From NCBI RefSeq assembly GCF_023639785.1, contig NZ_CP098325.1:2480001-2544000 (forward strand): a DNA stretch of 64,000 nucleotides. The letters run 5' to 3'. Shown here piece by piece: positions 1-64,000 of this stretch; position 1 is the first letter of the stretch, and each line of letters opens with the position of its first letter. The DNA is from Leclercia adecarboxylata (GTDB lineage: Bacteria; Pseudomonadota; Gammaproteobacteria; Enterobacterales; Enterobacteriaceae). The notes beneath the pieces are model-generated. The model was not told the DNA's origin, ran no database searches, and saw only the letters and a list, made by a program, of their open reading frames with translations. A program made the position numbers and the translations under genes.

Positions 1-2174
1 ACGTTTTCTTTGCTGTTGTGGCTGCCGCTGATGCCCGGGATAAAGTCCAGCGTAAAGCGTGGCGACGTCCAGAGACGTTCTTTACCGCCAATGCCGTATT
101 CCAGCCGATCGTTGCCGTCGGTGAAATGGGTGCCGAAAAGCGAAAGCTGATATTCACGTCGTTCGTTCTGATACCAGCGTAACCACAGATCGCCACCGTT
201 GGCGTTCACCCCATTGCGCAGGGCGCGCAGCGGCGTGTTACGGGTTAACCGCTCCGCCGAGCCCCCGACCCGCCAGTTGTCGCTGAAGTCGTACCAGCCA
301 GAGAGGCGTCCGCCGATTTTCTGATCGCTGGCATCGTTGCGCCCGGAGATCTCCATTTCGGCCCAGCTATTCCTGGACGTCCATTCCGCGCCCGCCAGCA
401 GGTCCCGGCTTATTCCCTTCCCTTCCTCAAAATCGCCACGGGCAAAGTTGTAGCCGGTAAACAGCCGCCAGTTTTGGTTAATCGGTGGGCTATAAAGCGC
501 AGTGTTGAGGGTAAAATCGTTTTTGCCACTGACCGGACTGTCGGATGCGATCCCCTGAGATCCGGCTATCCGCAGTTCAGCCTTGTTATGTATCGCCATC
601 AGTCGTTCAAGCTGCAACGTGGCGGCGTCATCCGGGCTGCGGGAGACCACATCCTGCGTCAGCTCGTCGGCCTGCCGCCACTCCTGTAGCTCCATGGCCG
701 TCCATGCCTGTTGCCTTTCCAGCGCCAGGTTGCTGGGCTCAATGACTTCGGCAAGCTTAAGTTCGCGCTCTGCGGCACGCGGTAATCCTCTCGCCAGCAG
801 CACTGACGCATAGGCAATACGCAGGGCCTGGTTACCCGATCCTGTACGCGCCAGCCGCTCCGCATGCGTCTCGGCGGCAGGCAAGTTATTGGTGGCCACC
901 AGATATTCGGTTTGTAAGGTTCTGGCCAGCAGCCAGTTATCATTGGGCTGCGGCGTGGGAGAACCATAGAAATATCGCAGGTAAGGGCTTTCTTTACTGT
1001 AGATATCCAGTTGCTGCTTCGCTTCCTCGAAATGGTTGTTATCGAGGCGGGCATACAGCAGCTCCTGTTGATCGTCCATGGTCAGCGGCTGCGATGCCAG
1101 GGTCGAGCCACGCGGAAAATAGATGCTTTCAAGCAGCGACTCGGCTTTGTCCGGCTGCTTCTGCGCAAGATAGGCAGAGGCGACCCATCTTCTGGCGTAG
1201 TCAGGAACAGGCGTTCCGTTCGCCTCGAGCGATTCAAATTCGGCGATCGCTTCATCCATGCGTTTACGGATAACCAGGGCCCCCAGCCGGTCAATTCTGG
1301 CGCGTCGCACATCAGCCTGCGCCTCGGGAAGGGGTTTCCAGGTGGCAATCAGTGCGTCATAGCGCGCCAGCGCTTTATCTGCCACCAGAAAGCGTTCATC
1401 TTCATTACGGGTGGGCGTGAACGCCGCGCGGACGGTTTGCGCCGCCGCATCCAGTTCAAGTTGACGTGTCATGGCATCAGGCTGCGGATAGCGCTCTGAA
1501 AGGGTCAGCGCGGGGCCGGCAATACGGTTGGCCGACATGGCAGCCAACAGCGTGGGCACCACGTTTTTGTTATGGTCTGCATCGGTATCGACCTGGCTGG
1601 CCGCCATGACTGAATCCCAGTTTTTCCCCTGGGCATGATAGACATAAGCCAGCAGTGCCTCTCTCTCTGGCCCCGGCTCCTCATCTGCCCAGCGCCGGGC
1701 TTCGGTGACGGCCTGCTCGTTGCGGTGGGCATCGGCAAGCGTCATTATCCAGCCGGTGCGGGCGTCGCTGTTGCCGGGCTCATCTTGCAGAACGCTTTCC
1801 CAGACGGCCAGCGAGGCATTCCACTGCTTTTGGTTCCGCAGCGCGCGGGCGGCAGCGATTTGCCCCCTGGCAGGGATGGCCATGCGTTGGCGATAACGCT
1901 CCCATACCGCCAGCGTCTCAGCGTCATTATTGGCCCACGAGGAGACCTGAAGCCAGTCAGCAATCTCCCCCGCCGTTAACTGTGTCTGCTTTTCCCGGTC
2001 GGCAAGGTATTGCAATAAAGGCTGGCGGTCGCCATCCCGCGCCTGAATAATAAGTTCGTCGTAGGCAGACACCTGGGCGTATACCCATGTCGGGAATAAC
2101 ATGCTCACCATTAATAAGTATCGTCCTGAACGCAAGGGTTTAATAACGCACGAAGAGCAGGAAACTCTGAACAT
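1..2174 (-). CDS. pgaA: PgaA, poly-beta-1,6-GlcNAc outer-membrane export porin (3' end cut by window edge)
   Basis: PgaA exports the biofilm polysaccharide PGA through a C-terminal beta-barrel fed by a periplasmic TPR domain. About 724 codons are visible, against about 807 residues in E. coli, so only the last barrel strands lie outside the window. Translation gives a signal-peptide-like N terminus ending near WVYA, then helical TPR-type sequence. Several stretches resemble E. coli PgaA closely: SAYLAQKQPDKAESLL, RIAYASVLLARGLPRAAERE, LAELRIAGS-like sequence and SGWYDFSDNWR-VGG in the barrel. The start at 2174 has AAGGG about 8 bases upstream. pgaBCD would follow beyond position 1. No diguanylate cyclase gene is divergent from it, unlike dgcT (ycdT) in E. 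coli. Family assignment is secure. Confidence 0.93.
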   Translation of the reverse strand, partial: MFRVSCSSCVIKPLRSGRYLLMVSMLFPTWVYAQVSAYDELIIQARDGDRQPLLQYLADREKQTQLTAGEIADWLQVSSWANNDAETLAVWERYRQRMAIPARGQIAAARALRNQKQWNASLAVWESVLQDEPGNSDARTGWIMTLADAHRNEQAVTEARRWADEEPGPEREALLAYVYHAQGKNWDSVMAASQVDTDADHNKNVVPTLLAAMSANRIAGPALTLSERYPQPDAMTRQLELDAAAQTVRAAFTPTRNEDERFLVADKALARYDALIATWKPLPEAQADVRRARIDRLGALVIRKRMDEAIAEFESLEANGTPVPDYARRWVASAYLAQKQPDKAESLLESIYFPRGSTLASQPLTMDDQQELLYARLDNNHFEEAKQQLDIYSKESPYLRYFYGSPTPQPNDNWLLARTLQTEYLVATNNLPAAETHAERLARTGSGNQALRIAYASVLLARGLPRAAERELKLAEVIEPSNLALERQQAWTAMELQEWRQADELTQDVVSRSPDDAATLQLERLMAIHNKAELRIAGSQGIASDSPVSGKNDFTLNTALYSPPINQNWRLFTGYNFARGDFEEGKGISRDLLAGAEWTSRNSWAEMEISGRNDASDQKIGGRLSGWYDFSDNWRVGGSAERLTRNTPLRALRNGVNANGGDLWLRWYQNERREYQLSLFGTHFTDGNDRLEYGIGGKERLWTSPRFTLDFIPGISGSHNSKEN

Positions 2175-3104
2175 AGTTAACCCTTTATCTCTGTTATAAC
2201 GTGAGCTTTTCATTAATTTATGACTACAGGATGACGAAAATTTAACACTTAAAAAAAGAGCGCAGATAAATATAAAATGTCATGCTTTTTTCGTATTTAC
2301 CATTATTCAGCCAGGGACTACCGTTTTTAAAATAACACCTGTGCGCCACTCAAAAAGTTAGCAGGCACCTTTACCTTTTACCAACTCATGAAATAAAAAA
2401 ACACGCAAAAGCGTGCTTTTCATACTAATATCATTCTTTAGTACCAGACGTTTTTTGCATACTCAGTAAAATGTCCTGGTAAACGCCTGTTAAAATTGAT
2501 GTCCAGTATCTGAACTCAGCAATGAGTCCGCTCTGTGCCAGAGGCGGACGTCAGACAGAAGTAGCATCCCTTTTTATAAGTGATTCATTCTTAATCAAAT
2601 GAATGAAAATCGTTTAAGTCACCTGACTAAAGCCTTGATAATATTCTTCGGAACGATAAAGACAGATCTCGCTTGTAAACATATCCGGAAGACATATCAC
2701 AGCGGTAATTCGAGGGCTGTAATCCATACGGGCAGTAGCCATTATGAGGTTTGAACAAGCATTAATTAAAGCTTGTGCACAAGCTGCTTTGGTTTTAAGC
2801 GTGCTGTATTTTCCCTGAACGAGATTTATATTTACTGGGATTTTGAAATTCCAGTAATGCTCTTATTCTGGAAAACTACTACGTTCAGGGCTATGAAAAG
2901 TACCAGCCCAACGATTAAGGGCTTTTATGCGCCGGGGAATATTTCTGACTTTGGTTCTGTGATCTCTGTTAAGTCGTCTACTCATGAATAATGTACCTGT
3001 TAGCTGCTTAAACGGTTCACGTTCTCCCCCTGCACAAGAGCATTCTATCCTGAGTTGTTCAGCTTCTCGTTACGTCTGCAATTTAACGCACCGCAATCGG
3101 CTTA
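2175..3104. other. Long non-coding gap upstream of pgaA
   Basis: About 930 bases without a convincing gene. It must hold the pgaA promoter and leader. The first 245 bases upstream of pgaA contain no GGA triplet on the pgaA strand. The gap also holds several palindromes. One is an imperfect hairpin with arms GTCCGC/GCGGAC at 2526-2550. Another is a perfect 16-bp palindrome, AGCTTGTG/CACAAGCT, at 2770-2785. A third is a TACTGG/CCAGTA hairpin at about 2837-2860. Short open frames here, for example 2773-2991, lack a ribosome-binding site and resemble nothing I know. The region could carry a small RNA or decayed genes; neither is shown. Confidence 0.5.
2394..2420 (-). terminator. Rho-independent terminator, minus strand, with no assigned gene
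   Basis: Stem CACGC/GCGTG with an AAAA loop, extended by A/T pairs. On the minus strand it is followed by a run of seven T. It would end a minus-strand transcript arising between about 2421 and 3100, where no protein gene is evident, or insulate pgaA from upstream reading. Confidence 0.55.
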
Positions 3105-3134
3105 TTAAACCGCCCCGGGCGTGGGGCGGTTTAA
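3105..3134 (-). terminator. Terminator of the GNAT gene
   Basis: Perfect 12-bp inverted repeat (TTAAACCGCCCC / GGGGCGGTTTAA) with a 6-base loop, starting one base after the stop codon of the acetyltransferase gene. The A/T-rich arm ends supply the U-rich side in either direction. Confidence 0.75.
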
Positions 3135-3135
3135 A

Positions 3136-3627
3136 TCAGAGGGTCATCATCATTTCATGCCAGGCCATTCCGCCGTGATCGGAGGCGGACGGTCTGATGT
3201 ACTGGTAGCCAAAGTGGGCGTACAGATCGACGTGGCGATCCTTGCACATCAGGTGAAGGGTCTTTTTATTCATCGCTTTCATCTGCGACACGAATTTACG
3301 CATCAGCAGCGACGAATAGCCCTTACCCTGGTAAGCCGGGTCGACCACCACGGACATGATCACCGCATTTGGCGCAGCGGGATCGTGCCCCACCAGCTCC
3401 TTAAACGCTTCGTCGGACATCACCACATCCCATGCGCAGCCCGCATTAATAAAGCCAATGACCTTGCCATCCAGTTCCATGCAGAGGAAGCCTTGCGGGT
3501 AGCGATGAATACGGGTGGCAATCTTTTCATGCGTTGCCGCTTCATCCCCTTCATAAGAGGCGATCTCAATCTCATAGCAACGATCGACGTCAGCAGGGGT
3601 TGCCTGGCGGAATAACGGGGTGGTCAT
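3136..3627 (-). CDS. GNAT-family N-acetyltransferase
   Basis: A 163-residue single-domain GNAT protein; these transfer the acetyl group of acetyl-CoA to an amine. Strand beta4 plus the pyrophosphate-binding loop are visible as MSVVVDPAYQGKGYSSLLM (residues about 91-109), the Q/R-x-x-G-x-G/A signature. The FGYQYI stretch near the C terminus is typical of the family. Overall shape recalls the arylalkylamine acetyltransferase-like branch, but the substrate cannot be read from the sequence. AGAGGT lies about 7 bases before the ATG. It sits 70 bases downstream of umuD on the same strand with no terminator seen between, so it may be transcribed from the SOS-controlled promoter. Confidence 0.85.
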   Translation of the reverse strand: MTTPLFRQATPADVDRCYEIEIASYEGDEAATHEKIATRIHRYPQGFLCMELDGKVIGFINAGCAWDVVMSDEAFKELVGHDPAAPNAVIMSVVVDPAYQGKGYSSLLMRKFVSQMKAMNKKTLHLMCKDRHVDLYAHFGYQYIRPSASDHGGMAWHEMMMTL

Positions 3628-3697
3628 GTTTTTACCTCTTCATCGTGTTATTGCCGACAGGTTACCTTTTCCTGGGCGTGCTTGCGTCAGAATTTGG

Positions 3698-4117
3698 TTA
3701 ATCCGCCGACTTAACGATGTAGGTCACCACCCCAAAGATATCGAGCGAGTCCTCACTGCCCACCAGAATCGGGGAATAGGCGCTGTTCATTGGGTTAAGC
3801 TGCACCCGGGGTCTGAGCTGGAGGCGTTTTACCGTAAACTCCCCTTCCACCGCGGCGATAACAATATCCCCGTGCTGTGCCGTTCGGGCGCTGTCGACAA
3901 TCAGCAGATCGCCGTCGCCAATACCGGCATCAATCATCGAATCCCCCGCCGCCTTGACGAAATAGGTCGAGCTGGGGTGTTGAATCAGCAATTTATTCAG
4001 GTCGATACGCTGTTCAACGTAGTCCTGGGCCGGACTGGGAAAGCCGCACTGCACCACATCGCTGAAAAGGGGGAGCGCAATTACCTCGCGCAGCGCTGAA
4101 AGTTGGTAAAACTCCAT
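3698..4117 (-). CDS. umuD: UmuD-type LexA-like self-cleaving protein (no umuC partner)
   Basis: A 139-residue S24-family protein. In E. coli, RecA-stimulated cleavage of UmuD gives UmuD', which joins UmuC to form DNA polymerase V. All catalytic landmarks sit at the same numbers as in E. coli: cleavage site Cys24-Gly25, nucleophile Ser60 in GDSM, and Lys97 in TVKRL. The PSPAQDYVE segment follows the cleavage site. GAGGA lies 7 bases before the ATG, and a perfect LexA box lies 16-35 bases upstream. Usually umuC follows directly. Here the next gene is a GNAT acetyltransferase 70 bases away, and no umuC fragment is visible. It may serve a umuC encoded elsewhere. Confidence 0.92.
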
Positions 4118-4132
4118 GATTCGTTCCTCGAA

Positions 4133-4152
4133 TACTGTTTTTATATACAGTA
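4133..4152. promoter_or_regulatory. LexA (SOS) box upstream of umuD
   Basis: TACTG-T10-type core matching CTGT-N8-ACAG exactly: CTGT at 4135-4138, an AT-only spacer, ACAG at 4147-4150, flanked by TA on both sides as in the strongest E. coli SOS boxes. It lies just upstream of the umuD start, where a repressor would cover the promoter. Confidence 0.92.
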
Positions 4153-4313
4153 GTCGCGGCGAGGAGTGTAATCAAGTCATCAAATGACAATGGCTGTTTA
4201 CTGCTTAACCGCTTCGCTTATAACTGGTTGTCGTTGTTATAAATATCTTTTTGTAAATATCCCGGGCGCTGTTCAGGATGCACCTGGATAACTGCCTGAG
4301 ACGGGAAGAAAAA

Positions 4314-4364
4314 ACGTTCAGCTGAACGTGCAGGGTCGCAAAAAATAGACTAGTTTTTAGACTA
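4314..4364. promoter_or_regulatory. Palindrome and direct repeats upstream of the 4449 gene
   Basis: A perfect 16-bp palindrome (ACGTTCAG/CTGAACGT) at 4314-4329 is followed by two direct TAGACTA heptamers at 4346-4352 and 4358-4364, spaced 12 bp. They lie 85-135 bases before the first gene of a plus-strand unit that encodes two regulators, so they are candidate regulator-binding sites. The protein that binds is unknown. Confidence 0.45.
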
Positions 4365-4448
4365 AGATACTGCTTTTTTATCGCTGCAACGGCATATCAG
4401 ACTCAACCTCAATACCGGAAACGGGCAACAACGCAGAAGGAAAAAGCA

Positions 4449-4688
4449 ATGTTTTCTAAAATGATTATTATTGCCGTCGCTTTAATGTCGTTGAATGTCG
4501 CGCAGGCGAACACGCCCGATACCCGTCAGGCTGTTCCGGCCAGCGACACAGAAATAACCTCGACGCACAGCAGTCTGAAGAAGAATATGGCTGATGATAA
4601 AAAGACAGATGCTAAACCAAAAGGAGAGTTTGAACAGGAAAGCGTCGTATTTCTGGCTCAGGGAATGAGTGGGTTTATTGGTTTTTAA
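4449..4688 (+). CDS. Small secreted protein, unknown
   Basis: A 79-residue protein with a clear signal peptide (MFSKMIIIAVALMSLNVAQA, cleavage after residue 20) and a hydrophilic, lysine-rich mature part ending in a glycine/phenylalanine-rich tail (GMSGFIGF). AAGGA sits 7 bases before the ATG, which supports real translation. The mature chain has no cysteine, so it is neither a lipoprotein nor disulphide-bonded. I recognise no family. It starts a plus-strand run that continues 75 bases later with a tail-anchored protein and then two regulators, so a role as an envelope signal is possible but unproven. Confidence 0.6.
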   Translation: MFSKMIIIAVALMSLNVAQANTPDTRQAVPASDTEITSTHSSLKKNMADDKKTDAKPKGEFEQESVVFLAQGMSGFIGF

Positions 4689-4763
4689 TTCAGGGTTAGA
4701 TGTGATGTACGAAATAAGGTATCCTGTCGCCTTCAGGACATTGACATCATCAGGCATTAACCA

Positions 4764-5633
4764 ATGAGCATAATCGATATTAACAGGCTGGAACTGTTTT
4801 TATGGCGTAAATATTTACCTTTGTTACAAAATAATAGCGCCGACAAGGGGAAACCTCACGACTATTTTTCCGTTTTCTTAAAAGATGCAGAAAATAATCG
4901 CTATATTCTGAAGGATGTACAAGGGGGCGATAACGCGCAGGATGCCGCTTTATCATTATCCTCGCTGTATCAGAGTGGCGATAGTGTAAAAAAACTTGTC
5001 GATATTCCTGAGATGGACGCCGAGATCGTCCATTACAAAAAAAATTACGCCCAGACCTATAAAAGCATATTCCTGTTTGCACTCGATCGTACGTTGAAGG
5101 TTATTACGCTCAAAACACAGTTTGCCCGCCTGAAAGGCAGAGTCGTGTCTGGCGCAAAGTCGGATACGGAGACCATCAGCCGCGACCGGTTTAATCTCCT
5201 CAGGCTGCTGGTCGCCAGCTATGTTAATCAGCGCCCCTCGCGCACCTCGTCCGGCTTTAGTCTGGATGAGGTGATCGCCCTGCTCTATGGCACGCTGTGG
5301 TATAAGCACATTAAAAATGAAGCGTTCAGACGAAAAATAAAACTGCTGATGGAGTCGCTGGTCATTAGCGGCGATTTAACCGAAAACCAGGGGGCCTATT
5401 ACGTTCAGGGACAGGCCATCACCACCCTCGTTGAGTATGAAAAAGAGGATCGCCGGGTTTCTCAGCAGCAGAAGATGCACAAAAATATGGTTCGCTTTAT
5501 GTTCGTTATCACCGTGGCAACCCTGCTCATTATTCTGGTGCTGCTTGGCATGGCCGGGATCGTCGATTTGGCGGCCATCTGGCAAAAGATACTGCAAATT
5601 AAACCGGTCAGGTTTATGCTGAAATTCATCTGA
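4764..5633 (+). CDS. Tail-anchored protein of unknown function
   Basis: A 289-residue protein that I do not recognise. Residues 1-245 are hydrophilic with no signal peptide. A single strongly hydrophobic segment lies near residues 246-270 (FMFVITVATLLIILVLLGMAGIV), followed by a short basic tail (LQIKPVRFMLKFI). That predicts a cytoplasmic domain anchored in the inner membrane by its C terminus. The stretch at about 170-225 (FSLDEVIALLYG ... LVISGDLTENQGAYYV) has a winged-helix-like pattern, but this is only a visual impression. It ends 18 bases before the LysR-type gene, so the two are very likely co-transcribed. Confidence 0.65.
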   Translation: MSIIDINRLELFLWRKYLPLLQNNSADKGKPHDYFSVFLKDAENNRYILKDVQGGDNAQDAALSLSSLYQSGDSVKKLVDIPEMDAEIVHYKKNYAQTYKSIFLFALDRTLKVITLKTQFARLKGRVVSGAKSDTETISRDRFNLLRLLVASYVNQRPSRTSSGFSLDEVIALLYGTLWYKHIKNEAFRRKIKLLMESLVISGDLTENQGAYYVQGQAITTLVEYEKEDRRVSQQQKMHKNMVRFMFVITVATLLIILVLLGMAGIVDLAAIWQKILQIKPVRFMLKFI

Positions 5634-5651
5634 AAACAGGGAGCAAGGCCA

Positions 5652-6542
5652 GTGGAATACAAGTTTGATATCAAAACCTTAAAGACCATTCACACCCTCT
5701 GCTCCTGCGGCAGCGTCATACAGACGGCGAAACTGTTGGGTGTCTCTCCCGGCGCCGTCAGCTACACCCTCAATAAAGCACGCAAAATCACCGGTTCGGC
5801 CCTCTTTTTTCGTTCCAGAACAGGGATGGTGCCGGGTAGTCTGGCAGAAGAGCTGAGTCAAAAATATCAAAAAATCGTCAGCGATCTGGATTTAGACAGT
5901 CTTCTCTCCGTGACGGAGAAAAACATCTTTACCGTCAGCTGCTATTCTCTCCTTGAACTGCTGCTCTCGACCGCATTAATCGCCAGCGACGACGCGTTAC
6001 CCCGCATCAACTTTTGCACCGCGATCGATAACGACGAGGCCAGAATCGCCCGGATACGTAATAAAGAGGTGGATATTGATATCGGTACCCGGCTGCCGGT
6101 CAATAACTCCATCATCCAGCTAAAATTTTTCAGCAGCCGTATCTCAGCCATCGTGCGACACGATCACCCCGTGATCGGTGAGACATTTTCCCTCTCCCAC
6201 TGGACGGAGCATCAGCATGCTGTCTGGTCCAGAGGCATGCATCTGATTAGCGATAATGTTGAACAAACCAACCGTTTTAATGCGCTGTTTCAAACGCGTA
6301 ACGTTGCCTTTGTCGCCAGCAGCACGCTTAATCTGGTGATGCTATGCGCCAACAGCGATCTTATTATTTTGTTACCAACGTTAATTGCAAAAAATATTCA
6401 GCCGCTGTTGCCAATAAAAGTGCTGGATGTTCCGCCGGAGCTGGATATGACGTATGAGTGTTATCTCCATTACCACCACTCGCTCGCCACTCACCCCATG
6501 CTGAGTAAATTAATTGCGCATTTTCAGGCGTCGGTGAACTAA
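5652..6542 (+). CDS. LysR-type transcriptional regulator (GTG start)
   Basis: A 296-residue protein. Residues 8-65 form an HTH of the LysR type (LKTIHTLCSCGSVIQTAKLL, then GVSPGAVSYTLNKARK). The rest follows the alternating alpha/beta pattern of the effector-binding domain. The N-terminal helix is a little divergent from textbook LysR proteins. GGGAG lies 8 bases before the GTG start. It is tightly linked to the tail-anchored protein upstream. The nearest targets are its own operon, with the palindrome at 4314-4329, and the outer-membrane gene cluster beyond 7281. The effector is unknown. Confidence 0.8.
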   Translation: MEYKFDIKTLKTIHTLCSCGSVIQTAKLLGVSPGAVSYTLNKARKITGSALFFRSRTGMVPGSLAEELSQKYQKIVSDLDLDSLLSVTEKNIFTVSCYSLLELLLSTALIASDDALPRINFCTAIDNDEARIARIRNKEVDIDIGTRLPVNNSIIQLKFFSSRISAIVRHDHPVIGETFSLSHWTEHQHAVWSRGMHLISDNVEQTNRFNALFQTRNVAFVASSTLNLVMLCANSDLIILLPTLIAKNIQPLLPIKVLDVPPELDMTYECYLHYHHSLATHPMLSKLIAHFQASVN

Positions 6543-6695
6543 AGCGTGCACTGAAAATGCCCAGTAATAACAGTGCAATTCAAAAACGTTAAATTCAGTA
6601 TTTAAATTCCTGTGCCCTTTTTAATTTTACAGGGCATAGCTTCCTCTATACCCTAGCCTCTTCAATTCCCTTACTCTCGATATTCCGATATTAAT

Positions 6696-7223
6696 ATGCA
6701 TACTGTTATTTTAAGTGATAATTATTATCTTTGTTCAGGCATTCATTGCTCAAGGATTAATGCATTATTTATTAGCGACGAAACAGACCTCGAACAGTTG
6801 ATTGAGGTAAGTGCGTTCCGGGATGTCATCATCGCAATCGCACACGACAACCTTCGCAATAAGGTTATTAAGCAGATCAGGCAAGAAAAATCCCGCTATA
6901 TTGTTTTACTGAACGAGATTGAACCGGACTGCTATATCAAAATAGATAACATCATTTATTCATCGTTGCGCTTTACCCTGCAACCGCTGCAGCATCTGAT
7001 CAGCTTTTTCCCTCACTTCCGGCAGCATCACTTTACGCGGCGGGAGTACGATGTGCTCAAGCTGGCTCATCTGGAAAATCATAAAATTGCCAAGCGCCTG
7101 AGCCTGTCGCAGAAAACCACCAGCACCTACCGGATCAAGATTCAGGAGAAGCTGAATATGCGTGCAAAAAATATGCTCGCGATGCACAGAGTGAAATCGG
7201 CCATCATCGATCAGGCATTCTGA
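6696..7223 (+). CDS. LuxR/GerE-type HTH regulator
   Basis: A 175-residue protein. The C-terminal third carries a GerE-type HTH: FTRREYDVLKLAHLENHKIA, then KRLSLSQKTTSTYRIKIQEK, at residues about 112-152. The N-terminal 100 residues have receiver-like alternation (VILSDNYYLCSGI, DVIIAIAHD, YIVLLNEI). They lack a clear phosphoacceptor aspartate, so it is probably a non-phosphorylated CsgD/FimZ-like regulator. No strong ribosome-binding site precedes the ATG. A gap of 153 AT-rich bases separates it from the LysR gene, so it may have its own promoter. It converges on the FadL-type gene at 7281. Confidence 0.8.
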   Translation: MHTVILSDNYYLCSGIHCSRINALFISDETDLEQLIEVSAFRDVIIAIAHDNLRNKVIKQIRQEKSRYIVLLNEIEPDCYIKIDNIIYSSLRFTLQPLQHLISFFPHFRQHHFTRREYDVLKLAHLENHKIAKRLSLSQKTTSTYRIKIQEKLNMRAKNMLAMHRVKSAIIDQAF

Positions 7224-7242
7224 TCCACCACCCCCACCCGCC

Positions 7243-7273
7243 CTGAAAACAGCCACCTCCATCAGGAAGTGGC
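7243..7273 (-). terminator. Terminator of the outer-membrane operon
   Basis: On the minus strand a 9-bp stem (GCCACTTCC / GGAGGTGGC, one G-U pair) with a TGAT loop is followed by TGTTTTC. It lies 8 bases after the stop of the FadL-type gene and also sits between two convergent genes. Confidence 0.55.
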
Positions 7274-7280
7274 CCGGACC

Positions 7281-8468
7281 TTAAAACTGATAGCTGTAGT
7301 TCAGGCTGGCAAACCACAGGTACGGATCGTCATAGCTGCCTTTCAGGATTGCCGGAGACTGTACCCGGGAAGACTGCATATGCAGGTATGAAACCGCAAA
7401 ACCGATATTGCTCTGCGGGGTGATTTGGTACTGCGCCCCGGTGGCGAAACGCCACTCATCCCCGGTCGGCAGGGACAGGGCCGCGTCGTTTTGCGATTCG
7501 TAAATAGTGCTGTCAAACGCGACCCCCGCATTGATACGCCACTGCTCTGTCGGGCGATACTGCACCCCCAGCGCCGTGTGCCAGGAGTCCTTGAGGCGGT
7601 TTTTCTTGTCGAGATCCTGTCCTACCACCGTAATTTGCGGGCTGCCGAACTGGCTCCAGTCCTGCCAGCCCAGATCGCCCATTACCGACCATCTCTGATT
7701 AATATCATGCACCAGGCTTAACATAATCTGCTGCGGCGCCCTGACCTGGGCCGATATCGGCAGATCGTATTCAACGTTCGGCAGGTTCGGGAAGCGAGCC
7801 TTGCCGTCAATATCAAAGTCATATTCAGTTTTACTGGTCCAGGTGATCCCCGCCCGGGTCTGGTCGGTGAGTTCCATCAGTAATCCCAGGCGGTAGCTCA
7901 TGGCCCAGTCGTGATCTTTTTCGGTTTCATCATCGCCATCAACGTTTCGGGTGAGGGAAAGAAGACCGTAGTTAACGTTAACCGAGCCGCCAACCGACAC
8001 CCGGTCGTTCAGCTTATACGCCAGCGAGGGGCTTAAGGTCAGGGCGACCATTGCGCTCTTCTTGAGAAGCCTGTCCCCCGCCCACTCACCGTAGTCGGTG
8101 GCCAGGCCGTAGTTGCCGTACAAGCCGATCCCGGCATACAGGTCATCATTAATTTTTTGGCTGTAAAACCCGCTGGCATTGGGAAACACGCTCATGATGT
8201 CGCCGGGGCTTTTTCGCCCGGACTCGTTGTCCAGGGTATAGGGAATTTTCCCGTCCATCATCTGCGCGCCGCCGGTAAACATATGGTCCGGCAGACGGGT
8301 CATCCCGGCCGGGTTGGTCACAATGGTGGACGCATCCTGGGCGCGCGCCGCCTGCCCCGCACCGGCGAGGGCCGTATCTTCGGTACCTATTTCATAAAAG
8401 TAGAGCCCACTTGCATGGGTTACCGGGGATAACATCAGACCAAGTCCAATCAGTGTAAGTTTTCTCAT
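7281..8468 (-). CDS. FadL/TodX-type outer-membrane transport protein
   Basis: A 395-residue OmpP1/FadL-family barrel. Members let hydrophobic molecules such as long-chain fatty acids or aromatics cross the outer membrane. A signal peptide ends near THA (residue 19). The mature N terminus SGLYFYEIGTEDTALAGAG and the NPAGMTRLPD motif are hallmarks of the N-terminal hatch. The C terminus ends in aromatic phenylalanine (LNYSYQF), as expected for BAM-inserted barrels. It is shorter than E. coli FadL (about 446) and is not that gene. It is the last gene of the six-gene minus-strand cluster, 23 bases after the DUF4056-like gene. Substrate unknown. Confidence 0.85.
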   Translation of the reverse strand: MRKLTLIGLGLMLSPVTHASGLYFYEIGTEDTALAGAGQAARAQDASTIVTNPAGMTRLPDHMFTGGAQMMDGKIPYTLDNESGRKSPGDIMSVFPNASGFYSQKINDDLYAGIGLYGNYGLATDYGEWAGDRLLKKSAMVALTLSPSLAYKLNDRVSVGGSVNVNYGLLSLTRNVDGDDETEKDHDWAMSYRLGLLMELTDQTRAGITWTSKTEYDFDIDGKARFPNLPNVEYDLPISAQVRAPQQIMLSLVHDINQRWSVMGDLGWQDWSQFGSPQITVVGQDLDKKNRLKDSWHTALGVQYRPTEQWRINAGVAFDSTIYESQNDAALSLPTGDEWRFATGAQYQITPQSNIGFAVSYLHMQSSRVQSPAILKGSYDDPYLWFASLNYSYQF

Positions 8469-8491
8469 TCGCCACCTGCCAGGTTACGTTA

Positions 8492-9598
8492 TTATTTCTG
8501 GAATCGTTCGAGCTGGGTTTTATCCGCCTCTCGCGCCCGGTCGGCCAGCCGCTGAAACTGCGACGGGCCATAAAATGCTTTTGGCACAGGCAGAGACTGC
8601 ATATCTGCGCCCGGGTAAATCTGTAGCTCCCCGAGACGGGAGAGCTGATACCCCACCACCACAGCGGGCATGGTGAGCCTGTAAGGCGCCGTTTTTTCAT
8701 ACGCCACCGGCGTGGGTAGCCGGTCAGAGTCGAGACTGTAGTTGCGTTTCAGCACCAGAAATCTATCCGGTACCCGGCGCTTGCTGTTCCACCAGTCGCC
8801 GTCCAGCTCGCGAAACTTTCTTTCGGTTTCCGTTTCGGTAGCGACCCCGAGCCGCAGCAGCGCATGACGCAGCGCGCTGTCCATGGCGGCGTTATAGCGT
8901 TCCACCGAGTCGGCTTTCCCCTGCAAAATGACCTCGATGGCCAGACGGGCCCCTAACAAATTGGAGTAGAGATCTTCCGGGGAAAACGCAGAGATTTCTT
9001 CAGAAAAGCCTGAAACTGACTGAAATCCATACCATTGGGCGATCTCGTGCCATTGGGCCAGCTCAAATGCCAGGCGCCCGGCCAGCCAGGCCGCCAGAGT
9101 GTAACGCTGGGGCATGGCGGAGGGCGGCGTAAAGGCCCGGAGCTGCACCCGGCGCACGCCCAGCTCTTCGCTATAGAAAAGACGCCCGTCGCGCCCCAGT
9201 TCGGGCAGGATGCGGGAGAAGAGGTAGAGCGTATTGTCCGCCGTGTCGCGGACGTGGGCGATATCGATAAACCCGCCGCGACGAGTGTAGATCAGGCCGT
9301 TTTTCTCCTCGCTCAAGCCGACAATGTTTTTCACGGCCCCCAGCGCGCTGTCGTTATAGTGATGGCGGCCCAGCGTATCCAGCGTCAGAACGTTGCCAAT
9401 CTGGTAAAAGGGAATGGGCACCCCCACCGCCCGGACGTGCAGATCGTAGCCAAACGCGCAGCAGGGGCGCAGCGATTCCGGAGGAGAAAGCTGGCTCACC
9501 ACGGGGTACGCCTTTCGCGCCTGCTTAAGGGGCAGCAGCGTCCCGTCGGCCCAGGCGGCTCCCGCCACTATCCATAACAGCAAAAACCACTTACCCAT
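8492..9598 (-). CDS. Periplasmic DUF4056-like protein
   Basis: A 368-residue protein with a signal peptide (MGKWFLLLWIVAGAAWA, cleavage about residue 18). The body matches what I recall of the DUF4056 family, with RPCCAFGYDLHV near the start and GLIYTRRGGFIDIAHVRDTADN centrally. The family has no assigned activity that I know. The RRGGFIDIAHVRD stretch and later WHEIAQWYGFQSV hold conserved-looking His, Asp and Glu, so a metal- or lipid-related enzyme is conceivable. It abuts the preceding gene with a TGA-ATG junction, indicating translational coupling with the D15-type barrel. The product is predicted periplasmic, between the channel and the outer-membrane barrels of the same operon. Confidence 0.65.
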   Translation of the reverse strand: MGKWFLLLWIVAGAAWADGTLLPLKQARKAYPVVSQLSPPESLRPCCAFGYDLHVRAVGVPIPFYQIGNVLTLDTLGRHHYNDSALGAVKNIVGLSEEKNGLIYTRRGGFIDIAHVRDTADNTLYLFSRILPELGRDGRLFYSEELGVRRVQLRAFTPPSAMPQRYTLAAWLAGRLAFELAQWHEIAQWYGFQSVSGFSEEISAFSPEDLYSNLLGARLAIEVILQGKADSVERYNAAMDSALRHALLRLGVATETETERKFRELDGDWWNSKRRVPDRFLVLKRNYSLDSDRLPTPVAYEKTAPYRLTMPAVVVGYQLSRLGELQIYPGADMQSLPVPKAFYGPSQFQRLADRAREADKTQLERFQK

Positions 9599-10729
9599 TC
9601 AGAACGCCTCCGCAACCTGAAAATAGAACCCCGCGCTCTCTTTGCCAAACCCCAGATCCAGCCGGACGTTCATCGCCGGTTTGACTTCAAACCGGTATCC
9701 CACCCCGGCGGTAGGCAACAGCGGATGATCGCCGAGAGCGTCGATATCGCTCCCCAGCGCCCCCGCCCCCAGCCAGAGCACATACCCGTGCCGCCAGTTC
9801 AGCTTGCGCCGGTACTCCACCTGCCCGCTCACCACGTCTTTGTCACGATAGCGCCCCTGGTAGTAACCGCGCATGCGACGGTCGTCCCCGGCCATCGAGA
9901 GCCTGTCCCAGGGCACATTGCCCCGCGTAAAACGCCCCCAGAGATCGAACGCCAGCACGCTCTTTTCGTTCAGCAGATGGAAATAATCGTATTGCACCTC
10001 GGTGGCGGTGAAATGGGTATCCGACCCTGCCGACGGATCAAACCAGCTGTACTCCACCTTCAACAGCTGCCCACGCTGGGGGCGTGTGACAACGTCACGT
10101 GAGTCATAGTTCAGGCTGACCGTAGCTCCCGAGGCAAGCGGCGACGTCTGCGCGTGGTAGCGGGTAAACACATCCCCCGGATAAGAATGATCGATATCCG
10201 CCTGCAGCGTGGAAAAATCCCAGCCGACACCGACATAGAGATCTTCTGCCACCTCGCGCATCACCACCGGATGGATCCGGAAGGCGTTGCTGGTGTAATC
10301 CTGTTCGTCCCCCTGGGCGGCATCGTAGCCAATCCCCCAGAAGCTAGTGGGTACCCGGTTCAACGAGCCGTCGACAAACAGGCGCCAGCGGTCGTCGGTA
10401 AAAAAGGTGTAGCTGCTTAAGCCCAGCCCCAGCGCGCCGCTGGCGCTGACGAACCCGGTAAAGGAGAGCGACGAGTTCTGGGTGGTGGCATCATTGGGGT
10501 CGACCCGGTAGATACCCGCCACCGCCATACCCAGCCCCAGCCTGAGCTCCGGGGTGTAAAACGGGCCGGGCAGCACGCTCCAGTTGATCCCCTTCAGCGG
10601 ATCGTACTGGTTATCGGCCCCCAGTTTCGCCAGAAAGGCATCCATTGATTTTTGGTCCAGCATCGCCGCCTCCGATGACCATGCCGTCAGCGTCAGGGAT
10701 AAAATCAGCGTCAGGCGTCCGGGTTTCAT
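9599..10729 (-). CDS. BamA/TamA (D15)-type outer-membrane barrel without POTRA domains
   Basis: A 376-residue protein with a signal peptide (cleavage about residue 21, SSEAA). The C-terminal part has the surface-antigen D15 pattern: GATVSLNYDSRDVVTRPQRG, the MAGDDRRMRGYYQGRYRDKD turn that corresponds to the conserved (V/I)RG-x-F/Y loop, and a final GFGKESAGFYFQVAEAF beta-signal ending in Phe. True BamA and TamA carry three to five POTRA domains; only about 40-60 residues precede the barrel here, so it cannot recruit substrates in the same way. The start codon overlaps the previous stop by one base (TGATG). Role unknown. Confidence 0.75.
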   Translation of the reverse strand: MKPGRLTLILSLTLTAWSSEAAMLDQKSMDAFLAKLGADNQYDPLKGINWSVLPGPFYTPELRLGLGMAVAGIYRVDPNDATTQNSSLSFTGFVSASGALGLGLSSYTFFTDDRWRLFVDGSLNRVPTSFWGIGYDAAQGDEQDYTSNAFRIHPVVMREVAEDLYVGVGWDFSTLQADIDHSYPGDVFTRYHAQTSPLASGATVSLNYDSRDVVTRPQRGQLLKVEYSWFDPSAGSDTHFTATEVQYDYFHLLNEKSVLAFDLWGRFTRGNVPWDRLSMAGDDRRMRGYYQGRYRDKDVVSGQVEYRRKLNWRHGYVLWLGAGALGSDIDALGDHPLLPTAGVGYRFEVKPAMNVRLDLGFGKESAGFYFQVAEAF

Positions 10730-11679
10730 CAGAAACGGTATTCCCCCGCCACGAAGAAGCTGTTGCGCTCATTGAAACCGAATTCCGTCAGCACGTTAAA
10801 GTGCGGGGTCATTTCAAACTGGGTGCCAATCAGCATATTCCACGGCGAGGTCAGCTTCTGCTTCACGTCAAACCGGCCGTCGTCGTTCTGGTTCACCGAG
10901 TTGATCAGGGGTTGCAGTGCGGCGGGCATATGCAGATCGGACAGGCTGCCGCGAAACTCCTGCTGCACGTCCTGGTACATCGTTCCTATCCATACGCCAA
11001 GGTGCGACTGTCCCGCGGGCCCCTGGAAGCTGAAGCGATAGCCCACCCGGGGCGAGACGGTCAGCGCTGAGATCTTGCCGTCCAGAATGTCAAAATCGGT
11101 GCGGGTGTAGTTGGTATCCACCAGCGCAAACCAGTTTTGATAGCCGCCGGCCAGGGTGATCCCGGTGCCCCAGGTGGTACCCTTGAAGTCGAGAATAAAG
11201 TCGATATCCTGCAGCTCACCGCTCTGATAGAGCTGATGCACGGACGAGGCGATAATCCGGTCTACGCCGGTATAGCGCGCGGGATCGGCGTCCACCGAGA
11301 CGTTGGATACCGACGAGCCGCGGGTGTGCCCCACCAGGCCATAAATATTCAGAAACGGAAACACCCACATATCCAGACGCAGGTTTTCGGTTTTGCTCTG
11401 CTCCCGCGTATGCCCGGCATCAATATTGAACATATCGGTTGGGATGGGATGATTACCCAGCGCCAGTCCGGAAAAGCCAATGCTGTCGACATCGATGTTC
11501 TGCCGCATATTCATATAGCTGAGATTAACGCCAAACGGCAGCGGAATGGCGTATCCCCGCGCCCTTGCCTCATCGCCCCAGATGGGAAACGTCCGCGCGT
11601 CCGTGTCAGCCGCCGAGGCGGCGCCTGAGACCAGCAGGAACGGCACCATCACCTTAGTCCATCGCATATCCATCCTCAT
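10729..11679 (-). CDS. Predicted outer-membrane beta-barrel protein
   Basis: A 316-residue protein with a signal peptide ending near ASA (residue 23). It has amphipathic beta-strand periodicity and a C terminus NSFFVAGEYRF ending in Phe, consistent with a barrel. Internal strands such as TWGTGITLAGGYQNWFALVDT and VGYRFSFQG fit. I recognise no named family. The first ATG follows the preceding stop directly (TAA-ATG). A second ATG four codons later, MRWTKVMVPF, has GAGG at proper spacing and may be the real start. Third gene of the cluster. Confidence 0.65.
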   Translation of the reverse strand: MRMDMRWTKVMVPFLLVSGAASAADTDARTFPIWGDEARARGYAIPLPFGVNLSYMNMRQNIDVDSIGFSGLALGNHPIPTDMFNIDAGHTREQSKTENLRLDMWVFPFLNIYGLVGHTRGSSVSNVSVDADPARYTGVDRIIASSVHQLYQSGELQDIDFILDFKGTTWGTGITLAGGYQNWFALVDTNYTRTDFDILDGKISALTVSPRVGYRFSFQGPAGQSHLGVWIGTMYQDVQQEFRGSLSDLHMPAALQPLINSVNQNDDGRFDVKQKLTSPWNMLIGTQFEMTPHFNVLTEFGFNERNSFFVAGEYRF

Positions 11680-12795
11680 TTACAGGCCGGAGCCCACGTT
11701 GAAATAGACCGCCTGCTCGTGATCGCTGAAGGCCACATCCACTCCGGTATGCAACCCGTACTCCCGGGCGATCAGATAGCGAAACCCGGTGCCCCAGGCC
11801 ACTTCTGCGCTAGTGTAGAGATCGCTGGCGCTATCTTCGGCGCTACCGGCCCCGACAAAGCCCTGCACAACCCAGCGCGGCGTCACCTGCCAGCCCAGCT
11901 GAGCCTGCACGGTGCTGACATCCTCGCCCTGATAGCGGTAGCTGGAGATCCCCCGCAGCTTGATATAGGGCCGGGCCATCGGCGGCAGGTGTTGATCCTC
12001 CTGCGAGAGCATCTGGTAGTTCCCGGCGAGGGACAGCGTCCAGGTGGGGTTCAGCGGCAGGAAAACCTTGCCGTCCAGGGTCAGCAGATCGTAGCGGTAA
12101 TCCCCCCCCAGAAAATGGCCGTAAAACTGGTACTCACCGCTGAGCGCGACCCCTTGTCCCGGCCAGAAGAAGTTATCGGTGGTGTCATACTCTGCCACCA
12201 GGCCGAGCGACGAGGAGGTACTGTCATCCCCCAGCACCCGCTGCCACAGGCGATCGATAAGCGGATTGTTTTTGGCGGAGATATCCGCCCTGAACCACGA
12301 CTGGGATGCCCCGACAAAGACCGGCGAATCTCCGACGCGGAACAGCAGCTTGTGCAGGCCGCCGTAGCCCTGGGTTTCGGTGTTGATGGCTTTATTGCGG
12401 CTAAAGCCAGCGACATCCCCGGAATAGATATCCAGATTGATATCGGCATAGCCCCCGGCAACGAGATAGCGGATATGGTCCTCCTGCCAGGTCCGTCGGT
12501 GGCCGCCGCCGACAAACCAGGTGCCGTTTTCGGTGCCACCTCCGCCGAATGCCGTCATCGCCGGGGGGATAAATCGCCCGTTAGCCTGGGTGCCTTTCCC
12601 GTGCAAAAACAGGCCAAACAGACCGCCGCCATAGCCGATGGCGGGCTCGGTGATCACCACCGGGATCGGCAGAAATCCGTAAGGCTTATCCTGCAGGTTA
12701 TGGCTCATATCCAGCATGCCATCTTCAGGATCGATCAGGCCAGCCGACGTGGCTTGCCCGCAACAGAGTGCAGTCAGCAGCAAAAGCCGCTTCAT
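11680..12795 (-). CDS. BamA/TamA-family outer-membrane protein, barrel only
   Basis: A 371-residue protein with a short signal peptide (MKRLLLLTALCCGQATSA). The mature start runs into the PIPVVITEPAIGYGGGLFG motif, typical of stand-alone Omp85-like barrels. Later it has the DTTDNFFWPGQGVALSGEYQF strand and a RGISSYRYQGEDV loop equivalent to the conserved RG-x-x-x-YR element. There is no POTRA domain. It ends in Leu rather than Phe (FNVGSGL), a small deviation from the usual beta-signal. The start overlaps the stop of the MscS-type gene by four bases (ATGA), so the two are translationally coupled. Confidence 0.75.
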   Translation of the reverse strand: MKRLLLLTALCCGQATSAGLIDPEDGMLDMSHNLQDKPYGFLPIPVVITEPAIGYGGGLFGLFLHGKGTQANGRFIPPAMTAFGGGGTENGTWFVGGGHRRTWQEDHIRYLVAGGYADINLDIYSGDVAGFSRNKAINTETQGYGGLHKLLFRVGDSPVFVGASQSWFRADISAKNNPLIDRLWQRVLGDDSTSSSLGLVAEYDTTDNFFWPGQGVALSGEYQFYGHFLGGDYRYDLLTLDGKVFLPLNPTWTLSLAGNYQMLSQEDQHLPPMARPYIKLRGISSYRYQGEDVSTVQAQLGWQVTPRWVVQGFVGAGSAEDSASDLYTSAEVAWGTGFRYLIAREYGLHTGVDVAFSDHEQAVYFNVGSGL

Positions 12796-14408
12796 CCTTT
12801 ATCCCCGGCGGGAGCCGACGCCGGCGCCGGGTACCAGTTCTCTTTCGCCACCATCACCGCCCCCTCAGGCTGCATCACGAAGTTCGGCGACATGATCTGC
12901 ACGTTGAACTCGTTGAACACGTCCTGAATATTGCTGTGCAGTTCGTTGCGGGCCGCCGCCAGCGACTGCCCCGGCAGGAGCCGGACCTGTAACTCGTAGG
13001 CGATGTACCAGTCCATCAGGCTCAGCTGGCGTACCAGCGGCGGGTGCGTGAGATCGACGCCCTGCGCCCGCTTGGCGGCCAGCTCCAGCATGGCGTGAAC
13101 CTGCCGCCAGGGGGTGTCGTACCCGATGGTGACGCCCACGGTCAGGTTCACCCCGCCGTCCGGGTTCTGGACGCTGAGATTGGTGATTTTGCCGCTCACC
13201 ACTACCGCGTTGGGTACCGTCACCACGTAGTTTTCCCGGGTGATAATCTTGGTGGCAAGCATGCCGATCTCGCTGACCTGCCCCTCGTTATCCGCCACCC
13301 GAATCACATCCCCTTTGCGCAGCGCCCGGGAGTAGATCAGCACCAGCCCGCTCATGGCGTGGTTCATCACCCCCGCCGACCCGAGGGTGAGCATTAAGCC
13401 GAAGAAGACGCTGATCCCCTTAAACGCCAGCGAGTTGGCCCCGGGCAGGAAAGGATACGCCGCAGAGAGGGCAAACAGCCACACCACCACCGAGATCAGC
13501 TTGCGGGTGGCGCCGACGGTCTCCGGGTGGATCCCCGGCAGCTGCAGGCGCCCCGCCTCCACCTGATTCAGCACCATTTTCAGCAGCTTGAGGATAAACG
13601 CGGTGATAAGAAAAATGAGCATTACGATCAACAGCCCCGGCAGAGCCGAGACAATCGACAGGGCGATCTGCCGCAGGGCGCGGATCGACCAGTCGCCGAG
13701 AGAGGTCCCCCAGACCCGCGTCCAGGGGAAAAGGCTGAAGACCCAGCTCAGCCAGGCATAGAACGCCACGATAGCCAGTAAGATCATCATCAGGGCATAG
13801 AGGCGCGTTTCGATGGCGCCAATAAAGCGCCGCCAGCGGTGCGGGATCAGGCTGCGGTTTTCGAGGATCCGCCGACCATAAAAACGCCGCACCCAGCGCC
13901 ACGAGCGGTATGCCCCGTAACAGAAGAGCATAAAGACCAGCAATCCCGCCGCCGCTTTCACCGTGGAGAGCGCCAGCCAGCCGGAATCATACTGATCGCG
14001 CAGGGCCATACGCTGGGCTTCCATGCGGGCCAGCACCCGCTGGGCGGCCTGATCCAGGGTTAAATCATCCCCTTCGTCCAGATCCGCCTGAGCCAGCAGC
14101 ATCACCGGTTTGCCGTTCATGACGATCAGCCTTCCCTGCTGGTTGTAGCGGGTCACCGGCACGATTCTGAGCGGCTCCCGCACGTCCTCCTGGGTAAAGT
14201 TGCGCAGCGTATTGCGGATACGTAAGACACGTTCTTCGGGGGTGGTCAGGCCAAACTTCGCCTGCAGCATGACGATGGGTTGATGGAAGATATAGAGAGT
14301 GCGGGCGCGCTCCTGCTCAGTAGGTGCCTGGCGGGGTTCTGCTGCCTGTGTCATAAAAGCCAGACCGGAGAGAAAACACGTTAAAAAGACGAGCAGGATC
14401 CTGTTCAT
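12792..14408 (-). CDS. MscS-family mechanosensitive channel
   Basis: About 538 residues from the ATG at 14408, which gives a good signal peptide (MNRILLVFLTCFLSGLAFMT, cleavage before AEPRQ); an in-frame ATG further upstream is less likely. A periplasmic domain of about 130 residues follows. Then come membrane segments near 150, 205, 260 and 310, and the pore-lining helix plus beta domain (FGLMLTLGSAGVMNHAMSGL and GDVIRVADNEGQVSEIGM). The MscS signature VPNAVVVSGKITNLS lies just after. Such channels open on membrane tension. E. coli MscS has 286 residues, so this belongs to the extended branch. It is the first gene of the coupled outer-membrane cluster, 107 bases after the autotransporter stop. 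Confidence 0.88.
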   Translation of the reverse strand: MNRILLVFLTCFLSGLAFMTQAAEPRQAPTEQERARTLYIFHQPIVMLQAKFGLTTPEERVLRIRNTLRNFTQEDVREPLRIVPVTRYNQQGRLIVMNGKPVMLLAQADLDEGDDLTLDQAAQRVLARMEAQRMALRDQYDSGWLALSTVKAAAGLLVFMLFCYGAYRSWRWVRRFYGRRILENRSLIPHRWRRFIGAIETRLYALMMILLAIVAFYAWLSWVFSLFPWTRVWGTSLGDWSIRALRQIALSIVSALPGLLIVMLIFLITAFILKLLKMVLNQVEAGRLQLPGIHPETVGATRKLISVVVWLFALSAAYPFLPGANSLAFKGISVFFGLMLTLGSAGVMNHAMSGLVLIYSRALRKGDVIRVADNEGQVSEIGMLATKIITRENYVVTVPNAVVVSGKITNLSVQNPDGGVNLTVGVTIGYDTPWRQVHAMLELAAKRAQGVDLTHPPLVRQLSLMDWYIAYELQVRLLPGQSLAAARNELHSNIQDVFNEFNVQIMSPNFVMQPEGAVMVAKENWYPAPASAPAGDKG

Positions 14409-14455
14409 TTCCACCACCCGAAACGCGCAATTATCGTTATATTTCAGACTGCCCA

Positions 14456-14500
14456 CGAAACGGCTGGTCTGCACTCATTTGAGCGTAGACCAGCGTTTCG
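14456..14500 (-). other. Hairpin between autotransporter and channel genes
   Basis: Arms CGAAACG-G-CTGGTCT and AGACCAG-CGTTTCG pair over 14 bp with one bulge, around a 16-base loop, 16 bases after the autotransporter stop. No U-run follows on the minus strand, so it is not a classical terminator. It may be a processing or stability element separating a giant upstream message from the downstream cluster. Confidence 0.5.
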
Positions 14501-14515
14501 CTTCTGCAATACCAC

Positions 14516-17500
14516 TCAGAAACGGATCTTCATCCCCAGCGACGCCGAAATATCGGCATCCAGGCTGGTCTTACCGCTGTTGTCCCAGGTTTTGCCCACT
14601 TCGGTGTAGGCCTGAACGTCATCGGTCACCATCCAGGTGGCCCCCACTGCCGCCTCGGTGGCGGCGAACTGCTGGTTGGCCTTCAGGGTGGTTTTGCCGT
14701 GACTGTTGGCGGTATTGCGGTAAGTCACCTCATCCTGGCCGTCGGTCAGCTCCTGCCAGTAGTTCACCCGCACGTAGGGCTTCACTATGCCGTGGTTGGT
14801 GTCGTACTCGGCGGTGAGACGCGCCCCCAGACGGCCAATCACCGCGCTGTCGGCGTTGACGCTGACCCGGGTTTTCGCGGCATCGTTGAGGGTGACGTCG
14901 TCGAAGTCGCTCCACTGCCAGATCAGCTGGGCCTGAGGCTCAAATGCCCAGCCGGTATCGCCGAAGTACCAGGGTTTACCCACCTCCACGGAGGCGGTCA
15001 CCGAGTTGCCGTCCGGGTGGTAGGTTTCATGGTCGGTCATGTTTTTCAGATCGACCGAGTGGTAGCCATACTGCAGCACGTTATCGACGTAGAAGCCGTC
15101 GGTGTCGGTCCAGGTGGCATAGCCGCCAAGGTAGGTGGAGAAGGTGGAGTTATACGCCGCCCCGCCGCTCATGCCGGTATTGCCGTCGATGGCGCTGTCG
15201 ATATCCATAAAGGTGGTGTACATCCCGGCACGCCACTTATCGTCCTGCCACAGATCCAGCCCCATCTGCATGCCGTTGTACTGGCTGTGGCTGGTGCTGC
15301 CTGTGGCATCATCCAGTTTCTGGTCGACGGTTTTGGTCAGGTAGCGCGCCCAGAAACGCCCCTCCTGATCCGCAGGGTTGTCCGCCCGGTAAGGGCGTTC
15401 ATCCCCCTGGCGCAGGTGCAGGGTGCCCAGCACAAACAGATCCGCCTGACGGATGATGGAAGGTAAAGTGTCGAAGCCCGGCACGTCCGGACGATAGCCG
15501 GCACGCAGGAACCAGTCTTCGCCCGCGCCGTTGAGATCCCCCGCAAACAGCTGGTACTCCCAGGCCCCGGCGGTCAGATAGTCGGCCCCGAGAGTAAAGG
15601 CGTCTTTGGTGGTTTGCGCCGTGGTGACGCCGCCGTTGATGGCATCAACAACCAGAATGCCGTCCCCTTCGGTTGGCTCCCCAAGCCGGCTGACGTCAAT
15701 GTCCAGCAGCGTGGTGCCGCTGGCGGTTCCGCCGTCGATCACCAGATGGTCCGCCACGCCCGGGCTGTTCTGCTGAGCGGCAATTTTCAGCGTGCCGTCG
15801 AGGCCCACATAGTCGCCCTGCACCGTTAGCGTCGAGCCCACGTTACCGCCGCGCAGGTTCACCGTACCCTGGTTTACCAGGTCCGCCACGGTCTGGTTAT
15901 GCCCGCCAGTATCGAGGGTACCGTTACTGCTGACGATGTGGCTGGAACCGCTGCTGAAACGGTTGATGCCTCCGGCCAGCAGGGTGCCGTTTTCCACCAG
16001 CGTATAGCCCGTCCATCGGTTGAGTCCGTTCAGGACGGTGGTGCCTTCACCGCGCTGAATAAAATCACCGGTTCCGGTGATGATACCGTTGAGATCCAGG
16101 GTGTTGGCGCGATTGACCACCAGGGTGGCGAGGTTAACCACGTTCCCCAGCACGCTGCCGCTGTTGCCGCCATTCCCCAGTTGCAGGGTGCCGTTACGCA
16201 CGGTGGTTTCGCCCTGGAAAGTGCTGTCCTGCGTAAGCGTCAGGGTGCCGTCCCCCTGTTTCGCCAGATTGCCGCTGCCGCCCACCGCCGTGAGCAGCGA
16301 GACATCATTCCCGTTGGTGTCGATCGCCCCGCCATCTCCGGCAAGCGTTACGGCGCGGGCGGTATCGAACGCGGCGCCGTAGCGCAGCGTACCGCCGCTG
16401 AGGGTGATGCCGGTGTCCGCGGCACCGAGGTTCGGATCGCCGGAGACCTGTAATACCCCGTCACTGATAGTGGTGCCGCCCTGATAGGTATTGCTGCCGT
16501 TCAGCACCAGGGTGCCAAGATCGGTTTTATTCAGCCCGCCGCTGCCGGCAATTTGTGAGTTGAAGGTGGCGGTATACCCCGCCCCGCGCACGGTGCCATC
16601 CCCCACGCGCAGAACGGTGTCGGCAGTATCGGTGGTGATGACGCCGTCGTTAATGACGTAGCCGTCGGTCATAAACTGCGCGCCGCTGATGGTCACCGCC
16701 CCCAGGCTGTTATCCACCGTGACGGTGCCGGACTCGCCGCCAAACACCGCGAACGCGCCATCGCTGAACGGGGTGTTAAACGCCCCCTCCGGGTTGGTGC
16801 GATCGGTGGTCCAGTTATCGTTGCCGTTGCTGTTCTGCCAGACGCCGTTGCCGCCATCAATGACATCGTTATTTTTCAGGGAACCGCCCGCGCCGCCAAA
16901 GCCGTCCCAGAAGCGCATGGTGTACCCGGTGCGGTTCACCAGGTTGACCTGGCCGTCGATTGAGGTCTGAACATAGAGATCGTCTGCCGCCGCGGGCGCG
17001 GTGCCGATCTCCAGGATGTTGTTGGTGAGCGTGCCGCTGTAGTCGATCACGCGATAGACGCCGACGTCAAAGTTCCCGCCCGGGGTCTGGGTGATATTGA
17101 GCCTGCCGTCGAGGTTCAGATCGCCGTTCACCGTCAGCAGATCGTTCAGCGCCCCGCCCGGGGTGCCGGACTGGCCGAACTGGAAATCAAGCTGGGCGTT
17201 TTGCGCCAGCGTCAGGCTGCCCATCGTCAGCTCGCCCACGCTGTCGAGCGCCGCGCCCGGCGTCAGATGGCCGTCATCCGCCACGCTGACGCTGCCGCCC
17301 AGGGTGCCCGCCCCGCCGAGGGTCGCCCCGGCATCGACCGTCGCTGCCCCGGTGGCCGCACTCTGATCGCCGTTAACCAGCAACACCCCCTGCTGAACGG
17401 CGGTCGCGCCGGTATAGCTGTTATCGCCGGATAAGGTCAGGGTGCCGCCGCCGGTTTTCACCAGCCCGCCGCCGCTGCCGCTGATGATCCCGCTGATGGT

Positions 17501-20500
17501 GTCGTTCAGGCCAAGATTACCTTCGGTCAGGGTGGCCGCGCCCAGACTGACGTTCCCGGCCCCGGAGAGGGACCCGACAGCGGTATTGCCTGCGGCGTCC
17601 GCCAGCGTCACGTTGCCGCCCGCCAGGTTACTGATGCGGGCCGACGCCGCCTGGGCATTGCCCGCAAACGCCACCGTGCCGCTGTTGGTGGTCAGGCTGG
17701 TTCCGGCGTCAGCGCTGCCGGAGAGCTGCATCAGGGAAGCGGCATCGACGTTAAACCTTGCCGCGCCACCGCTGCTGGTGTCGGTCAGTTCAAGCGTACC
17801 GCTGGTCAGGTTGACGGTGCTGCCGTCCGCCGTCGCCGTATCGTTAAAGGCCAGGGTGGCGTTGTTGACGTTGAAGAGATGCGCCTCTGCCGCGCTGGCG
17901 TTGTTGATGTTCACACGGGCCGCGTCGATGAGGGTCACCGTGCTGTCGGCCCGGCCCAGCGCGCCGGCGGCGTTAGCATTGACGGTCAGGGTGCCGGTGC
18001 CATTTTTCCCGGTAACGGTGGTATTACCCTGATAGGTATTGGCTACGTTGAGATCCAGCACCCCATCGCCCGTTCCGGCGGCGCTGTCTTTCACCGCCAG
18101 CGGGCCGTCGCCGCCAATCCCCCCCTGGGAGGCGAAGGTATTGCCGTAAACATCAAAGGTGCCGCCCGCCACGCCATCGAGGATAAACAAGCGGTCGGTG
18201 GTGTAATCGGCCCCGGTCTGGAAGGTTGCGCCGTTCTTGAGGAACACAAAGGTCCCGGCATCGCCGAGGCTGGTGTCTTTAGAAACCTGTAAGGTGCCGT
18301 TCCAGACTTCGGTCCCGCCGCTGTACTGGTTGTCGCCGTTAAGGATCAGGCGGCCCGGATCGGTTTTCAGCAGGCGGATCGCCCCGTCGGCATCGCTGTC
18401 CTGCACCAGGTCTACGTTGATAGTGGTATTCACATCCGCACCGGCCGCGCCGTCGCCGACGCGAATCGCGAAGTAGCTGTCGCCGTGGGTTCCGCCTACC
18501 GCGTCGTAGCTGTTATCCGGCGTCACCACGCCCGCAATACCGGTCGCCACCATGTGCAGTTGGGAATCCTGGTTGATCAGATCCGGCGTCAGCAGATAGC
18601 CGTCGGTCGTAAACTGCATCCCGCTGGTGATGACATCGCCAAAGGCGTTGCTGACCAGGACGGTATCCGCCTCGCCCTGGAAGACGGCAAAGGCGCGCTG
18701 GGACCAGGGGGCGTTGCCCACCCCGTTGCTCTGGGTCCAGTTGTTACTGGTGCCCGCGATGAGGGCATTCCAGGAGCCAAAACCGCCGTCGACCACGCCG
18801 TTGCCGGAGGTACCATCCCCGTGGTTGGTGGCGTTGAGATCGCCGTCCCAGAACTGAAGCTGGTTAGAAGGCACCACAAAGTCCAGCACGAGGTTAACCT
18901 GATTCGCGATGTTAGTCTGAATGGCATACTGATTGGCATCGTTCGGCGGTAACGAGCCGATGTCCATGGTGTTGTTGATCAGTGCTCCGCCGTAGTTAAA
19001 CAGACGGTAGACCCCCGGCAGGAAGCTGCCCCCCGCGGTGAGCGCCACGTTCACCACCCCGTCGAGGGTGAGATCGCCCGCCACCGTCACCAGATCGTTT
19101 AACGCCCCGCCCGGCGTGTAGACCTCTCCCAGCTGGAACTGGCTGTCGGTATCGCTCGCCAGGGTCAGGTCGCCGTTGATGGTCAGTTCACCGGTGCCAT
19201 TGCCCCGGGCATCATCCCCCGGACGCAGCACGGTGCCCGTTTCAAAGACCACGTCCCCGCCCAGGGTGCCGTAGCCGCCGAGGGTGGTGCCGGACTGCAC
19301 CGTCGTCAAGCCGGTACCGGTCTGCACGCCGTTGATCAGCAGCGTACCCTGCCCGACGGTGGTGGTTCCGGCATAGCTGTTATTGCCGCCCAGGCGCGTC
19401 ACACCGCTGCCCAACTGGCGGAACGCCCCGCTGCCGGAGATAACGCCGTTTAACGCCACATCATCTGAACGATTGACGGTTAACAGCCCGTTGTCGGTGA
19501 TATTGGTGGTGGTAGATAAACTCCCGGTGGTGCCGCCGTTACCCAGCGCCAGCTCTGAATCCGTACCGATCAGCGTATTGCCGGTGTAGCTGTTTTCCCC
19601 CAGCAGGATAGTGTCGCCGCCGCCGATGCGCGCCATACCGCCGTCGCCGGAGATGACGCCGCTGTAGGTCTGAACCCCTGCGCCATCAAACGACACCAGG
19701 CTATTGCCGCCCACAGTGGCAATGTTGTACTGCCGAATGGTTGCCTCGCCGCTGGTGACGGCGTTATCCCCGGAGCGCAGCGTCGCCCCGTTGTTGACGT
19801 TGATCTGCCCCGCCCCGGAGAGCGCCAGGTCGTTCACCACGCGGATATCAGCAGGATCGCCGTCGAGGGTCAGGGTGCTCCAGCCGGTGCCAATGTTAGT
19901 GCCCGTTGCCAGATCGTCCGCCGCCAGGGATCCGATATTCGCCGAACCCGCGCTGCTGTGGGTATTGTTAAAGGTCAGAAGACTGTTGGTGCCCCCTTCG
20001 CTCAGGACATGGCTCACGCGGGCCAGGCTCACATCGCCAAAGGTGGCGCTGTCGTTGCCGTCGGCCCCGGTAAAGGTCACCCCACCCGCGAACTCGCCTG
20101 CGGTAAAGCCAAACTGGTCGCTGCCGCTGCCGAGGGTGATCTCGCCCTGGGTGGTTCCGGCGTTGATGTTCATCACGTCGTTGCCGCTGCCGGTCAGCAC
20201 CACCTGTGCGGTGTCGCTGGCGGCACGCAGCGTGCCGGTGTTGACGAGGGTGTTACTGGCCGTTCCCGAGGCATCAATGACCGTCGCATTTTCGCTTTGG
20301 CTGGTGATAAGCCCGGTATTGGTGATGGTGCGGCTGGCGGCCGTGCCGTTCAGGGCAATCAGCGACTGGGCGTTAGTGGTGCTGGTGGAGGTGATGTTGC
20401 CGCTGTTGCTGAATGCCGGGGTGTTCTGCGCCAGGATGGTGCTGCCGGTGTCGCTGCTGGTGGTGATGACCCCGCTGTTGCTCAGGCTGCTGGCACTGGT

Positions 20501-23500
20501 CGCCTCAATGGCCGCCCCGGCGGTCGTGCCCATAGTGATGGAGGTGCCCGAGTTCACGTTGCCGGTGGTCCGCGCCAGCACCCCGGTGCTGTCGGTGCCG
20601 TTACCGTTGATGGTGTAGCCGGTGCCGATGGTCAGATCGCCGGAGGTTTGCGAGCCGTCCGCCTGCATAAAGGCAAACCCGCTGCCGCTGCCCGCCACGT
20701 TCAGGACGTTGCCGGTGCCTTCCGCCGTAAAGGTCACCGCCGTGCGGATAGCCGGGCCGTCGCCGGAATTAATGGTCACGTTATTCAGATTGATATTACT
20801 GGAGCTGGCGTTGTTGTTAATGCCCGCCCCGGTTCCTGACACATCGATAGTGGTGTTGCTGGCGTTGAAGGAGGAGGCCCCGGTGCTGTCGATACGCACC
20901 CCGTCCGCGCCGTTGCTGGCGGTGATCTGGTTCCCGGTGCCGTTAACGGTAAGCGTCGCGCCGTTGCCCGCCAGCTGCACCGCCGCCAGGCCGCCGTTGG
21001 CGGTGACGGTGCCGAGCTGGCTGACCGTTGCGCCCGCCCCCTGCACCCGCAGGCCGATGTTACCGCTGCCTGCGGCCCCGGATACGCTGATGGCCCCGCT
21101 GTTATTCAGCAGCCCGGCATTCTGAATATCCACGCCAATATTGTTGGTCCCGGCAACGCTGACCGGGGCGGTCACCGTCGCCTGGCCGTTGTTATGCAGA
21201 ACGATACCGGTGCTGCTGTTCCCCAGCAGATCGATAGCCGCACCCGCATTCAGGGTAAGGTTGCCGAGGTAGCCAACGTTGTACCCCACAATCCCTGTCT
21301 GCCCGGCCGCCGAGGTGATGACCGCATCGGAAGTAACGAGGGTTTCCCGCGGTTCGGGATCGATAGTGGCGTCGATGTTGTAGTTGCGCCCGTCCACCAG
21401 CACGGCGGTCGTGTTATCCCCCGTCAGGTTGATGGCCCCGTCGGTGATGGCCCCATTGGCCCCGCCGGTCACTTTCACCCCAACGGCACCCGCCCCGGAG
21501 ACGGTAATGGTGGCATCCCCGGTCGTTAACTGGGTGGCCACATCATCCGCCGGATCGGCATTGTTCAGATCGTCCACGCCGTTGGCGAATACCCCCGTCG
21601 AACCCTGGCCTGAGACGTTCAAATCGTAGCTGCTGCCGGTCCCGGTATTGCCGTTAAAGATCGCCCCATGATCGACAACGAAAAGAATGGACTGGGTCTG
21701 GGCGCTGTCGGTGATGGTGGCGTTGGTGATATTGATGCTGGAGCCCTGGCCCCAGGCGTAATAGCCGATTTGCTGGGAATTCTGGAACGACAGGGAGGCA
21801 TCCGCCCCGATATCGATCGTGGCATTGCCACGGGCGTGGACGCCGATGGCCCCGGCGGATAACAGACTGATATCAGAGTCGAGCGTCACCTGCGCCGCGT
21901 TGTTGTTTAACCCTTCGGCATAGACGGCGTAATTACGGTAGGTGTAAGGCTGGTTGTCAGTGCCGCCGGTATCTCCCGCGCTGCCCACCACAATCCCGCT
22001 GCTGGCGGTGGAGTTCAATGACGCATTGGCGGTTTGCGCCAGGATATTCAGGGCGATGTTGTTGTCACCGTCGACAAAAATATTGCCGTTGTTGGTCACC
22101 ACCCCGCCGTTGTCTTTGACGTACATGCCGTAGTTGGCGGCGGCAGAAATTTCGCCGGTCGACGTTGGCGTCAGGGTGCCCAGCACGTTCAGCTGGCCGT
22201 TGTTGGTCGCCGCCTCGGTGCCGCCTTCAATCAGCATCGCTGCCGCATTGCGGGTGCCGGAGAGCAGCGTGATGGTGCCCTCGGCGGTGTTCTCCATGTT
22301 GCCCTTGCCGGTGGTGTACATCCCGGCGCTTAACGCCCCACTGCCCACCAGATCCACCGCCTCCGGGGTGTCGCCTGAGATAACGGGGGTTGCGCCAAGG
22401 TAAATCTGCCCGGCGTTGGTCACGGTGCCCATTGAGTCGCTGAGAATCGCATACCCGGCCGCCCGGCCATCGGGATTACGGCTGTTACCCGTCAGGGTAA
22501 CAGTGCCGGTATTGCTGAGGGTACTGTTGCCGCCAACGGCCATCCCCCATGCGGTACGGGAGGCGTTATCCGTTACCGCAACATTGATGTAACCCTGGTT
22601 GGTGAGCGTGGCGTTCGTTAAGCCGGCCATCCCCACGCTACCGGCGTTGCTCACATTCTGGTTAACGCCGTCTTTCTCGAGGAATAACCCGGCGTTGATC
22701 ACCCCGGTATTGAGCGCCGTGCCGTAGCTGGCCAGCATCGCCACCGAGGTGGGGCTGCTGCCGCTGCTGCGCCAGGCGTTGATGGTGCCGTTGTTGACGA
22801 TCGCCCCGCCGTCGAAGGCCTCCATCACCGCTGAGGCCCCATCCACGGCGAGGCTCGCGTCGGCGGTGACGGTCCCGGTTGCGCCTGCCCCGTTGGCATA
22901 GATCACCCGCAAATCGCCGGTGCCGAGGGTGGCGTTGTTGTTGTGCGCCAGCCTGTCTTCCCAGACGTTATAGGTGAGATTGATTTGGGTGCTTTGCGCC
23001 TGGCTGAGTAAGCCGGTGATGATGCTGTTATAGACGGTCTGCGCCTCCACCGCGGAGTCAATCACTTCGCCATTCACCTCAGCACCGGCCGTCAGCCAGT
23101 ACTGAACTTGCGGACTCCCGGCATAGGCGCCCTGTCCGGTGAGGTAGTTGTTTACATCGGCGATATCATCGGAGGAGGTAATGTTAAATTCGCGGGTACC
23201 CACCTGAATCACCCGCCCGCCGGGCAATTCGGTGTAGTTCGGTAAGGTCAGGGTGTAGTTATACTGGGTACTCTGCGCCCCCACGCTCTGACTCTGCGCG
23301 CTGACCACCGCCGCAGGGCGGAAATGAATATAGTTATCAGACAGCCAGTTCACCGCGCTGGTGGCGGTTCCTCCCGCATCCGCCCGGGCCAGAGTGGTGT
23401 TTTTGGTCAGGAGATCGAGAGTGTTTTCCGCGGCGGCAATGGGCGTTGCACCGTTGGTATCCGCCCCGACGTTAATGTTCGCCGTGCCGCCATCATTCCC

Positions 23501-24202
23501 CACCTCAGCGATCCCAAACCCATTCATGATCCGGACGGAGTTGGGGTCATACACCGACAACTGCATGTTGCCGACCGGGGTATCATCTGAAGAAACAAAG
23601 GTGGAGGAGTCGTAAATACTGATGACCTGGAAGCTGCCGTCCAGCCCGGGAACCTCAACGTTGAGCTCCTGATCCTGCTGCGGGTTGGCCGGGTTTGGCG
23701 AGTAGGTGAACTCACCGATATTGGCTGACGTAATAGGCGTCTGATTACCTTGCGAATCGGTGGCCGAAATGGTCAGGATGCGATCCCCTTCGGGCGCAAC
23801 GGCCCCGGGCAAGGCACTGGTCACCGCCACCGTGCGCCCACTGACGCCGTTACCGGCAGTGACATCCGGCATCACCGGAATCGGCCCGAGAATATTCAGG
23901 GTGGTGCCCGGCGCATAATGATTCGGTAAAACCGCATTATCGATGCTGAATGCTATGCCGGTATTAATGACGGTATCGAAGTTATAAGCAGGATCGGTTG
24001 AGAATAAATAGCTGGGGTAAACCGAAGCCCAGTTAACATCGTCTGCTGAGGCGACGCCAGATAAGCTTAAAAGTAGTACCGGAGCCGCGCCCGTGGCGAT
24101 TAAGCGGCGGCGTTTAGTGCCTGTATGCGACGTAGAAAGCTCACTGACCGCAATGAAACAGCCTGCGACATGGCTCCATACATGACGATAAATTTTATTC
24201 AT
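14516..24202 (-). CDS. Giant autotransporter (type Va secretion) with PATR repeats
   Basis: About 3,228 residues from the ATG at 24202. That start gives MNKIYRHVWSHVAGCFIAVS, the extended signal peptide region of large autotransporters, with cleavage near VASA (about residue 54). AGGG lies about 9 bases upstream. The passenger is Gly/Asn/Thr-rich beta-helix sequence with almost no cysteine. Several autotransporter-associated beta-strand repeats are visible (KTGGGTLTLSGDNSYTGAT, KTDLGTLVLNGSNTYQGGT, KQGDGTLTLTQDSTFQGET). A module containing FWDG and MQF/AQFMTDGY motifs occurs twice, near residues 1784 and 2431. The last 285 residues (from EGRFWARYLTKTVDQKL) form the translocator barrel, ending GMKIRF. 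Likely a surface adhesin or biofilm protein; receptor unknown. Confidence 0.92.
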   Translation of the reverse strand: MNKIYRHVWSHVAGCFIAVSELSTSHTGTKRRRLIATGAAPVLLLSLSGVASADDVNWASVYPSYLFSTDPAYNFDTVINTGIAFSIDNAVLPNHYAPGTTLNILGPIPVMPDVTAGNGVSGRTVAVTSALPGAVAPEGDRILTISATDSQGNQTPITSANIGEFTYSPNPANPQQDQELNVEVPGLDGSFQVISIYDSSTFVSSDDTPVGNMQLSVYDPNSVRIMNGFGIAEVGNDGGTANINVGADTNGATPIAAAENTLDLLTKNTTLARADAGGTATSAVNWLSDNYIHFRPAAVVSAQSQSVGAQSTQYNYTLTLPNYTELPGGRVIQVGTREFNITSSDDIADVNNYLTGQGAYAGSPQVQYWLTAGAEVNGEVIDSAVEAQTVYNSIITGLLSQAQSTQINLTYNVWEDRLAHNNNATLGTGDLRVIYANGAGATGTVTADASLAVDGASAVMEAFDGGAIVNNGTINAWRSSGSSPTSVAMLASYGTALNTGVINAGLFLEKDGVNQNVSNAGSVGMAGLTNATLTNQGYINVAVTDNASRTAWGMAVGGNSTLSNTGTVTLTGNSRNPDGRAAGYAILSDSMGTVTNAGQIYLGATPVISGDTPEAVDLVGSGALSAGMYTTGKGNMENTAEGTITLLSGTRNAAAMLIEGGTEAATNNGQLNVLGTLTPTSTGEISAAANYGMYVKDNGGVVTNNGNIFVDGDNNIALNILAQTANASLNSTASSGIVVGSAGDTGGTDNQPYTYRNYAVYAEGLNNNAAQVTLDSDISLLSAGAIGVHARGNATIDIGADASLSFQNSQQIGYYAWGQGSSINITNATITDSAQTQSILFVVDHGAIFNGNTGTGSSYDLNVSGQGSTGVFANGVDDLNNADPADDVATQLTTGDATITVSGAGAVGVKVTGGANGAITDGAINLTGDNTTAVLVDGRNYNIDATIDPEPRETLVTSDAVITSAAGQTGIVGYNVGYLGNLTLNAGAAIDLLGNSSTGIVLHNNGQATVTAPVSVAGTNNIGVDIQNAGLLNNSGAISVSGAAGSGNIGLRVQGAGATVSQLGTVTANGGLAAVQLAGNGATLTVNGTGNQITASNGADGVRIDSTGASSFNASNTTIDVSGTGAGINNNASSSNINLNNVTINSGDGPAIRTAVTFTAEGTGNVLNVAGSGSGFAFMQADGSQTSGDLTIGTGYTINGNGTDSTGVLARTTGNVNSGTSITMGTTAGAAIEATSASSLSNSGVITTSSDTGSTILAQNTPAFSNSGNITSTSTTNAQSLIALNGTAASRTITNTGLITSQSENATVIDASGTASNTLVNTGTLRAASDTAQVVLTGSGNDVMNINAGTTQGEITLGSGSDQFGFTAGEFAGGVTFTGADGNDSATFGDVSLARVSHVLSEGGTNSLLTFNNTHSSAGSANIGSLAADDLATGTNIGTGWSTLTLDGDPADIRVVNDLALSGAGQINVNNGATLRSGDNAVTSGEATIRQYNIATVGGNSLVSFDGAGVQTYSGVISGDGGMARIGGGDTILLGENSYTGNTLIGTDSELALGNGGTTGSLSTTTNITDNGLLTVNRSDDVALNGVISGSGAFRQLGSGVTRLGGNNSYAGTTTVGQGTLLINGVQTGTGLTTVQSGTTLGGYGTLGGDVVFETGTVLRPGDDARGNGTGELTINGDLTLASDTDSQFQLGEVYTPGGALNDLVTVAGDLTLDGVVNVALTAGGSFLPGVYRLFNYGGALINNTMDIGSLPPNDANQYAIQTNIANQVNLVLDFVVPSNQLQFWDGDLNATNHGDGTSGNGVVDGGFGSWNALIAGTSNNWTQSNGVGNAPWSQRAFAVFQGEADTVLVSNAFGDVITSGMQFTTDGYLLTPDLINQDSQLHMVATGIAGVVTPDNSYDAVGGTHGDSYFAIRVGDGAAGADVNTTINVDLVQDSDADGAIRLLKTDPGRLILNGDNQYSGGTEVWNGTLQVSKDTSLGDAGTFVFLKNGATFQTGADYTTDRLFILDGVAGGTFDVYGNTFASQGGIGGDGPLAVKDSAAGTGDGVLDLNVANTYQGNTTVTGKNGTGTLTVNANAAGALGRADSTVTLIDAARVNINNASAAEAHLFNVNNATLAFNDTATADGSTVNLTSGTLELTDTSSGGAARFNVDAASLMQLSGSADAGTSLTTNSGTVAFAGNAQAASARISNLAGGNVTLADAAGNTAVGSLSGAGNVSLGAATLTEGNLGLNDTISGIISGSGGGLVKTGGGTLTLSGDNSYTGATAVQQGVLLVNGDQSAATGAATVDAGATLGGAGTLGGSVSVADDGHLTPGAALDSVGELTMGSLTLAQNAQLDFQFGQSGTPGGALNDLLTVNGDLNLDGRLNITQTPGGNFDVGVYRVIDYSGTLTNNILEIGTAPAAADDLYVQTSIDGQVNLVNRTGYTMRFWDGFGGAGGSLKNNDVIDGGNGVWQNSNGNDNWTTDRTNPEGAFNTPFSDGAFAVFGGESGTVTVDNSLGAVTISGAQFMTDGYVINDGVITTDTADTVLRVGDGTVRGAGYTATFNSQIAGSGGLNKTDLGTLVLNGSNTYQGGTTISDGVLQVSGDPNLGAADTGITLSGGTLRYGAAFDTARAVTLAGDGGAIDTNGNDVSLLTAVGGSGNLAKQGDGTLTLTQDSTFQGETTVRNGTLQLGNGGNSGSVLGNVVNLATLVVNRANTLDLNGIITGTGDFIQRGEGTTVLNGLNRWTGYTLVENGTLLAGGINRFSSGSSHIVSSNGTLDTGGHNQTVADLVNQGTVNLRGGNVGSTLTVQGDYVGLDGTLKIAAQQNSPGVADHLVIDGGTASGTTLLDIDVSRLGEPTEGDGILVVDAINGGVTTAQTTKDAFTLGADYLTAGAWEYQLFAGDLNGAGEDWFLRAGYRPDVPGFDTLPSIIRQADLFVLGTLHLRQGDERPYRADNPADQEGRFWARYLTKTVDQKLDDATGSTSHSQYNGMQMGLDLWQDDKWRAGMYTTFMDIDSAIDGNTGMSGGAAYNSTFSTYLGGYATWTDTDGFYVDNVLQYGYHSVDLKNMTDHETYHPDGNSVTASVEVGKPWYFGDTGWAFEPQAQLIWQWSDFDDVTLNDAAKTRVSVNADSAVIGRLGARLTAEYDTNHGIVKPYVRVNYWQELTDGQDEVTYRNTANSHGKTTLKANQQFAATEAAVGATWMVTDDVQAYTEVGKTWDNSGKTSLDADISASLGMKIRF

Positions 24203-24458
24203 AACATACCCTGCCGAATCCAGTCGTTTGAAATCTATGGAAATACGCGGAAAAGTTAAGAAACATTCAGACAACGAATGTATTTAGGGTAGTTGAATAA
24301 TTTTATTTTTACATGGCAGGAACAACGAGAAATTCAATACGAAAAAATAATGAAAAAAGCATTTAAACAGTATGTTTCAGCGCTCAATTACCGCGACTGC
24401 ACCCGCCTGAAGCTGCTTATTAAATTGTGCTTAATTAAGGGGCGAAATAAAAAAAGAC

Positions 24459-25026
24459 AGCGCTTGCGCGGGCCTACAAAGCAGTTCACAGGCCGGGTAA
24501 GGCGAAGCCGCCACCCGGCAATTACGCACCGAGTCCCGCCCGACGGCGCTGCGCTTAAGCGGGCCTACAAAGCAGTGCGTAGGCCGGGTAAGGCGAAGCC
24601 GCCACCCGGCAATTCCGCACCTTGCTTCGCCCGGCGGCGCTGCACTTGCGCGGGCCTGCAAAGCAGTGCGTAGGCCGGGTAAGGCGAAGCCGCCACCCGG
24701 CAATTCCGCACCGTGCTGCGCCCGGCGGCGCTACGCTTGCGCGGGCCTACAAAACAGTGCGTAGGCCGGGTAAGGCGAAGCCGCCACCCGGCAATTCCGC
24801 ACCGTGCTGCGCCCGGCGGCGCTACGCTTGCGCGGGCCTACAAAACAGTGCGTAGGCCGGGTAAGGCGAAGCCGCCACCCGGCAATTTCGCACCGAGCCC
24901 CGCCCGGCGGCGCTACGCTTGCGCGGACCTGCAAAACAGTTCACAGGCCGGGTAAGGCGAAGCCGCCACCCGGCAATTCCGCACCGAGCCCCGCCCGGCG
25001 GCGCTGCGCTTGCGCGGGCCTGCAAA
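24459..25026. repeat. Tandem BIME/REP array, 91-bp period, six units
   Basis: The REP-like block AGGCCGGGTAAGGCGAAGCC begins at 24490, 24581, 24672, 24763, 24854 and 24945, an exact 91-base period. Each unit pairs a GCCGGGTGGCGGCTTCGCC-type arm with an inverted CGGCGGCGCT..GCGCGGGCC arm, as in bacterial interspersed mosaic elements. Units differ by a few substitutions. A partial unit precedes the first. Open frames across the array are produced by the repeat and are not genes. There are no unique spacers, so it is not CRISPR. Confidence 0.9.
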
Positions 25027-25111
25027 CCTGCTGCAACGCCACAAAGGCTTTTTCATCAATCTCACCCTGCGCCAGCGGGGTCAGGGGAAATGCGCTCAGA
25101 CCTCGAAACAT
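25027..25111 (-). pseudogene. Remnant of a DapA-family (dihydrodipicolinate synthase-like) gene
   Basis: The first 28 or so codons read MFRGLSAFPLTPLAQGEIDE, then KAFVALQQ, the N-terminal strand and helix of DHDPS/NAL-family aldolases (LSAFPLTP-x-G-x-ID). The frame then runs into the BIME array and the remaining 260 or more residues are missing. This is the stump of a gene deleted up to the array. It lies just beyond the EamA gene in the same direction and may once have been co-transcribed with it. Confidence 0.7.
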
Positions 25112-25132
25112 ACTGAATTCCTTATCCAATCA

Positions 25133-26011
25133 TCAGGAAAATTTTCGCGAACCTGTCACACACAGAATCACGCCCAGAGTGATTAAGAGCATCAGCGGGC
25201 TAACCGTCTCATGCAGCAGCGTGGCGGAGAGTCCCAACCCCAGAAAGGGTTGCAGCAGCTGCAGCTGCCCGACGGCGGCGATGCCACCCAGGGCAAGCCC
25301 TTTGTACCAGAAGATAAAGCCGATCAGCATGCTGAAGAGCGACACATATCCCAGCGCGGTCCAGGCCGACATACTAATCCCGCTGAATGATGCAGGCATC
25401 GTCAGCCAGGAGGCAACCAGCATGAAAGGCAGCGCAAGGATCAGCGCCCAACCGATCACCTGCCAGCCGCCGGACTCACGGGTCAGCGCTGCCCCTTCGG
25501 CGTAGCCCAGGCCGCAGACCACCACCGCCGCGAGCATCAGCAGATCGCCCGTCAACGAGAGCGCGGCACTTTGCGAGAGCGCAAAACCCGCCACCAGCAG
25601 ACTGCCGAGCACGGAGAAGATCCAGAAGGCTTTCGCAGGCCGCTCCTTGCCGCGCAGCACCGCGAAAATGGCGGTCATCAGCGGCAGCAGCCCAAGAAAT
25701 ACAATCGAGTGGGCGGCGGTAACGTGCCTGAGCGCCAGGGCAGTCAGCAGCGGAAAGCCAATCACCACGCCCAAAGAGACCATCATCAGCGGCACAATCC
25801 GCGCGGCGGGCGGGCGTTTTTCCCGCAACACAAGGATCAGGGCGAGGGCCACAACCCCGGCAAGAGAGGCCCGGGCAAAGGTCAGGAAAAAGGGGTCGAA
25901 ATCCTGCACCGCCATCCGCGTGGCGGGCAACGAACCGCTAAAAATGACCACCCCCAGCAGGCCATTCAGCCAGCCCGAAAGCGAGGTTTTATCTGCTGCA
26001 ACATTCATCAC
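25133..26011 (-). CDS. EamA/DMT-family exporter
   Basis: A 292-residue inner-membrane protein with about ten hydrophobic segments in two homologous halves, the drug/metabolite transporter fold. The first EamA repeat starts GLLGVVIFSGSLPATRMAV with the FARASLAG segment; the second runs from LLMLAAVVVCGLGYAEGAAL. A QLQLLQPFLGL segment near residue 245 is typical of RhtA/YdcZ-like exporters. These usually export amino acids or metabolites. It is divergent from a MocR regulator 87 bases away, a common pairing in which the regulator senses an amino acid or pyridoxal and controls the exporter. Substrate unknown. Confidence 0.87.
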   Translation of the reverse strand: MMNVAADKTSLSGWLNGLLGVVIFSGSLPATRMAVQDFDPFFLTFARASLAGVVALALILVLREKRPPAARIVPLMMVSLGVVIGFPLLTALALRHVTAAHSIVFLGLLPLMTAIFAVLRGKERPAKAFWIFSVLGSLLVAGFALSQSAALSLTGDLLMLAAVVVCGLGYAEGAALTRESGGWQVIGWALILALPFMLVASWLTMPASFSGISMSAWTALGYVSLFSMLIGFIFWYKGLALGGIAAVGQLQLLQPFLGLGLSATLLHETVSPLMLLITLGVILCVTGSRKFS

Positions 26012-26098
26012 CGTTATATTCCCAGTCTTGAGCCTCAGTTGAGCGGATGGTAGTCTCGCCCATCTGAGACAATCAAATTATTGTCATGGATACATTTG

Positions 26099-27433
26099 AT
26101 GAAAGCCCGCTATAAAACCATCGTGGATCGCTACGCACAGCTGATCCGCTCCGCCACGTTGACGGCAGGCACCCGGTTGCCCACTCACAGGACGCTCGCC
26201 GCCCGGGAGCATATCTCGCTGGCCACCGCCACGCGCGTCTATGCCGAGCTGGAGAAGATGGGGCTGGTGAGCGGGGAAACCGGACGGGGAACCTTCGTCA
26301 GGGAGATCCTGCTGCCGTCAGGGCTGGGCATCGACCAGCAGGCGGTCGCCACCGATGTGCTGGATCTGAACTTCAACTATCCCGCCCTGCCGGGTCAGGG
26401 AGAACTGCTTCGGGAGGCGCTCAGGCAGATAGCAGGCGCAGGCGATATTGAATCGCACCTGCGCTATCAGCCCCATGCGGGCAGACAGACGGAGCGGGAG
26501 ATCGTGGCCGCGCACCTCTCCGAGCCGCATTTTCAACCTTCGGCAGATAACCTGCTGATTGTGAACGGTGCCCAGCATGGTCTGACCATCGCCCTGATGG
26601 GACTGCTCCGGCCCGGTGACGTGGTGGCGGTGGATGCGCTCACCTATCCGGGCTTTAAGGCGCTGGCGGCGCTGTATCACCTTGAGCCGATCGCCATTCC
26701 CGCCACTCCGGCCGGCCCGGACCTCGGCGCATTACGCCAGATCTGCCTGAAGCGGCACGTGCGGGCGATTTACACCATGCCTACGCTGCATAACCCTCTG
26801 GGCTGGGTGCTGGACCTTAACCAGCGCCAGGCGCTGGTGAACATTGCCCGGGAACACGACCTGCTGATAATCGAAGACACCGCCTACAGCTGGCTGATCC
26901 GCCGTCCGCCGCCGCCCGTTGCCAGCCTGGCCCCGGAACGCACGATCTATGTCACCGGCTTTTCCAAAAACGTGGCGACCGGCCTGCGGGTCGGGGCGGT
27001 GATCTGCCCGCCAGCGATGCGTCCGGCGCTGGAGCGCGCTATCCGGGCCACCACCTGGAATACGCCGTCGGTGATGACCGCCATGGTCTGCCACTGGATC
27101 CAGGACGGCACCGTGGCCCGCTTTGAAACCCTGAAAAGGCGCGATGCCCGACAGCGGCAGCAGGTGCTGAAAAGGGTGATGGAAGATCTGCCCTGCATTA
27201 CCCATCCCGACTCTTACTTTGCATGGTTGCCCCTGGCGGACGAGGCCCGGGCCGATCGGGTGGTGAAGGCGCTGATGGACCACAATATCTCCGTCTCCAC
27301 CGCAGAGCCTTTTTCCACCTCCGGCACGGTGCCGCAGGCGATCCGCGTTGCCCTCGGTTCGGTGCCGGTTGAGACGTTGCAGCATGCGTTACTACAGGTC
27401 AGAGCGGCGATAGAGCTGGAACAAAGCCGTTAA
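26099..27433 (+). CDS. MocR-type regulator (GntR HTH fused to aminotransferase)
   Basis: About 444 residues from the ATG at 26099; a TTG six codons earlier is less likely. Residues 1-75 are a GntR winged helix (DRYAQLIRSATLTAGTRLPT, then HRTLAAREHISLATATRVYAELE, then GRGTFV). The rest is a fold-type I aminotransferase-like domain with NGAQHGL, a TMPTLHNPLGW segment, the IIEDTAYSW metal-free PLP aspartate strand, and the GFSKNVATGLRVG lysine motif. It retains the PLP lysine, so it probably binds PLP as a sensor. Most MocR proteins are regulators rather than enzymes. Divergence from the EamA exporter predicts that gene as its target, with operators in 26012-26098. Confidence 0.9.
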   Translation: MKARYKTIVDRYAQLIRSATLTAGTRLPTHRTLAAREHISLATATRVYAELEKMGLVSGETGRGTFVREILLPSGLGIDQQAVATDVLDLNFNYPALPGQGELLREALRQIAGAGDIESHLRYQPHAGRQTEREIVAAHLSEPHFQPSADNLLIVNGAQHGLTIALMGLLRPGDVVAVDALTYPGFKALAALYHLEPIAIPATPAGPDLGALRQICLKRHVRAIYTMPTLHNPLGWVLDLNQRQALVNIAREHDLLIIEDTAYSWLIRRPPPPVASLAPERTIYVTGFSKNVATGLRVGAVICPPAMRPALERAIRATTWNTPSVMTAMVCHWIQDGTVARFETLKRRDARQRQQVLKRVMEDLPCITHPDSYFAWLPLADEARADRVVKALMDHNISVSTAEPFSTSGTVPQAIRVALGSVPVETLQHALLQVRAAIELEQSR

Positions 27434-27725
27434 GACAAGTCTTAATTCATGGCGTGGAGGGAATTATTTTAGCAATCTGTAATCATCTCCCTTCGCTTCA
27501 GAATTACTCATCAGACATATAAGCCGCGCTAACTTGCTTATTAGCGAGGATATATTCCCTTCCGCCGAAAAAATATGCAAAAACGCGAGTCGTAAATAGC
27601 AAAAAAACGCACCGGGAGGCTTATTGACCTTTTATCCTTTCTGTCTACAGTTATTTGTGCACGCATTTGAAGAGGTTAAGCCCTCTTTCAATATATATTC
27701 TCATCGAAAAATCTGGAGACATGTT
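27434..27725. promoter_or_regulatory. Intergenic region before the con-10 gene
   Basis: About 290 AT-rich bases. A short palindrome TTAAGAC-AA-GTCTTAA overlaps the end of the MocR gene (27430-27445). The rest must hold the promoter of the small KGG-motif gene. No gene is evident. GGAG at 27715-27718 is the ribosome-binding site of that gene. Confidence 0.4.
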
Positions 27726-27908
27726 ATGACCAAGCATCGAGGCGGTTCCGGCAATTTCGCAGAAGACCGGGAGCGTGCATCCCAGGCGGGCCGTAAAGGC
27801 GGACAGAGTAGCGGCGGTAACTTTAAAAATGACCCACAGCGGGCATCCGAAGCGGGAAAAAAAGGCGGACAAAATAGCCGGGGCGGCGGACGTAAACCTG
27901 CTGAGTAA
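27726..27908 (+). CDS. Con-10/KGG-motif general stress protein (YciG/YmdF-like)
   Basis: A 60-residue, very hydrophilic Gly/Lys/Arg-rich protein. It starts TKHRGGSGNFAEDRERASQA and contains two GRKGGQ/GKKGGQ repeats, NFKNDPQRASEAGKKGG being diagnostic of the YciG/YmdF family. These are stress- and stationary-phase proteins, in E. coli RpoS-dependent and linked to motility. The biochemical role is unclear. GGAG sits 7 bases before the ATG. The longer in-frame extension upstream is not coding. It lies 118 bases before another small gene that ends at a good terminator. Confidence 0.9.
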   Translation: MTKHRGGSGNFAEDRERASQAGRKGGQSSGGNFKNDPQRASEAGKKGGQNSRGGGRKPAE

Positions 27909-28026
27909 TCGCCAGAATATATTTTCTGATGGCGGCAATATGTCAGACAATATATTCAGAAATGTAAATAAAGGTAATTATCACCCTTTTTCGTAATTGC
28001 AGCCAGACCAATTATGCGGAGGTTAT

Positions 28027-28248
28027 ATGATGCACTTAAGAAGAAGAGTTCGTAACGCTCGTAATAATCATCGCACCCGTGATGATGTCGGCTGGATAAT
28101 TCCGGGTGATGCTGAGCGTACCCGCTCTCCGGATAGCGAACCGGCACGCAACATCGTCGCTGAGGGTGATACCCGCAGCGAAATGAAGCTCAGTCAGCGC
28201 CAGACGTACCTCGTCAACGCCATCGCACACCGGGATCTACTGAAGTAA
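28027..28248 (+). CDS. Small Arg-rich protein, unknown
   Basis: A 73-residue hydrophilic protein with an arginine-rich start (MMHLRRRVRNARNNHRTRDD). It has no signal peptide or membrane segment. A perfect GGAGG at 28018-28022 precedes two tandem ATG codons, the second at better spacing. A terminator follows at 28292. I recognise no family. Position after the con-10 gene suggests a shared stress-response context, which is inference only. Confidence 0.6.
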   Translation: MMHLRRRVRNARNNHRTRDDVGWIIPGDAERTRSPDSEPARNIVAEGDTRSEMKLSQRQTYLVNAIAHRDLLK

Positions 28249-28291
28249 TCAGCTGTTAAGTGATGCAACGTTTGTTGTGCTTTGTTATTTG

Positions 28292-28317
28292 CCCGGCCTT
28301 CCCCGCCGGGTTTTTTT
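28292..28317 (+). terminator. Rho-independent terminator
   Basis: Stem CCCGGC/GCCGGG with a 7-base loop, followed by seven T on the plus strand. It ends the con-10/small-protein unit. Confidence 0.85.
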
Positions 28318-28326
28318 ATGCCGCAC

Positions 28327-29595
28327 TCAGGAGCGCAGCGGTAGCCCGGCGGTCTCTTTCGCCCGCAGCACCGTCAGGAAAGAGATCAGTGCCGCCGCCA
28401 TGATAAACAGCGCTGGCGAGAGCGGGTTGCCACTTTCGATCAGCAGCCAGGTCGAGAACCACGGCGTGATGCCGCCAAAAAACGCCACTGCCACGTTATA
28501 GGCAATGGCGATACTGCCAAAGCGAATGCGGGTTGGAAACAGCTCCGCCATGGCCGCACTGCTGGCACCATCAAAGAGCGCGATGCAGAGCCCCAGCAGC
28601 AGCATTGCCAGCAGCGCTGAGAGGAGGTCGCCCTGCGCCATTAACGCGATGGCAGGCCAGCTCAAAAGGATAAACCCCATGCAGCCCGCCAGCATCAGCG
28701 GCCTGCGGCCAAACCGATCCGACAGATAGCCCATAAAAGGGATGAGCACCGCAATGGCCAACAGACCGAGAGTGGTGATGAAATAGGCCTGCTCCGGCGG
28801 GAAGCGCAGCTCCGTCGCCAGATAGCCGGGAATAAAGGCCTGCAACATCCAGTGCCCTACCGCCTTAATCACGACAAAACCGATACAGAAGATCAGCGCG
28901 CGCCGCTCGGTAGTCACCGCCGTGTGCAGCGGCGCGGCTACCGTTTTATAGCTTTGCTTCAGCGCCAGGAATTCGGGAGAGTCCTCAAGATGGGTTCGCA
29001 GCCAGAGGCCAATCCAGCCCAGCGGACCGGCGAGCAAAAACGGAATCCGCCAGCCCCAGTCGTTCATCGCCGCTTCTCCGAGCACAGAGGTAAGCAGCAG
29101 GACCAGGCCCGAGGCGGCCACAAAAGCCAGAAAGCCGAAGTTATCTATCCAGCAGGTAAAGAAGCCCCGGCGATGGGCAGGCGCATACTCCGCCAGAAAG
29201 GTGGTGGCCCCTGCGCTCTCTCCCCCGGCGGCAAACCCCTGTACCAGCCGCACCAGCACCAGCATCAGCGGGGCGAAAAGCCCCACCTGGGAAAAGGTAG
29301 GCAGCAGCCCGATCAAAAAGGTGGCTCCGGAAGTCAACAGGATCACGGTGGCCAGCACCCTGCGGCGGCCAATCCGGTCACCGAGGGATCCAAACCACAG
29401 CCCGCCGAGCGGGCGCATCACAAACCCGGCGCCAAAAACCGCAAACGACGACAGCAGCGCCGTCACGGGATCTTCCGCATGGAAGAAGTGCATGCCAATC
29501 AGGGCGGCTAAGGTGCCGTAAAGCCCGAAATCGAACCATTCGACAAAATGGCCGACCCCGGTGGCAAACAGCACCTTGCGCAGTTGCGGGGACAC
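28327..29595 (-). CDS. MFS transporter, metabolite:H+ symporter (MHS) family
   Basis: A 422-residue inner-membrane protein with about twelve hydrophobic segments. The start FATGVGHFVEWFDFGLYGT matches the MHS subgroup (VEWFDF-LYG). The loop 2-3 motif is GSLGDRIGRRR and the repeated loop 8-9 motif YLSDRFGRRP. RLVQGFAAGGESAG is the fourth-segment MHS signature. The family imports dicarboxylates, shikimate, alpha-ketoglutarate, citrate or betaine with protons; I cannot tell which. Its start is 9 bases after the cybB stop, so it can be read from the cybB promoter. E. coli K-12 has no such gene beside cybB to my knowledge. Confidence 0.87.
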   Translation of the reverse strand: MSPQLRKVLFATGVGHFVEWFDFGLYGTLAALIGMHFFHAEDPVTALLSSFAVFGAGFVMRPLGGLWFGSLGDRIGRRRVLATVILLTSGATFLIGLLPTFSQVGLFAPLMLVLVRLVQGFAAGGESAGATTFLAEYAPAHRRGFFTCWIDNFGFLAFVAASGLVLLLTSVLGEAAMNDWGWRIPFLLAGPLGWIGLWLRTHLEDSPEFLALKQSYKTVAAPLHTAVTTERRALIFCIGFVVIKAVGHWMLQAFIPGYLATELRFPPEQAYFITTLGLLAIAVLIPFMGYLSDRFGRRPLMLAGCMGFILLSWPAIALMAQGDLLSALLAMLLLGLCIALFDGASSAAMAELFPTRIRFGSIAIAYNVAVAFFGGITPWFSTWLLIESGNPLSPALFIMAAALISFLTVLRAKETAGLPLRS

Positions 29596-29604
29596 GTTAA
29601 TCCC

Positions 29605-30132
29605 TTAGCGCTTTTTCGGCATCATGCGCAGCAGGGTGTTGTCTTTCCAGTAGTAGTGATGAAGCAGCGCGGCAAAGGCATGGATGCCGATGATGAAATA
29701 GCCCAGGTTCGCCAGGGTAACGTGCCAGGCTTTCAGCGTATCCACCAGATCGAAATTTGATTCGGCGGCGTGCGGCATCCCCAGCCCGAATGCAAACCAG
29801 GTGTTGCCCCGGTTATACATCATCACCAGGCCAATCAACGGCAGCGCAATAAACAGCAGATAGATGGCAAGGTGCCCCAGATGGGATAAGCCGATATACA
29901 TCGGTTTAGGTTTAGGCACGATGGGCGGCGCGGGATACTTAAGGCGCACCAGCAGACGCGCGACTATCAGCACCAGAATAGAGATGCCGCATGACACGTG
30001 GATCATATTGATCAGCGGACGGTCGCTGCGGGGGAACCAGCCGCGAAACTCCATGGCACAGTAGGCGACGATCACCAGCAGAAAAACCAGCCAGTGAATG
30101 GCAATTTGCAGGCCGGTGTATTTATTGCGCAT
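29605..30132 (-). CDS. cybB: Cytochrome b561 (CybB), superoxide:ubiquinone oxidoreductase
   Basis: A 175-residue diheme membrane cytochrome, very close to E. coli CybB (176). In E. coli it oxidises superoxide and passes the electron to ubiquinone. Four membrane helices are visible, with haem-ligand histidines in LQIAIHWLVF, NMIHVSCG, LSHLGHLAIYLL and IIGIHAFAALLHHYYWKD. AGGAA lies upstream of the ATG. It is divergent from gapC, as in E. coli. Confidence 0.96.
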   Translation of the reverse strand: MRNKYTGLQIAIHWLVFLLVIVAYCAMEFRGWFPRSDRPLINMIHVSCGISILVLIVARLLVRLKYPAPPIVPKPKPMYIGLSHLGHLAIYLLFIALPLIGLVMMYNRGNTWFAFGLGMPHAAESNFDLVDTLKAWHVTLANLGYFIIGIHAFAALLHHYYWKDNTLLRMMPKKR

Positions 30133-30317
30133 GAGTATTTCCTGAAAGAAGGCTAAAAAAGCTTAAAATAACCAGCTTTCCTTAAAAATTCATTAATTAT
30201 TCTCCCCCACTTTTCAAAAGCTTCCGTGCAGATGAGCCATCTTCAATTGCCTCGCTGGGCTTCATGGTCTAATCCTGGATGAGTTCAACCTACCGTACGT
30301 CCACACAGGAGAGGATC

Positions 30318-31319
30318 ATGAGTAAGATTGGCATCAACGGTTTTGGTCGTATTGGCCGACTGGTTCTTCGTCGGTTACTGGAAACTCAGGACAGTAATAG
30401 CGTGGTGGCAATTAACGATTTGACGTCGCCGAAGGTGCTGGCCTACCTGTTAAAACATGACTCCAACTATGGCCCCTTCCCATGGAGCGTGGACTTCACG
30501 GAGGATTCGCTGATCGTCGACGGCAAATCCATTTCGGTCTATGCCGAAAAAGAGGCGAAGAACATTCCGTGGAAAACTGCCGGGGTGGATCTGGTGGTGG
30601 AGTGTACCGGCTTCTACACCTCGCAGGAGAAATCCCAGGCTCACCTGGATGCGGGCGCCAGAAAGGTGCTGATCTCCGCCCCGGCGGGCGAGATGAAAAC
30701 CATCGTCTTTAACGTCAACGATGACACCATCGAGGCCAGCGACACCATTATCTCTGTCGCCTCCTGCACCACCAACTGCCTGGCTCCGCTGGCGAAAGTG
30801 CTGCACGACGCCTTTGGTATCAAGGCGGGCACCATGACCACCATCCACGCCTATACCGGCACCCAGGCGCTGGTGGATGGCCCGCGCGGCAAGGATCTTC
30901 GTGCCTCCCGCGCCGCGGCGGAAAATATTATTCCGCACACCACCGGGGCGGCGAAGGCGATTGGGCTGGTGATCCCGGAACTGAGCGGCAAGCTGAAAGG
31001 CCACGCCCAGCGCGTACCGGTCAAAACCGGATCCGTGACCGAGCTGGTGTCGATTCTGGAGAAAAAAGTCAGCGTGGATGAGATCCATCAGGCGCTGAAG
31101 AAGGCCACCGAGGGCAACGAGTCCTTCGGCTATACCGATGAAGAGATTGTCTCTTCCGACGTGATCGGGTCAAACTTTGGGTCGATCTTCGATGCCACCC
31201 AGACGGAGGTCACCGACGCGGGTGACGTCCAGTTGGTGAAAACCGTGGCCTGGTACGACAACGAATACGGGTTTGTTACCCAGCTGGTGCGTACTTTAGA
31301 TAAATTCGCTGCACTGTAA
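30318..31319 (+). CDS. gapC: Glyceraldehyde-3-phosphate dehydrogenase, GapC type, intact
   Basis: A 333-residue protein from the ATG at 30318, with AGGAGAGG upstream. NAD-binding start [19 protein letters not shown]; catalytic [12 protein letters not shown] with the nucleophile Cys near residue 153; catalytic His in the HTTGAAKA region; [13 protein letters not shown] at the end. Sequence and position between cybB and aldA identify gapC, distinct from housekeeping gapA. In E. coli K-12 gapC is a pseudogene, but here the frame is uninterrupted with all catalytic residues, so the enzyme should be active. Confidence 0.95.
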
Positions 31320-31324
31320 TCACA

Positions 31325-31349
31325 TTGCGGACAGCCCTGCTGTCCGCAA
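31325..31349 (+). terminator. Strong hairpin after gapC
   Basis: Perfect 10-bp stem TTGCGGACAG / CTGTCCGCAA with a 5-base loop, six bases after the gapC stop. No T-run follows, so it is either a weak terminator or a 3'-end stabilising structure. Confidence 0.5.
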
Positions 31350-31422
31350 GCTGTGAATCCGTTCAGGGTTTCATATTGTTAACCCTGATATAACAAACGC
31401 TTTCCAGAGAGGGAGCGTTATC

Positions 31423-32349
31423 ATGGAAGCACTGAGCCGCGAAACCTTAGAACAGAATATGGCGCACGCCGTTGGCCGCTCGGCCACCTTTAGTATCTGG
31501 CCCACTCCTGAAGCGCCAGGCGCGCGCACCAGCGACGCCGTCTTTACCCCCGAACCGCGCCACACCGGCACTTCCAACTTCGATCGCGCCGTCACCGGCG
31601 TTCGCGCGCCGCAGATAACCGTTTATGCGCCGAACAAACCTAACGGGGTCGGCATTCTGGTGGTGCCCGGTGGCTCCTTTCGCCGCGTGGTGCTGGATAA
31701 AGAGGGCAGCGCGCTGGCCTCCTTCTTCAACGCCCGCGGCTATACCCTGTTTGTGATGACCTACCGCATGCCGGGAGACGGTCATGAGGAGGGAGCCGAT
31801 GCGCCGCTGGCGGATGTGCAGCGCGCCATGCGTGTAATCCGCGCCCGCGCCCGGGAGTACAGTCTGGACCCGGCGCGCATGGGGGTGCTCGGCTTCTCTG
31901 CGGGCGGTCACGTGGCGGCAAGCCTTGGTACCCGTCATGACGAAGCGGTATACGCCCCGCTCGATGCCGCCGACGAGCACGCTGCCCGCCCGGCCTTTAT
32001 GGCGCTGGTCTATCCGGTGATCACCATGCAGGGCGACCATTATCACCCGGGCTCGCGGCATGAGCTGATAGGCGATAACCCTGGCGAGGAGCAGATCCAG
32101 CGCTATTCGCTGGAAACGCGCGTCACCCGCGACGCCCCGCCGACCTTCCTGCTGCATGCCGCCGACGACCCGGCAGTAAAGGTTGAGAACAGCCTGGCGA
32201 TGTACAGCGCCCTGCGCCACGCGGGCGTGCCGGTTGAGATGCACCTGTTCGAGCGGGGCAAGCACGGGTTCGGCATTCGCGATGCCCAGGGTTTACCGGT
32301 GGCCGTCTGGCCGGAACTGATGATGAACTGGATTGCGACAAAGGTGTGA
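31423..32349 (+). CDS. Alpha/beta-hydrolase (acetyl-esterase/lipase-like)
   Basis: A 308-residue protein with no signal peptide, predicted cytoplasmic. It has the alpha/beta-hydrolase landmarks: an oxyanion loop VVPGGSFRRV in place of the common HGGG, the nucleophile elbow GFSAGGHVAAS (Ser near 166), the acid in LLHAADDPAVKVENSL and the histidine in ERGKHGFGI. The pattern resembles bacterial BD-FAE/xylan-esterase-type carboxyl-ester hydrolases. It lies between gapC and aldA, where E. coli has no such gene. The 103-base gap and the hairpin at 31325 suggest separate transcription. Substrate unknown. Confidence 0.85.
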   Translation: MEALSRETLEQNMAHAVGRSATFSIWPTPEAPGARTSDAVFTPEPRHTGTSNFDRAVTGVRAPQITVYAPNKPNGVGILVVPGGSFRRVVLDKEGSALASFFNARGYTLFVMTYRMPGDGHEEGADAPLADVQRAMRVIRARAREYSLDPARMGVLGFSAGGHVAASLGTRHDEAVYAPLDAADEHAARPAFMALVYPVITMQGDHYHPGSRHELIGDNPGEEQIQRYSLETRVTRDAPPTFLLHAADDPAVKVENSLAMYSALRHAGVPVEMHLFERGKHGFGIRDAQGLPVAVWPELMMNWIATKV

Positions 32350-32357
32350 ACCTGTAA

Positions 32358-32500
32358 CGCCGGGTGGCGGCTTCGCCTTACCCGGCCTAAGGATCGGGTG
32401 CGGTTTAGTAGGCCCGGCAAGCGCAGCGCCGCCGGGCATGCAGGCGGCTGTGCGGCCTGATGCCCTCACCCCAACCCTCTCCCACGGGGAGAGGGAGAAA
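32358..32500. repeat. BIME (paired REPs) plus GGGAGAGGG palindrome
   Basis: A REP (GCCGGGTGGCGGCTTCGCC, from 32359) and an inverted REP (AGGCCCGGCAAGCGCAGCGC, from 32409) are followed by a second element at 32451-32500. That element reads TGCGGCCTGATGCCCTCACC and then a CCCTCTCCC/GGGGAGAGGG palindrome. The same second element recurs at 40981 and 41751. It fills the gap between the hydrolase and aldA, converging from both sides. Confidence 0.85.
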
Positions 32501-32515
32501 TGCCAGGCAGGTTTA

Positions 32516-33955
32516 TCAGGACTGCAAATAGACCACCTGAGTTTGCAGATACTCGTGCAGGCCGTGCTTGCCGTCTGCCCCGCCGATCCCCGATTTACGC
32601 CATCCCGCGTGGAAGCCCTGCATCGCTTCAAAGTTCTCGCGGTTGATGTAGGTTTCGCCAAACTTCAGCCCTTTGATGGCCTTCATCGCCACGTTCAGAT
32701 CCCGGGTGTAAATAGAGGACGTCAGGCCGTAGTCGCTGTCATTCGCCATCTTCAGCGCCTCTTCCAGGGTATCAAATACCACCACCGGCAGCACCGGCCC
32801 GAAGGTCTCTTCGTGCATGATGGTCATGTCCTGGCGCACGTCGAGCAGTAGGGTTGGCGGGTAGAAATAGCCTTTACCTTCCACCGCTTTTCCGCCCAAT
32901 ACCACTTTTGCCCCCTGCTCTACCGCCAGAGCCACTTTCTGCTCCACGCGCTCCAGCGCCGCGGCGTTAATCAGCGGCCCCATCGCAATGTCGTTGCGCT
33001 CGGCCGGGTTGCCAAACTGCACCGCTTTCATCGCTTCGCCCAGACGGTTCGCAAAGCGATCGTAAATACCCTTCTGCACATACACGCGCTCGGCGCAGTT
33101 ACATACCTGCCCGGTGTTGATCACGCGGGAGTCAACAATCGCCTTCACCGCCAGCTCCAGATCCGCATCGTCCATCACGATGGCCGGGGCCTTGCCCCCC
33201 AGCTCCAGGCATACTTTGGTGATGTTCTTCGCGGCGGCAGCCATGATCTTCTCTCCCGCGCCCACGCTGCCGGTCATGCTGACCATCGCCACTTTCGGGT
33301 TGCCCGCCAGCTCCTGGCCCACGGTTTCACCCCGGCCCAGCACCAGGTTAAATACCCCTTTCGGCAGGCCAATCTCGTCGACAATTTTGGCGAAGGCGAT
33401 GGCGTTGTTCGGCGTGAACTCGCTCGGCTTGATGACAATGGTGTTACCGGTCAGCAGCGCCGGAGCCAGCTTGCGGGCAATCAGGAAGAACGGGAAGTTC
33501 CACGGCAGAATGCCGGTGGTCACGCCGAGGGCGCGTTTGAACAGCAGAATATTTTCACCCGGGCGATCGCTCTGGATAATTTCGCCCTCGTAGCGACGCG
33601 CCCACTCCGCCATATAATCGAGATAGTCAGCGGTGAAGGAGACTTCAACGTCGGCGAGCTGCTGGATCTTGCCGCCTTCGGCGACGATCAGGGCGCTGAT
33701 CTCACTGGCGCGCTCGCGAATACCTGCGGCGATTTTACGCAGCCAGCCCGCACGCTGAATGGCAGGCAGCGCCTCCCAGGCGTCCTGGGCGCGTTCCGCA
33801 GCGTCAATCGCTTTGCGGGCATCGTCAGCGCTACCATCGGGAATACGGGAAATGACCTCTTCGGTGGCCGGGTTGATCACATCAATCCAGGCATCACCCT
33901 GCCAGGCGACAAACTGTCCATCGATATACATAGGATGTTGTACGGGTACTGTCAT
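32516..33955 (-). CDS. aldA: Lactaldehyde/glycolaldehyde dehydrogenase AldA
   Basis: A 479-residue NAD-dependent aldehyde dehydrogenase, same length as and nearly identical to E. coli AldA. That enzyme oxidises L-lactaldehyde from fucose and rhamnose, and glycolaldehyde. The start MTVPVQHPMYIDGQF at 33955 matches E. coli; an in-frame ATG 11 codons earlier is not used there. Visible motifs: SMTGSVGAGEKIM (NAD loop), LELGGKAPAIV with the general base Glu, NTGQVCNCAERV with the catalytic Cys, and EETFGPVLPVV. A CRP-like site lies about 95 bases upstream. Confidence 0.97.
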   Translation of the reverse strand: MTVPVQHPMYIDGQFVAWQGDAWIDVINPATEEVISRIPDGSADDARKAIDAAERAQDAWEALPAIQRAGWLRKIAAGIRERASEISALIVAEGGKIQQLADVEVSFTADYLDYMAEWARRYEGEIIQSDRPGENILLFKRALGVTTGILPWNFPFFLIARKLAPALLTGNTIVIKPSEFTPNNAIAFAKIVDEIGLPKGVFNLVLGRGETVGQELAGNPKVAMVSMTGSVGAGEKIMAAAAKNITKVCLELGGKAPAIVMDDADLELAVKAIVDSRVINTGQVCNCAERVYVQKGIYDRFANRLGEAMKAVQFGNPAERNDIAMGPLINAAALERVEQKVALAVEQGAKVVLGGKAVEGKGYFYPPTLLLDVRQDMTIMHEETFGPVLPVVVFDTLEEALKMANDSDYGLTSSIYTRDLNVAMKAIKGLKFGETYINRENFEAMQGFHAGWRKSGIGGADGKHGLHEYLQTQVVYLQS

Positions 33956-34049
33956 GACTCGCTCCTGTAATTGCACTGTTTTTAACAAGTAAAATTATTG
34001 TTAAAAACTACAGTTCCCGACCCTCAATCCCAGCCTATCGCGCTGTTTT

Positions 34050-34065
34050 TGTGAGATATCTCATA
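34050..34065. promoter_or_regulatory. CRP-like site upstream of aldA
   Basis: TGTGA-GATATC-TCATA, one half-site perfect and the other three of five matches to TCACA, with the correct 6-base spacer. E. coli aldA is catabolite-controlled, so a CRP site here is expected. It lies 95-110 bases before the aldA ATG. Confidence 0.5.
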
Positions 34066-34116
34066 AAAGAAACGGGTCAGCAGGAGGAAAACATTACATT
34101 CTGGCAACAGAGAGTT

Positions 34117-34148
34117 GCCCGTTTGCGTGAAACTTATCGCAAACGGGC
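34117..34148. other. Inverted repeat after ydcF
   Basis: Perfect 11-bp arms GCCCGTTTGCG / CGCAAACGGGC around a 10-base loop, seven bases beyond the ydcF stop. There is no T-run on either side. Probably a transcript-end structure for ydcF. Confidence 0.5.
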
Positions 34149-34154
34149 AGAGCG

Positions 34155-34958
34155 TTACAGCAGGGCGCGACTGGATAGCGCCTCGGTGAGGACGGCGTCG
34201 TTACGCAGGATCTGCCAGGCGGCCTCTACGTCGGCAGGAATATCCACATGGACGATAAAATCCCGGCCAAGCGGGCCATAGCCGTTGATGTCATCCCGCA
34301 GGCGCGGGAGCTCACCCAGCACCAGCGACAGATAACGCTCCACGGGCCACAGCCCCTCGCCGCCGCCGCGGAACACCAGGCCGTCATCGCTGTTTTGCAG
34401 CTCAGGCACTATCCCCGGGTGGCTGGACCATTGCGGCGCATCGGGCTTATCGCGGTAGACGCGGGCAAACGTCGCCATGGTGCGGCGCTGCATGGTCGGG
34501 TCCTGCACCACAATCCCGCGCTTCACCGGCAGATGGTGATGCTGGATCATCGCCGCGCTGAATCGGGCATTTTCACCGCAGTTGGTGGACTGGTCTTCCA
34601 CCAGCAGGCGCTCGGGCGGAATGTGCCAGAACGCCCGGGCGATCTCCGCCAGAATAGTGGCTTCGGCTTTGCCGGTGGTGCGCACTTTGTTGTAGCGCGG
34701 ATGTCGCGCAATGGCGGCGTATAAAAAGGTGGTGGAATGGCCTATCCCGCCGCTGATCAGCAAGGGCACGGCAAGCTCCGACGCCAGACGACAGGCCGCG
34801 TCGATGGCGGGGATCACCGCGTTACCGGCCAGCACCACCAGGTCGGCCTGGAGCGCGGGCGGGTTGTAAGGCAGGTTATCTTCGGCAAGCCAGCGGCCAA
34901 CGGTATTCACCGCGGCCAGGGTTTTGTCCGGCAGGGATGGGAAGATTGTGAGACTCAT
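34155..34958 (-). CDS. ydcF: YdcF, DUF218-family protein
   Basis: A 267-residue protein close to E. coli YdcF (266), a DUF218/ElyC-type Rossmann-like protein reported to bind S-adenosylmethionine; its cellular role is unknown. Typical motifs: [55 protein letters not shown] and [15 protein letters not shown], all shared with E. coli. It keeps its conserved place next to aldA. Confidence 0.96.
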
Positions 34959-35349
34959 CGTTACCTCCTTCCAGCAATTACGTTCAGGGTAACGCGCGGG
35001 CCGTTGCTTAACAGGGGATCACTCTGAAAGCAAAATCGGGGGTTACCCTATAAGAATAGTCATTAAACTGAAATAACAAGAAACGTCCAAAAATCAGCCG
35101 GTTGCACCTGCATCATATGCTGCAAGTTACGCTGATAAAAAAATTAAGCACCATATATCTCGCAACAAGGAGCATCGATAGCTGCTTATTTCACCGTGAT
35201 CTGACCAGTTTTGACATGTCGCCGCTTGCCAAAAGTAACAGCCCTCCCTAAGTTGCTTAACAATTCGACAACCTTTTTCCTTTATCGGGTTGCACCCGAA
35301 GCGCGCCGGGTGTCACCCGCTTCATCATCCACTGGGCGGGATCACGGTT
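34959..35349. promoter_or_regulatory. Divergent promoter region with two phased palindromes
   Basis: A 391-base gap between ydcF and the MHS transporter. It holds CGGGT-TGC-ACCCG at 35286-35298 and CGGGT-GTC-ACCCG at 35307-35319. The arms are identical and the centres are 21 bp apart, two helical turns, ending 30 bases before the transporter ATG. This is the expected layout of a tandem operator. No regulator gene is adjacent. Confidence 0.5.
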
Positions 35350-36672
35350 ATGACACAACAACACGAAAGCAGTGCCGCAGTTTTACGTAAAAATAAGAAG
35401 GTGCTGGTCGCCAGCCTCACCGGCAGCGCCATTGAATGGTTTGACTATTTTCTCTACGGCACGGCCGCCGCGCTGGTCTTCAATAAGATCTTCTTCCCGA
35501 TGGTCGACCCGGTTATCGGCCTGATTTTGTCCTATCTTTCGTTCTCACTAACCTTTTTTATCCGCCCCATTGGTGGCGTGTTGTTCGCCCACATCGGGGA
35601 TCGTATTGGGCGCAAAAAAACGCTGGTGTTGACCCTGTCGCTGATGGGGGGTGCAACCGTGATGATTGGGCTGTTACCCACCTATGAGCAGATTGGCCTC
35701 TGGGCCCCGGCCCTGCTGATCCTGATGCGCATTATTCAGGGGATGGGGATCGGCGGCGAATGGGGCGGCGCCCTGCTGCTGGCCTATGAATATGCCCCTG
35801 AAAAGCGTAAAGGCTTCTTTGGCAGCATTCCGCAGGCGGGGGTCACCATCGGCATGCTGATGGCCACCTTTATCGTCTCGCTGATGACGCTGTTCAGCGA
35901 AGAGGATTTTCTCTCCTGGGGCTGGCGCATTCCGTTCCTGCTGAGCTCGGTGCTGGTGCTGCTGGGGCTGTGGATCCGCAAGGATATCGACGAAACGCCG
36001 GAGTTTAAAAAGGTAAAATCGAGCGGTAAGGTGGCCAAAGCCCCCCTGCGCGACACCCTGAAATACCACTGGCGCGAAGTGCTGATCGCCGCCGGGCTGA
36101 AGGTGGTTGAGACCGCGCCGTTCTATATCTTCTCTACCTTTGTGGTGAGCTACGCCACCACTACACTCAGCTACCAGAAGTCGCAGGCGCTGGAGGCGGT
36201 TACCCTCGGGGCGCTGGTTGCCACCATCATGATCCCGCTGATGGGGCTGCTGTCGGATAAGGTCGGTCGCCAGCGGATGTACGCCGTCAGCGTCTTTGTC
36301 CTCGGCCTGTTTATCGTGCCGTGGTTTATGCTGCTCAATACCGGCACCACCTGGGGCATCGTGCTGGCGACGGTGATCGCTTTCGGGGTGCTGTGGGCGC
36401 CGGTGACCGCGGTGCTGGGTACGCTCTGCTCCGAAATTTTCTCCGCAAACGTGCGCTATACCGGCATCACCCTCGGCTATCAGTTGGGTGCCGCGCTGGC
36501 GGGCGGTACCGCTCCGCTGATTGCCACCGGCCTGCTGGCGAAATATAACGGCGACTGGGTGCCGGTGGCCTGGTATCTGGCGGTGACCGTGACCATCTCG
36601 CTGGTTGCCATCTTCTGCGCCAGCCGGGTAAAGCGCGCCCCGGTGATTAACGCCCGGACAAACGAACTCTGA
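35350..36672 (+). CDS. MFS transporter, metabolite:H+ symporter (MHS) family
   Basis: A 440-residue inner-membrane protein with about twelve hydrophobic segments, starting at the ATG at 35350. It has the MHS signatures SAIEWFDYFLYGTAAALVF, the loop motif HIGDRIGRKK, RIIQGMGIGGEWGGALLLAYEYAP and the repeated LLSDKVGRQR. The GGEWGGA segment places it with the YhjE/ShiA/ProP group, but the substrate cannot be told. It is followed by a strong terminator, so it is a single-gene unit. E. coli lacks it between ydcF and hrpA. Confidence 0.88.
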   Translation: MTQQHESSAAVLRKNKKVLVASLTGSAIEWFDYFLYGTAAALVFNKIFFPMVDPVIGLILSYLSFSLTFFIRPIGGVLFAHIGDRIGRKKTLVLTLSLMGGATVMIGLLPTYEQIGLWAPALLILMRIIQGMGIGGEWGGALLLAYEYAPEKRKGFFGSIPQAGVTIGMLMATFIVSLMTLFSEEDFLSWGWRIPFLLSSVLVLLGLWIRKDIDETPEFKKVKSSGKVAKAPLRDTLKYHWREVLIAAGLKVVETAPFYIFSTFVVSYATTTLSYQKSQALEAVTLGALVATIMIPLMGLLSDKVGRQRMYAVSVFVLGLFIVPWFMLLNTGTTWGIVLATVIAFGVLWAPVTAVLGTLCSEIFSANVRYTGITLGYQLGAALAGGTAPLIATGLLAKYNGDWVPVAWYLAVTVTISLVAIFCASRVKRAPVINARTNEL

Positions 36673-36679
36673 TCCTCAC

Positions 36680-36707
36680 GCGGCCAGCCCTTCTGGCCGC
36701 TTTTTTT
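36680..36707 (+). terminator. Rho-independent terminator
   Basis: 8-bp stem GCGGCCAG/CTGGCCGC, loop CCCTT, then seven T. It starts eight bases after the transporter stop. Confidence 0.92.
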
Positions 36708-36829
36708 CTGAACTTCCCTCTCACATTTGCTTAACCCGCCGTTATCATATTCACTTGAAACAGACATTGCGTCAGACGTAGAATCATTAGCCCACTAACT
36801 ATTCACTCTTATTACAGGTACTTGCCGCT

Positions 36830-38482
36830 ATGCGCCTGCCCCAACGCGACCCCTATGCTCCTCGCGAGTGGCAGCCTCACGAAAAGCCGATGCTGTTAGG
36901 CTCCCCGTCCACGCCGGTGCACAGCACCCCGAAGCGAATCGCCTATGGCGTGGTGGGATTACTGGTCTGCCTGACCGGCGCGCTGGGCAATGCGATGGTT
37001 GCCGCCAACCTGCAAAATTTGCAGGGCACCTTTGCCGCCTGGTCCACCGAAATCGCCTGGCTCCCGGCGGTATACGTGATGACCAACGTGTCGATCAACC
37101 TGCTGCTGGTGAAGTTTCGCCAGCAGTTTGGCCTGCGCGCCTTCACGGAAGGGTTCCTGGTGCTGTATGTGCTGGTGACCTTTTTCCACCTCTTCGTCAA
37201 CGATCTCAGCTCGGCCCTGATGGTGCGCGCCGCCCACGGCATGGTGGCTGCGGCGCTCAGCTCGCTTGGGATCTACTATCAGATCCAGGCCTGGCCGGCG
37301 AAACACCGCCTCAAAGCCCTGACCATCGGCATCACCGGCTCGTCGCTGGCGATCCCCATTGCGCGGCTGTTCTCTACCGAACTGTTACAGCTGGACGAGT
37401 GGCGCGGGCTGTATCTCTTTGAGCTCGGTCTGGCGCTCATCTCGCTGGGCTGCGTGATCGCCCTCAAGCTGCCGCCGGGCGACCGGCGCAAGGTATTCGA
37501 GAAGAAGGATTTCATTACCTTTATTCTGCTGGCGCCGGGCATGGCGCTGCTGTGCGCGGTGCTCTCCCTTGGGCGACTCGACTGGTGGTTTGAAGCGCCG
37601 TGGATCGGCTGGGCGCTGGCGGGTTCGCTGGTGCTGATTGTCTCAGCCATCGTTTTTGAGCATAACCGCAGTAACCCGCTGCTGAATACGCGCTGGCTCT
37701 CCAGCGGCAGTATCCTGCGCCTGGGACTGATTATGCTGCTGATCCGCATCGTGCTGGCGGAGCAGAACACCGGGGTGATCGGCTGGCTGCAGTACGTCGG
37801 GCTGCAAAACGAGCAGATGACCCATCTGGCGTGGTCGATTTTTGCCGGGATCGCCTGCGGCATCGCCGCCAGCTGCCTGACCATCAAACCCACAAAGCTC
37901 GCCTGGCCGATCGTCACCTCGCTGGTTCTGATGATTATCGCCTCCCTGCTCGACAGCCAGTCCAACAGCCTCACCCGTCCGGATCAGCTGATGCTGAGCC
38001 AGTTCCTGCTCGGGTTTGGCAGCGCCTTCTTCCTCGCCCCGGCGATGCTGGCCGGGATTGGCGGGGTGATCGCCGATCCGCGCAACCTGGTCAGCTTTTC
38101 GGTGCTGTTCGGCATGAGCCAGAATATCGGCGGGCTGCTGGGTTCGGCCATTCTCGGCACCTTCCAGACCTGGCGGGAGAAGTACCACTCCAGCCTGCTG
38201 GCGGAACAGCTCACCAGCCTCAATCCGCTGGTGAACGAGCGCCTGCAGATTTACAGCCAGATGTACCGCAGCCTGATTGGCGACGACGCCCTGGTCAGCG
38301 TTCAGTCCACGCTGCAACTCCAGAACGCCAGTACGCTGGAGGCAAATATTTTGGCTTACAACGATACTTATCTTCTGACGGCTGGCATTGCCACCGCCAC
38401 GCTGGTCTGGATTTTATGGCGGTTGCTGCGCCTGCGCATCACTGCCCGTCTGGCGCTGAAAAAGGCCACCGGCAGTCAATAA
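36830..38482 (+). CDS. MFS multidrug exporter (14-helix DHA2-like) of a tripartite pump
   Basis: A 550-residue inner-membrane protein with about fourteen hydrophobic segments. It has a hydrophilic N-terminal tail of about 40 residues, then RIAYGVVGLLVCLTGALGNA and the NLQNLQGTFAAWSTEIAWLP loop that recalls the DHA2 TM1-TM2 region. It lacks the textbook GxLaDrxGrk loop, having KFRQQFGLRAF instead. That is seen in a subgroup of MFS pumps partnered with HlyD adaptors and NodT-type factors. The adaptor gene follows 34 bases later. Substrate unknown; likely drugs, detergents or phenolics. Confidence 0.82.
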   Translation: MRLPQRDPYAPREWQPHEKPMLLGSPSTPVHSTPKRIAYGVVGLLVCLTGALGNAMVAANLQNLQGTFAAWSTEIAWLPAVYVMTNVSINLLLVKFRQQFGLRAFTEGFLVLYVLVTFFHLFVNDLSSALMVRAAHGMVAAALSSLGIYYQIQAWPAKHRLKALTIGITGSSLAIPIARLFSTELLQLDEWRGLYLFELGLALISLGCVIALKLPPGDRRKVFEKKDFITFILLAPGMALLCAVLSLGRLDWWFEAPWIGWALAGSLVLIVSAIVFEHNRSNPLLNTRWLSSGSILRLGLIMLLIRIVLAEQNTGVIGWLQYVGLQNEQMTHLAWSIFAGIACGIAASCLTIKPTKLAWPIVTSLVLMIIASLLDSQSNSLTRPDQLMLSQFLLGFGSAFFLAPAMLAGIGGVIADPRNLVSFSVLFGMSQNIGGLLGSAILGTFQTWREKYHSSLLAEQLTSLNPLVNERLQIYSQMYRSLIGDDALVSVQSTLQLQNASTLEANILAYNDTYLLTAGIATATLVWILWRLLRLRITARLALKKATGSQ

Positions 38483-38516
38483 TGGATGAAAAATTAATGA
38501 TGTTTCTGGAGAAGTT

Positions 38517-39596
38517 ATGAGTCAGCAGGATGCCGCTAAAGAGCAGGCCAATACCCGGAATAATTTACGCGTGGTGTCAGTGTTCGCCGCGGCCGCCATC
38601 GGCATCGTCGGCGTGCTGGTGATCCTCTACGCCTGGCAGCTACCGCCCTTTACCCGCCACGCGCAGTTCACCGATAACGCCTACGTGCGGGGCCAGACCA
38701 CCTTTATCAGCCCCCAGGTGAACGGCTACATCACCGAGGTGAAGGTGCAGGATTTTGTGCAGGTCAAAAAGGGCGACCTGCTGTTGCAGATTGACGACCG
38801 CATCTACCGCCAGCGCGTGCATCAGGCCGAGGCCCAGCTGGCAATGAAGATAGCCGCCCTGAATAACAATTTGCAGCAGCGTAAAAGTGCCGAAGCGGTG
38901 ATCCAGCGTAACGATGCGGCGCTGAAAAACGCCCGGGCCCAGAACCAGAAGACCCAGGCCGACCTCAGGCGGGTGAAGGATCTCACCGCCGACGGCTCGC
39001 TGTCGATTCGCGAGCGGGATGCTGCGCTGGCGAGCGCCGCCCAGGGCAGCGCGGACATCGACCAGGCAAAGGCCACGCTGGAGATGTCGCGCCAGGATCT
39101 GCAAACCGCCATTGTTAACCGCGCCGCGCTGGAGGCCGACGTCGAAAACGCGAAGGCGGCGCTGGAGCTGGCGCAAATCGACCTGCAAAACACCCGCATC
39201 GTCGCCCCGCGCGACGGCCAGCTCGGGCAGATTGCCGTGCGCCTGGGTGCCTATGTGACCGCCGGAACCCATCTCACCACCCTGGTGCCGCCGCAGCACT
39301 GGGTGATCGCCAATATCAAAGAGACCCAGCTGGCGAACCTGCGCGTCGGCCAGCCGGTGAAATTCACCGTCGATGCCCTGAATGATAAAGCCTACGAAGG
39401 CCGGGTGCAGAGCATCTCCCCGGCCACCGGGGTGGAGTTCAGCGCCATTACGCCGGATAACGCCACGGGTAACTTCGTGAAGATTGCCCAGCGCATTCCG
39501 GTGCGCATTGAGGTACTCGGCAAGCCGGAAGAGTCGGCCCTGCTGCGTCCGGGGATGTCGGTGCAGGTGACGATTGATACCCGGGAGGCGAAATGA
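38517..39596 (+). CDS. HlyD/EmrA-type membrane-fusion adaptor
   Basis: A 359-residue periplasmic adaptor anchored by one N-terminal helix (FAAAAIGIVGVLVILYAW, about residues 20-40). A lipoyl-like half follows (FTDNAYVRGQTTFISPQVNG, DFVQVKKGDLLLQIDD). A long coiled coil rich in Ala/Gln/Lys spans about 95-205, then the second lipoyl half (NTRIVAPRDGQLGQIAVRLG) and a beta-barrel domain. It links the inner-membrane MFS pump to the outer-membrane factor. GGAG lies before the ATG. Its stop overlaps the start of the next gene (ATGA). Confidence 0.92.
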   Translation: MSQQDAAKEQANTRNNLRVVSVFAAAAIGIVGVLVILYAWQLPPFTRHAQFTDNAYVRGQTTFISPQVNGYITEVKVQDFVQVKKGDLLLQIDDRIYRQRVHQAEAQLAMKIAALNNNLQQRKSAEAVIQRNDAALKNARAQNQKTQADLRRVKDLTADGSLSIRERDAALASAAQGSADIDQAKATLEMSRQDLQTAIVNRAALEADVENAKAALELAQIDLQNTRIVAPRDGQLGQIAVRLGAYVTAGTHLTTLVPPQHWVIANIKETQLANLRVGQPVKFTVDALNDKAYEGRVQSISPATGVEFSAITPDNATGNFVKIAQRIPVRIEVLGKPEESALLRPGMSVQVTIDTREAK

Positions 39597-40969
39597 TCCG
39601 CCGCCCGCTTGTTGCCCTGATGGTCGCCGCCGCCCTGAGCGGCTGCCAGTCGGTGGATGTCGCCCCGGCAAAACCGACCTTGCAGATCCCCGCCCAGTGG
39701 CGCGCCGCGACGGGGCCTGCCAGCCCGGCAGAACAGCAGTGGTGGCGCAATTTTCATGACAGCCAGCTAAACCACTACGTTGACCAGGCCCTGCGCAACA
39801 ACAGCGACGTGCTGATCGCCCGGGAGCGGATCAACGAGTATCAGGCCCGGGTGTATGCCGCCGACAGCAGCCTGTTTCCGAGCCTGGATGCCGAACTGAA
39901 CGCGGGTCGTGCCCGCTCCCAGTCGGCGGCCACCGGTTTGCCGGTCTACGGCGCGCTGTACAGAGGCAGTCTGACCGCCAGCTATGACGTGGATATCTGG
40001 GGCGTTAACCGCCGTACCAGCGATGCCGCCGAGGCCACCCTCGAGGCGCAAAAGGCGGCCGCCGCGGCCGCGGATCTGACCGTGGCCTCCTCGGTGGCCT
40101 CCGGTTATGTCACCCTGCTGGCGCTGGACGAGCAGCTTAAGGTCACGCAGTCGACCCTGAAGGCGCGGGAGGAGGCGTTTAACCTGGCGCAGCGGCAGTA
40201 TCAGACCGGTTACAGCTCGCGCCTTGAGCTCATGCAGTCCGACTCGGAGCTGCGCTCGACCCGGGCGCAGATCCCCCAGGTGCAGAACCAGATTGCCCGC
40301 CAGGAGAATGCCCTCAGCCTGCTGCTGGGCAGCAACCCGGGGTCCGTTGCCCGCAGCGTCGATTTCGATGCCCTGACGCCGCTGCGTATTCCGTCGCAGC
40401 TGCCGTCATCATTACTTAATCGTCGTCCTGATATTGTGCAGGCGGAACGCCAGCTCATTGCGGCGGATGCCACGCTTGCCGCCTCCCGCGCCAGCCTGCT
40501 GCCGTCGATCAACCTCACGGCGACGGGATCGATTCAGGATCGCACCCTGCCCGGCCTGCTGGATAACCCGCTGGAACTGTGGAGCGTTGGCGGCAGTATT
40601 CTGGCGCCGCTGCTGAACCGCCAGGCGCTGAACGCGCAGGTGGACGTTTCCCAGTCCCAGCGCAACCAGGCGCTGTACAGCTATGAAAAAACGGTGCGTA
40701 ATGCCTTTAAAGAGGTGAACGACAGCCTGGATGCCATCACCCGCTACGGCGAGCAGCTCTCCGAGCTGCTGGCGCAGCAGGAAGTCGCTCAGGAGACATT
40801 GCGCATCGCCCGGAACCGCTATCGCAACGGCTATTCATCTTATCTGGACGTGCTGGACGCCCAGCGCACGCTGTTTTCGGTGCAGACCAGCGTGGTGCAG
40901 GCGAAAAATAACCTGCTGCTGGCGCAGATCGATCTGTATAAGGCGCTGGGCGGCGGGTGGTCGGCATAA
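39593..40969 (+). CDS. NodT-type outer-membrane efflux lipoprotein
   Basis: A 458-residue TolC-superfamily outer-membrane factor. The lipobox LSGC places the acylated cysteine at residue 18. Two outer-membrane-factor repeats are visible, including LTASYDVDIWGVNRRTSDAA and the PDIVQAERQLIAADATLAAS pair with the LLPSINLTATGS strand. It forms the outer-membrane duct of the three-gene pump and replaces the need for TolC. The coupled ATGA start supports one operon. Downstream are repeat elements and then an O-methyltransferase. Confidence 0.93.
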   Translation: MIRRPLVALMVAAALSGCQSVDVAPAKPTLQIPAQWRAATGPASPAEQQWWRNFHDSQLNHYVDQALRNNSDVLIARERINEYQARVYAADSSLFPSLDAELNAGRARSQSAATGLPVYGALYRGSLTASYDVDIWGVNRRTSDAAEATLEAQKAAAAAADLTVASSVASGYVTLLALDEQLKVTQSTLKAREEAFNLAQRQYQTGYSSRLELMQSDSELRSTRAQIPQVQNQIARQENALSLLLGSNPGSVARSVDFDALTPLRIPSQLPSSLLNRRPDIVQAERQLIAADATLAASRASLLPSINLTATGSIQDRTLPGLLDNPLELWSVGGSILAPLLNRQALNAQVDVSQSQRNQALYSYEKTVRNAFKEVNDSLDAITRYGEQLSELLAQQEVAQETLRIARNRYRNGYSSYLDVLDAQRTLFSVQTSVVQAKNNLLLAQIDLYKALGGGWSA

Positions 40970-40980
40970 AATACCGGGCT

Positions 40981-41065
40981 CTGTGCGGCCTGATGCCCTC
41001 TCCCACAGGGAGAGGGAGCAAACAAATGTAGGCCCGTGCAAGCGTAGCGCCGCCGGGCAATGCTC
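40981..41065. repeat. REP and GGGAGAGGG palindrome, second copy
   Basis: CTGTGCGGCCTGATGCCCTC, then TCCCACAGGGAGAGGGAG, is a copy of the element at 32451 lacking the inner ACCCCAACCCTC segment. A single REP (GTAGGCCCGTGCAAGCGTAG) follows from 41029. It lies between the pump operon and the O-methyltransferase gene. Confidence 0.8.
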
Positions 41066-41085
41066 TCACAATAAGGGGTCAATCT

Positions 41086-41745
41086 ATGCAACAACAGTGG
41101 TCTGCCGTAGATAATTACATGATTTCCGAGCTTATTCCTCAGGATGAGGTGCTGCAAAAGGTTCTGGAGAATAACCAGCGTGCGGGGTTACCGGCTCACG
41201 ATGTGGCCGCCAATCAGGGGCAACTGCTGGCGCTGTTCGTGCGTATGACCCAGGCGAGGCGCATTCTGGAGATTGGCACCCTGGGGGCCTACAGCAGCAT
41301 CTGGATGGCACGCGCCCTGCCCGCGGATGGCAAGCTAATCACCCTGGAAGCTGACCCAAACCATGCGGCCGTTGCGCGGCAGAATATTCATCTGGCGGGG
41401 CTGGATCAGCGCATCGAGCTGATTGAAGGTCCGGCGCTGCGCTCACTTGAGCGCTTCGACAGCATCCCACCTTTTGATCTGATTTTTATCGATGCCGACA
41501 AACCCAACAACCCGGGCTATCTGGAGTGGGCGCTGCATTATTCCCGTCCGGGGACATTGATCATCGGCGACAATGTGGTGCGCGACGGCGAAGTGGTGAA
41601 TGGTCAGAGCGACGACGCCCGGGTGCACGGCGTGCGACGGTTTATCGAGATGATCGGAGACAACCCGCGACTCACCGCCACCGCGTTGCAGACGGTGGGG
41701 GTTAAGGGGTGGGATGGGTTTACGCTGGCGATGGTGAACGATTAA
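41086..41745 (+). CDS. Class I SAM-dependent O-methyltransferase (COMT type)
   Basis: A 219-residue protein. It has the SAM-binding motif ILEIGTLGAYSSIWMA, the acidic EADPNHAAVARQN strand end, FDLIFIDADKPNNPGYL with metal-binding Asp, and GDNVVRDGEVV with the Asp-Asn metal pair. This is the divalent-metal-dependent catechol/caffeoyl-CoA O-methyltransferase pattern. The usual targets are small catechol-like phenolics. AAGGGG precedes the ATG. It sits just after an efflux operon, which invites the idea of phenolic detoxification. The repeat element between them suggests separate units. Confidence 0.88.
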   Translation: MQQQWSAVDNYMISELIPQDEVLQKVLENNQRAGLPAHDVAANQGQLLALFVRMTQARRILEIGTLGAYSSIWMARALPADGKLITLEADPNHAAVARQNIHLAGLDQRIELIEGPALRSLERFDSIPPFDLIFIDADKPNNPGYLEWALHYSRPGTLIIGDNVVRDGEVVNGQSDDARVHGVRRFIEMIGDNPRLTATALQTVGVKGWDGFTLAMVND

Positions 41746-41750
41746 GGCAT

Positions 41751-41840
41751 TGTGCGCGCTGATGCCCTCACCCCGGCCCTCTCCCACGGGGAGAGGGAGA
41801 AAACCGTAGGCCGGGCAAGCGCATGCGCCGCCCGGCGGTT
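41751..41840. repeat. REP and GGGAGAGGG palindrome, third copy
   Basis: TGTGCGCGCTGATGCCCTCA, then a CCCTCTCCC/GGGGAGAGGG palindrome (41751-41803), is followed by a REP (GTAGGCCGGGCAAGCGCATG, 41807-41840) reaching the hrpA stop. It lies between two convergent genes. Confidence 0.85.
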
Positions 41841-44800
41841 TTACGCTGAGATCTGCTCCATCGCCTGCAAAATACGCTTATCGGATATCGGGTACGGCGT
41901 CCCCAGCTGCTGGGCAAAGAAGCTGACGCGCAGCTCTTCGATCATCCAGCGGATCTCCTGCACGTCTTCGTCATCGCGGCGGGCTGGCGGGAGCTTATTC
42001 AGCCACTGCTGCCAGCGCTGCTGCACCGCTTCCACCTTCAGCATCTGCGCCCGGTCGCGGTGCGGGTCGATGGCCATCTTCTCCAGACGCTTTTCAATCG
42101 CCTGCAGGTAACGCAGCGTATCCCCCAGCCGTTTGTAACCGTTGCCGGTGACAAACCCGCGATAGACCAGCCCCGCCATCTGGGCTTTCACGTCCGACAG
42201 CCCCAGCGCCATGGTCATGTCCACCCGCCCTTTCAGACGTTTGTTGATATTGAACACCGCGGTGAGGATCTGTTCGACCTGCTTCGCAATGTTAACCACC
42301 GTCTCGTTGAGTTCGGCGCGCACCTTCTCGTGCAGCTTCGCAAAGCCCTCTTCCGTCCATACCGGGCCGCCCGCGGCATGGATCAGCTGATCCACACCGC
42401 AGGAGATGCAGTCGTCGATCAGATCCAGCACCTTGCCGTACGGGTTAAAGTAGAGTCCCAGCTTGGCTTTGTTCGGCAGCTTCTCGTGCAGATACTTGAT
42501 CGGCGACGGGATGTTTAACAGCAGTAAACGGCGCAGCCCGCGCCACATCGCCTGCTGCTGCTCCTGCGGATTATCAAACAGCTTGATCGCCACGCTGTCG
42601 CGCTCGTCCACCAGCGCTGGCCAGGCTTTCACCTTGTAGTTGCCGCGCTTCTGCTCGTAGCTTTCCGGCAGCTGACCGAAGCTCCAGATATGCAGCCCGC
42701 TCTGCTCGATGCCATCGTCGGCCACGGCAGACAAGGTCTCCTGCACTTTGCCTTTCAACGCCTCTTTCAGCTCGCTCAGGGAACGGCCTTCCTGTAGCTT
42801 TTTGTTTTTGTCATCCACGACCCGGAAGCTGATTTTCAGGTGATCGGGCACCTGATCCCAGTGCCAGTCTTCCCGGTCGATGGTGACGCCCGTCATGCGA
42901 CGCAGCTCGCGCTCCAGCGAATCCAGCAGCGGCAGCTCCAGCGGCGTGGCCCGCCCCAGAAATGCCTCGGCGTAGTTCGGCGCAGGCACAAAGTTGCGAC
43001 GCACCGGTTTCGGCAGGGACTTAATCAGGGCGATAACCAGCTCGCGGCGCAGGCCTGGAATTTGCCACTCAAAACCGCTCTCCTCCACCTGGTTAAGCAG
43101 CGGCAGCGGGATGTGAACGGTCACGCCATCGGCGTCGGTGCCCGGCTCAAACTGGTAGCTCAGGCGCAGCTTGAGATTGCCCTGATGCCAGAAGTTCGGG
43201 TAATCCAGCTTGCTGACCTGCTCCGCCCCCTCTTTAATCAGCATGCTCTTTTCAAAGTTGAGCAGATCCGGGGTCTCGCGGCTGACCTTTTTCCACCAGC
43301 TGTCAAAGTGGCGGGCAGAGATCACGTCGTGGCTGATGCGCTGGTCGTAAAACTCGAACAGCGTCTCGTCATCCACCAGGATATCGCGACGGCGGGTTTT
43401 GTGCTCCAGCTCTTCCACTTCGCTGCGCAGCTTGAGGTTTTCCCGGAAGAAGGCGTGACGGGTCTGCCAGTCGCCTTCCACCAGCGCATGCCGGATAAAC
43501 AGCTCTCGCGAAAGGGCCGGATCGATCTGGCTGTAGTTGACCTTACGCGCGGCCACCACCGGCAGACCGTAAACGGTGACCTTCTCGGTCGCCATCACCG
43601 CCCCCTGCGCCCGCTCCCAGTGCGGCTCACTGTACGAGCGTTTCAGCAGGTGCTGCGCCACCGGCTCGACCCACTCCGGATCGATGCGCGCGGCAATGCG
43701 CCCCCACAGGCGGCTGGTCTCCACCAGTTCCGCCACCATCGTCCACTTCGGCGGCTTTTTGAACAAGCCGGAGCCCGGGAAGATAGAGAACCGGGCGTTA
43801 CGCGCTCCGGTAAACTCCTGCTTGTCGGCATCTTTCATGCCAATATGCGACAGCAGACCGGTCAGCAGTGCGATATGCACCTCGCGGTATTCCGCCGGTT
43901 CGCTGTTCACCGGAATGCCCAGCTCTTTCACCACCTGACGCAGCTGGGTGTAGATATCCTGCCACTCGCGCACCCGCAGGTAGTTAAGGAAATCCAGCTT
44001 GCACTGGCGGCGGAACTGGTTCGACGACAGCGCTTTCTGCTGCTCGCCGATGTAGTTCCACAGGTTCACGAAGGCGAGGAAATCGGACTCTTTGTCGTGG
44101 AATCGGCGGTGCTTCTCATCGGAAGCCTGCTGTTTATCCATCGGACGCTCGCGCGGATCCTGAATGGAGAGCGCCGAGGTGATGATCATCGCCTCGCGCA
44201 CGCAGCCGTGTTTTTGCGCCTCCAGCACCATTCGCGCCAGACGCGGATCCACCGGCAGCTGGCTGAGCTGGCGCCCCATTTGCGTCAGCTTGTAAACGGT
44301 GGCCTGCTCGTCGGTGGTGATCGCCCCCAGCTCCTCCAGCAGGCGCACGCCGTCCTGGATATTGCGTTTGTCCGGCGCTTCCACAAACGGGAAGGCGGCG
44401 ATATCACCCAGCCCGAGGGCGGTCATCTGCAGAATGACCGACGCCAGGTTGGTACGCAGAATTTCCGGGTCGGTAAACTCCGGGCGCGACAGGAAATCGT
44501 CTTCCGAATAGAGACGGATACAGATCCCTTCCGAGACGCGCCCGCAGCGGCCTTTACGCTGGTTGGCGGAGGCCTGGGACACCGGCTCAATCGGCAGGCG
44601 CTGCACCTTGGTGCGGTAGCTGTAGCGGCTGATACGCGCCGTGCCGGGGTCAATCACATACTTAATGCCCGGTACGGTGAGGGAGGTTTCCGCCACGTTG
44701 GTCGCCAGCACGATGCGGCGGCCGCTGTGGGACTGGAACACGCGGTTCTGCTCGCTGTTGGAGAGGCGCGCGTAGAGCGGCAGGATCTCGGTATGGCGCA

Positions 44801-45743
44801 GGTCGCGCTTGCTGAGCGCGTCGGCGGTATCACGGATTTCGCGCTCGCCGCTCATAAAGATAAGGATATCGCCCGGGCTTTCGTTCCCCAGCTCGTCCAC
44901 CGCGTCGAAAATGGCCTGCAGCTGATCGCGCTCGGTGTCGTCGGCGTCTTCCACCATCGGGCGGTAGCGCACTTCAACCGGGTAGGTACGACCGGACACT
45001 TCGATAATCGGCGCATTGTTAAAATGACGCGAAAAACGTTCCGGGTCGATGGTCGCCGAGGTGATGATGACTTTCAGGTCCGGACGACGCGGCAGCAGTT
45101 CGCGCAGGTAGCCCAGCAGGAAGTCGATGTTCAGGCTGCGTTCATGCGCCTCATCGATGATGATGGTGTCATACTGCATCAGCAGACGGTCCTGCTGGAT
45201 CTCCGCCAGCAGGATCCCATCGGTCATCAGCTTGACCATGGTGTTGTCGCTGACGTGATCGCTGAAGCGCACCTTATAGCCGATGCAGCCCCCCGGCTCG
45301 GTTTGCAGCTCTTCGGCAATACGGTTCGCCACGGTCCGCGCCGCCAGACGACGCGGCTGGGTATGACCGATCAGCCCCTTGAGCCCACGCCCCAGCTCCA
45401 TACAAATTTTTGGCAGCTGGGTGGTTTTACCGGAGCCGGTCTCCCCCGCCACAATCACCACCTGGTGATCGCGCACGGCTTCAAGAATTTCCTGCTTTTT
45501 CTGGCTGACGGGCAGGTTTTCCGGGTAGGTGATCGCCGGGCGTGCGGCTTCGCGCAGCACGACCTTACCTGCCGCCTGTTCAATCTCTTTCGCCATCTCC
45601 TGGAAAATGGCCTGTTGTGCATCAGGATTTTTAACCTTCCTGGCCCCGTACAGACGGCGGGCAAAGCGCTGTTTGTCACGCAGCATCAGCGTGTCCAGCT
45701 GTTGCATAAGCATCGGTAAGGTTAATTTTTGTTGTTCTGTCAT
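41841..45743 (-). CDS. hrpA: HrpA, DEAH-box ATP-dependent RNA helicase
   Basis: A 1,300-residue protein, exactly the E. coli length and nearly identical. In E. coli HrpA helps rescue stalled ribosomes and process mRNA. Walker A GETGSGKT at residues 100-107, DEAH in IIIDEAHERSLN near 197, SAT motif in IITSATIDPERF, and the helicase C-terminal motif QRKGRCGRVSEG. The HA2/OB-fold and long C-terminal DUF3418 region follow. Start MTEQQKLTLP agrees with E. coli. A frame open for about 960 codons on the opposite strand is a by-product of its GC-rich codon use. Confidence 0.98.
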   Translation of the reverse strand: MTEQQKLTLPMLMQQLDTLMLRDKQRFARRLYGARKVKNPDAQQAIFQEMAKEIEQAAGKVVLREAARPAITYPENLPVSQKKQEILEAVRDHQVVIVAGETGSGKTTQLPKICMELGRGLKGLIGHTQPRRLAARTVANRIAEELQTEPGGCIGYKVRFSDHVSDNTMVKLMTDGILLAEIQQDRLLMQYDTIIIDEAHERSLNIDFLLGYLRELLPRRPDLKVIITSATIDPERFSRHFNNAPIIEVSGRTYPVEVRYRPMVEDADDTERDQLQAIFDAVDELGNESPGDILIFMSGEREIRDTADALSKRDLRHTEILPLYARLSNSEQNRVFQSHSGRRIVLATNVAETSLTVPGIKYVIDPGTARISRYSYRTKVQRLPIEPVSQASANQRKGRCGRVSEGICIRLYSEDDFLSRPEFTDPEILRTNLASVILQMTALGLGDIAAFPFVEAPDKRNIQDGVRLLEELGAITTDEQATVYKLTQMGRQLSQLPVDPRLARMVLEAQKHGCVREAMIITSALSIQDPRERPMDKQQASDEKHRRFHDKESDFLAFVNLWNYIGEQQKALSSNQFRRQCKLDFLNYLRVREWQDIYTQLRQVVKELGIPVNSEPAEYREVHIALLTGLLSHIGMKDADKQEFTGARNARFSIFPGSGLFKKPPKWTMVAELVETSRLWGRIAARIDPEWVEPVAQHLLKRSYSEPHWERAQGAVMATEKVTVYGLPVVAARKVNYSQIDPALSRELFIRHALVEGDWQTRHAFFRENLKLRSEVEELEHKTRRRDILVDDETLFEFYDQRISHDVISARHFDSWWKKVSRETPDLLNFEKSMLIKEGAEQVSKLDYPNFWHQGNLKLRLSYQFEPGTDADGVTVHIPLPLLNQVEESGFEWQIPGLRRELVIALIKSLPKPVRRNFVPAPNYAEAFLGRATPLELPLLDSLERELRRMTGVTIDREDWHWDQVPDHLKISFRVVDDKNKKLQEGRSLSELKEALKGKVQETLSAVADDGIEQSGLHIWSFGQLPESYEQKRGNYKVKAWPALVDERDSVAIKLFDNPQEQQQAMWRGLRRLLLLNIPSPIKYLHEKLPNKAKLGLYFNPYGKVLDLIDDCISCGVDQLIHAAGGPVWTEEGFAKLHEKVRAELNETVVNIAKQVEQILTAVFNINKRLKGRVDMTMALGLSDVKAQMAGLVYRGFVTGNGYKRLGDTLRYLQAIEKRLEKMAIDPHRDRAQMLKVEAVQQRWQQWLNKLPPARRDDEDVQEIRWMIEELRVSFFAQQLGTPYPISDKRILQAMEQISA

Positions 45744-45886
45744 AGCGTTAACGGGCAGTGCACTGCCGGATAAAATCTCTTTTTAATGATTGATATAGAG
45801 TACCACATCGGCGGTTTTTACGCCTTATTCAAAAATTTCGAACATAGACTTCGATATATTGCGCTATCCCTGCGACAGGATTGTGA

Positions 45887-46552
<666 letters not shown>

Positions 46553-46560
46553 GATTTCCC

Positions 46561-46588
46561 ACTCCCACCGCCCGGTGGGAGTTTTTTT
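46561..46588 (+). terminator. azoR terminator
   Basis: 9-bp stem ACTCCCACC/GGTGGGAGT with loop GCCC, then a run of seven T. It marks the left border of the AT-rich island. Confidence 0.93.
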
Positions 46589-46593
46589 ACCCG

Positions 46594-46905
46594 CTATACC
46601 TGATAAATCAATGCATGGAACAGCCGGAGGAAAATTACAGCAGAAAGAGAGAGAATAAATAACAGCATTAAATTGAACCGCCAATAATAATGCGCTGTTG
46701 CAATATTATCATGTTGAGACACATCATTGCAGACACCCACAATTATTAGTAAAAGCGCGACACCAATTGGCATATAAAAATATATATCTGTAGATGCGGT
46801 CTTTGCAAAATAGCTTACCATCACTATGCAGGAAAAAAACGTTCTTCTCCATGAGAGTATCGTTCTCTCATACTGCAATCCTTTATCCAAATGCTCACCT
46901 GTCAC
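46594..46905 (-). CDS. DUF202 membrane protein, YidG-like (GTG start)
   Basis: A 103-residue protein with three hydrophobic helices. The start DKGLQYERTILSWRRTFFSC carries the DUF202 signature (ERT-x-L-x-W-x-R-T). The arrangement matches E. coli YidG, which lies beside YidH and the sulfatase gene yidJ. Function unknown. The GTG start at 46905 is 5 bases after the stop of the YidH-like gene, so the two are co-translated. Confidence 0.8.
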   Translation of the reverse strand: MTGEHLDKGLQYERTILSWRRTFFSCIVMVSYFAKTASTDIYFYMPIGVALLLIIVGVCNDVSQHDNIATAHYYWRFNLMLLFILSLSAVIFLRLFHALIYQV

Positions 46906-46910
46906 GTGAC

Positions 46911-47288
46911 CTAAAACATAAACAACGATAAAAAAACAGCAATTATTAATAAATACAATGCTAGAAATGGCATGAATTTAATCAATTTAAGCGCACGAGA
47001 ATGGCGCATCGCTATTTCATTGGTTCGCCAACGTAACCATGAGATAAGTCCTGTCAGCCCACCAAAGATGGTTAATGATAATGCAAGATAACGCCAATAT
47101 TCCGGCACATTATAATGAGAAACCAACTGTTCCAACGCAATAGCGCCCGCCAATAGTGCGAGTGCGGTTCTTATCCAGGCCAGAAACGTTCTCTCATTTG
47201 CCAGGGAGAATCGATAATCAGGCTGGTCTCCTTCCTCCCACCAGGGTGTTGTTGACTTTTTAAAGAGTGATTGCCAGCGTTCACGCAT
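46911..47288 (-). CDS. DUF202 membrane protein, YidH-like
   Basis: A 125-residue protein with three hydrophobic helices after a polar N terminus of about 30 residues. The DUF202 signature PDYRFSLANERTFLAWIRTA is almost the same as in E. coli YidH. Function unknown; the family is widespread and often in pairs. It follows the ACS-type transporter by 78 bases on the same strand. In E. coli the pair also neighbours a sulfatase (yidJ), so the association is kept although the rest of the locus differs. Confidence 0.85.
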   Translation of the reverse strand: MRERWQSLFKKSTTPWWEEGDQPDYRFSLANERTFLAWIRTALALLAGAIALEQLVSHYNVPEYWRYLALSLTIFGGLTGLISWLRWRTNEIAMRHSRALKLIKFMPFLALYLLIIAVFLSLFMF

Positions 47289-47366
47289 AATTTAACCTGT
47301 CAATATGTCGATGATAGCAGTACTTATTGTAGATACCAGCGATGGCTCGCATCGCCGGTATCTCAA

Positions 47367-48710
47367 TTACAGTTTTAGTTCGATTCGGCGGATCGGTCCC
47401 ATCAGGAACAGATAAGCAATGACCGCTAAAATAGCGTGCGCAGCAACAAAGATAAGAACGCCATCAAATGAACCGGTCATCGCGATGATATAACCTGCTG
47501 TGATTGGCATGACCACTCCCGCAAGACCACCAATACCGTTGAAGATCCCGCCAGTCAAACCAGCAAACTCTTTTGGACACGAGTCGGAGACAACTGCCCA
47601 GCCTATCGCAGCCAATCCTTTTCCATAGAAAGCCAGGGTCATGATCGCGATCACGGCCCATTCCGCTTCAACGAAATTACACAACACCAGAGAGGAGGCC
47701 AGCGTCATGCCCAGAACGAAAGGCGTTTTTCTCGCAACGGTCAACGATGCTCCGCGTCTGATCAGAAAATCGGAAAGCAAACCACAACAGATGCCGCCAA
47801 GAAAACCGCAAATCGCAGGTAAGATAGCCACAAAGCCAACTTTCATAATCGGCATGCCTCGGCCCTGAGCGAGGTAAATTGGAAACCAGGTGGTAAAAAA
47901 ATAGGTCAGTGCAGTATTGGCGTACTGTGAAAAATATGCAGCCAACAACAGGCGATTACTGAGTAATTGCTTCACATGGTGCCAGCGTACTTTGACCGGC
48001 GGAGCGGCATCATTACTGTCCATATTGGTCAGTGCACCACCTTTTTCTACATATTCAATCTCAGCGGCAGTTACCCGCGGATGCTTTTTAGGACTGTAAA
48101 TGAGCTTTGGCCAAAAACATCCAAGAACGATGCCAATGCCGCCCATCAGAATAAATACATATTCCCACCCGTAGGCAGTAATCACCCATGCCATGACAGG
48201 AGAGAAAACCGCTAAGGAGAGATACTGAGCCGTATTAAAGATCGCGGTTGCCGTTCCACGTTCAGCTGAAGGAAACCAGGCGGTGACGATGCGACCATTG
48301 GCAGGGAACGCGGGGGCTTCAACAAGGCCAAGTAAAAAACGAATAGCAAAAAGCAAGGCAAAGGCGGCTGCTGCGTGTACTAAACCAACGGCCCCCTGCA
48401 CCACGGTAAATGCAGACCAGAGAATCAGACTTAATCCATAAATCAGCTTGGAACCAAAGCGATCCAGAAGCCATCCACTTGGAACCTGAGCGATAGCATA
48501 TGCCCATGCAAAAGCTGAAAATAGATAACCTAACTGAATTGCGCTAAAGCCTAACTCCTGCTGCATTGCAGTGCCAGCCATCGACAGAGTAGCCCTGTCG
48601 GCATAATTTATGGTGCTCACCAGCAGCAAAATTGCCAGAATGCCATATCTCACACGCCCAGTGTTAACTGCTTTAACCGCAGATTTTGCCTGTGCAATAG
48701 AATTATTCAT
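47367..48710 (-). CDS. MFS transporter of the anion:cation symporter (GudP/GarP-like) family
   Basis: A 447-residue protein with twelve hydrophobic segments. The NYADRATLSMAGTAMQQELG opening, YAIAQVPSGWLLDRFGSK loop motif and EAPAFPANGRIVTAWFP segment are diagnostic of the ACS family, whose known members carry sugar acids such as glucarate and galactarate. It lies 101 bases after the sulfatase gene on the same strand. It likely imports the sulfated or uronic substrate, or handles the desulfated product. In the E. coli yid locus this place is taken by the unrelated SSS symporter YidK. Confidence 0.9.
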   Translation of the reverse strand: MNNSIAQAKSAVKAVNTGRVRYGILAILLLVSTINYADRATLSMAGTAMQQELGFSAIQLGYLFSAFAWAYAIAQVPSGWLLDRFGSKLIYGLSLILWSAFTVVQGAVGLVHAAAAFALLFAIRFLLGLVEAPAFPANGRIVTAWFPSAERGTATAIFNTAQYLSLAVFSPVMAWVITAYGWEYVFILMGGIGIVLGCFWPKLIYSPKKHPRVTAAEIEYVEKGGALTNMDSNDAAPPVKVRWHHVKQLLSNRLLLAAYFSQYANTALTYFFTTWFPIYLAQGRGMPIMKVGFVAILPAICGFLGGICCGLLSDFLIRRGASLTVARKTPFVLGMTLASSLVLCNFVEAEWAVIAIMTLAFYGKGLAAIGWAVVSDSCPKEFAGLTGGIFNGIGGLAGVVMPITAGYIIAMTGSFDGVLIFVAAHAILAVIAYLFLMGPIRRIELKL

Positions 48711-48811
48711 ATCTGCTATCCTTCACTCACATTCGTGTAATTAAAAATTTGTGAAAGGTACGCGACCGAGAAGATTAATCAAAAATCCCCAGAGCATTGT
48801 CGTTTGATTTA

Positions 48812-50329
48812 TTAATCATCACTCAAGTCAAACCGGTAGTAGAGTTCCTTAGGTGCATCGGACTCCTTCATGAGTTCAATGATAAAAGACTCCATTTTTT
48901 TCTCGACCTCGTTATCAGTGATTCTTGTTTGTTGCAGTGGGTCTGAAACTAAATCATAAAGTCGTGTCTGCACATCAATCTGAACACCTGCCCCCTGTCG
49001 ATTATAAACTGGAGATAAAGGTGTCGAAGGTGTTTTCATGACTTTAACACCTTTAGTAAAATTAAAGGGTTCAGACAATGTAGCATCCTTTAATTCATCA
49101 ATACTAAAAAAACCCTGAATATGCGTCGGCATCAGCGTGTATTGATTAAGGTTACCCCCATGAATATCTTTTGGATACCGGAAGTAGGTGTAACGTCCAT
49201 CGGTGACATTAATAGCGGCGCCATGCAAACCATATATTCCTGCTTGTCTTACAGGTTTATCACTTTCAATAACGTCTATCAGCGATTTCCCTTGAACTTC
49301 CGATGGAATGGAAGCGCCGAAATAATCAAGGAAAAATGGCATCAAATCGATGGTCTGCGTTAATGAACTTCTCCTTCCTCCAGACTTATTCAAATGTTCA
49401 GGGTGAGAAATAAACAGGGGAATATGCGCTATTTCATTATATACTGGCATCATATTTTTTCCCCAAAGATCACGCTCCCCCAGTAAGAACCCATGGTCTG
49501 TGGTAACAACGAGTAAAGTGTCCTTCCATAGATTATGTTCATCAAAAAAATCCAGCACTCTTCCCAATTGATAATCACAATGCGCAATCGTTGCGCGGTA
49601 ATTAGCTCTGAGTTCTGCAATCTCTTCTGGCGTTTCCTCTACGGCACCATATCTTGGCCAATCGAGCGTAGGGCCACGATACTCTGTTGGGAAATCTTTT
49701 CTGAAATTATCCGGTACCTGAAACGGTTCATGAGGATCAAAAGTCTCGATCTGCAGGAACCAGTTATCAGCCTTGTGATTAAGGGAAAGAAACTCTAAAC
49801 CGCTATCAAATGTTTGCACGGCAGGATATTGTTCATAATCTTTATAAAACTCCCTGTTTACAATGTTACGACGCAGTTTATGTCTTAATGCAATGGCATA
49901 TTGTGAGGGGTGATATTTTTGTTCCCACTCAGGCAAAGGATCGACGATACCTTTCCAGGCATCTTTCTCCTGGCCACGAATCATTTCAACACTGTCATAA
50001 CGGGTGTGATAAGTTGCCCCACCATCTTCCCAGTAATGCGAATGGTCTGATACGAGATGCGAATATACGCTACATTCTTTACTCAAAATCTCTGGAAAAG
50101 CATTATCAAAAGGCTCAAGTGGCCCCCACGAGCGATGAAGAAAATTATAACGACCGGTAAGCAACTCCCGGCGTGCTGGCATGCAAGGCAAGCTTCCAAC
50201 ATAGTGGTTATCAAATGTCAGACTATTTTTAGCTAATCGGTCAAAGTTGGGCGTTTTACCGCCATCCTGATTGTAGGGGCCAATTGAACCCAAATTTAAC
50301 GTATCAAACAAAATAAACACAGCTTTCAT
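48812..50329 (-). CDS. Type I sulfatase, Cys-type (YidJ-like)
   Basis: A 505-residue alkaline-phosphatase-superfamily hydrolase that cleaves sulfate esters. The signature CMPARRELLTGR puts the formylglycine precursor at Cys49 (C-x-P-x-R), so it must be matured by an anSME or FGE. A candidate maturase is encoded at 52627. Metal-binding segments: FILFDTLN near the N terminus and VTTDHGFLLGERDLWGK. There is no signal peptide, so the enzyme is cytoplasmic and acts on imported substrate. GGAG precedes the ATG. It shares a 205-base control region with a divergent LysR gene. Confidence 0.92.
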   Translation of the reverse strand: MKAVFILFDTLNLGSIGPYNQDGGKTPNFDRLAKNSLTFDNHYVGSLPCMPARRELLTGRYNFLHRSWGPLEPFDNAFPEILSKECSVYSHLVSDHSHYWEDGGATYHTRYDSVEMIRGQEKDAWKGIVDPLPEWEQKYHPSQYAIALRHKLRRNIVNREFYKDYEQYPAVQTFDSGLEFLSLNHKADNWFLQIETFDPHEPFQVPDNFRKDFPTEYRGPTLDWPRYGAVEETPEEIAELRANYRATIAHCDYQLGRVLDFFDEHNLWKDTLLVVTTDHGFLLGERDLWGKNMMPVYNEIAHIPLFISHPEHLNKSGGRRSSLTQTIDLMPFFLDYFGASIPSEVQGKSLIDVIESDKPVRQAGIYGLHGAAINVTDGRYTYFRYPKDIHGGNLNQYTLMPTHIQGFFSIDELKDATLSEPFNFTKGVKVMKTPSTPLSPVYNRQGAGVQIDVQTRLYDLVSDPLQQTRITDNEVEKKMESFIIELMKESDAPKELYYRFDLSDD

Positions 50330-50428
50330 TTCGCGGCTCCGGTATTTTTATACTGCATTTTTTATAGCAAAATGATTTTCCATAGTGAAATGATGGTTTT
50401 TTATGGGGCGATAACAAATTAACATTTT

Positions 50429-50444
50429 TCACAATATTTTGTGA
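50429..50444. promoter_or_regulatory. Palindromic operator candidate between sulfatase and LysR genes
   Basis: TCACAA-TATT-TTGTGA, perfect 6-bp arms, centred about 105 bases before the sulfatase ATG and 98 before the LysR start. The position and form suit a LysR-type binding site. The arms also contain TTGTGA and TCACAA, but the spacing does not fit CRP. Confidence 0.5.
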
Positions 50445-50534
50445 CAAACATCATATTCCCGGAGAAAAACTCTTAGATGCTGCGAAAAAAAATTCAATGA
50501 TGAGCGATGTCTTAATTTTTATAAGGACACCGTC

Positions 50535-51431
50535 GTGTTTCATGAAATTGATTCTCTAAGGGTATTCATGGCCTTATGTCAGTCCTCCAGTATACGCCAG
50601 GGTGCTGATAAACTTAACCTAACACAACCTGCAATTAGCAGGAGGGTGCAAAAACTTGAAGATGAATTAAACGTTAAGCTCTTTAAGAGAACCGCGCATG
50701 GAATTGAACTTACTGAATGCGGGGATATTCTTTATCGGTACGCACTACAAATTGATAGTCTTTGTACCCAAGCTAAAACTCAAATCGAAGAGTGCTCCAC
50801 AGGCCGTGTGGGTGAAATTCGCATTGGTGCAGGACCAGCATGGTGTAGATCCATTCTGCCAAAAGTAATTTCTCACTTACATCAACAGCATCCTTTATTA
50901 AAAATTTCGTTAGTTTCCGGGCTGAATGGGACAACAATGGCAATGCTTGCTGAAGAAAAATTAGATCTGGTCATTGGCACGTTACAGCCTGAACTTAATG
51001 ACAATGATACATATATATATGATCTTTTAAGAGAGAATGAACTTAAGGTTTTTGCTGGCCAGAATCATCCCTTGCATAATAAAACAAAAGTGGAACTTGG
51101 GGAGTTGTTATATTATCCGTGGATCAGTTTAACTGGCTCCTCAGTAGGCAATTCGGTATTAACAAAACTGTTTAGTAAAGAAAACTTACAATGCCCAAAA
51201 TATGATGTTGAAACATCGTCCTTACAAGCCGCCCTCGCAATTATTAATGGCAATAATTTTTTAATCGTACTTCCAGATTTACTGGAAGCAGATCTTGCGA
51301 AACAGGAAGTCAAACCACTTAACTTGCAGATATGCATTTTGAAATTTCCTAGTGGAATGATATATAGAAACAATGGCAGTAAAAGGCAGATAATGCAGTT
51401 GTTGAATAAAACAATTTCTGAACTATTATAA
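50535..51431 (+). CDS. LysR-type regulator of the sulfatase genes (GTG start)
   Basis: A 298-residue protein. The HTH is classical (SLRVFMALCQSSSIRQGADK, then LNLTQPAISRRVQKLEDELN). The effector-binding domain starts VGEIRIGAGPAWCRSILPKV. AAGGA lies before the GTG start. Codon use is AT-rich like the rest of the island. Divergence from the sulfatase gene makes that operon the likely target; the inducer is probably the sulfated sugar or its desulfated product. It converges on the mutarotase gene, 41 bases apart. Confidence 0.9.
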   Translation: MFHEIDSLRVFMALCQSSSIRQGADKLNLTQPAISRRVQKLEDELNVKLFKRTAHGIELTECGDILYRYALQIDSLCTQAKTQIEECSTGRVGEIRIGAGPAWCRSILPKVISHLHQQHPLLKISLVSGLNGTTMAMLAEEKLDLVIGTLQPELNDNDTYIYDLLRENELKVFAGQNHPLHNKTKVELGELLYYPWISLTGSSVGNSVLTKLFSKENLQCPKYDVETSSLQAALAIINGNNFLIVLPDLLEADLAKQEVKPLNLQICILKFPSGMIYRNNGSKRQIMQLLNKTISELL

Positions 51432-51472
51432 GGGCTATGGGATACAGAAATGAATAGTATCCCAGCCATTTA

Positions 51473-52369
51473 TTATAATATTTGTGTTGAAACCAGCAAC
51501 ATAACGGATTCAGTTGAATTCGGGGGTACAGCAAGGTAATCATCTTTGACTCTTGCTGTTTCAATACAAAGCATTTCTTTCCATGCTTCGCCAGAAAACT
51601 GGTCAAGCTGTAAGGCACGCTTGTCATAAGGGTTCCACAAAACACATGAAGAACTGTTCAAAGAAGTAATGACTATTTTTCTCCTGTAGTAAGGATCAAT
51701 TATTGCGATATCACCAGTTCGGTCAGTAAATGTTCTGGCCATCTCTTCATTCACGAAGGGTTCTTCATCCTGATTTTTAAGGGACCAAGCATCAAGAGCA
51801 TCGTAATATTTGTGCGAGGCCAGCCCTTTTAATTTAATACTTTCCACATCTGAAACATGATAATAACTATGTAACGCCAGCGTGACAGACAACGGATAAT
51901 TGTTTGGATTACAAACTGTCAGTGTTACCTGTAAGTTATCACTTATAATATATTCAATTTTTATATGGCAATTATGTCGCCATGCAAAATAGTCATTTTC
52001 TTTAATTCCCAAAGAAAAGGTCATTGTAACTTGGCCACCTGTCTCATTCAGACCCTCAAAATCCCATACAGATTGCCGGACTAAGCCATGAAATGGGAGT
52101 AGATCTGATCCTCCCTGAATTGCCATTTTTTTCACTGCATCAGGATTTTGTGTAAAATCTCCAAACCACGGAAAACAGACTGGAATTCCACCTCTCACAG
52201 GAACATCATTCATATACTCAGCGTGGGGATTTCCCCATATAATCTGTGGCTCTTCATGCTTGCCATATGACAATAGTTGCGCCCCCTGCTGCGATATCTG
52301 AGCCCTGATACTCCCCATTTTAATATCCCAGACATCAAGATGTCCTTTTTTAATTTTCTGAACAGGCAT
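51473..52369 (-). CDS. Aldose 1-epimerase-like protein (YeaD type)
   Basis: A 298-residue beta-sandwich mutarotase of the D-hexose-6-phosphate epimerase (YeaD) group. Visible: RGGIPVCFPWFGDF near residue 60, the FHGLVRQSVWDFE histidine segment, HSYYHVSDV with the second histidine, and DQFSGEAWKEMLCIETARV with the catalytic Glu. These enzymes interconvert alpha and beta anomers. AGAGGT precedes the ATG. Its place between the sulfatase and the maturase indicates that the sulfatase substrate or product is a sugar. Confidence 0.88.
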   Translation of the reverse strand: MPVQKIKKGHLDVWDIKMGSIRAQISQQGAQLLSYGKHEEPQIIWGNPHAEYMNDVPVRGGIPVCFPWFGDFTQNPDAVKKMAIQGGSDLLPFHGLVRQSVWDFEGLNETGGQVTMTFSLGIKENDYFAWRHNCHIKIEYIISDNLQVTLTVCNPNNYPLSVTLALHSYYHVSDVESIKLKGLASHKYYDALDAWSLKNQDEEPFVNEEMARTFTDRTGDIAIIDPYYRRKIVITSLNSSSCVLWNPYDKRALQLDQFSGEAWKEMLCIETARVKDDYLAVPPNSTESVMLLVSTQIL

Positions 52370-52626
52370 ATGCTACCTCTGTTGATAACCTGGATAATCC
52401 CCGTTGTGTCTATCATTTTATTCTTAAATGTAATACTCAGCACTCATGCCAGTACAACCTAACACATTTTCATCATAAATATCCTGGCTCAATGCACCAG
52501 AATCAATGTTGCAAACTTTCATAAGTTATTAATTAACAGCAACCATTGCCTGTGTCGAATGATTTATTTTTATCGCGTGATGACTGAACAACATCAGAGT
52601 TATAAAGCACTATTGAAAATTTTGAG

Positions 52627-53925
52627 TCACCTACCGCAGCAATTTTTGAATTTCTTCCCGCTGTTGCATGAACACTCATCATTTCTACCTGCCCCTGCCC
52701 TTGGGCCGCGAGATTTGTCTTTATCAGCTACCCATTTCATAATCATATACGGTGGATAATGTTTTGATAATAGTTCACGCCAGGTATTCATATAAGGTGT
52801 GATGTGCTGGAAAAAGTGCTTATAACCTGAACAGAGATAATTATGTCCGCTATGACCGGCAGGAGATAGAGCAAATCGGTGTTTGGGGCACCCCCCGTGG
52901 CATACAAAAAGGTAATCACATCGGAGACAGTCTGATGTCAATGTTTCCCGTTTCACCTGACCAAACTCTTTCGCTTTTTCACTGATATTAATTTGTTTTA
53001 TCGTTGTTTCATGAATATTTCCCAGCAAGTGCTCAGGATATACAAAATGATCGCAGTTATAAATATCTCCGTTCGATTCCAATGCAAAAGCATGACCACA
53101 GGTTTCTGAATGGACGCATAAAACGGGCCTTTGTCCTGTCCATGCGGCCAGCGATACATCAAACATTTGGACGGATACCCGGCTAACATCACGCCTTATC
53201 CAGATGTCAAAAATGGTATTTAGGAACTCCCCATATTGCCATGAAGGAACAGACCAGGGTGCCAGAGTGGCGCCACTTTCACCAGGAAGAACAAGGTTCA
53301 GGAGAGACGACTTTGCGGTGCTCATTCGCTCCACCAGTGGAATAAACTGTATGTAACGAGAACCCGACTGCCGAAGAAACTCATAGACTTCCAAACCATG
53401 CGCTGAATTATGCCGCCCCACAACAGTTAAGGTGTTGAAAGCTACATGATACGTTTTCAGCAATGACATCGCAGCCGTGACCTGCGCGAAAGTCCCTTTT
53501 CCAGCACGATTGACACGATATTGATTATGCAAATGCGCAGGGCCGTCAATTGAAAGTCCAATCAAAAAATCATTCTCGGCAAAAAACCGCGCCCACTTGT
53601 CATTTAGCACTATTCCATTCGTCTGCAGCGCATGTTTTATTCTTTTACCGCCGCTGTATTTTTTACAGAGCTCGATCACGCGTTCAAAAAAGGAAAGCCC
53701 CATCATTGTTGGCTCACCGCCTTGCCAGGCGAATAACACAGTGTTACCGACTTGTGCATCTATGTGTTGTTTAATGTAGAGTTCAAGTGTTATGTCTGAC
53801 ATTCGCCAATTTAGCTGCCGCTCAGGATATAACGCTTCTTTTTCCAGATAAAAACAGTATGTACAATCAATATTACATACTGCGCCTGTCGGCTTCGCCA
53901 TCACTTGGCAACCTTTTATGGTCAT
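52627..53925 (-). CDS. Anaerobic sulfatase-maturating enzyme (radical SAM)
   Basis: A 432-residue radical-SAM protein. These convert the active-site Cys or Ser of sulfatases to formylglycine. The radical-SAM cluster motif is C17-x3-C21-x2-C24 (CNIDCTYCFYLEK). WQGGEPTMMG, GLSIDGPAHLHNQYRVNRAG and the SPASM cluster cysteines (CDHFVYPEHLLGN, CLRCDYLFVCHGGCPKHRF) match anSME. A C-terminal SEC-C-like zinc motif (NDECSCNSGKKFKNCCGR) is an extra. It very likely activates the Cys-type sulfatase at 48812. Confidence 0.93.
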   Translation of the reverse strand: MTIKGCQVMAKPTGAVCNIDCTYCFYLEKEALYPERQLNWRMSDITLELYIKQHIDAQVGNTVLFAWQGGEPTMMGLSFFERVIELCKKYSGGKRIKHALQTNGIVLNDKWARFFAENDFLIGLSIDGPAHLHNQYRVNRAGKGTFAQVTAAMSLLKTYHVAFNTLTVVGRHNSAHGLEVYEFLRQSGSRYIQFIPLVERMSTAKSSLLNLVLPGESGATLAPWSVPSWQYGEFLNTIFDIWIRRDVSRVSVQMFDVSLAAWTGQRPVLCVHSETCGHAFALESNGDIYNCDHFVYPEHLLGNIHETTIKQINISEKAKEFGQVKRETLTSDCLRCDYLFVCHGGCPKHRFALSPAGHSGHNYLCSGYKHFFQHITPYMNTWRELLSKHYPPYMIMKWVADKDKSRGPRAGAGRNDECSCNSGKKFKNCCGR

Positions 53926-54507
53926 GTTAGTCGTCTCTTTATAATAGAAAATTTACCTGTTTGTTTCCTAAGGCTAGCATAATCATTTCAGATGCAGCAA
54001 CGAATAACATTACATTTTGAATAGCTATATAATTCACGAAATTAGATATTTTTGCATCTTACATGATCAGCATCACAAAAAAGATTTTCATATTAAGCTT
54101 CAGTGCTTACCTGTTTTGTTAGTCTGTTGAGCAATATAAAACTATTTTCCAGCAGACACGATTATGTGACTTCCGTTTATTATTTAACATTGCTAAGAAT
54201 TTACACTGTGATATTACAGAGTGCGGGTCTCTTATTATTAACACTTCCTGAAGTAAAATCGCCCGGATCGTTGAATACAATGTACCAAATAGATTGTTTT
54301 ACTGGTGATTCCAGCGGATCCTAAGTAGAGCTGGATGAAGGCGATCGGGTCCATCGTGCCCCCGTTTTTTATGCCTCCCGCAAACGTGCCAGCATACGGC
54401 TTCTACTGGTATAAATAATCGCGCATAACAGCAAGTTTCAAATTATCTATTTTCCCTTTTGCATGTTTTTTCAGTGAGGCTTGACTCACGTTCAATGTGC
54501 AGTATTA
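53926..54507. other. AT-rich gap at the right end of the island
   Basis: About 580 bases without a supported gene. It must contain the promoter of the maturase gene on its left side. A 73-codon frame at 54103-54324 lacks a ribosome-binding site and resembles nothing I know; it could be a decayed remnant. Base composition changes from AT-rich to the GC-rich background near 54320-54360, which I take as the right boundary of the inserted segment. Confidence 0.5.
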
Positions 54508-54541
54508 TCTCTTATTGGAGAATATTGTCTCACATATGAGA
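54508..54541. promoter_or_regulatory. Two phased TCTC-N6-GAGA operators
   Basis: TCTC-TTATTG-GAGA at 54508-54521 and TCTC-ACATAT-GAGA at 54528-54541, exactly 20 bp apart, immediately before the XRE-cupin gene (ATG at 54549). The arms are identical and the spacing is two helical turns, as expected for cooperative binding of a dimeric HTH repressor to its own promoter. Confidence 0.7.
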
Positions 54542-54548
54542 AGAGCAT

Positions 54549-55112
54549 ATGAACAATCAGGACTACAGAGAGAGGCTGGCGGCACGTCTGGCGGCGTTAC
54601 GCCTGACGCATAACCTTTCGCTGGAGGATCTCTCCACGGCGTCAGGGATAAGCCGGGCCTCGCTGTCACGCATAGAGCGCGGGGAAGTGAGCCCCACTGC
54701 GGAGGTGCTTAACCAGCTCTGTAGCGTCTACGGCATGACCATGTCCCGGCTGATAAGCGAAGTCGAACAGGTCGCTGACAACCTGTTCAGGGCTGAAGAG
54801 CAGAGCCTGTGGCACGACGAGCAAAGCGGATTTGAAAGACGCCTGTTAATACCGCCGTCGAATCCGTTCCGCTGTGAAATGATTGAGGGGAAATTACGCC
54901 CGGGCGCGTTTATTGAATATCTTCAGCCCCCCGTTCAGGGCCTCGAGCAATATATCTGGCTCTGTGAAGGGGAGTTAATTATTACCATGAACGCGGAAAC
55001 ATGGCATCTGAAAAAAGGTGACAGCCTGCGTTTTCACTTATCGGGCACCTCTTCATTCAGGGCGCATGAAAACCTCGGTGCAAAATACATTCTGGTGGTG
55101 TGTAAATCATGA
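54549..55112 (+). CDS. XRE-family regulator with cupin sensor domain
   Basis: A 187-residue protein. Residues 8-65 are a Cro/CI HTH (LAARLAALRLTHNLSLEDLS, then TASGISRASLSRIERGEVSPTAEVL). Residues about 105-185 form a small cupin barrel (LRPGAFIEYLQPPVQGLEQY, LKKGDSLRFHLSGTSSFRAH). Proteins of this plan (for example YdcN or PuuR in E. coli) are ligand-sensing repressors. Two phased palindromes just upstream suggest autoregulation. The stop overlaps the start of the GNAT gene by four bases (ATGA), making them one operon. Confidence 0.92.
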   Translation: MNNQDYRERLAARLAALRLTHNLSLEDLSTASGISRASLSRIERGEVSPTAEVLNQLCSVYGMTMSRLISEVEQVADNLFRAEEQSLWHDEQSGFERRLLIPPSNPFRCEMIEGKLRPGAFIEYLQPPVQGLEQYIWLCEGELIITMNAETWHLKKGDSLRFHLSGTSSFRAHENLGAKYILVVCKS

Positions 55113-55639
55113 TTGAATATAAACGTCTCTCTGTAGATGATGCCCGGCAACGGTTCTCAGAATTAGGCGATGTCCTGCAGGCGTGTGTAAAAGACGGAGC
55201 GAGCGTGGGTTTTATTGACCCCGACGATCGCCCTGCTATAGATCGCTTCTGGGAAGGTAAGATTTCTGCGCTGGCCAGCCACGAGTGCGATCTGTTCATC
55301 GCCCTGAATAACGGCACGGCCGCCGCCACGGTGATGATTAACTACTGCGCGACGCCCAACGGCCGCCACCGGGCAGAAATTACCAAGCTGCTGGTTCACC
55401 CGCAGTCGCGTCGTCAGGGCATTGCGAGGCAGCTAATGATGCAGGCCGAACTGCGGGCCTGGGAAAAGGGGCTGGTGCTGCTGGTGCTGGACACGCGTAG
55501 CGGCGACGTCGCCAGCGATCTCTACCGCTCCCTTGGGTGGCAGACCGCCGGATCGATCCCCTTTTATGCGCAGTCGGTTGAACACTCCCTGGATTCGACC
55601 ACGTACATGTACAAAGTCAACGAAACCCGTCGGGCATGA
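55109..55639 (+). CDS. GNAT-family acetyltransferase coupled to the XRE-cupin gene
   Basis: A 176-residue GNAT protein. The acetyl-CoA loop is ITKLLVHPQSRRQGIARQLM (Q/R-x-x-G-x-A) near residues 90-112, followed by VLLVLDTRSGDVASDLYRSLGWQ, the typical beta5 and C-terminal strand. The substrate is unknown. Overlap with the regulator gene means both are made together, so the regulator's ligand may be the enzyme's substrate. The C terminus is 25 bases from the paaY stop (convergent). Confidence 0.88.
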   Translation: MIEYKRLSVDDARQRFSELGDVLQACVKDGASVGFIDPDDRPAIDRFWEGKISALASHECDLFIALNNGTAAATVMINYCATPNGRHRAEITKLLVHPQSRRQGIARQLMMQAELRAWEKGLVLLVLDTRSGDVASDLYRSLGWQTAGSIPFYAQSVEHSLDSTTYMYKVNETRRA

Positions 55640-55664
55640 CGACATAAAGACCAGCCCGACGGTG

Positions 55665-56267
55665 CTAAACCTGGCGGGCCGATTTTGGCCGCAGGTTCTC
55701 GTCAAACACCAGCCGCTTGCGATCCGGCTCCACCTCGTGCAGCGGCTCCACCTGATGCATCGTCTGTTTACAGCGATCCACCAGGGTCTGGTACTCCCGG
55801 GTGCCCTGCTGCTTCCACGCTTTCTCCTGCTCGCTGAGCACGCGGATGGCTTTAGCCGGGCTGCCGATAATCAGATGGTCGGCAGGCATTTCCGCTTTCG
55901 CTTTCACAAAGGCCGCCGCGCCGACAATACTGTTCTCGCCGACGATCGCCCCGTCCATGATCACCGCGTTCATCCCCACCAGCGCGTTGCGGCGGATCAC
56001 GCAGCCGTGCAGAATGGCACCATGTCCGATATGCCCCTCCTCTTCCACCACCGTGTCCTGTTCGGGGAAGCCGTGCATGATGCAGTTATCCTGAATATTG
56101 GCCCCGTCTTTCACCACGATGCGGCCAAAATCGCCGCGCAGGCTGGCGTTCGGCCCCACGTAGACCCCCTTGCCGAGGATCACGTCGCCAATCAGGACCG
56201 CTGTCGGGTGGACATAACTCTCTTGTGGAACAACAGGTGTCAGACCATCGATTTGATATACAGGCAC
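55665..56267 (-). CDS. paaY: PaaY, hexapeptide-repeat thioesterase of the phenylacetate pathway
   Basis: A 200-residue left-handed beta-helix protein of the gamma-carbonic anhydrase-like group, close to E. coli PaaY. It hydrolyses toxic ring-derived CoA thioesters and so relieves stalled intermediates. Hexapeptide repeats run from about residue 20 to 120 ([40 protein letters not shown]). Metal-ligand histidines are seen in [21 protein letters not shown]. It lies 10 bases after paaX. Confidence 0.96.
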
Positions 56268-56277
56268 ATAACCTCCG

Positions 56278-57204
56278 TTACGCAGACGTCAGGCCGCCAA
56301 AGCGCTGCCAGTAGGAGCTGCCCGGTGAGGGCAGTTCGCCCACCGAGGTCTCCCCTTTCTCACTGACGAACGCCAGCGCACCCGGCGCCACACGCTGATA
56401 AATGTTGATGCACAGCTGGCGGGCCGTCTGGCCTGCCCAGTGCGACGGGAGTAACTCTTCCGGCAGGAGCGGATCCTTAAGCACCACCCGGCGGTAAAAA
56501 TGGATCAGCAGCAGCTGGATCTGGAAGCAGCGCTCCGGGGTCAGCTCCTCCGGCCTTGCCTCGCGCAGCAGAGGCAGCACCGGACGGAAAGAGTCGATAA
56601 AGGTTTCATACATCAGGTTCTGCTCGCTGAGCTGCCAGCACTCCTCCACCCGGGCGCGCAGCGCGGCGCGGGAGAGCGCCAGCGGGGAATGCGCTTCAAA
56701 GCAGATCACGTTGTCCGCCACGCCCGCTTCATGCAGCAGGGTTTGCACGTCCGCCAGCTGTTGCGACGGCGAGGCCATCAGGCTCGGCGCCAGGGTACCG
56801 AAGCCCTGCCAGATGAGCTGCTTTTTCACATCCGCCAGCGTAGCTTTGTCCATCCCTTCGGAGAGCAGCAGCAGCCACTTGCCGTCCCAGGCCGGAAGCT
56901 CGGCGCGGTAGATTTTGGTCTCGGCCCGACGGGTTAAGCGCAGCCCTTTGTCGCTCAGCCGGTAGAAGCTGCGACGGCCAATGCGGACCACATCCAGCCA
57001 GCCCTCCTTATTCAGACGGAACAGCGCGGTGCGCACGAAGCGCTCGCCAAATCCCATCCCCTCCAGCAGGGCCGCCAGGCTTCCCAGCCAGACTTCACCG
57101 CCGCGATGGGACAGGGCATCACCGTACAGGGAGGAGATCAGCGAGGTGCCGCTGACCGGAACGGAGCTGACTGCGTGCTGGATAAAGGCGTCGAGTTTAC
57201 TCAT
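56278..57204 (-). CDS. paaX: PaaX, phenylacetyl-CoA-responsive repressor
   Basis: About 308 residues from the ATG at 57204, which matches the E. coli start (MSKLD-FIQHAV-); an ATG three codons earlier is in frame. E. coli PaaX has 316 residues; this one ends a little earlier, at FGGLTSA. The winged-helix DNA-binding part is [20 protein letters not shown], then [20 protein letters not shown]. PaaX represses the paa catabolic operons until phenylacetyl-CoA, made by PaaK, releases it. It forms a unit with paaY. Confidence 0.96.
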
Positions 57205-57263
57205 GTGATTCATTCTGTTGTGATTATTTTTCCGGATGAATCATAGCACAGCTCCATGAAGGG

Positions 57264-57289
57264 GACCCTCTCCAGAAACAGAGAGGGTC
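57264..57289. terminator. Hairpin between paaK and paaX
   Basis: 9-bp arms GACCCTCTC / GAGAGGGTC around an 8-base loop, 12 bases beyond the paaK stop. It lacks a T-run, so it may attenuate rather than fully end transcription of the long catabolic operon before the regulator genes. Confidence 0.45.
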
Positions 57290-57300
57290 AACATGCGGCG

Positions 57301-58641
57301 TTAGCTGTTGGCAGCCGCCTTGCGCAGATCGAAGACACGGCAGGCCTTGCCTTCGGAACGCGGGATACTGCCGCAGTTTACAATAGTCACGTCGGTGGAG
57401 ATCCCCACCATGGATTTGATGCGATGGCGCAGCTGGTGGCAGACGTTGCAGCGCTGCTCGTGGGTCAGCGTCAGGCTGCTCTCTTTCAGCTCGACTTTCA
57501 CCGAAAGCGAATCAAGATGACCGCGACGGTTCACCTCCAGCTGATAGTGCGGCGACAGGTGTTCAAACTTGACGATCTCCTCTTCCAGCTGGGACGGGAA
57601 GACGTTCACGCCGCGGATAATCAGCATGTCGTCGCTGCGCCCGCTGATCCTGTCCATCCGGCGCATGGTACGGGCGGTGCCCGGCAGCAGGCGCGTCAGG
57701 TCGCGGGTGCGGTAGCGGATCACCGGCAGCGCCTCTTTGGTCAGGGTGGTGAACAGCAGTTCGCCCTGCTCGCCATCCGCCAGCGGCGTGCCGTCGTTCG
57801 GGTTGACGATCTCCGGGTAGAAGTGATCTTCCCAGATGGTCGGGCCGTCGGCGGTTTCGATGCACTCCATCGCCACGCCCGGGCCCATCACCTCGGACAG
57901 ACCATAGATATCCAGGGCGGTAATGCCGAGGCGTTTTTCGATTTCCCGGCGCATCGCCAGAGTCCAGGGTTCGGCGCCAAAAACGCCCACGCGGAGGGAA
58001 CATTTGCTGGCATCCCCGCCCATCTGGCGCTCAAGCTCTTCGATCAGGTTGAGGCAGTAGGATGGCGTCACCATGATCATGTCCGGCTGGAAATCGCGGA
58101 TCAGCTGGGCCTGCTTCTCCGTCTGGCCGCCGGACATCGGGATCACCGTTGCGCCCAGGCGCTCGGCACCGTAATGCGCACCCAGACCGCCGGTGAACAG
58201 GCCGTAGCCGTAGGCAACGTGAATTTTGTCCTTCGCACTGCCGCCCGCGGCGCGCAGGGAGCGGGCCACAATATTGGCCCAGTTATCAATGTCGTTTTGC
58301 GTGTAGCCGACCACGGTCGGTTTACCGGTGGTGCCGGAAGAGGCGTGGATACGCACCACCTGCTCCATCGGTACCGCGAAGGTATCAAAAGGATAGTTGT
58401 CGCGCAGATCCTGCTTGGTGGTGCACGGGAACTTGCGGATATCCGCTAACGCTTTGAAATCATCAGGGTGAACGCCCGCCGCATCAAACTTGCGTTTGTA
58501 CATCGGGACGTTTTCATACGCGTGTTTTAAGGTCCACTTCATGCGCTCGGTTTGCAGGGCCTGCAGCTCATCAAGGGAGGCGGTTTCGATGGCATCAAGC
58601 GCTGTGGTGGATGCCATTGTCGTTGCAGTTGTCGTTGTCAT
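57301..58641 (-). CDS. paaK: PaaK, phenylacetate-CoA ligase
   Basis: A 446-residue AMP-forming ligase that makes phenylacetyl-CoA, the first step and inducer of the pathway. The ATP-binding loop is HASSGTTGKPTVVGYT. Further motifs are YGLSEVMGPGVAMEC and ISGRSDDMLIIRGVNVFPSQ. It is otherwise almost identical to E. coli PaaK (437), but the first 15 residues are Thr/Ala-rich (MTTTTATTMASTTALDAIE), encoded by repeated ACA/ACG codons. The second ATG, eight codons in, could be the true start. It lies 28 bases after paaJ. Confidence 0.97.
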   Translation of the reverse strand: MTTTTATTMASTTALDAIETASLDELQALQTERMKWTLKHAYENVPMYKRKFDAAGVHPDDFKALADIRKFPCTTKQDLRDNYPFDTFAVPMEQVVRIHASSGTTGKPTVVGYTQNDIDNWANIVARSLRAAGGSAKDKIHVAYGYGLFTGGLGAHYGAERLGATVIPMSGGQTEKQAQLIRDFQPDMIMVTPSYCLNLIEELERQMGGDASKCSLRVGVFGAEPWTLAMRREIEKRLGITALDIYGLSEVMGPGVAMECIETADGPTIWEDHFYPEIVNPNDGTPLADGEQGELLFTTLTKEALPVIRYRTRDLTRLLPGTARTMRRMDRISGRSDDMLIIRGVNVFPSQLEEEIVKFEHLSPHYQLEVNRRGHLDSLSVKVELKESSLTLTHEQRCNVCHQLRHRIKSMVGISTDVTIVNCGSIPRSEGKACRVFDLRKAAANS

Positions 58642-58669
58642 AGTAGGGTACTCACATTTTTATAATTGT

Positions 58670-59875
58670 TCAGACACGCTCAAGGATCATGGCAATGCCC
58701 TGACCGACACCAATGCACATCGTGCACAGCGCATAGCGCCCTTTACGACGGTGCAGTTCATTGCTGGCGGCCAGCGCCAGACGGGCTCCGCTCATCCCCA
58801 GGGGATGACCCAGGGCGATCGCGCCGCCGTTCGGGTTAACGTGGGCTGCATCGTCCGGCAGCCCCAGCTCGCGCAGGACGCCCAGCGCCTGGGAAGCGAA
58901 GGCTTCATTCAGTTCGATAACGTCCATATCGTTGATGCTCAGCCCGGCGCGCTCCAGCACGCGACGGGTAGCGGGCACCGGGCCGAGGCCCATCAGACGC
59001 GGCTCAACGCCCGCGGTGGCCATCGCCACGATACGGGTGCGCGGCGTTAAGCCCTGCGCGGCCGCCATCTCTTCGCTGGCGATAATCAGCGCTGCGGCGC
59101 CGTCATTTACGCCGGACGCGTTACCGGCGGTGACTACGCCACCCGCGCGGAACGGCGCTTTCAGCCCGGCAAGCATCTCCAGGGTGGTGTCCGGGCGGAG
59201 GTGTTCGTCATGCACCACTTCGGTGACCGCCCCTTTTTTGCCCTTAATCATCACCGGGACGATCTCCTGGGCCAGAATGCCGTTGGCCTGAGCCAGAGCG
59301 GTACGCTGCTGGCTGCGCAGCGCGAAAGCATCCTGGTCTTCACGAGATATTCTTAACAATTCCGCTACATTCTCTGCCGTTTCCGGCATGCTGTCAGAAC
59401 CAAATTGCTGCGCCATGAGCGGGTTCACAAAACGCCAGCCGATGGTGGTATCAAAAATTTCATTCTGGCGCTGGAAGGCGCTGGTGGCTTTACCCATCAC
59501 GAACGGCGCGCGGGACATCGACTCCACGCCCCCGGCGATCATCAGGTCGCCATCACCGGCGCGGATGGCGCGAGCGGCGAAGCCAATCGCATCCAGACCC
59601 GAGCCGCACAGACGGTTCAGGGTGGTGCCGGAGACGGTCTGTGGCAGCCCGGCCAGCAGCAGGGACATACGCGCCACGTTGCGGTTGTCTTCCCCCGCCT
59701 GGTTGGCGCAACCAAAGATCACATCGTCAATGCGCTCCGCATCCAGACCGGGGTTGCGCACCAGCAGTTCCCGCAGCGGGATAGCGCCCAGGTCATCCGC
59801 GCGAACGCCCGATAAGGCCCCGGCATAGCGGCCGATGGGGGTACGGATCCCGTCACAAATAAAGGCGTCACGCAT
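58670..59875 (-). CDS. paaJ: PaaJ, 3-oxoadipyl-CoA / 3-oxo-5,6-dehydrosuberyl-CoA thiolase
   Basis: A 401-residue thiolase that releases acetyl-CoA in the last and a middle step of phenylacetate breakdown. Catalytic Cys90 in [11 protein letters not shown], His in [11 protein letters not shown], second Cys in [13 protein letters not shown]. The length equals E. coli PaaJ (401). Its ATG shares a base with the paaI stop, so translation is coupled. Confidence 0.97.
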
Positions 59876-60297
59876 TATGCTTCTCCTGTAATCGTGCCGC
59901 CGATGCGGTGGGATTTCCCACGGAACAGGGCAACGGTTTTTTGTTGTTGGTTAACGATTTCGATGTCGTACACGCCGGTCAGCTGGCCCTGATGGCGCAC
60001 CTGCGCTTTCGCGGTGAGCTTGTCGTGGGCAAACGCCGGGCGAACAAAATCAATGGTGCATCCCGAGGCCACCGCCGCCAGGCCCTGGCTGTTGCAGGCG
60101 TAAGCGAAGGCGGTATCGGCGAGGGTAAAGAGCTGGCCGCCGTGGCAGCTTTTGTGGCCGTTGAGCATCTGCGGCGTGACGGTCATGGTCAGCACCGCGA
60201 CGCCCTCATCCATCTCGATAATGTCAATGCCGTAGGCCTGGGCGCAGGCGTCGTTCTCATACATGGCGCGGGCGTTGCGCCAGGCGTTATGACTCAT
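59875..60297 (-). CDS. paaI: PaaI, hotdog-fold acyl-CoA thioesterase
   Basis: About 140 residues from the ATG at 60297, the E. coli start ([16 protein letters not shown]). It hydrolyses ring-hydroxylated phenylacetyl-CoA and rescues CoA from dead-end products. Hotdog-fold motif [20 protein letters not shown] carries the catalytic Asp. The C terminus [16 protein letters not shown] is identical to E. coli. The start lies inside paaH (11-base overlap). Confidence 0.96.
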
Positions 60298-61708
60298 AGC
60301 TACTCTCCAGAAGCGCACGCTGGCGCAGCAGGGATGAAGGACGGTAACGCTCTTCGCCGTAGTGGCGTTGCAGGTTTTCCAGAAGGCATAGCAGACGCTG
60401 CCAGCCAAGCTGTTCTCCCCAGGCCAGCGGACCGCGCGGGTAGTTCACCCCGAGGCGCATAGCGGTATCGATATCCTGTTCGCTGGCGACCCCTTTTTGC
60501 AGGGCGTCGAGGGCCTCGTTGACGATCATCGCCACCGTGCGCCAGATAATCAGGCCGGGATAGTCCGCCACCTGCAGCACGCGCTTGCCCTGCTGCTGGA
60601 AGTAGCGCACCGCTTTCAGGGTGGCGGCAGGCGGGTTGCTGGCCGCGGCGGCAATGACCGCCACGTCGCCCTCCTGCCTGTCGAACACCACCACCGGCTG
60701 GCCATAGCGCTTTGCCAGCGCCTGGGCGGTTTCGCCCCGGGTCTCTATCAGCAGCAGGTCGTCAATTTCAGTGACGCCGTCACTTTTCTTCAGCTGATGC
60801 GTGACACTGTAACTATCGCTCACCGTGTCCAGCCAGCTCACCGCAGGCTTGTCGTTACGCCAGTTGTAGACGCCCTGCCCGCTCTTCTTGCCGAAACGCC
60901 CGGCCAGCACCAGCTCCTGCTGCACCAGCGACGGCAGGAAACGGCGCTCCTGCCAGAAGGCGTTAAATACGGAACAGGTGACGGCGAAGTTGACGTCCTG
61001 ACCGATCATGTCGGTCAGCTCCAGCGGCCCCATCGGGAAGCCCGCACCTTCGCGCAGGGCGGCGTCGATAACTTCCGGCGCGGCAACCTGCTCTTCCAGC
61101 GCGCGCCAGGCTTCGGCGTAGTACGGCCGCGCCACGCGGTTAACAATAAAGCCCGGCGTGGACTGGCAGCGCACCGGCTGCTTGCCCCAGCGTTGTGCCA
61201 GTTCGGTCAGCTGGGCCACCACCTCTTCAGAGGTCGCCAGCCCGCTCACCACCTCCACCAGCTTCATCACCGGGGCCGGGTTAAAGAAGTGCAGCCCGGC
61301 CACGCGCTCAGGGTGATGCAGGTCGGCGGCGATAGCGGTGATGGAAATAGACGAGGTGTTGCTGGTCAGCAGCGTTTTAGCCGGGCAGATCTCCGCCAGC
61401 TGCGCGAACAGCGCTTTTTTGACGGCCATCTGTTCGGAGGCGGCTTCAATCACCAGGTCCGCCGCCACCAGCGAGTGAACGTCGGTAACAGGCACCAGGC
61501 GCTGGAGGGTTTGTTCGGCGGCGTGTGCGCTCAGCTTGCCGCGCGCCACGCGGGACTCCAGACGGCTGCGGATGCCGTCGATGGCGCGGGAGATGGCGTC
61601 GGCGTTGATGTCATACACCAGCACCGGATGGCCGTGGCTGGCCGCCACTTCGGCGATCCCTGCCCCCATAATGCCGCTGCCAATGACCGCTACGGTATGA
61701 ATCGTCAT
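60287..61708 (-). CDS. paaH: PaaH, 3-hydroxyadipyl-CoA dehydrogenase
   Basis: A 473-residue NAD-dependent dehydrogenase. The Rossmann motif is GSGIMGAGIAEVAASHGHPV at the N terminus, followed by NTSSISITAIA and the HFFNPAPVMKLVEVV catalytic segment. It has two C-terminal 3HCDH domains, the second ending with MRLGVNYPRGPLAWGEQLG. It oxidises 3-hydroxyadipyl-CoA to 3-oxoadipyl-CoA before PaaJ. E. coli PaaH has 475 residues. One base separates it from paaG. Confidence 0.97.
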   Translation of the reverse strand: MTIHTVAVIGSGIMGAGIAEVAASHGHPVLVYDINADAISRAIDGIRSRLESRVARGKLSAHAAEQTLQRLVPVTDVHSLVAADLVIEAASEQMAVKKALFAQLAEICPAKTLLTSNTSSISITAIAADLHHPERVAGLHFFNPAPVMKLVEVVSGLATSEEVVAQLTELAQRWGKQPVRCQSTPGFIVNRVARPYYAEAWRALEEQVAAPEVIDAALREGAGFPMGPLELTDMIGQDVNFAVTCSVFNAFWQERRFLPSLVQQELVLAGRFGKKSGQGVYNWRNDKPAVSWLDTVSDSYSVTHQLKKSDGVTEIDDLLLIETRGETAQALAKRYGQPVVVFDRQEGDVAVIAAAASNPPAATLKAVRYFQQQGKRVLQVADYPGLIIWRTVAMIVNEALDALQKGVASEQDIDTAMRLGVNYPRGPLAWGEQLGWQRLLCLLENLQRHYGEERYRPSSLLRQRALLESSYES

Positions 61709-61709
61709 C

Positions 61710-62495
61710 TTATTTCCCCGTAAACTGCGGTGCGCGTTTGTTGAGGAAGGCGCTGACCCCTTCCCGGTAGTCGGCGCTGCGTCCGGCCAGGCGCTGATAG
61801 TCGCGTTCCAGATCCAGCTGCGCGTCCAGGGTGTTGGTTTCCGCGGCGTTGATAGCCTGCTTGATCAGACCTAAGCCGAAGGTCGGCTGTGAAGCCAGGT
61901 GCACAGCCAGCTGGCGGGCGGTGTCGGTCAGTTCGGCGTCATCCACCACCTGCCAGATCATCCCCCAGGCGTGGGCCTGCTCAGCGCTGATTTTCTCCCC
62001 CAGTAGCGCCAGACCCATCGCCCGGGCGCGGCCCGTCAGGCGCGGCAGCAGCCAGGTACCGCCAGAATCCGGCACCAGACCGAGCTTGCTGAAGGCCATC
62101 ACAAAGTTAGCCGAGCGGGCGGCGATGACGATATCGCAGCCCAGCGCCAGCGTGGCCCCGGCACCGGCAGCCACGCCGTTCACCGCGCAGATCACGGGCT
62201 TGGGCAGTGTTGCCAGACGACGCACCAGCGGGTTGTAAAATTTCTCCACCGACATGCCGAGATCCGGTGCCGGGCTGTTCGGGTCGACGTTACGGTCGTT
62301 CAGATCCTGTCCGGCGCAAAAACCGCGACCGGCACCGGTGAACAGCAGGCAGCGAACGGTATCGTCGCGCTCCGCCTGCTTCAGGCACGCTGCCAGCTGC
62401 TGGTGCATCTCCTCATTGAAGCTGTTGAGTCGCTCCGGGCGGTTCAGGGTAATGGTCATTACGCCCTGCTCAACGTGACTCAGAATGAAATCCAT
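61710..62495 (-). CDS. paaG: PaaG, 1,2-epoxyphenylacetyl-CoA isomerase
   Basis: A 261-residue crotonase-family protein. It isomerises the ring epoxide to the seven-membered oxepin-CoA, and also shifts a double bond later in the pathway. The crotonase oxyanion segments are visible as CLLFTGAGRGFCAGQDLNDR and AVNGVAAGAGATLALGCDIV. The position two bases after paaF and the order paaFGH fix its identity against PaaF, the other crotonase. Confidence 0.96.
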   Translation of the reverse strand: MDFILSHVEQGVMTITLNRPERLNSFNEEMHQQLAACLKQAERDDTVRCLLFTGAGRGFCAGQDLNDRNVDPNSPAPDLGMSVEKFYNPLVRRLATLPKPVICAVNGVAAGAGATLALGCDIVIAARSANFVMAFSKLGLVPDSGGTWLLPRLTGRARAMGLALLGEKISAEQAHAWGMIWQVVDDAELTDTARQLAVHLASQPTFGLGLIKQAINAAETNTLDAQLDLERDYQRLAGRSADYREGVSAFLNKRAPQFTGK

Positions 62496-62497
62496 GG

Positions 62498-63265
62498 TTA
62501 GCGTCCTTTAAATTCGGGGGTGCGTTTTTGCAAAAAGGCGTTGATCCCTTCCCGGCGATCCTCGGTGGCCGCCAGCAGGCTAAACAGCTGGCGCTCCTGA
62601 GCCAGTCCGGCGTTCAGCGGCATCTCCTGAGACTGGCGCAGCGCCTGCTTCGCCGCCTGCAATGCCAGCGGGGAGTGGCGCGCCATCAGCACCGCCTGCT
62701 GCAGGGCATATTCCAGGGTCAGGGATTCAGGATGAACATCGCTCACCAGCCCGGCCGCCAGCGCCTGACGGGCAGTGATGCTCTCTCCGGTCAGCACCAT
62801 TTTGCTGGCAAGGGATTTGCCAACGCTGCGGATCAGGCGCTGGGTGCCGCCTGCGCCCGGCATAATGCCTAAGGTAATTTCCGGCAGGCCGAAACGGGCG
62901 TTTTCCCCGGCGATGACCAGATCGCAGAGCAGCGCCAGCTCGCAGCCCGCCCCGAGGGCATAGCCGTTAACGGCGGCAATCAGCGGCTTGTTGAAGGCGT
63001 TGATCCGCGCCCAAAGCTGGGGGCGAATGTCGTTCAGGGTGGCGGGAAGATCTTTTTCCGCCATCTCGTTCAGATCGGCCCCGGCGGCGAAGACGCGCTC
63101 GTTGCCAGAGATCACGCACACCGCGATCTCGCTGTCCGTCGCGGCAGCTTCGAGGGTGGTTGCCAGCTCGCTCAGCAGGGCATTGTTCAGGGCGTTGCGG
63201 GCCGCCGGACGGTTAAGTGTCAGGTGCAGCACCCGTCCGTGACGGGCGATAATCAGATCGCTCAT
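62498..63265 (-). CDS. paaF: PaaF, 2,3-dehydroadipyl-CoA hydratase
   Basis: A 255-residue crotonase-family enoyl-CoA hydratase, same length as in E. coli. It adds water to 2,3-dehydroadipyl-CoA ahead of PaaH. Motifs: [40 protein letters not shown] and [20 protein letters not shown] with the catalytic Glu pair. Its ATG overlaps the paaE stop by four bases. Confidence 0.96.
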
Positions 63266-64000
63266 GCCATCCCCTTCGCGTCAAAGTCCACTACCACGTC
63301 GGGGGTGAGCGGCAGAGCCTGACAGCTCAGCACGTAGCCCGCCGCCAGTTCGTCCGGCTCGAGGCTGTAGTTGGTGACCATATCCACCTTGCCGCGCACC
63401 ACTTTGCACTTGCAGGTGGCGCAGACCCCGCCCTTGCAGGCGTAAGGCAGATCCGCCCCCTGACGCAGGGCCGCGTCGAGAATGCTCTCGTCGTCGGCGG
63501 TGAGGACGATCTCGCGGTCGCGTCCGTCCTGGCGCACCGTCACTTTCTGCCCCTCGGTCTGTACCGTATGGGTCCGTTTGACGGTCGTTCCCGGCGTGTT
63601 GAAGCGCTCGAGGTGCAGGGACTTTTCCGGCATGCCCAGCGCTTTCAGCGTCTGTTCCGCTTCGTCCATCATCGCCGCCGGACCGCAGATAAAGGCTTCG
63701 TCAAACTGGCTGAAGTCGATGAGGTGTTTTCCCAGCGCCTGGAGTTTTTCACCGTCGATGCGCCCGTGCAGGAGATCGCTGTCCAGCGTCTCCTGGCTGA
63801 AGATGTTGATCACCTGCAGGCGGGTCGGATAGCTGTCCTTCAGGTCGGCCAGCGCCTGGCGAAACATCATGCTCTGGCTGCTGCGGTTGCCGTAGATCAG
63901 GGTGAAGTGGCTGTTCGGTTCGGTGGCCAGGGTGGTGGCGATGATCGCCAGCATCGGGGTGATGCCGGAGCCTGCGGCAATCGCCAGATAGCAGCCTTCA
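63262..64000 (-). CDS. paaE: PaaE, reductase of the phenylacetyl-CoA epoxidase (5' end beyond the window)
   Basis: About 246 C-terminal codons of the 356-residue E. coli-type protein are visible; the N-terminal flavin domain lies past 64000. PaaE passes electrons from NADPH through FAD and a plant-type [2Fe-2S] centre to the PaaABC(D) epoxidase. [12 protein letters not shown] is the start of the NAD(P)-binding domain. The ferredoxin domain has C-x4-C-x2-C ([15 protein letters not shown]) and the distal Cys in [12 protein letters not shown]. It overlaps paaF by four bases. Confidence 0.96.

Follow-up and report, generated by a model that had tools for sequence, protein, structure and literature searches.

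Six coupled genes are present in the window, a 64,000-nucleotide stretch of Leclercia adecarboxylata DNA, yet they are not one conserved unit. The conserved core consists of three of them, which encode an outer-membrane barrel (F4), a POTRA-less Omp85 barrel (F3) and a DUF4056 protein (F2). We propose that this core would act as an outer-membrane platform that processes or remodels lipids with exchangeable enzymes. We give this reading a probability of about one half; its substrate, activity and complex are inferred. A lipid function is favoured because DUF4056 carries the residues of the CapCone group of lipocone proteins and because lipid hydrolases lie beside F4-type barrels elsewhere. The original prediction had suggested a path for lipids or hydrophobic compounds built from all six genes or, as its other option, a dedicated assembly line for an outer-membrane product. 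We retain its lipid option, but not its six-gene unit; the assembly line is the less likely of the two options.

How the lipids of the outer membrane are adjusted and cleaned is only partly known. A conserved and portable core that joins a POTRA-less Omp85 protein to a predicted lipid-head-group enzyme offers a testable role and an operon that is workable in the laboratory. The proposal would assign a function to DUF4056, which is present in many Enterobacterales and on some of their plasmids, and the locus points to a little-studied route of outer-membrane remodelling.

Table 1. Features of the locus, with window positions, strand and basis of assignment.
Feature	Description	Position	Strand	Basis
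F6	MscS-type channel with periplasmic N-terminal region, 538 aa	12792..14408	-	Pfam
F5	POTRA-less Omp85-type barrel, 371 aa	11680..12795	-	Pfam
F4	Outer-membrane barrel	10729..11679	-	Barrel modelled with 11 strands
F3	POTRA-less Omp85-type barrel, 376 aa	9599..10729	-	Pfam
F2	DUF4056, predicted CapCone lipocone-type, periplasmic, 368 aa	8492..9598	-	Pfam and residues
F1	FadL/TodX-type barrel, 395 aa	7281..8468	-	Pfam
AT	Giant autotransporter, about 3228 aa from the ESPR start	14516..24202	-	Pfam
AT-MscS intergenic stretch	Long hairpin and conserved block	14409..14515	-	Folding and alignment
Hairpin 3' of the FadL gene	The unit probably ends here	7237..7284	-	Folding energy

The analysis shows gene order, protein families, conserved residues and modular neighbourhoods. 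ORF coordinates bear out the six minus-strand genes from 14408 down to 7281 and their predicted junctions: an ATGA overlap at 12792-12795 (F6/F5), TAA-ATG at 11680/11679 (F5/F4), TGATG at 10729 (F4/F3) and TGA-ATG at 9599/9598 (F3/F2), with 23 bases (8469-8491) separating F2 from F1. The families originally named (MscS, two POTRA-less Omp85 proteins, DUF4056 and a FadL-type protein) held up in a Pfam search, in which the further OMP matched no family above cut-off, and the N-termini of all six products look like signal peptides by eye. A terminator-like hairpin had been claimed after the FadL gene; a hairpin of -21.0 kcal/mol does lie there, but it is absent from the list of a simple terminator scan. 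The autotransporter gene, on the same strand and 107 bases ahead of the MscS gene, had been overlooked.

The original prediction treated the six genes as one system and took rare co-occurrence across genomes as grounds for giving it up. This is what a survey of neighbourhoods found. It covered 80 named loci, the best of 268 relatives, with 12 Photorhabdus among them and some loci cut short by contig ends. The complete set occurs in only 7 of the 80, and MscS and FadL are separable. Thus, we reject an obligate six-gene system. The unit that is conserved is F4-F3-F2, contiguous in 71 of these best 80 loci; five more have the arrangement F5-F4-F2, and four have DUF4056 alone. F4 occurs together with at least one POTRA-less Omp85 protein in 76 of the best 80: F3 without F5 in 42, F5 in place of F3 in five, and both in 29. 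Either Omp85 protein, F3 or F5, may serve in the core.

Other counts used samples of relatives that overlap with one another. A strong DUF4056 match was found in 19 of 147 relatives, and F4, F3 and F2 lie side by side in 17 of these 19, the window's genome included; in one of the 17 the DUF4056 frame is split. F4 is present in 18 of 21 DUF4056-positive relatives, compared with 2 of 126 DUF4056-negative ones (Fisher p 4e-18). Distances correlated with those of DUF4056 in a Mantel test (r 0.94 for F3, 0.88 for F4, 0.88 for F5 and 0.93 for MscS), but r was about the same for accessory as for core genes, so core and accessory genes cannot be told apart in this way. As r was high for every pair tested, accessory genes too, we rejected this correlation as proof of a complex. 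Relatives of F3 were found in 24 plasmid records, and among four plasmid records examined the triad adjoins transposases on two E. coli plasmids. The 'distant' search, made with the F5-F6 stretch only, gave no DNA match in E. coli genomes.

F2 is a predicted lipid-head-group enzyme. It matches PF13265 (DUF4056) with 424 bits (cut-off 23.6). The main-text passages on DUF4056 place it in the lipocone superfamily as the CapCone-DUF4056 family, for which cleavage or exchange of lipid head groups is predicted (PMC12419801, eLife 2025). CapCone proteins are described there as having a glycine six positions ahead of the H2 histidine and an xD motif before that histidine. They also have S/GxxSxx before the H4 aspartate, often with an aromatic residue before the serine, and an asparagine at +4 after a small residue (PMC12419801). 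F2 has G109-F-I-D112-I-A-H115 at the first site and S203-A-F-S206-P-E-D209-L-Y-S212-N213 at the second; F205 is a tyrosine in some divergent members. In an alignment of 59 sequences, G109, D112, H115, H184, E185, S203 and D209 are invariant, and S206, S212, N213 and G216 are conserved at 90% or more. All eleven residues are invariant in a divergent alignment of 18 rows, nine of which lie outside the 59 sequences.

An AF2 model of F2 has long helices at 113-133, 162-189, 209-225 and 232-249. Foldseek and VIA-align found no clear solved relative for it, and we therefore dropped structure as proof of a lipocone fold; the best hit of a PDB profile search was unconvincing (E 0.088). Our alignments A5 and A1 were compared by hhalign with nine YfiM sequences, and these shallow alignments gave probabilities of 2.0 and 0.6, matching in the signal-peptide region only and leaving the core unaligned. 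Two sister families, YfiM-Griddle/DUF2279 and CapCone-2, are described as associated with OMP barrels or hydrolases, whereas the main-text mentions of DUF4056 and CapCone give neither a gene context for DUF4056 nor an F4-F3-F2 core (PMC12419801). In searches of openly licensed papers we saw no activity reported for a DUF4056 protein; among the matches listed, no title or opening of an abstract dealt with this gene set, and the papers found do not describe a modular lipid-remodelling machine of this kind. DUF4056 is adjoined at four loci (L041, L044, L060 and L062) by an alpha/beta-hydrolase in which a lipobox is visible by eye.

F4 is the constant partner, or hub, of the core. It matches no family above the Pfam cut-off. 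It was also considered as an OmpT-like protease and rejected, as the likeness is only one of barrel class (4-6% identity, with the catalytic residues outside the comparison). Among 22 F4-type loci without DUF4056, six have a lipid hydrolase gene at most two ORFs away: patatin (L271 and L298), PLD-like (L280, L282, L297 and L298), carboxylesterase (L282 and L298) or alpha/beta-hydrolase (L278). Genes of the first three kinds account for 8 of 88 near F4 and 0 of 111 far from it (p 0.001; 22 loci), a count for which the phmmer queries were drawn from the near set; with a conservative far count of 3, p is 0.06. The excess is carried by a few related lineages (L280/L297 and L282/L298). Omp85 genes show no significant excess near F4 at these loci (6 of 88 compared with 3 of 111, p 0.19), and L280 and L297 each contribute an F5-type gene to the three far matches. 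In L280, L297 and L298 an F5-type barrel has a PLD or patatin gene in its vicinity. In 11 of the 22 loci, neither an Omp85 nor a lipid hydrolase gene is close by. The near and far counts omit L292, where the F4 ORF was uncalled. The F3 gene adjoining F4 in L274 was missed by the longest-first ORF caller and detected by tblastn, and an opposite-strand alpha/beta-hydrolase-fold gene within two ORFs of F4 in L270, peptidase-like by eye, was left uncounted. Some reference sequences in this part of the analysis lack the last residue.

It is possible, and we say so tentatively, that F4 represents a 'hub' barrel family that forms, with a POTRA-less Omp85 protein, a platform into which one or another periplasmic lipid enzyme can be plugged (lipocone, alpha/beta-hydrolase, patatin, PLD or carboxylesterase). 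Such a platform might extend across the Enterobacterales and to more distant proteobacteria such as Cupriavidus. We lowered the probability of this broader proposal slightly, because where DUF4056 is missing Omp85 genes show no significant excess near F4.

F3 and F5 match PF01103 with 47.9 and 36.8 bits, respectively (cut-off 24). Pfam searches found no POTRA domain in F3 (E up to 5) or in F5 (E up to 1), and no patatin domain in either. In alignment A6, for which F3 alone was aligned, R287-G288-Y289 (RGY) is invariant in 16 of 16 sequences; RGF/Y is the loop 6 motif of Omp85 proteins. At the N-terminus, where a POTRA would stand, the same 16 sequences share a conserved segment some 35 residues long. 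We know of no tested function for POTRA-less Omp85 proteins. The 'noNterm' Omp85 proteins are likewise barrels without an N-terminal domain, but the passages on them name no gene partners (PMC4104836), whereas F3 has a conserved N-terminal segment and constant neighbours.

Our model for the core is that F4 and one or two POTRA-less Omp85 barrels (F3 and F5) would anchor F2, a periplasmic lipid enzyme encoded by its own gene, and supply it with substrate. First, F2 would be exported by Sec and dock on F3/F4 from the periplasmic side; the conserved N-terminal segment that replaces POTRA may be its docking site. Second, the Omp85 barrel may thin or gate the membrane locally and thereby let the head group of a phospholipid, or a polyprenyl-linked one, enter the F2 pocket. 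Third, H115, the H184/E185 pair and D209 would make up a centre that removes or swaps the phosphate-linked head group. Last, the products would be handed on; the recipient in other lineages may be a lipoprotein alpha/beta-hydrolase or a patatin or PLD-like protein. In the window's lineage (Leclercia, Silvania and related genera) the core has gained an MscS channel, a further Omp85 protein, a FadL-type barrel and an autotransporter, and these added genes may sense envelope stress, import hydrophobic products or profit from the altered surface. By analogy, the platform might well work like a split PlpD. PlpD is described as combining an Omp85 barrel and a phospholipase domain in the periplasm, and phospholipids rise when PlpD is lost (PMC11116518). 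Both would couple an Omp85 barrel to a periplasmic lipid enzyme, but in PlpD a patatin domain is joined via POTRA to the barrel, whereas here the genes are separate, POTRA is absent and the enzyme is a predicted lipocone.

The strongest rival, which we consider rather unlikely, is that the POTRA-less Omp85 proteins insert or fold F4 (and here also the autotransporter and the FadL-type barrel), with DUF4056 as a periplasmic helper and lipid chemistry secondary. Every Omp85 protein studied before PlpD is reported to serve in the assembly or translocation of OMPs or other proteins (PMC11116518), and Heinz and Lithgow proposed that 'noNterm' Omp85 proteins do likewise (PMC4104836). F4-F3 pairs also occur without DUF4056, and an autotransporter gene is the first of the operon in 7 of the 80 best loci (immediately before MscS in six of the seven); it is absent from the other 73, although contig ends cut some of them. 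Against an assembly role, F3 and F5 have no POTRA for receiving clients, the genome has two other, larger Omp85 proteins that are BamA- and TamA-like by size, and the lipid hydrolases near F4 would be left unexplained.

MscS and FadL are accessory and separable from the core. F6 matches the MscS beta and C-terminal domains above cut-off (PF00924, 55 bits; PF21082, 29 bits). Its orthologue is present in 25 of 147 relatives, and in 19 of those 25 no F2-F5 gene lies beside it. We rejected MscS as a part of the core, as F2-F5 genes adjoin it in 0 of the 19 loci fetched apart from the core. F1 matches PF03349 (FadL/TodX) with 206 bits (cut-off 29.7). It scores 112.6 bits against NCBIfam FadL (NF007988; cut-off 585), and is thus FadL-like rather than FadL, and 39.4 bits against BamG (NF053685; cut-off 250). 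The genome encodes another FadL-type protein with 29% identity to F1. These two accessory genes feature in a second rival, which follows the original prediction and which we regard as improbable: a path for envelope stress or hydrophobic solutes, in which MscS senses tension, FadL and the barrels move compounds and DUF4056 modifies the cargo. MscS and FadL share one unit in the window, 3 of the 19 fetched relatives have the two side by side with no core gene, and in L277 an F4-type gene lies about 80 bases ahead of an MscS gene. However, MscS has neither FadL nor the core beside it in 16 of the 19, and only 18 of the best 80 of 268 DUF4056 loci have MscS and only 8 a downstream FadL.

Least probable is a conflict module, in which DUF4056 would be a toxin-like, lipid-attacking effector released via the Omp85 barrel, like sister lipocones in polymorphic toxins: CapCone-1/2 are described as toxin tips, and predatory bacteria are said to pair CapCone-2 with a hydrolase or an OMP barrel (PMC12419801), a Salmonella DUF4056 gene is listed among T6SS effector candidates (PMC11669294), and the triad adjoins transposases on plasmids, but no extra gene recurs by eye beside the triad across lineages as a potential immunity gene, and the enzyme domain of PlpD is said to remain periplasmic (PMC11116518). 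PADLOC models match none of the six proteins, which argues against a defence system.

The autotransporter, like F6 and F1, is a clear member of its class yet accessory in this locus. It has the features of type Va: an ESPR (PF13018, 45.5 bits), PATR repeats and a C-terminal autotransporter barrel (PF03797, 136 bits over the last 350 residues). Its gene travels with the FadL gene, and it is possibly the upstream member of the transcription unit in the window's lineage. The hairpin in the gap between it and MscS (-42.2 kcal/mol, z -3.55) is terminator- or attenuator-like. Among nine aligned sequences, a set that leaves out the longer gap of a locus without MscS (L082), only 1 of 13 predicted pairs has changes on both sides, and we rejected the hairpin as a proven RNA element. 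It is altered in Silvania. A conserved ATAACGATAATT-like block lies ahead of the MscS start.

The gene calls in the window bore out the original prediction of six minus-strand genes with the junctions that it described. In order of transcription, Pfam assigned an MscS-type channel (F6), an Omp85-type barrel (F5), an outer membrane protein (OMP) that reached no Pfam family above its cut-off (F4), a second Omp85-type barrel (F3), a DUF4056 protein (F2) and a FadL/TodX-type barrel (F1). The Pfam scan matched no POTRA domain in either F3 or F5. A gene that was absent from the operon as first proposed lies directly 5' of F6 on the same strand; it encodes a giant autotransporter (AT) with ESPR, PATR and C-terminal beta-domains. 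The host genome is 4.74 Mb, and its closest relatives in our searches were Enterobacteriaceae, for example Leclercia.

Three of these genes, F4-F3-F2, form a core triad. DUF4056 was present in 21 of 147 relatives, in 4 of 369 genomes sampled across the class and in 15 of 398 sampled across the phylum; the three samples overlap. F4 was found in 20 of the 147 relatives, and 18 of these were among the 21 with DUF4056 (Fisher p 4e-18). Where the DUF4056 match was strong (19 relatives), F4, F3 and F2 were adjacent in 17, the window genome included; in one of the 17 (G087), the DUF4056 frame of the triad copy is split. We scored architecture in the best 80 of 268 relatives in named genomes, a sample that includes 12 Photorhabdus loci and is biased to close relatives. 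Among these 80 loci, F4-F3-F2 was contiguous in 71, F5-F4-F2 in five, and DUF4056 stood alone in four; the bare triad made up 39. F5 was present in 34, MscS in 18 and the downstream FadL gene in eight, and AT occurred in seven, always together with FadL. All six genes of the window unit were found in only 7/80. F3 occurred without F5 in 42 loci, F5 without F3 in five and both in 29. A record titled Chryseobacterium sp. 18061 (L093) carries the full enterobacterial seven-gene arrangement; its title is probably wrong or its assembly mixed.

The triad behaves as a portable cassette. The genes that flank it vary by lineage, as judged by eye; two IncF-type plasmids of E. coli carry it next to transposase genes, and it is also found on a Serratia plasmid. 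Protein distances were correlated between F2 and F3 (Mantel r 0.94), F2 and F4 (0.88) and F3 and F4 (0.80), each at 0/500 permutations. As those of F5 and MscS were likewise correlated (r 0.72 to 0.93), the Mantel results show joint inheritance of whatever genes are present, not a special core. In one locus (L105), F4 and F2 are separated by a 42-residue remnant of F3, and F5 is intact. F3 has thus been lost from a locus that kept F5, and either POTRA-less Omp85 protein may serve. At a lone-F2 locus of Klebsiella pneumoniae (L088), the sequence just 5' of F2 matches the final 15 residues of F4 (E 0.025), and therefore this lone F2 probably reflects secondary loss. One genome (G061) holds two complementary partial cassettes, F5-F4-F2 (L029) and F4-F3 (L286).

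MscS is separable from the core. Orthologues of F6 (E < 1e-60) were found in 25 of the 147 relatives, and the triad adjoins MscS in five of them. In another, G053, the arrangement is AT-MscS-F5-FadL, and the triad is gone except for a 35-residue DUF4056 remnant. None of the remaining 19 has F2-F5 beside MscS; a FadL gene adjoins it in three.

F2 is a candidate lipid enzyme. PMC12419801 assigns Pfam DUF4056 to the lipocone superfamily, where it forms the CapCone-DUF4056 family, and makes the case that active lipocones act on the phosphate-linked head groups of lipids, which they remove or swap. CapCone features described there are present in F2: G109 and D112 before H115; S203, F205 and S206 before D209; and S212 and N213 after D209. 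Across 59 sequences G109, D112, H115, H184, E185, S203 and D209 were invariant, and S206, S212 and N213 were conserved in at least 90%. An 18-row alignment included nine rows from outside the 59 and two with just 29-31% identity to F2; every residue named above was invariant in it apart from F205, replaced by Tyr in some rows. The AF2 model of F2 is confident (pLDDT 83.5, pTM 0.87). Structure searches with this model and a PDB profile search gave no clear match to a solved structure, and a comparison of the F2 and YfiM profiles found nothing. The putative membership of F2 in the lipocones rests on Pfam, the motifs and PMC12419801, not on an independent fold match. A 310-residue DUF4056 variant of K. 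pneumoniae (P0102) lacks the segment that holds the active-site His of H2 and is therefore probably inactive; intact copies exist. In a distant genome (L065), the DUF4056 domain is fused to peptidoglycan-binding and OmpA domains. At four DUF4056 loci (L041, L044, L060 and L062), the adjoining gene encodes an alpha/beta-hydrolase that looks lipoprotein-like by eye.

F4-type barrels also occur without DUF4056. A wider F4 alignment detected the family in 22 of 398 genomes sampled across the phylum and in 4 of 284 sampled across the class. F4-F3 pairs without DUF4056 lie on a Cupriavidus plasmid (11 kb examined) and at L273 and L274, which belong to two genomes of another genus. Of 23 stretches around F4 matches without DUF4056 (L270-L284, L291-L298), we counted 22, as no F4 ORF was called in L292. 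A POTRA-less-type Omp85 gene lay within two ORFs of F4 in seven (L273, L274, L278, L283, L284, L294, L298), and L280 and L297 have an F5-type one at a distance of three ORFs. Lipid hydrolase genes were within two ORFs of F4 in six loci, and L298 has an F5-type Omp85, patatin, F4, carboxylesterase and PLD all together. In half of the loci (11/22), F4 had no Omp85 gene and no such hydrolase nearby.

Coordinates and loci of features in the window and in relatives
Feature	Location	Strand	Detail
AT gene	window 14516-24202	-	
AT-F6 gap	window 14409-14515		hairpin
Six-gene unit	window 14408 to 7281	-	F6 to F1
Regulator gene 1	within window 4764-7223	+	289 aa, no Pfam family, hydrophobic C-terminus by eye
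Regulator genes 2, 3	within window 4764-7223	+	LysR-type and LuxR-type
F4-type and MscS genes	L277 5805-7953		
DUF4056 fusion	L065 8355-9986		
Patatin near F4	L271, L298		
PLD-like near F4	L280, L282, L297, L298		
Carboxylesterase near F4	L282, L298		
Alpha/beta-hydrolase near F4	L278		

As a control, we compared the 88 genes nearest to F4 (up to two ORFs away) with the 111 more distant genes of the same stretches. Omp85 was the commonest Pfam family in the near set (6), followed by PLD (4), patatin (2) and carboxylesterase (2). In the far set Omp85 was found three times; patatin, PLD and carboxylesterase were absent among the 25 families listed, and phmmer with queries from the near set found no patatin, PLD, carboxylesterase or alpha/beta-hydrolase gene. 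Hydrolases were thus 8/88 near versus 0/111 far, in loci that are not all independent (Fisher p 0.001; 0.06 if three were missed). For Omp85 (6/88 versus 3/111) p was 0.19, so that by Fisher's test it was not significantly enriched near F4 where DUF4056 is missing. For this reason we lowered to about 0.3 the probability of our boldest reading, that F4 hub barrels and POTRA-less Omp85 proteins would be a plug-in platform for interchangeable periplasmic lipid enzymes. That the locus is an OMP-assembly line is a doubtful alternative, and an osmotic or solute path is unlikely. A conflict module is improbable.

Several F4-type barrels (L278-L282) are 491-586 residues long with extra N-terminal regions; in the four scanned (L278, L279, L280 and L282), no Pfam family was found at E <=0.01. 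In L272 and L291, F4-type genes have MMPL-family transporter genes no more than two ORFs away. In L277, a stretch without DUF4056, an MscS gene lies about 80 bases 3' of the F4-type gene.

The gap between AT and F6 contains a hairpin (-42.2 kcal/mol, z -3.55) that is kept at the equivalent site in other aligned AT-MscS loci and altered in Silvania; its covariation in these loci is weak, with changes on both sides in one of 13 pairs. On its 3' side is a conserved block like ATAACGATAATT. The hairpin may separate AT from the six-gene unit, acting as a terminator or attenuator, and it is possible that the gap holds a terminator and the unit's own promoter. At the other end, three regulator genes converge on the operon. 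Relatives of all three adjoin the same operon in a Leclercia locus (L070), and relatives of the LuxR-type regulator adjoin core-less MscS genes in L201, L211 and L213.
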